Below are positions 1 to 17,961 of a stretch of DNA of 17,961 nt, one piece after another. The notes beneath the pieces are model-generated. The model saw nothing but the letters and a program-made list of their open reading frames with translations, searched no databases and had not been told where the DNA came from. Source of the DNA: Coriobacteriales bacterium (GTDB taxonomy: Bacteria; Actinomycetota; Coriobacteriia; Coriobacteriales; UBA8131). Made by a program: the position numbers and the translations under genes. Within the stretch, counting starts at the first letter, position 1; every line of letters begins with the position of its first letter. The DNA lies in assembly GCA_031263665.1 (NCBI GenBank), contig JAISFJ010000196.1, positions 1 to 17,961 on the forward strand, in the 5' to 3' direction.

Positions 1-828
1 CTGTCGTCGCCTGATGCGCATACGGCTCCCGATGCTGGAGCGTCCCGTTTGGCTCCCGATATTGACGCCGCTTCCACCACCACCACTGCCGCCGCACCAT
101 CCTCGGCTCCCGGTGCTGATGACGCTCTCGCCGCCGCATCGTCCTTGGCTTTCGGTGCCGCTTCTGCTGCCGATGAAGCTCCTGCCGTACCGCTCAAGCG
201 ACCGGCCTCGTTTCTTGCGACCTTCAAAAAACTCTGGTCGGGCGAGCACTTGCGTTCTACGGTGGTGCTCTGGGTGCTCTGGTTGGGTATCAACCTCGGC
301 TACTACGGTTTTGTGCTTTGGACCCCAAGCCTTTTGATGACACAGGGCTTTGACATGGTCAGAAGTTTTGAGTTTACGCTGCTCATGTGTGTGGCGCAGC
401 TTCCGGGCTACCTGTGTGCCGCCGTTCTCATCGAAAAGGCAGGGCGTAAGCCCGCGCTGACCGTTTTTCTTGTAGGAACCGCGCTGGCGGCTTGGCTGTT
501 TGGTCATGCTAGCAGTGAGCTTACCATCATTTTCAGCGGCTGCCTGCTGTATTTCTTCGCCCTGGGCGCCTGGGGCTGTGTCTACTCATATACTCCCGAG
601 CTGTATCCCACCAGCGTTCGCGGCGCGGGCACTGGCTGGGCGGCCGCCTGCGGTCGCGTTGGCGCTCTGGTCGCGCCGATGATACTGCCGGTGCTGTATT
701 CGATAGGAGGCACCGAGAACGGCTACACCGGCGTATTCATCATCTTAACGGGAGTGTTCCTCGTAGTCGCCATAGTCGTAGGAATCTTCGGCCGCGAAAC
801 CAAAGGCACCCCCCTTTACACCGAGTAA
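1..828 (+). CDS. MFS transporter, C-terminal half (5' end outside window)
   Basis: The frame is open from base 1 to a TAA stop at 826-828, so the gene starts upstream of the window. A TTG at 49 is unlikely to be the true start, because the frame continues to the left and an MFS protein needs six more N-terminal helices. What is visible is a low-complexity Ala/Ser/Pro/Asp linker of about 65 residues, then a basic stretch (KRPASFLATFKKLW), then about six hydrophobic segments. These end in the sequence YTPELYPTSVRG followed by a GRVGALVAP stretch and a final RETKG. This pattern is typical of the C-terminal half of metabolite/H+ symporters of the sugar-porter or NiaP/AAHS kind. The linker corresponds to the cytoplasmic loop between helices 6 and 7 and is unusually long. 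The substrate cannot be told from this half. The family call is solid; the specificity is unknown. Confidence 0.85.
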   Translation: MSSPDAHTAPDAGASRLAPDIDAASTTTTAAAPSSAPGADDALAAASSLAFGAASAADEAPAVPLKRPASFLATFKKLWSGEHLRSTVVLWVLWLGINLGYYGFVLWTPSLLMTQGFDMVRSFEFTLLMCVAQLPGYLCAAVLIEKAGRKPALTVFLVGTALAAWLFGHASSELTIIFSGCLLYFFALGAWGCVYSYTPELYPTSVRGAGTGWAAACGRVGALVAPMILPVLYSIGGTENGYTGVFIILTGVFLVVAIVVGIFGRETKGTPLYTE

Positions 829-879
829 TCACCTTCGTTCTGCTCACGCGAAGCACACGATATCCAAAAGGATGGGAAA

Positions 880-935
880 AATCGTGTGTCGCACGCAGTA
901 TCAACTCAAGTTGATACTGCGTGCGACACACGATT
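880..935. repeat. Perfect 27-bp-arm palindrome
   Basis: Arms 880-906 and 909-935 are exact reverse complements separated by only two bases (CA). Read on the minus strand the stem is followed by five T residues (877-881 complement), which would suit an intrinsic terminator in that direction, but no minus-strand gene ends here. On the plus strand, where the MFS gene ends 51 bp upstream, there is no T run. Two decamers, ATGCGACCGA and GTGCGACCGA, follow directly at 941-960. It could be a terminator, a REP-like palindrome or a protein-binding site. Confidence 0.85.
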
Positions 936-1015
936 GGCGAATGCGACCGAGTGCGACCGATGTCCACGATGAGGGTCGTGCTGTCTTTTGTGTATGGTCA
1001 TGGGCGTCTCCTTAC

Positions 1016-1032
1016 GTTAAGATATGTTAAGA
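1016..1032 (+). promoter_or_regulatory. Direct repeat GTTAAGA, 10-bp period, upstream of DHH gene
   Basis: GTTAAGA occurs at 1016-1022 and again at 1026-1032, so the two copies lie on the same face of the helix about 30-45 bp before the start codon. Direct repeats with this spacing are typical of winged-helix response regulator sites. No convincing -35/-10 pair could be fixed in this gap. The regulatory role is inference only. Confidence 0.3.
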
Positions 1033-1060
1033 AGGTGCTGATTGAGAAAAGTAAGGGGTT

Positions 1061-1981
1061 ATGAGAATGCGTTTGTTGACGAGAAGCGATTTTGATGGGC
1101 TTGCCTGCGCCGCTCTGCTCAAAGACCTGGGGGTTATCGACTCGTGGAAGTTTGTCCATCCCAAAGACTTGCAGGATGGAGTTGTGAGGGTCGAGCCCGA
1201 TGACGTGTTGGCCAACGTGCCCTATGTGCCCGGTGCCGCCCTGTGGTTTGACCACCATACGAGTGAGGCCGTGCGCTTAGGCGAAGATTTGGTCTTTGAG
1301 GGAGAGAGTCGGCCGGCCGACAGCGCGGCCCGCGTTATTTATGAATATTATGGAGGCATCGAGCGCCAACCGCATTTTGAGGAAATGGTGTGCGCGGTCG
1401 ATAAGGTGGACGCCGCAAAACTGACCGCCGATGAGGTGCTCGACCCCAAAGGCTGGGTGCTTCTCGGCTTCATCATGGACCCTCGTACCGGCCTGGGGCG
1501 TTTTCGCGACTTTCGCATCTCAAACTATCAGTTGATGGAAAAGCTCATCACCGAGGTTGCCAGCAAGAGCATCGATGAGGTTTTGGCCGACCCCGATGTC
1601 AAAGAGCGCGTCAAGCTCTATTTTGAACAGGATAAACTCTTTCGAGAGATGATTGCCGCCCACACCACAACCGACGGAAACGTCATAATCACCGATTTGA
1701 GAGACGTTGACCCCATCTACACGGGCAACCGCTTCCTCATCTACTCTTTGTATCCCGAGCAGAATCTCAATCTGTGGATTGTTGACGGACGCAACAAGCA
1801 GAACTGCCCCATTGCCGTCGGGCGCTCCATCATCAATCGCAGCAGCAAGACGGATGTCGGTACGCTGATGCTCAAATACGGTGGTGGCGGCCACCCCCAG
1901 GTAGGCACCTGTCAGGTCGCTTATGAGGACACCGACCAAGTAGTCTCCGAAATCGTTGCCCAGGCAAAGCACGACGGATAG
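1061..1981 (+). CDS. DHH-family phosphoesterase (exopolyphosphatase/nanoRNase-like)
   Basis: The product is 306 residues and probably a soluble cytoplasmic metal-dependent phosphoesterase. The metal-binding motifs are visible in order: RSDFDG at about 8-13, FDHH at 63-66, a conserved Asp region near 114-117 (VDKVD) and the DHHA1-type glycine motif GGGGHPQVG at 274-282. The family includes NrnA-type nanoRNases, pAp phosphatases and proteins annotated as exopolyphosphatase-like; the exact substrate cannot be read from sequence. A second ATG at 1067 lies at a better distance from the AAGGGG at 1053-1058 and gives MRLLTRSDFDG, so the true start may be two codons later. The gene converges with metK, and a long inverted-repeat element begins five bases after its stop. 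Family call firm, substrate open. Confidence 0.88.
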   Translation: MRMRLLTRSDFDGLACAALLKDLGVIDSWKFVHPKDLQDGVVRVEPDDVLANVPYVPGAALWFDHHTSEAVRLGEDLVFEGESRPADSAARVIYEYYGGIERQPHFEEMVCAVDKVDAAKLTADEVLDPKGWVLLGFIMDPRTGLGRFRDFRISNYQLMEKLITEVASKSIDEVLADPDVKERVKLYFEQDKLFREMIAAHTTTDGNVIITDLRDVDPIYTGNRFLIYSLYPEQNLNLWIVDGRNKQNCPIAVGRSIINRSSKTDVGTLMLKYGGGGHPQVGTCQVAYEDTDQVVSEIVAQAKHDG

Positions 1982-1985
1982 CAAC

Positions 1986-2243
1986 GACAGTTGGAAGACG
2001 GGGGCAACTGGGATAGTGAGTGGGGCAGAGCAGAGCGGGACGTCGGGACGCCGTCCCCTACGGACGTGGCGGAGCCTCACATCCCAATCCGTCAAGATTA
2101 AGGTTGTAACGCCGTCCCCTACGGACGTGGCGGAGTCATGACCGTGGGGACGGTGCAATCGTATTCGTAGGGGACGGCGTCCTCGACGTCCCGCTCTGCT
2201 CTGCCCCACTCACTATCCCAGTTGCCCCCGTCTTCCAACTGTC
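1986..2243. repeat. MITE-like element with 77/78-nt inverted arms
   Basis: The left arm 1986-2062 and right arm 2166-2243 are reverse complements along their full length except for a single one-base indel (left GTCGGGACG against GTCGAGGACG). The core between them repeats part of the arm: a 27-bp stretch, ACGCCGTCCCCTACGGACG plus eight bases, at 2048-2074 recurs exactly at 2109-2135. It contains no credible gene. The element lies five bases after the DHH gene stop and seven bases before the metK stop, so it fills almost the whole convergent gap and its transcript would fold into a very long hairpin able to end transcription both ways. No clear target-site duplication is seen. A non-autonomous transposable element or a chromosomal repeat family are both possible. 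Confidence 0.8.
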
Positions 2244-2249
2244 CCAGTT

Positions 2250-3542
2250 TCAGATGAGGCGCTTGATGGCTTGTTGGAGGGCTTCGGCGCGCGTGGGGTT
2301 TTCCCAGGTGAACTCATTGAGCTCGCGTCCAAAAAGCCCATAAGCCGCGGTAAGCTGAAAAATCGGTCGCCTGAGGTCGAGTGCATCGATGATGGCGCCC
2401 GGGCGTAAATCAAAAACCTCTTGCACAGCTTGGGCGATGTGTGTTTCGTCCACGTTGCTGGTATTAAAGGTGTCGACCATGAGCGACAGCGGTTCGGCCA
2501 TGCCGATGCCGTAGGCGACCTGCACCTCGCATCGTTTGGCAAGACCGGCCGCCACGATGTTTTTCGCGACCCATCGTGCGGCGTAGGTGGCCGAGCGGTC
2601 GACCTTTGTCGCGTCCTTGCCACTGAAGCTGCCACCGCCATGTCTTCCTTTGCCGCCGTAGGTGTCGACGATTATTTTGCGCCCGGTGATGCCCGTGTCG
2701 CCCGCCGGCCCGCCGATGACAAAGCGCCCGGTGGGATTGACGTAGACTTCCTCACGGTTCCAAGGTATCTTCCACTGCTCAAAAACCGGCGTGATGACGT
2801 GCTTGATGAGGTCGGGTTTGAGCTGCTTTTCAACGTCGATGTCAGCGGTGTGTTGTGTTGAGATGAGTATCTTCTCGACTGAGACCGGTCGCTCATCTAC
2901 GTAACGGACGCTGACCTGTGTTTTGCCGTCGGGTCGCAGGTAGGGTAGGGTGCCGTCTTTGCGCACCTTGGTCAGGCGCTCGGCGAGACGATGCGCTAAA
3001 AAGATGGGCATCGGCATCAGCGTCGGTGTTTCGTTGCAGGCGTAGCCAAACATCATGCCCTGGTCGCCCGCTCCAATGAGTTCGTAGGGGTCTGTTGTCT
3101 CGATGTTGTGCTGGACCTCAAAACTCTCATCAACCCCTTGGGCGATGTCGCCACTCTGCCCGTGAATGGTGTTGATGATACCGACCGAGTTGCTGTGAAA
3201 GCCGGTTGTGGGGTCGTTGTAACCGATGCCTTCGATGACGTCGCGCACCACGCGCTCAATGTCGACGTATGCCTGAGTGCGTATCTCGCCCGCCAGCACG
3301 ACGAGTCCTTCGGTGACCAAGGTCTCGCAGGCCACGCGCGCTCGTTTCACATCGGCACGCTCGCCGTCAGGTGAGACGTAGTCCGCCTCAGCGAGCTCGG
3401 ATTCCCGTATCAGTATCGCATCGAGAATCGCGTCCGATATTTGGTCACATACTTTGTCCGGATGCCCCTCAGTCACGCTTTCGGAGGTAAACACGTAGCT
3501 GTTTGGGCTGTTTGAGTTGTTTGCACCTGTAGAGTCACTCAC
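2250..3542 (-). CDS. metK: S-adenosylmethionine synthetase
   Basis: This enzyme makes S-adenosylmethionine from methionine and ATP in the cytoplasm. The family signatures are unmistakable: [20 protein letters not shown] near the N-terminus, [17 protein letters not shown] in the first third, a [10 protein letters not shown] strand, [20 protein letters not shown], and [18 protein letters not shown] place the start at GTG 3542, because AAGGGA (complement of 3549-3554) sits six bases upstream; an upstream in-frame TTG at 3557 would add five residues and has no comparable ribosome-binding site. The product is then 430 residues, longer than the roughly 385-400 usual for the family. Part of the excess is an insert near residues 50-65 ([17 protein letters not shown]) before the conserved RVACETLV strand. 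The gene is monocistronic by spacing and has its own promoter. Confidence 0.97.
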
Positions 3543-3587
3543 TGTCGGTCCCTTCAACTTGCTGTTCTCGCGGCTGGGGCTTGTGCG

Positions 3588-3599
3588 TTTCTCGAGAAA
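3588..3599. promoter_or_regulatory. 12-bp palindrome in metK leader
   Basis: TTTCTCGAGAAA is a perfect palindrome lying between the predicted metK promoter and start codon. A second TTCTCG (plus strand 3565-3570) means the leader RNA could also pair CGAGAA with the palindrome. It could be an operator or part of a leader hairpin. None of the known SAM riboswitch consensus cores was recognised. Confidence 0.35.
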
Positions 3600-3620
3600 G
3601 ACTCACCCCAACTCCATTTC

Positions 3621-3649
3621 AGAATAACGTATCATGGCAAATTTGTGAA
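3621..3649 (-). promoter_or_regulatory. Predicted metK promoter
   Basis: Read on the minus strand, TTCACA (3644-3649) and TATTCT (3621-3626) are spaced by exactly 17 bp. Transcription would start near 3614, giving a leader of about 70 nt that contains the 12-bp palindrome. Assigned by eye only. Confidence 0.45.
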
Positions 3650-3736
3650 CGTTACTTTGTGTCTTGCATAAACGATAGATTATCACATGGTGCTCTTAAC
3701 GTACTGTTCAGGGGCATGATGTTCGATTCGCCTGTC

Positions 3737-4267
3737 TTATTCGAGGGCACAGCTGCAGTAGGCTATGGTGTTGGGGCCGTGGTAGTAGGGGATGTTGGCC
3801 AGTTCGCAGACGTCGTAGACAACCAGGCCGGTCGCCTCCATTGAGGGGATGGCTCTTTTGGGGTTTCGGCAGGGGGCATTTGGGTAGGTGCAGGGTTCGC
3901 ATAACTTGCAGGCGCCGGCGCCAAGGAGCAGTATGTCTTGCTCTGTGTGACTTATGTGTTTTACTAAATCATTGAGCCGTTGCTGATGCGTGCGCGAGCC
4001 TTCTTCGATGCCCGGATAATCAAAGGCATCTTCCATTTCCGCGACGGTTTGAAAGAGGTATCCCGTATGATAGCGTTTAAGGAGCGTCTGGTATTTCTCA
4101 AGGCTCCCGCAGGCCGGTGGGCACATCCAGTTTTTCCCAAACTCATGACATTTGTCAGCGGCACACATCTCGCGTACCTCTGGGCGTATCTCAAGTTTGG
4201 CAGGGTCAAAGCAGCCGATGGTAGAAAACCCGCTTTTCTCAATGTGGCTTTTTAATTCCGCAGACAT
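3737..4267 (-). CDS. DUF2284 putative metal-binding protein
   Basis: The product is a 176-residue cysteine-rich cytoplasmic protein of the DUF2284 type (predicted metal binding). Twelve cysteines are visible. They include CHEFGKNWMCPPAC (40-53), a Cx2Cx2Cx6C cluster CKLCEPCTYPNAPC (120-133) resembling a 4Fe-4S ferredoxin motif, and a C-terminal CSC. The start is ATG 4267, because AGGAGG (complement of 4275-4280) lies seven bases upstream; the frame extends further but without support. The family is common in strict anaerobes and its biochemical role is not established, so an iron-sulfur or other metal site is inference. The gene lies upstream of metK on the same strand, but the gap and the separate metK promoter argue against a shared transcript. 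Confidence 0.85.
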   Translation of the reverse strand: MSAELKSHIEKSGFSTIGCFDPAKLEIRPEVREMCAADKCHEFGKNWMCPPACGSLEKYQTLLKRYHTGYLFQTVAEMEDAFDYPGIEEGSRTHQQRLNDLVKHISHTEQDILLLGAGACKLCEPCTYPNAPCRNPKRAIPSMEATGLVVYDVCELANIPYYHGPNTIAYCSCALE

Positions 4268-4304
4268 AGCACATCCTCCTAAGAAAGCACCAGCTTCTCC
4301 GTTC

Positions 4305-4313
4305 ATTGTAGCA
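4305..4313 (-). promoter_or_regulatory. Predicted extended -10 promoter for DUF2284 gene
   Basis: On the minus strand TGCTACAAT gives an extended -10 (TG, one base, TACAAT at 4305-4310), about 38 bp before the start codon. No good -35 is seen at 17 bp, which is tolerated in extended -10 promoters. Confidence 0.45.
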
Positions 4314-4424
4314 TGGGAATTCTTTGGGAAGCACTGGGCAAAAAACGAGCGGCAGAAGAAGGCGAACAGCAACCACAAGAGACGGCGAGAAGTGCGAACA
4401 GCACAGTAGCTAGGGGAGACGAGA

Positions 4425-4471
4425 GAAGCGGCTCAACTGTCATTTGAGGGGGATGAAAGTTGAGCCGCTTC
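4425..4471. repeat. Inverted repeat with 14-bp perfect stem
   Basis: GAAGCGGCTCAACT at 4425-4438 pairs with AGTTGAGCCGCTTC at 4458-4471 around a 19-nt loop. It is followed on the plus strand by a T-containing but interrupted stretch (GTTTCTGCC), which is poor for an intrinsic terminator, and no plus-strand gene precedes it. It is part of the structured gene-free stretch described under 4425-4640. Confidence 0.7.
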
Positions 4472-4640
4472 GTTTCTGCCGAGTCGACCGGAAAGGGGAG
4501 ACGTTCGAACCTGGCATGGTGTGGGAAGCTCTACGAAGTCGGGACGGAAGACAGGAAAGAAAGGATAATGGGATGAATCACAAGGAGGAAGAACCAACCC
4601 AGGGGACACGCTGTCTTCCGGCCCGACTTCAGTGAAAGGA
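4425..4640 (+). ncRNA. Candidate structured RNA region (unidentified)
   Basis: Two strong stems lie within about 206 bp: the 14-bp stem at 4425-4471 and a 20-bp stem with a single mismatch formed by 4535-4554 and 4611-4630, whose 56-nt loop is purine-rich and holds AAGGAGG. A small frame from 4444 to 4635 shows no family features and no reasonable protein composition. The sequence did not match a tRNA, tmRNA, SRP RNA, RNase P RNA or riboswitch core that I know. It may be a small RNA, a remnant of a mobile intron-like element, or two unrelated hairpins. The strand is chosen arbitrarily, as the stems fold either way. Confidence 0.3.
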
Positions 4641-4757
4641 GTAAATCATCAACTTTTCCTTCCCACTGGATAACATGTTACTCGGTCATTATCCGCTTGC
4701 GGTCAGACACATGTCATGAAGTTGTAAAAACTGAGAATAACTTGAAACGAGAGCGAC
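4641..4757. other. Gene-free spacer
   Basis: This AT-richer stretch between the candidate structured RNA and the palindromic element has no open frame with a start and ribosome-binding site. It contains a weak GGATAA/TTATCC inverted pair (4668-4673, 4689-4694) and two ACATGT-containing palindromes. Nothing further is supported. Confidence 0.4.
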
Positions 4758-4935
4758 TTTCTTAGGGAAGCACTGATTAAATCATGTCACACCATCTGGC
4801 GGCCATTTTCGCCTCTGGCCGCGCCCCGCAACATTAGCATTAGCGCTGCTAGTCCTAATGTCACTCGCCTTGCCAGATGCGAAAATGACTCACCATCTGG
4901 CGCAACAGCATTTAATCAGCACTTCCTTAGGAAAA
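4758..4935. repeat. Imperfect 178-bp palindromic element
   Basis: The outer ends are inverted copies with a few mismatches: AAGCACTGATTAAAT at 4769-4783 against ATTTAATCAGCACTT at 4910-4924, bordered by TTAGG-like ends. Inner arms 4804-4819 (CATTTTCGCCTCTGGC) and 4872-4887 also pair with one mismatch, and ACATTAG/CTAATGT pair near the centre. CACCATCTGGCG occurs as a direct repeat at 4790-4801 and 4891-4902. It starts about 16 bp past the stop of the proline-rich gene and would form a long branched hairpin. It resembles a MITE or a complex REP element. It contains no gene. Confidence 0.7.
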
Positions 4936-4950
4936 TGCCGATTTTGCGGT

Positions 4951-6348
4951 TCAGTAACTGAGCAGATTGAATCCCATGCAGCGCAGACTTATCGGGTTCA
5001 GGTATAAAATGAGGCGCTCGCCATCGGGCATGTCATAGATATAGAGCAGGTATTCCTCTGTCGCAAAGACGGTGGGTGTCGGCGCCATGTATTCGACTTC
5101 GGGGAGCAGTTCCGGTTCAGCCGCCTGTACGGGAAGCAAAATCGTGAAAGGATAGCCGTACCGGTATTCGTACGTCACCTCAAGTTGGCGGAAAGCTCCA
5201 AAGAGTTTTTGCTGGTCGATGGCCTTGGCCTCTCGCGAAAACACGTAGACAAATGACCAGAGGTAACGGTCCTCTTCTACCGGCAGGTGCTCGATGATTG
5301 GGGGGGTCGTGTTGGTTGTCGCCTCATCGGTAGGCTGTGTCTCCGTGTCTGTTGTGGTGTCGCTTTCCGCATCGGGAGAGGCCACATCGGGGGGTGCTTC
5401 GGGAGGAGTATTCGCCTCTGTCTCGCCCCCTTGCCCCTCAGGGCCGCCTTCCTGTACGTCTGTGCCCGTGCTCGTATCCGTATCCGTGTCCGCGTTTGCG
5501 CCCGTTGTGTCGCCTTCTCCATTCGACTGGCCTTCTTCGGTTGTCTGCGCGAGACTTACGCCTATCGGAGCGCTGATTCGCAGGGTATCCCATGATGACG
5601 AGACAAAAAGCAGCGAGATTATATTGCCATTGGGGTCAACGGCGCAGCGAAGGTCCGCCTGTCCGTCTGCGTCTATGTCCATGTCAGCGAGGATAAAGCA
5701 GCCGGGTTCGGCATCGTTTTCGGGTTCGAGGTAGCGAAACGCGTTGATAATCTGTGCGTGATAGCTGCCCTCATCGTAGTCCATCCGCAAACCATAATCG
5801 CGTAAAATCGCGACGAGAAACATCGGGATACCTCTGTCCTCAAGAAAATTGCGCTCTGTGGAAGAGAGCGTGCGCAACGCCTCTTCTTTATAGATGTTCC
5901 AGGGGTAGAGGACAACGGGTTCTTCAAAGACGTGTTCGGAGATGGCGTTTTCTGGGGGTGCGGCAAGCTGAATCGTCTCGCCGCGATAGAGGTCGAGATA
6001 AGGGTAGAGCAGCGTGGGCAACAGAAAGCCGCCCGCGATGATGATGCCGGTAATCAGCAGGGTTAACAGATTTGCCAAAAGGTCGGCCTGCCGCTTGCTG
6101 CGCTCCTGTTTGTTGTGTTCCGGCTTGCTGCGCTCCGACTTATCAAAAGAAGGTTGCGGGTTCTCGAGGGGCGGCGGGCCATCGGGCGGCGGGCCATCGG
6201 GCGGCGGGCCATCGGACGGCGGGCCATCGGACGGCGGCGGGTTCCCAAAAGAAGGCGGCGTGCCATCGGGCGGCGGCGAACTCCCAAAAGAAGGCGGGTT
6301 TTCCCCAAGCTCCTGGTTATGCCTCGCGTTTTGGTCAGCCATGCTCAT
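4951..6348 (-). CDS. Proline-rich membrane-anchored protein of unknown function
   Basis: The product is 465 residues and the family is not recognised. The N-terminal 65 residues are proline/glycine/aspartate repeats (PPPDG units) encoded by a 15-bp tandem DNA repeat, followed by a charged Lys/Glu/Arg segment. One transmembrane helix lies at about 90-113, and a large presumably extracytoplasmic part follows. In that part, DIDADGQAD (224-232) resembles a calcium-binding DxDxDG loop, and residues about 270-350 are a Thr/Asp/Glu-rich low-complexity stretch before a final folded region. The gene overlaps the kinase gene by 14 bp, so it belongs to the two-component operon. ATG 6342 is at a better distance from GGCGG than ATG 6348 and may be the true start. 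It may be a sensory partner or an output of the kinase; this is inference. Confidence 0.75.
   Translation of the reverse strand: MSMADQNARHNQELGENPPSFGSSPPPDGTPPSFGNPPPSDGPPSDGPPPDGPPPDGPPPLENPQPSFDKSERSKPEHNKQERSKRQADLLANLLTLLITGIIIAGGFLLPTLLYPYLDLYRGETIQLAAPPENAISEHVFEEPVVLYPWNIYKEEALRTLSSTERNFLEDRGIPMFLVAILRDYGLRMDYDEGSYHAQIINAFRYLEPENDAEPGCFILADMDIDADGQADLRCAVDPNGNIISLLFVSSSWDTLRISAPIGVSLAQTTEEGQSNGEGDTTGANADTDTDTSTGTDVQEGGPEGQGGETEANTPPEAPPDVASPDAESDTTTDTETQPTDEATTNTTPPIIEHLPVEEDRYLWSFVYVFSREAKAIDQQKLFGAFRQLEVTYEYRYGYPFTILLPVQAAEPELLPEVEYMAPTPTVFATEEYLLYIYDMPDGERLILYLNPISLRCMGFNLLSY
6172..6231. repeat. 15-bp tandem repeat, four copies
   Basis: The unit CGGCGGGCCATCGG[G/A] is repeated four times from 6172 to 6231 and encodes the PPDGP repeats in the N-terminal arm of the proline-rich protein. 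Being in multiples of three bases it keeps frame, so copy number could vary between strains without breaking the gene. Confidence 0.85.
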
Positions 6349-7771
6349 CCGCCTTTGCCAAAACGACGCTTACGCTGGTGCCCTGTTCGGGTGCGCTCTC
6401 AATATGCAAGCGCGAATCATGCGCCCGCGCGATTTCGGCGCAAAGCGCGAGCCCGAGTCCTGCCCCGCCATGCTTGCGCGTTCGCGCCTTGTCGAGCATG
6501 TAAAACGGCTCGGTGAGAAGGGGTATCTGGTCGGGAGCTATTCCCACACCCTCATCCGCAACGGTGAGCGTGACCGTGTTGTCGGCCGTGTTTGGCTTCA
6601 CTTTGAACCTGATGGTATTGTGGGGGCTGGAGGCCTTGATGCTGTTGTCAACGAGGTTAAAGATGAGGGATTTTATGAGCTCATCATCGGCGGTTATCCA
6701 CGTTTCTTCCTCGGGCAGTTCGCAGGCAAACTCGATTTGGTGGTTTTTGAGGATGGGTTGTAAGGTGGTGGCGAGCTCGGCCGCGAGTTCGTGTATTTCA
6801 ACGGGTTCGGCGGTAATCTGTATGTTGCCCATGGTGAGAAGCTCCATCAACTTGCCGGAAAGCCCCTGCAGGCGTTTGGTTTCGCTGACGATGACGCTTG
6901 CGTACTCGATGCGGTCATCGTCGGTGACCTCACGTTTGACACGCAAAATGTCCGCGAATCCGAGGATGGAGGTCAGCGGCGTTTTCATCTCATGAGCAAG
7001 GTTTCCGATGAATATCTGGCGGGATTCGGCGAGCTTTTCCAGCTCCGTGATGTTGTGTTCGATTGAGTCGGCCATGGTGTTGAGGTTGCGTGCGACTTCG
7101 GCGAGTTCGTCGTGCCCCTGTACGTTGGCGCGATTGTCAAGGTCTCCGCCCGCGATTTTGCGGGTGGTACCGCTCAGGTTCCTGAGAGGGAGCAGCAGGC
7201 CGCGTACCAGCAATAACAAAAGACCGGCAACAATGAGCGCGGAGATGATGCCGATGACACGGACCTGATTAAAGTCTTCTTTGAACAAATCGTAGGTCGA
7301 GCTGATGTCAAAAGAACTCACCAACCGGTAGGGCCGCTCGCTGAAGCTGGTTGTCGAGACGATGAGGAGGTAGGTCTTTTCTCCGCTCTCGACGATGGAT
7401 GAGGAATAGTCGGACTCCGAGAGCAGCGCGAGTTCCTCGTTCAATATCTGTCGGTCCACCGAATAAACGACCGCCTCGCCCTCAAAAAGCGACACGGCGA
7501 GCGTTGTGTCGTTGCGCTGCCGTTCTAAGACGCCTAAGGCAACGGAAAGCGCCTCGTCGTCGGAAAGCGAGACGGTACGCTCGATAAGCTGCGTGTATAT
7601 GATAGTGTTTTGGAGCTCGGCTATGAGGTAGTTGTGCCGGGCGAGTGCGTTTTGCTGCTCGCGTTCGATGGAAAGACGGTGGTTGCTGGCGAGCAAGACG
7701 AGCGAAGTCGCGTTGACCACTATGATGACCAGCGCAAGCGTGAGCAAAAATATCTTCTGCCAGAGTTTCAA
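6335..7771 (-). CDS. Sensor histidine kinase, HAMP type
   Basis: This 478-residue membrane kinase has a transmembrane helix at about 7-28, an extracytoplasmic sensor region of about 140 residues, a second helix at about 172-193 and a HAMP linker to about 245. The phospho-acceptor motif NLAHEMKTPLTS has His260. The ATPase part shows the N box (NLVDNSIKA, 372-380), G1 (DEGVG, 406-410), an F box (EPFYMLDK) and G2 (HGGAGLGLALC, 434-444). All catalytic features are intact. The start is TTG 7771, inside the regulator's TGA stop (TTGA overlap), with AGAGGG just upstream, so translation is probably coupled. The sensor domain matches no family I can name, so the stimulus is unknown. The partner is clearly the regulator encoded directly upstream. 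Confidence 0.95.
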   Translation of the reverse strand: MKLWQKIFLLTLALVIIVVNATSLVLLASNHRLSIEREQQNALARHNYLIAELQNTIIYTQLIERTVSLSDDEALSVALGVLERQRNDTTLAVSLFEGEAVVYSVDRQILNEELALLSESDYSSSIVESGEKTYLLIVSTTSFSERPYRLVSSFDISSTYDLFKEDFNQVRVIGIISALIVAGLLLLLVRGLLLPLRNLSGTTRKIAGGDLDNRANVQGHDELAEVARNLNTMADSIEHNITELEKLAESRQIFIGNLAHEMKTPLTSILGFADILRVKREVTDDDRIEYASVIVSETKRLQGLSGKLMELLTMGNIQITAEPVEIHELAAELATTLQPILKNHQIEFACELPEEETWITADDELIKSLIFNLVDNSIKASSPHNTIRFKVKPNTADNTVTLTVADEGVGIAPDQIPLLTEPFYMLDKARTRKHGGAGLGLALCAEIARAHDSRLHIESAPEQGTSVSVVLAKADEHG

Positions 7772-8436
7772 AGGGCCCTCTGGCTTTCCAGTCGATACCC
7801 GAGTCGCGGGATGGTGAGCAGGCAGTCATGGAGCTTGAGTTTTTTGCGGAGCTGCTGTATGTGGGTGTCGACCGTACGCGTTTCTCCGCTAAAGCTGTAT
7901 CCCCAAACGGCCGAAAGCAGGCGCTCGCGGGTGAGTGCGATGTCGATGTTTTTGATAAAGAATACGAGAAGGTCAAATTCCTTGGGGGTGAGCGTAACCG
8001 CTTCGCCGGCGAGGGTGACTTCGTGTTTGTTCACCTCAACGACGATGTTCTGATAGGCGAGCGTCACGTCCTCATGAAGGGTGCGCCTGAGTGCGACTTC
8101 GATACGCGCAAGCAGCTCAACCGCCTCAAAAGGCTTGACGATGTAGTCTTCCGCACCCATCCGCAGCCCCTTGACTTTGTTCGGCACATCGCCCATCGCG
8201 GTAAGAAAGATGACGGGCGTCGCATTGTCGCCCTTGGCCTCAAATACCTGAAAACCGTCGAGTTTGGGAAGCATGATGTCGAGAAGAACGAGGTCGTAGC
8301 TCCCGCTCAGTATCTCGGTTAAGGCGCTCGCGCCATCGCCGCAAACGTTGCTCGTGTAGCCTCCGATGGTCAACGTGGCTTCAATCATATGGGCGATGTT
8401 CTCGTCGTCCTCGACGATGAGGATGTGCGCTGACAT
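7768..8436 (-). CDS. OmpR/PhoB-family response regulator
   Basis: The product is 222 residues: a receiver domain (about 4-115) and a winged-helix DNA-binding domain (about 125-220). Receiver residues are all present: the acidic pair EDDE at 9-12, phospho-acceptor Asp53 (LLDIMLPKLDG), Thr79 and Lys101 (VKPFEAVELLARI). The C-terminal part carries LTPKEFDLLVFF, RERLLSAVWGY and RTVDTHIQQLRKKL, characteristic of OmpR-type winged helices. ATG 8436 is preceded by AAAGGGAG at a normal distance. It is the first gene of a three-gene operon with the sensor kinase and the proline-rich membrane protein and overlaps the kinase start by four bases. Its targets cannot be deduced from the window. Confidence 0.97.
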   Translation of the reverse strand: MSAHILIVEDDENIAHMIEATLTIGGYTSNVCGDGASALTEILSGSYDLVLLDIMLPKLDGFQVFEAKGDNATPVIFLTAMGDVPNKVKGLRMGAEDYIVKPFEAVELLARIEVALRRTLHEDVTLAYQNIVVEVNKHEVTLAGEAVTLTPKEFDLLVFFIKNIDIALTRERLLSAVWGYSFSGETRTVDTHIQQLRKKLKLHDCLLTIPRLGYRLESQRAL

Positions 8437-8498
8437 TCACACTCCCTTTCCTGTTTATTGGTGTGTTGGCGAGCCTGACGCGTTTTGGTGCGTGCTCT

Positions 8499-8504
8499 AT
8501 TGTA
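8499..8504 (-). promoter_or_regulatory. Predicted -10 box for the two-component operon
   Basis: TACAAT on the minus strand lies about 63 bp before the regulator start, in the short gap after the nth stop. No clear -35 is visible, and the call rests on the hexamer and its recurrence before other genes here. Confidence 0.35.
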
Positions 8505-8517
8505 ACGTAGCGGCGGA

Positions 8518-9174
8518 CTAAAGCGCACTGCTGGGGCAAAGGTCGCTTAAAGGGCATTCGGAACAGCGAGGGCGACGGGCGATGCAGACTTCGCGGCCAA
8601 AGAGCACCCACTGGTGGTTGATAGGGCCCCACAGCTCGCGGGGGTAGAGCATAAGCAGGTCGCGTTCTGTCTTATCCGGCGAATCTGAGGACGCGGGTGA
8701 GAAGCGCAGTTTGTGAGCGATGCGAAAGACGTGGGTGTCAACCGCGATGCCCTCCACGATGCCAAAGGCGTTGTTGAGTACGATGTTGGCCGTCTTGCGG
8801 CCGACCCCGGGCAGACGTCTGAGCTCGTCCATGGTGCGCGGTACCTCGCCGCCATAATCCGCAAGTAACATCTGGGCGCAGGCGACACAGTTTTTCGCCT
8901 TGACGTGGTAAAAGCCGATTGCGCGGATGACCTTCTCGATGTCCTGGGGCCGCGCCTGGGCCATGGCCGGTGGGTCGGGCCAACGGGAAAACAACTCGGG
9001 CGTCACCTTATTGACGGCAACGTCGGTCGTCTGTGCCGAGAGCAGCACGGCGATGGTGAGCGTGAAGGGGTCATGAAAGTTCAGCGCACATTCCGCCTGC
9101 GGATAGCGCTCATTCATGCGCCGCGCCACCTCCAGGGCCCGCTTCTGCCTGTTACTCTTCGATTCCCGCACCAT
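8518..9174 (-). CDS. nth: Endonuclease III (DNA glycosylase/AP lyase)
   Basis: This base-excision repair enzyme removes oxidised pyrimidines and cleaves at abasic sites. Signatures are LNFHDPFTLTIAVLLSAQTTD, the helix-hairpin-helix LPGVGRKTANIVL with its catalytic lysine, the catalytic aspartate in VDTHVFRIAHKL, and the iron-sulfur loop CIARRPRCSECPLSDLC, which has the exact Cx6Cx2Cx5C spacing. Starting at ATG 9174 the protein is 218 residues, close to the 211 of the E. coli enzyme. A TTG at 9213 would add 13 residues unlike the family and would leave only about nine bases after the predicted transcription start, so I prefer the ATG. The ribosome-binding site is not strong. The gene stands alone upstream of the two-component operon. 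Confidence 0.95.
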   Translation of the reverse strand: MVRESKSNRQKRALEVARRMNERYPQAECALNFHDPFTLTIAVLLSAQTTDVAVNKVTPELFSRWPDPPAMAQARPQDIEKVIRAIGFYHVKAKNCVACAQMLLADYGGEVPRTMDELRRLPGVGRKTANIVLNNAFGIVEGIAVDTHVFRIAHKLRFSPASSDSPDKTERDLLMLYPRELWGPINHQWVLFGREVCIARRPRCSECPLSDLCPSSAL

Positions 9175-9228
9175 CCTGTTACCCGCCTCATCTCCGCTTC
9201 TACCCCGCAACAATTCAACTCACCATCT

Positions 9229-9234
9229 ATTGTA
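9229..9234 (-). promoter_or_regulatory. Predicted -10 box for nth
   Basis: TACAAT on the minus strand, about 55 bp before ATG 9174. The -35 region at the expected distance is poor. It lies back to back with the plus-strand promoter of the transport cluster about 120 bp away, so this gap is a divergent promoter region. Confidence 0.4.
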
Positions 9235-9348
9235 GCCGAATAGTCCCTAACCACCCACCCGCGCCAACTAACTTCCCCAGCTGAGTCCAGCTGAATCCCT
9301 GCGACCGCTAACGTCTGTTGTGGGTCGATGGGGACGGGGGGAGAATCG

Positions 9349-9357
9349 TGATACAAT
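9349..9357 (+). promoter_or_regulatory. Predicted extended -10 promoter of the transport/signalling cluster
   Basis: TGATACAAT provides an extended -10 with TACAAT at 9352-9357, about 43 bp before the first gene. It is the only promoter-like sequence I see before the five-gene cluster, whose genes are too closely spaced to need others, so it probably drives them all. Confidence 0.5.
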
Positions 9358-9400
9358 GCGGGTACGGGATTAAGCGCTGAGGTGGAGTTGTGGTGGGGCT

Positions 9401-10477
9401 ATGATAGAGATACGCGAGCTTACAAAGGCATACGGCGACCTTGTGGTGTTTGAGGACATCAACCTCTCCATAACCGATGGTGAGGTCATTTCGGTGATTG
9501 GGCCTTCCGGCACGGGGAAGAGTACGCTTTTGCGCTGTATCAATCTGCTCGACCCGCCTACGTCTGGCGAGATATACATCGACGGCAAAAACATCACGGC
9601 GCCCCACGCGGATGTGCCGGCGCTCAGGCAGAAGATGGGCATGGTCTTTCAGAATTTTAATCTGTTTAACCACCTCATGATTATCGAAAACATGATGCTT
9701 GCCCCGGTTAAGCTCAAGGGCGTAAGCAGGCAGCAGGCATACGATAAGGGCATGGCACTTCTGGATATGGTTGGCGTTGCGGACAAGGCCCTGGAGTTCC
9801 CCTCCGAACTTTCGGGAGGACAGCAGCAGCGTGTGGCGATTGCGCGGACGCTGGCAATGGAGCCGGAGATAGTGCTTTTTGATGAGCCGACCAGCGCGCT
9901 CGACCCAACCCGTGTGAGCGAGGTACTGAGCGTCATCCGTCGCCTCGCCAAAGACGGCCTCACCATGATGGTAGTCACGCACGAGATGGAATTTGCCCGC
10001 GGCGTGTCTACGCGCGTACTATATATGGACGAGAAGGGCATCTACGAGGACGGTAGCCCCGAGCAGATATTCGAAAACCCCGCTCGAGAAAAGACGCGCG
10101 ACTTTATCCAGCGTGTTACGAGCTTTGAATACCACATCACCTCGCACAGCTTTGACCTTTACGAGATGAATGGCGGCATCGAGCAGTTTGTGATGAAAAA
10201 CTACCTTTCGCCGCAGACGGTCAATCAGATTCAGCTCATATGCGAAGAGATGCTCGTCAACCTGCTTTTGCCCGTGCTGCCTTCGGCCGATATCCTGTTC
10301 ACCTTAAAGAAAGAAGAACGCGGCGAGCGCCTTACGCTGCTGTTCGCGTTTTCATCAGAGGCGGCGGTTTCGATAGACTCAGGCGATAGTCTCGCGGTGG
10401 ATATAGTGAGCAACATCGCCTCCAAGGTATCAGAGGAATACACCGATGGCAAAAACCTGATAACGGTGGAGCTCTGA
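9401..10477 (+). CDS. Polar amino acid ABC transporter ATPase with C-terminal HATPase-like extension
   Basis: Residues 1-240 are a complete ATPase of the polar amino acid uptake (GlnQ/HisP) type: Walker A GPSGTGKST at 34-42, Q loop Gln84, signature LSGGQQQR at 137-144, Walker B IVLFDEP at 157-163 and the switch His194. Family members normally end near residue 245. Here about 115 more residues follow. They contain IQLICEEMLVNLL (277-289), resembling the N box of RsbW-like GHKL domains, and an end reading AVDIVSNIASKVSEEYTDGKNLITVEL in two parts, which resembles the last helix and strand of that fold. The glycine-rich ATP-lid motifs are missing, so the extension is probably a degenerate, non-catalytic HATPase module. 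The gene is the first of the cluster and is followed eight bases later by its permease partner. The extension assignment is inference from pattern; the ATPase is certain. Confidence 0.93.
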   Translation: MIEIRELTKAYGDLVVFEDINLSITDGEVISVIGPSGTGKSTLLRCINLLDPPTSGEIYIDGKNITAPHADVPALRQKMGMVFQNFNLFNHLMIIENMMLAPVKLKGVSRQQAYDKGMALLDMVGVADKALEFPSELSGGQQQRVAIARTLAMEPEIVLFDEPTSALDPTRVSEVLSVIRRLAKDGLTMMVVTHEMEFARGVSTRVLYMDEKGIYEDGSPEQIFENPAREKTRDFIQRVTSFEYHITSHSFDLYEMNGGIEQFVMKNYLSPQTVNQIQLICEEMLVNLLLPVLPSADILFTLKKEERGERLTLLFAFSSEAAVSIDSGDSLAVDIVSNIASKVSEEYTDGKNLITVEL

Positions 10478-10485
10478 TACGTCGG

Positions 10486-12273
10486 ATGAGAGGGAAAGTC
10501 TTAAGGCGCATCGTTTTCATCGCGACGCTTGTGGTGCTCGTGGCGCTTCTCGCGCTGGCACCTCCACTGGCAGGTTTCGCGGCGGAGAAAAGCGACCCCT
10601 CAACAAGCACGTCGACCGAAAGCGCCCCGGACACCGCCGCCACCTCAGCTCCCGCAACCGCCGCCGCCTCGGCCGCCGCCGCCACCTCAGCTTCCGCAAC
10701 CGCCACCGCCTCGGGCAAAACTCAGATAAGCTCTATCGAGGACATGGCGCACGCGCGCGTGGGCATGATAGAGGGAACGATATTCGACGCGATGGTCAAG
10801 GAGCGTTTTCCCGAGGCAGAGCGCGTCTATCTCAACACCTCAAGCGACATAATAGCGGCGTTGCAGAGCGGGAAAATCGACTGCTTTTTGCAAAACGAGG
10901 TCTCCGTAAAAGAAATGCAAAAAACCGTGCCGGGGCTGAGCTATCTGGAGGAACCGTTTTCAATCGAGCACTACGGCATGATTTTTCCCCAAGGCACAAC
11001 GGGGCTTCCCGAGGAATTTAACGAACAGATTGCCCAGCTTTGGGACGACGGCACCATCGAGGCGCTACGCGTGAAATGGATGGATGGCCCCGACGAGGGC
11101 AAGGTCATGGATGAGATAGTGCTCGACGGCACAAAGGGCCCGCTGCGCATGGCGACCGACGACGCCAAACTACCGTTCTCGTATCGGGATACGGATGGCT
11201 ACACGGGATACGACATCGAGCTCGTGAGCATAATTGCCAAACGGCTGGGCTACCAACTCGAAATCAGCGGCATGACCTTCGGCGGTATCATCCCTGCCAT
11301 ATCCTCGGGCAAATACGACTTCGCCTCCGCGGGAATCGCCTACACGGACGAGCGCGCCGAGGCGGTGCTGTTTTCTGACCCCATCTACTACGGCAACACG
11401 GTCTGCGCCCTTTACAGCGAGCCTACGGGAAGTTCGGGGCTGTGGCAGGGGCTTGTTACGGGATTTACCAGCACCTTTGTTACTGAGGACCGCTGGCGCC
11501 TGATAGTCGATGGGCTTGCGGTCACGCTCCAGATAACCGCGCTTTCGGTGCTGTTCGGCACGGCGCTGGGCTTTGCGCTCTACTTCATGGCAAGGTCGCG
11601 GTTGAGAATAGCGCGCGTTTTTGTGGCGGTGCTCTCCCGCGTCATGGATGGGCTTCCGGAGGTGGTCATCTTACTGGTATCCGCCTACATCATATTCCGG
11701 TCGCTTGCGATTCCCAGCGTTTGGGTTGTGACCATCGCGTTTTCGGTGCTGTTCGCCGTGGGCGTTGCGCAGACCCTCAAGGTAGGGGTTAATTCGGTTG
11801 AGGCTGGGCAGGTGGAGGCGGCACAGGCGCTCGGTTTTGAAGGCCGCTCCGTCTTTGCGCTCATCGTGTTTCCGCAGGCCGCAAGGAGCGTGCTGGCGGT
11901 TTACGTGGGCCAGGTGATAAAACTTCTCAAGGCCACGGCGATAGTCGGCTATATCGCGGTCGATGACCTCACGCGGGCAAGCGACATCATAAGAAGCAGG
12001 ACGTTTGACGCGTTTTTCCCCCTGCTCTCGACGGCTGCCGTGTATTTTATACTCTCCGCGTTGCTGGTGCTGCTGTTGAGGATTGTCCAAAAGCGGCTGG
12101 ACCCCCGGAGACGAAAACGCACCATCAAGGGCGTCGTGCTCAGCGTGCCCGGCGCATCCGGCGCTTTCGCCGCGCCCCTCGTTCCCAGCGCGCCCACGTC
12201 CGGAAAGCTCGCGCCCACCGCATCCGCCGCGCCCACCATCCCCACCGCGCGAGGACCTCATGACGAAGGATAA
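10486..12273 (+). CDS. Amino acid ABC transporter binding-protein/permease fusion
   Basis: The product is 595 residues. A signal-anchor helix (about 8-30) is followed by an Ala/Thr/Ser linker to residue 78. Residues 79-201 match the second lobe and last part of an SBP_bac_3 domain (ISSIEDMAHARVGMIEGT up to LRVKWMDG). Residues 218-310 match the first lobe (GPLRMATDDAKLPFSYRD, DGYTGYDIE, GIAYTDERAEAVLFSDPIYYG). The solute-binding halves thus appear in reversed order. From about 335 to 535 there is a BPD_transp_1 permease with the EAA loop GQVEAAQALG (441-450) and several membrane helices. A proline/alanine-rich tail follows, whose codons overlap the next gene. The likely function is uptake of a polar amino acid with the preceding ATPase. 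The start ATG 10486 has a weak ribosome-binding site, suggesting coupling to the ATPase gene. Confidence 0.92.
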   Translation: MRGKVLRRIVFIATLVVLVALLALAPPLAGFAAEKSDPSTSTSTESAPDTAATSAPATAAASAAAATSASATATASGKTQISSIEDMAHARVGMIEGTIFDAMVKERFPEAERVYLNTSSDIIAALQSGKIDCFLQNEVSVKEMQKTVPGLSYLEEPFSIEHYGMIFPQGTTGLPEEFNEQIAQLWDDGTIEALRVKWMDGPDEGKVMDEIVLDGTKGPLRMATDDAKLPFSYRDTDGYTGYDIELVSIIAKRLGYQLEISGMTFGGIIPAISSGKYDFASAGIAYTDERAEAVLFSDPIYYGNTVCALYSEPTGSSGLWQGLVTGFTSTFVTEDRWRLIVDGLAVTLQITALSVLFGTALGFALYFMARSRLRIARVFVAVLSRVMDGLPEVVILLVSAYIIFRSLAIPSVWVVTIAFSVLFAVGVAQTLKVGVNSVEAGQVEAAQALGFEGRSVFALIVFPQAARSVLAVYVGQVIKLLKATAIVGYIAVDDLTRASDIIRSRTFDAFFPLLSTAAVYFILSALLVLLLRIVQKRLDPRRRKRTIKGVVLSVPGASGAFAAPLVPSAPTSGKLAPTASAAPTIPTARGPHDEG

Positions 12274-14161
12274 CCACGTTGCGCAAAAAGTCGGAGGCGA
12301 CCTGTTTTTACGTGACGTTTTCGCGCGGTACCTGGCAGCGTCTGCCGTGGGCATCGTCGGAAGCTCAATAAGCATCGTCGGGAGCTCGGCAATCGTTGGA
12401 ATCTTTCTCGGGGCGGCCGCGCTTCCCGTGCTCTCACTCGCATTGCCCTTCTACTATCTGTTCGCGACCGTTGGCGCGATGATAGGGGTTGGGGGCGCGC
12501 AGGTCTGCGCCCGTCTCATTGGTTGGCAGCGTCACGAGGAATGTCAACGCGCGTTCAGCCTCGTATACGTGCTCACCATAGTCTTAGGCGTGCTGCTCAC
12601 TGTCGTGTTGCTGCCATCCATCGGCCCACTTCTTGCCCTGATGGGCGCTCCCTCCGATTTAATTGAGCCCACGCGAGGCTATCTGACCGCGCTTTGTCTG
12701 GGCGGCGTGTTCATCATCGGAATATACCCAGCCTTCAATATGCTCAGATTGGATGGACAGACGACAAAGGCGGCACTGCTGTTTGTGGGGATGGGCGTGC
12801 TTTCCGTGACGCTCGACCTGCTGTTTTTGGCGGGTTTTGGCTGGGGCATAGAATCTGTCGCGGTTGCGACCTGTTTGTCGTATGGAATCATCTCAATTCT
12901 GGGAGCGCTGATGCTGATGCGGCGCAGCCTGAATTTCCGCTTTGTGTCACCGTTTCGCGGCGGCCGGCAAAACGCGTTCAGGCTGACGCGCGCCATTGTG
13001 AGCACCGGCAGCCCCAACGCGCTTGAGGACATCTGTATCGTGATACGTACCGTTGTGATAAACAACGTGGCGGTTGCGGCCTTTGGCGCTGTGGCGCTCG
13101 GTGCCTACGTCATCGTCTACAGCATGGTGATGGTCGCGCTCGTGTTCGCCGCCGGCGTCTCGGGTGCCGCGATGGCGTTTCTGAGCGTATTTTTTGCGGA
13201 GAAGGATTCGCTCAACACCATCAAGGTGCTCAGGTTGAGCTTTCTGTGGGGCGCTCCCGCGATAGTTGCGCTCATGTTACTCCTCGAGCTGTTCGCGCCC
13301 GAGGTTGCCATGATGTTTGGCGCGCATACCACAGAGGAGCTCTCGGTGTTCTCCACGGCAATACGTGTGTTTGCTTTGGGTTTGCCGCTGCTGCTCTTTA
13401 ACTACGTGATGATAACGGTGTATCAGTCGCAGGACCGGATGGTCGCGAGCAACGCGATAGTGCTTCTCCGTGAACTCGCGGGCCCCCTTATCTTCATGGG
13501 AATTCTCACCGCGCCGCTCGGCCTGGTGGGGATATGGGCGGCCTTTCCCATCGCCGAGCTGGTGACCACCGTCATGGTGCTGCTTTACAGCTTTGCGTGC
13601 CGAAGAAAAAACCGGCACCTTTCCCCCGTGTTTTTGGCCGACAGGCACGTCGAAAAGGGCGGTGAGAGCGTTTCGCTTACCGTGTGCAACGACAAGGAAA
13701 GCATCGCGTCGGCGGTCGTTTCCGTAGAAGCGTTTTGCGAGCGCAAGGCCCTCAGCCCCCGCCTTACCATGGGCATACAACTGGCCTTGGAAGAAATGCT
13801 GGTCGCCATCGGAGAAAACAGTCTCGCGGGCATGAAAAGCCACACGATGAACGTCCGTATCCTGGTGCTGGGCGAAGAAGTCATCATGCGCATCCGCAAC
13901 GGGGGTGCGCGTTTTAACCCCATAGAGTACGCGGAGCGCCTGAGTAAGATTCCTCTCCAGACCAAACTCATCGACAGCTACGATGCCGGGGAGACGATTT
14001 CAGTTTTCAAACATGACGGGCACACGGCCTCAGACGCGCTGCCCGAACAAGACGTGCCGCTGGAACTGACGGGCATTATGATGATACTGAAGATGGCCGA
14101 GGTGGTTGACTATCGCTCGACCTTTGGGGTCAACAACCTCATGATGATAGTGCGCGATTGA
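12260..14161 (+). CDS. MATE-family transporter fused to degenerate RsbW-like HATPase domain
   Basis: The product is 633 residues. Residues about 20-448 form a polytopic membrane protein of about 12 helices with the internal two-fold arrangement of MATE exporters. After a basic linker (CRRKNRHLSP) comes a cytoplasmic domain, about 470-633, with the layout of an HATPase_c_2/RsbW domain: LALEEMLVAIGENS (508-521) at the N-box position, IRNGGARFNPIEY (545-557) at G1, and LTGIMMILKMAEVVDYRS (603-620) plus a final NNLMMIV strand. The N-box Asn, the Asp of G1 and the GLG of G2 are altered, so ATP binding is doubtful. ATG 12260 is chosen because GAGG lies five bases upstream and the longer upstream frame reads nonsense proline/arginine sequence. 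It overlaps the permease gene by 14 bp. Export substrate unknown. Confidence 0.88.
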   Translation: MTKDNHVAQKVGGDLFLRDVFARYLAASAVGIVGSSISIVGSSAIVGIFLGAAALPVLSLALPFYYLFATVGAMIGVGGAQVCARLIGWQRHEECQRAFSLVYVLTIVLGVLLTVVLLPSIGPLLALMGAPSDLIEPTRGYLTALCLGGVFIIGIYPAFNMLRLDGQTTKAALLFVGMGVLSVTLDLLFLAGFGWGIESVAVATCLSYGIISILGALMLMRRSLNFRFVSPFRGGRQNAFRLTRAIVSTGSPNALEDICIVIRTVVINNVAVAAFGAVALGAYVIVYSMVMVALVFAAGVSGAAMAFLSVFFAEKDSLNTIKVLRLSFLWGAPAIVALMLLLELFAPEVAMMFGAHTTEELSVFSTAIRVFALGLPLLLFNYVMITVYQSQDRMVASNAIVLLRELAGPLIFMGILTAPLGLVGIWAAFPIAELVTTVMVLLYSFACRRKNRHLSPVFLADRHVEKGGESVSLTVCNDKESIASAVVSVEAFCERKALSPRLTMGIQLALEEMLVAIGENSLAGMKSHTMNVRILVLGEEVIMRIRNGGARFNPIEYAERLSKIPLQTKLIDSYDAGETISVFKHDGHTASDALPEQDVPLELTGIMMILKMAEVVDYRSTFGVNNLMMIVRD

Positions 14162-14184
14162 CGGCGAAAGAATCGGTGGATACC

Positions 14185-15015
14185 ATGTCTGAAAAACGCT
14201 CGGGGAGCTTGGGGCTCAGAGAATTTGGGGAGTCGGTTGTGTTCTCACACGAGGGCGGCGCGTTTTTGCTCGATGTCGCTGGTCGAGATGACGTGGCCGA
14301 ACTCGCGCGGCTCAATCTCAGCGTGAAGCTCAACATGGCGCACTTTGAAAAGCTGCTGCTGAGCGATGACGCGACGGGCTTTGCTCACCGAGGCGGATTT
14401 TTTAAGGTGATGGACGCAGAAGCCCTCAAACGCTGCATAGATGAGAGCCACTCCATAATTTTTGTGCTGCGAGAATTGGGCGACAGAAAGGACGGCGAGG
14501 GGCTGAGTGGCGGGCGCATCGTCGCGTCATTTTGGGTGTCGCTGGACGACCCAGGCTTTGTTCCGCCTTCGTCGAGTTTTGCCCGTTATCTCGAGAAGCA
14601 TCCTGTGCTGACGGGCGCCTTAGCCCAAGGCAAGGTGTGCTATGGCCGAGAGCTCATCGTCGCGCGGGACGCCCCCAAGTTCATGAGCCCAAGCATGGCG
14701 ATTTTTTGCGGAGCTTTTCACACCATGCAAAAAGCGGGTTTTGGCTATGCGCTTTCGGAGGTCTACCGGCTTGCGGGATATTGTGTGGGCACAGATGTTT
14801 TCGGCGCAGACATCGCAAATGAGGCGGCGCTTCATATGGTCGCGGAGGCCAAGGGATTTCGCATAGCCAGAAACGAGCTTCGAACGCTTGACTTTGACGA
14901 AGGGCTGAGCGTTACCATCGAGCCCTTGGCGGTGCTGTTTGATTTTGCCGTTACGCTGCGGGGGCTCGGTAACTGGCTCGTGGAACAAGAGGTAGAGGTA
15001 CAAGAGGTACAATAG
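14185..15015 (+). CDS. GNAT-like protein, function unknown
   Basis: The product is 276 residues, soluble, with a pattern like GNAT acyltransferases: an N-terminal helix pair (DVAELARLNLSVKLNM), a strand SIIFVLREL followed by a second strand GGRIVASFWVSLDD, then a core strand CYGRELIVAR and a helix (SPSMAIFCGAFHTMQKAGFG) where family members bind acyl-CoA, and a C-terminal half repeating helix and strand elements. No clear pyrophosphate-loop signature (Q/RxxGxG/A) was found, so catalysis is uncertain. ATG 14185 is preceded by GGTGG. An alternative TTG at 14158 overlaps the MATE stop as TTGA and would add nine residues. It lies between the MATE-HATPase and phosphatase genes and is surely cotranscribed, so it may modify or sense something handled by the transporters. 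The fold call is tentative. Confidence 0.6.
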   Translation: MSEKRSGSLGLREFGESVVFSHEGGAFLLDVAGRDDVAELARLNLSVKLNMAHFEKLLLSDDATGFAHRGGFFKVMDAEALKRCIDESHSIIFVLRELGDRKDGEGLSGGRIVASFWVSLDDPGFVPPSSSFARYLEKHPVLTGALAQGKVCYGRELIVARDAPKFMSPSMAIFCGAFHTMQKAGFGYALSEVYRLAGYCVGTDVFGADIANEAALHMVAEAKGFRIARNELRTLDFDEGLSVTIEPLAVLFDFAVTLRGLGNWLVEQEVEVQEVQ

Positions 15016-15064
15016 TGGCAACGCGAGAAGGGTAAAGAACTTTCCTAACCGGAAAGCGAGAGTC

Positions 15065-17923
15065 ATGTCTGAAGCAGGAAAACCAGAGTCGTCCGGCCTG
15101 TTGGGCAGCTTGTTCGACCGCCTGTATGGGGCCCGGAAAGGCTCCATATCTAAAAAGCTGCTCAGGGCCTTCCTCATCGTATCGGCATGTGGGATGCTCG
15201 TTGTTATCCTTGTGGTCGAACTGATGTTTCAAAACATTCTCGGCGTGACGGAACAAAGCAACCTCAGCATAGGCGAGACGGCGGCGCAAAGCAGCGACGA
15301 AGCTCTTACGAACACGGTGCTTTCCGACACGGAGACGCTGGCGCAGGCGAAGGCGGGCATCATCAACGAGTCGCTTGAGAGCCTGGCCGGTGACCTCAAA
15401 ACGCTCGCGAGCTACATCGATGAGCTTTACGCGAACCCCGAGGATTATCCTGAGGTGCCGTTTGACCACCTGCGAAAGGTTCCCGCCAACACGCTCGCGC
15501 TCCAATGGGCGCTTTCACCTGGGATGGTTGCGAGTTCGCGCTTTGACGCCCAAGACCTTGAAGAGGCGGGGGTGTTGGATGAAACCTATTTGCTCGGCAA
15601 CATCGAGCACGTGGGCAAGGCGCTGATGTCTGATGAGCCAAACATCTCATCGCTGTATATCACAACGAGCAACGGCATCAACATAGGCTACGATTCCTTC
15701 GCGGAGCAGAAGAAATCCGTCGACACCATAGACCTCAGGGAGAGGGACTGGTATCTCGGGGCAAAAGAAAACGACGGGCTCTCTATCTCAGACACGTACC
15801 GGGACTCGTTTGACCGCGGGCTCAACATTACGATGTCGATGCCGGTCAAAGGACCTCATGGTGAGTTTGCCGGTGTGGCTGGCGCCGACATCAACATCTC
15901 CGACCTTGAAAATATCGTTACGGAGATAAACGCGGGCTCCAACGGATATGCCGTGCTTTTGAATGGCGCCAAGATAATCTCCGCACCCGGCCTCAATGAG
16001 GAAAACGAGGACGACCTGGAATTTTTCTTAGGTACTGAGGCGCAAAGCATGGTTGAGCGGATGAAGAACACCCCGTCCGATTCGGGAGAGACGAGGGTAG
16101 GCGGCTCGGCCGGCGGCGACAGTGTGGCGGCTGGTGGCGATGGAGCGGCCGACGGCAGTGGAGCGGCGACGGCCGACAACGCACAGACGGCCGACAACGC
16201 TCAGGAGTTTTTCGCGGTGTGGGGTCCTGTCGAGGCGACGGGATGGCAGCTCGTGATAATGATTCCTAAGGCCGACATAACCGCGCCCTCGGCTCATCTC
16301 CACTCCGACATATTGACCATGACCGATGAAGCTGCACTGTCCGCGAGCGGCCGCCTGACCTTCGCGAACATCATTCTCGTAATTATTGCCGCGCTGCTCG
16401 TGGTTATCTCCATGGTCACTTCGCGCTATATTTCCAGGAGGATAACTCATCCCATAACAAAGCTCAGCGAGGATGTGGAAGAGGTGGCGACCGGCGCTTT
16501 TGATTATCATTCCAACATCAACACGGGCGATGAGATAGAGGCTTTAAGCCACAGCTTTGAGCGCATGACGAGGCAACTGAAGGACTACATAGCCGAGCTG
16601 AGCCAGGCGACGGCAGAAAAGGAGCGCATCAGCACGGAGCTCAACGTGGCCGCGCACATTCAGGCCTCCATGCTGCCAAACACCTTCCCGGCCTTTCCCG
16701 ACAGCGATGAATTCGACATTTTCGCGACGATGGACACCGCAAAAGAGATAGGCGGCGACTTCTACGACTTCTTCTTCATAGACGGCTCGCAGGATGGCGA
16801 GCGACTCGCGGTGGTGATGGCGGACGTTTCTGACAAGGGTATTCCGGCGGCGCTGTTCATGGTCGTGGCAAGGACTCTCATAAAGAGCAATGCCCAGATG
16901 GGGCTTAGCCCAGCCGAGGTTTTTGGCGTTGTTAACGACCTGCTCGCCGAAAACAACGACGCCAACATGTTTGTCACGGCGTTCATGGGCTATCTCGACC
17001 TGAAAGACGGCGCGTTTTCCTATGTGAACGCGGGGCACACGCCAACGTTAGTGTCGCGTTTGGGCAAAAATTTTGAGAAGCTGGAGATGGACCCCGGCTT
17101 TGTGTTGGGCGCGCTTCCGGGCTTTACGTTTGAAGAAAAGCACACGACGCTCACCGTTGGTGACAGGTTGTTTCTCTACACCGACGGCGTCACCGAAGCA
17201 GCCTCTCCGACCCTGGAACTCTTCTCAGAACAGCGCCTGCTCCACGTACTCGGTGTCCCTCCTCGGGCTACCTCCATGTCCGAGCTGCTCGCGCGCGTCA
17301 AACAAGGCATAGACGCGTTTGCGGCAGGAGCCGAGCAGGCCGATGACATCACCATGCTCGCTTTGGAACTCAAACGGTTTGCGGGCAGCACGAACGTGGC
17401 AAGCAGCGCCGGGGCGGCAAGCAGCAACAAAGACGAATCAGGCGACGCCGCAAACACGATTGAAACGGCTGAAATCCGAGTTGACTCAGACGACAAAAAG
17501 CTCCCCGAGGTCCTCGCCTTTATCGAGACCGCGTTTGAGAGCTATGGCTTTTCGGACAGCCAGGTAAAAAAGGTTGCCGTTGTAGCGGAAGAAATCTTCG
17601 TCAACATCGCTCACTATGCGTATGCCGAAGAAGCCGGCCAATCAAAGGGCGATGTCACGATTGCGCTGTCCTTCGACTCTGATACACAAATCGCAAGCCT
17701 GAGCTTTAAGGACAGCGGCATCCCGTTCAACCCCCTTGAGCACCCCACCCCCGACCTGACCCTCGACGCCTTAGAGCGCGACATAGGCGGACTCGGCATA
17801 CACATGGTGCTCAACATGATGGATTCAGTAGAATACACCTACACCCCTCCCCACAACATCCTCACCCTGTCCCTCACCGCCCACCCCCACCAATCGGGAG
17901 CACTTAGCACAACCAAATTTTAG
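15065..17923 (+). CDS. Cache-HAMP-SpoIIE protein phosphatase with C-terminal RsbW-like HATPase
   Basis: The product is 952 residues. It has a membrane helix at about 36-56, an extracytoplasmic double-Cache-like sensor to about 400 (RERDWYLGA, SDTYRDSFDRGLNITMSMPV, GVAGADIN), a second helix at about 432-452, and HAMP to about 505. A SpoIIE-type PP2C phosphatase follows at 545-770, with GGDFYDFF (563-570), MADVSDKGIPAAL, YTDGVTEA and DDITML supplying the metal-binding aspartates. A flexible linker leads to an HATPase domain at about 805-937 with intact N box (EEIFVNIAHYAY), DSGIPFNP and GGLGIHMV. Phosphatases of this class dephosphorylate STAS-domain proteins, and RsbW-like kinases phosphorylate them, so both opposing activities may sit in one polypeptide under a ligand-sensing Cache domain. 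An Ala/Gly-rich insert at about 345-380 interrupts the Cache region. ATG 15065 has a weak ribosome-binding site. Confidence 0.93.
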   Translation: MSEAGKPESSGLLGSLFDRLYGARKGSISKKLLRAFLIVSACGMLVVILVVELMFQNILGVTEQSNLSIGETAAQSSDEALTNTVLSDTETLAQAKAGIINESLESLAGDLKTLASYIDELYANPEDYPEVPFDHLRKVPANTLALQWALSPGMVASSRFDAQDLEEAGVLDETYLLGNIEHVGKALMSDEPNISSLYITTSNGINIGYDSFAEQKKSVDTIDLRERDWYLGAKENDGLSISDTYRDSFDRGLNITMSMPVKGPHGEFAGVAGADINISDLENIVTEINAGSNGYAVLLNGAKIISAPGLNEENEDDLEFFLGTEAQSMVERMKNTPSDSGETRVGGSAGGDSVAAGGDGAADGSGAATADNAQTADNAQEFFAVWGPVEATGWQLVIMIPKADITAPSAHLHSDILTMTDEAALSASGRLTFANIILVIIAALLVVISMVTSRYISRRITHPITKLSEDVEEVATGAFDYHSNINTGDEIEALSHSFERMTRQLKDYIAELSQATAEKERISTELNVAAHIQASMLPNTFPAFPDSDEFDIFATMDTAKEIGGDFYDFFFIDGSQDGERLAVVMADVSDKGIPAALFMVVARTLIKSNAQMGLSPAEVFGVVNDLLAENNDANMFVTAFMGYLDLKDGAFSYVNAGHTPTLVSRLGKNFEKLEMDPGFVLGALPGFTFEEKHTTLTVGDRLFLYTDGVTEAASPTLELFSEQRLLHVLGVPPRATSMSELLARVKQGIDAFAAGAEQADDITMLALELKRFAGSTNVASSAGAASSNKDESGDAANTIETAEIRVDSDDKKLPEVLAFIETAFESYGFSDSQVKKVAVVAEEIFVNIAHYAYAEEAGQSKGDVTIALSFDSDTQIASLSFKDSGIPFNPLEHPTPDLTLDALERDIGGLGIHMVLNMMDSVEYTYTPPHNILTLSLTAHPHQSGALSTTKF
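16168..16203 (+). repeat. 18-bp tandem duplication within Cache insert
   Basis: GACGGCCGACAACGC plus three bases occurs twice in tandem (16168-16185, 16186-16203) and encodes the repeated TADNAQ of the low-complexity insert in the sensor region of the phosphatase. Confidence 0.75.
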
Positions 17924-17961
17924 AACTGCAACAACACATATATTAGCAGGGAGGGAGTGTG
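17924..17961 (+). promoter_or_regulatory. Possible ribosome-binding site of a following gene
   Basis: After the phosphatase stop the window ends in AGGGAGGGAGTGTG, a strong purine-rich sequence followed by GTG codons at 17957 and 17959. This would suit the start of a further plus-strand gene about 35 bp downstream. Only the edge is visible. Confidence 0.35.

Follow-up and report, generated by a model that had tools for sequence, protein, structure and literature searches.

RsbW-like domains on an amino acid importer, a MATE exporter and a SpoIIE-type sensor suggest a variant form of partner switching in Coriobacteriales

Five genes on one strand

The window, by which we mean the whole stretch of 17,961 nucleotides that was analyzed, comes from a bacterium of the Coriobacteriales with relatives among termite-gut species. 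At positions 9401-17923 it contains five genes, all on the forward strand and in a verified order. The gene of an ABC ATPase (9401-10477) is followed after 8 nt by that of a fused substrate-binding protein and permease of an amino acid importer (10486-12273; Pfam SBP_bac_3 4e-30, BPD_transp_1 2e-13), whose NCBIfam matches lie below the cut-offs. The MATE gene (12260-14161, starting with ATG) overlaps this fusion by 14 nt. It is followed after 23 nt by the GNAT-like gene (14185-15015, also starting with ATG), for which a TTG at 14158 is another possible start that would create a 4 nt overlap with MATE, and a gap of 49 nt then leads to a gene for a Cache-HAMP-SpoIIE-HATPase protein (15065-17923), 38 nt past which the contig stops. 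The initial annotation had described five same-strand genes with overlaps or short gaps, which is borne out by the coordinates and the Pfam assignments, and for the GNAT-like protein by its predicted fold. A promoter scan, with 2 candidates against a mean of 3.4 in shuffled sequence, and a terminator scan, with 12 against 8.4, were both uninformative.

The ATPase domain of the first protein (9401-10117) is of the polar amino acid type (Pfam ABC_tran 2e-36; NCBIfam GlnQ 3e-91, under the equivalog cut-off), and the Walker A, signature and Walker B motifs are recognizable by eye. The exporter domain of the MATE protein (12260-13621) is assigned by Pfam MatE (3e-16), with the NCBIfam MATE models below their cut-offs.

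The GNAT-like protein (14185-15015) has no match in Pfam or NCBIfam, and its assignment to the GNAT fold comes from an AF2 model (pLDDT 71.7, pTM 0.74), for which Foldseek returned the GNAT domain of S. lividans PAT (E 6.6e-7) and CBU0801 (TM 0.84 by target length). In GNAT enzymes the acyl-CoA loop has the form Q/R-x-x-G-x-G/A and lies between strand 4 and helix 3. Such a motif is not evident by eye at this place in the sequence or in the AF2 model; a Q-x-x-G-x-G does follow the helix in the window's protein, and it is not kept in all five aligned rows. The protein may act as an acyltransferase on the compound that is exported. A more specific assignment as FeeM-type N-acyl amino acid synthase is unsupported, as none is named among the matches listed (50 of 993 fold matches), and a single-protein scan of the genome contigs with the GNAT-like protein was unproductive.

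The last protein combines an N-terminal part with a dCache_1 sensor (15065-16355; Pfam 1.6e-16), a SpoIIE (PP2C) phosphatase domain (16595-17420; Pfam 5e-47) and a C-terminal HATPase (17465-17923; Pfam HATPase_c_2 4.5e-19). The latter is a candidate for an intact RsbW-type kinase: N-box Asn, G1 Asp and GGLG are kept in all eight aligned copies, and the protein unites two parts of a partner-switching module, a SpoIIE/PP2C domain and an HATPase with N, G1 and G2 boxes. Amino acid-binding dCache_1 domains of the PctA type are described with the residues Y121, R126, W128, Y129, Y144 and D173 (PMC10104139). Compared with this set, R, W, Y, Y and D are found in 6/6 Cache homologues, the D one place later, and the Y121 position is I in all six.

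Three related C-terminal domains

The C-terminal end of the MATE protein (13622-14161) is a degenerate, RsbW-like HATPase. Its Pfam HATPase_c_2 match (1.9e-4) is below the cut-off, as in the MATE proteins of loci L046 and L047, whereas those of L042 (5e-7), L053 and L054 exceed it. A profile comparison by hhalign relates it to the HATPase of the SpoIIE protein with a probability of 98.5 (E 3e-15), while eight unrelated profiles gave at most 0.3 each. The ATP-site residues are missing: all six MATE copies of family f1 have lost both the N-box Asn, which is A or V, and the G1 Asp, which is N or S. Both residues are retained in the MATE copies of L053, L054 and L050.

The ABC ATPase likewise ends in a degenerate RsbW/SpoIIAB-like domain (10121-10474), recognized by hhalign, AF2 and Foldseek. 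With 24 homologues (the three operon copies and 21 more ABC ATPases), hhalign related it to the SpoIIE HATPase with a probability of 97.0 (E 8e-11) and to the MATE C-terminus with 97.1 (E 6.5e-11). The same eight unrelated profiles served as controls and gave at most 0.2, with the single exception of the ABC ATPase profile itself (11.1 over 8 columns at the joint), and when the columns of the ABC set were shuffled, 30 such runs reached at most 1.9 against SpoIIE. Residues 241-358 of the AF2 model have a pLDDT of 56-86 by ten-residue block, so that the model is good in the C-terminal part only; Foldseek matched it to UsfX, RsbW and SpoIIAB (TM by target 0.70, 0.71 and 0.65), in structure entries that were solved together with a STAS partner. 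Sequence searches of solved structures found RsbW and SpoIIAB at E 0.37-0.60 only (query A1) or two unrelated proteins (query A7). Pfam gives no HATPase match for the window's ABC extension, and HATPase_c_2 detects 2 of the 24 copies at E <=1, the best at 0.087. To conclude from this that the extension is unrelated is ruled out by hhalign, its controls and Foldseek; rather, the domain has probably been overlooked in annotation because it is nearly invisible to Pfam. It has the fold but lacks the full set of ATP-site residues: the N-box Asn is kept in 8 of the 24 copies, the window's among them, and a D-x-G aligned with the G1 box in none, although five copies, again including the window's, have one further along.

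The three RsbW-like C-terminal modules that had been noticed at the outset are therefore real, by Pfam and hhalign and in the ABC case also by fold. The expectation of an RsbW-type kinase with ATP-site motifs holds for the SpoIIE C-terminus only, and the residues missing from the MATE and ABC copies lead us to reject the idea of active kinases at all three C-termini. As the MATE copy has neither the N-box Asn nor the G1 Asp and the ABC copy has no aligned D-x-G, both look, from their sequences, like docking pseudokinases.

A STAS candidate partner and a proposed switch

Six of the family's 33 genomes, spread over 6 of its 19 genera, have the MATE, GNAT-like and SpoIIE genes together, counting the window genome and one genome (G006) in which MATE is truncated by the contig end; this argues that the cluster is not due to chance. 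The initial annotation had asked whether all five genes travel together. The trio does so and is the constant core of the locus, but the ABC importer is present in 3 of the 5 informative loci, while an NHLP-type peptide exporter occupies its place in two, which rules out one fixed unit of five genes. In these two loci, L042 and L044, a pair of NHLP-type ABC proteins is encoded upstream of the trio (TIGR03796/TIGR03797). The first of L042 scores 894 bits, above the cut-off of 853, and the second 682 bits, just under the cut-off of 709; those of L044 are 76% and 73% identical to them.

The sole STAS protein found in the recovered part of the window genome carries the motif LDYVSSAGLRVLL, and this serine motif, a putative phospho-acceptor site, is common to all five STAS proteins of the family. 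These occur one apiece in 5 of 33 family genomes, all within the six that have the GNAT-like gene. In a seventh genome of the family (G021) part of the SpoIIE gene is present; the location of all five STAS genomes inside these 7 of 33 with a complete or partial operon corresponds to p = 9e-5, in related, mostly incomplete genomes and uncorrected for ancestry. The single partner postulated in the initial annotation thus has a candidate that follows the operon across the family, although its gene had been missed there.

From the domains, the retention or loss of their ATP-site motifs, the STAS serine motif and the co-occurrence of STAS and operon, all of which come from sequence or computation, we propose a membrane partner switch and give it a probability of about 0.53. 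The Cache domain would sense a ligand outside the cell, probably an amino acid or a compound derived from one, and would control how active the SpoIIE phosphatase is. The STAS protein would be phosphorylated by the HATPase at the end of the same SpoIIE protein and dephosphorylated by the phosphatase. Unphosphorylated STAS would dock on the degenerate RsbW-like ends of the ABC ATPase and MATE and alter how active they are. In this way import, the modification step of the GNAT-fold enzyme and export would all be switched without transcription. Phosphorylation, docking and the sign of its effect, the ligand and the substrates are what we infer here; in this proposal a small phospho-protein would switch transport itself and not gene activity alone. 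The profile relationships among the three domains, the fold matches of the ABC model and the 21 further ABC ATPases with the domain speak for it, as do the STAS genes that adjoin the operon in L041, L042 and L043. Against it count the partly good ABC model, the N-box Asn of the window's ABC copy, the location of STAS on a separate contig from the operon in the window genome and likewise in G002, and the failure to find STAS in G006 or the partial G021.

The transporter extensions could instead be self-contained regulatory or dimerization domains that interact with a metabolite or with one another, with STAS acting on the SpoIIE protein only or elsewhere. MetN has a C-terminal substrate-sensing domain, RsbW and SpoIIAB dimerize, and the whole or partial absence of ATP-site motifs is in line with such a role. 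Also, 20 further ABC-HATPase stretches (4 to 20 kb each, 19 from outside the family) contain no STAS and SpoIIE in two cases, leaving 18 of 20 with neither, so that most of these fusions would need a partner in trans. On the stretch read, SpoIIE and STAS are likewise missing from five of the eight MATE-HATPase loci that come from the rest of the order, outside this family (L047, L049, L050, L057 and L064, of which L050 and L057 lie near contig ends). These findings weigh against the membrane partner switch as well. However, STAS presence tracks the operon in the family, and in the other three of the eight loci, two from f3 genomes that share a genus and one from an f2 genome, MATE-HATPase lies in one cluster with SpoIIE-HATPase, a STAS gene and an enzyme of the GH3 or NRPS kind, which favors the membrane partner switch in two other families. 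We think that purely self-contained domains are rather unlikely. STAS proteins are more numerous in genomes with the ABC-borne domain (median 5, n=11, versus 2, n=163; p = 2e-4), in a comparison of hand-entered counts from two differently sampled lists that leaves out STAS-less genomes and takes 5 of the 11 from one genus.

As kinase, phosphatase and STAS are all present, STAS and the SpoIIE HATPase might serve ordinary sigma-factor partner switching, with the transporter domains vestigial. This is improbable: no sigma-factor family was recognized among the nine window proteins put through Pfam, the transporter-borne domains persist in all copies that were aligned, 11 of MATE and 24 of ABC, and a free-standing RsbW was not found in the recovered genome, where HATPase_c_2 at E <=0.001 detects the SpoIIE and MATE proteins and a protein that reads as a hybrid histidine kinase. 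Slightly less probable still, transporter-borne domains that remained STAS kinases would let transport activity write the signal instead of reading it; the two residues retained in the MATE copies of L053, L054 and L050 and the N-box Asn of eight ABC copies would permit this, but it conflicts with their loss from all six f1 MATE copies and with the absence of an aligned D-x-G from every ABC copy. A mobile cassette of parts without mutual action, for which the patchy occurrence and the swapped ABC part could be cited, is very improbable, since related domains are fused to unrelated proteins.

Such fusions are seen in many ABC ATPases and in SDF symporters and AMP-binding enzymes, for the most part with no STAS linked to them, and in the SDF and AMP-binding proteins the domain match is below Pfam's cut-off. 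In a phylum search with the ABC domain, the matches outside the class were all weak (3 of 276 genomes, not counting the window's own). Tentatively, the RsbW-like pseudokinase domains of Coriobacteriia, on ABC importers, MATE exporters, SDF symporters and AMP-binding enzymes, may be a portable docking tag that places uptake, biosynthesis and export directly under transcription-free STAS phospho-switches read from Cache-SpoIIE sensors.

Relation to known systems

Partner switching is known mainly from sigma factor control. With SpoIIE/SpoIIAA/SpoIIAB and RsbP-RsbU/RsbV/RsbW the cluster shares a SpoIIE-type phosphatase, the HATPase kinase fold and a STAS protein that bears a serine motif. It differs in that a single membrane sensor contains both the kinase and the phosphatase domain, in the added degenerate kinase folds on importer and exporter, and in that no sigma factor was recognized among the scanned window proteins. 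The SiaABCD system of Pseudomonas also has a membrane phosphatase (SiaA), a STAS protein and a non-sigma output, but there the output is a diguanylate cyclase and the kinase a separate protein; the SpoIIE protein matches the NCBIfam model of SiaA at 2e-17, far under the cut-off. A literature search aimed at this composition, with partial coverage, found no description, which suggests that the cluster is an apparently undescribed variant form of partner switching, its composition being new in the literature searched.

Closest to the proposed output is MlaFB of E. coli, in which the STAS protein MlaB is bound to the nucleotide-binding domain MlaF, whose C-terminal tail serves dimerization, and STAS is proposed to regulate the transporter post-translationally, with the regulation of active MlaB left as an open question (PMC7367683). 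Shared with this system would be STAS on an ABC ATPase and control of transport after translation, whereas the ATPase here bears a whole RsbW-like domain and is accompanied by a kinase/phosphatase sensor. As the same fold ends importer, exporter and sensor and one STAS tracks the operon, the cluster would, if docking holds, represent a post-translational switch acting on transport and offer a testable answer to how the hold of STAS on an ABC transporter, as in MlaFB, is regulated. The export ABC proteins of L042 and L044 resemble those of NHLP/NHLM peptide export (TIGR03796, TIGR03797), and in the window an amino acid importer stands in their place.

RsbW-like modules in the five-gene cluster

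The window genome comprises 1.12 Mb at 62% completeness, and the window spans one entire contig of 17,961 bases. Its five plus-strand genes (9401-17923) form the closely packed cluster that the initial annotation described, with spacings of 8, -14, 23 and 49 nt in gene order, the third becoming -4 nt if the GNAT-like gene starts at TTG, and with Pfam matches to an ABC ATPase, SBP_bac_3 (two stretches) plus permease, MatE and dCache_1-HAMP-SpoIIE-HATPase_c_2. On the minus strand, 4951-6348 encodes a 465-aa protein rich in proline and acidic residues, without a Pfam match, which adjoins a two-component pair (6335-8436).

It had also been claimed that three of the proteins end in RsbW-like modules, and this is borne out by Pfam for the SpoIIE protein, by hhalign for the MATE and ABC proteins and by predicted fold for the latter. 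The SpoIIE protein ends in an unambiguous HATPase_c_2 domain. The MATE C-terminus matches HATPase_c_2 under the Pfam cut-off in the window (1.9e-4), over it in L042 (5e-7), a related locus, as well as in L053 (1e-9) and L054 (2e-12) from another family; hhalign aligns it with the SpoIIE HATPase at a probability of 98.5 (E 3e-15), and all eight unrelated control profiles stayed at ≤0.3 against the MATE set. For the window's ABC extension, Pfam shows no HATPase relation. Its hhalign probability, based on three homologues, was 91.8 against the SpoIIE domain and just 28.8 against the MATE domain; with 24 homologues, the values were 97.0 and 97.1. Seven of eight unrelated profiles reached ≤0.2 against the ABC set, the exception being an ABC ATPase profile (11.1, over 8 columns where both overlap), and 30 column shuffles of the set gave ≤1.9 against the SpoIIE domain. 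An AlphaFold2 model of the ABC protein, built from an alignment of three rows, is poor in the ATPase part (whole-model mean pLDDT 47.7), and residues 241-358 have block means of 56-86 and the predicted order strand-helix-helix-strand-strand-helix-strand-strand. The top Foldseek E-values of this model belong to ABC ATPases, but at TM ≤0.2; ranked lower are the anti-sigma kinases UsfX 8ih8_D (target TM 0.70), RsbW 6m37_C (0.71) and SpoIIAB 1tid_C (0.65), which we assign to the C-terminus because of size and rmsd, the Foldseek table giving no aligned range.

Candidate kinase, pseudokinases and STAS partner

A reading as RsbW-type kinase fits one of the three modules. The SpoIIE HATPase keeps the N-box Asn, the G1 Asp and GGLG in 8/8 aligned copies. 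In all six MATE copies of the family, the N-box Asn is A or V and the G1 Asp is N or S; the five remaining MATE copies all keep the G1 Asp, and three the N-box Asn. Among 24 ABC copies, eight, including that of the window, keep the N-box Asn, none has a D-x-G aligned with the G1 box (five have one further on), and the EE pair preceding the N-box is almost invariant (24/24 and 23/24). As these boxes are kept in the SpoIIE copy of the window and wholly or partly lost in its other two, the former is likely a kinase and the MATE and ABC C-termini of the window are likely pseudokinases.

A search of the window genome, as far as it is complete (62%), found a single STAS match, a 99-aa protein on contig C1, whose gene is divergent from a second SBP-permease gene. 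The identical divergence lies upstream of the ABC gene in the relatives L041 and L043, and in L042 STAS directly precedes MATE. All five STAS proteins of the family share LDYVSSAGLRVLL. The GNAT gene is present in 6 of 33 family genomes and STAS, as a single copy, in five, every one among these six; STAS was not found in the sixth (G006), nor in G021, where a contig ends in a fragment of SpoIIE, nor in four congeneric genomes lacking the operon (G010, G003, G008, G018; 57-88% complete). The chance of all five STAS genomes falling inside seven of 33 is 9e-5, a value that ignores ancestry and genome incompleteness.

In G002, contig C29, the STAS gene adjoins a radical SAM gene (best NCBIfam match 2e-23, under cut-off) and a short ORF whose leader is double-glycine-like (L112:1061-1552 (-), 3-1007 (-) and 1384-1782 (+)). 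This looks like a modified-peptide locus, against which counts the sole NCBIfam match of the short ORF, a collagen-like adhesin (2e-4, under cut-off).

Operon core and a proposed ligand-driven switch

The relatives include the MAGs Coriobacteriales bacterium Gx485_bin20, Gsp477_bin137, Roe453_bin54 and Gx485_bin93, whose sample codes recur, attached to other bins, in PMC11707648, where they denote lower termites, Glyptotermes and Roisinitermes. L041 and L043 read STAS, permease fusion, ABC-HATPase, permease fusion, MATE-HATPase, GNAT-like and SpoIIE-HATPase. L042 has an NHLP-type export ABC pair (TIGR03796, 894 bits versus a cut-off of 853 in NCBIfam), STAS, MATE, GNAT-like and SpoIIE, and L044 has the same order without STAS, its export pair being 76% and 73% identical to that of L042; the stretch of L045 starts within MATE. 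As the ABC part is thus an importer or an exporter, the constant core is MATE-GNAT-SpoIIE, and of the five genes expected to travel as one unit these three stay together, whereas the importer is replaced in L042 and L044. In L041, a PLP enzyme like capreomycidine synthase and GntC (under cut-offs) starts 13 nt past the SpoIIE gene (13149-14282); none was seen past SpoIIE in L042 or L043.

Of the Cache amino acid motif (residue names from PMC10104139), R126, W128, Y129, Y144 and the Asp, shifted one place later, are kept in 6/6 homologues, and Y121 is Ile in all six; with most residues kept and Y121 replaced, an amino-acid-like ligand is plausible. The GNAT-like protein has a predicted GNAT fold (pLDDT 71.7; five models, 47 to 72), but the customary acyl-CoA loop is not evident, so acyltransferase catalysis is uncertain.

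The earlier interpretation stands in outline, not in its details. We give slightly better than even odds to a ligand-driven partner switch with transport as output, in which the Cache-SpoIIE sensor would set the phosphorylation state of STAS via its own kinase and phosphatase domains, and free STAS would dock onto the pseudokinase ends of both importer and exporter. A precedent for STAS control of an ABC transporter is MlaFB, for which PMC7367683 leaves open how the active STAS protein is regulated.

Fused domains beyond the family

Eight MATE-HATPase loci were read in other families of the order, and three hold SpoIIE, STAS, an enzyme and MATE: L053 and L054, from one genus, with SpoIIE-HATPase, STAS, GH3 and MATE-HATPase, and L046/L074 with MATE-HATPase, NRPS, STAS and SpoIIE-HATPase. 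The GH3 and NRPS enzymes of these parallel clusters suggest that the MATE substrate may be a small amide or peptide which the adjoining enzyme makes or modifies. Neither STAS nor SpoIIE was found within 17-20 kb in L047 (which adjoins an NRPS), L049 and L064, or on the stretches of L050 and L057, close to contig ends; in L050 the MATE-HATPase frame is split in two (8912-10696).

A profile of the ABC extension gave 28 matches in 17 of 396 class genomes, and among 276 genomes of the phylum weak matches in three besides the window genome. Twenty stretches, one of them (L091) from the window family, cover 21 of the 26 class matches left after two operon copies. The permease fusion adjoins the ABC-HATPase gene, or is in frame with it, in 20/20; SpoIIE occurs on two (L107, L109) and STAS on none. 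The pair in L091 (G020:C60, 9834-12415), an ABC-HATPase gene with its permease, is the second of its kind in that genome, which yielded one STAS gene. HATPase_c_2-like domains, under the Pfam cut-off, also lie at the C-terminus of AMP-binding enzymes (L059, L062, L063) and N-terminal to SDF symporters (L061, L076), and of these stretches solely L063 and L076 have SpoIIE genes. Pairs of STAS and SpoIIE-HATPase genes adjoin large NRPS genes in L058, L060, L070 and L075, from four genomes in family f2.
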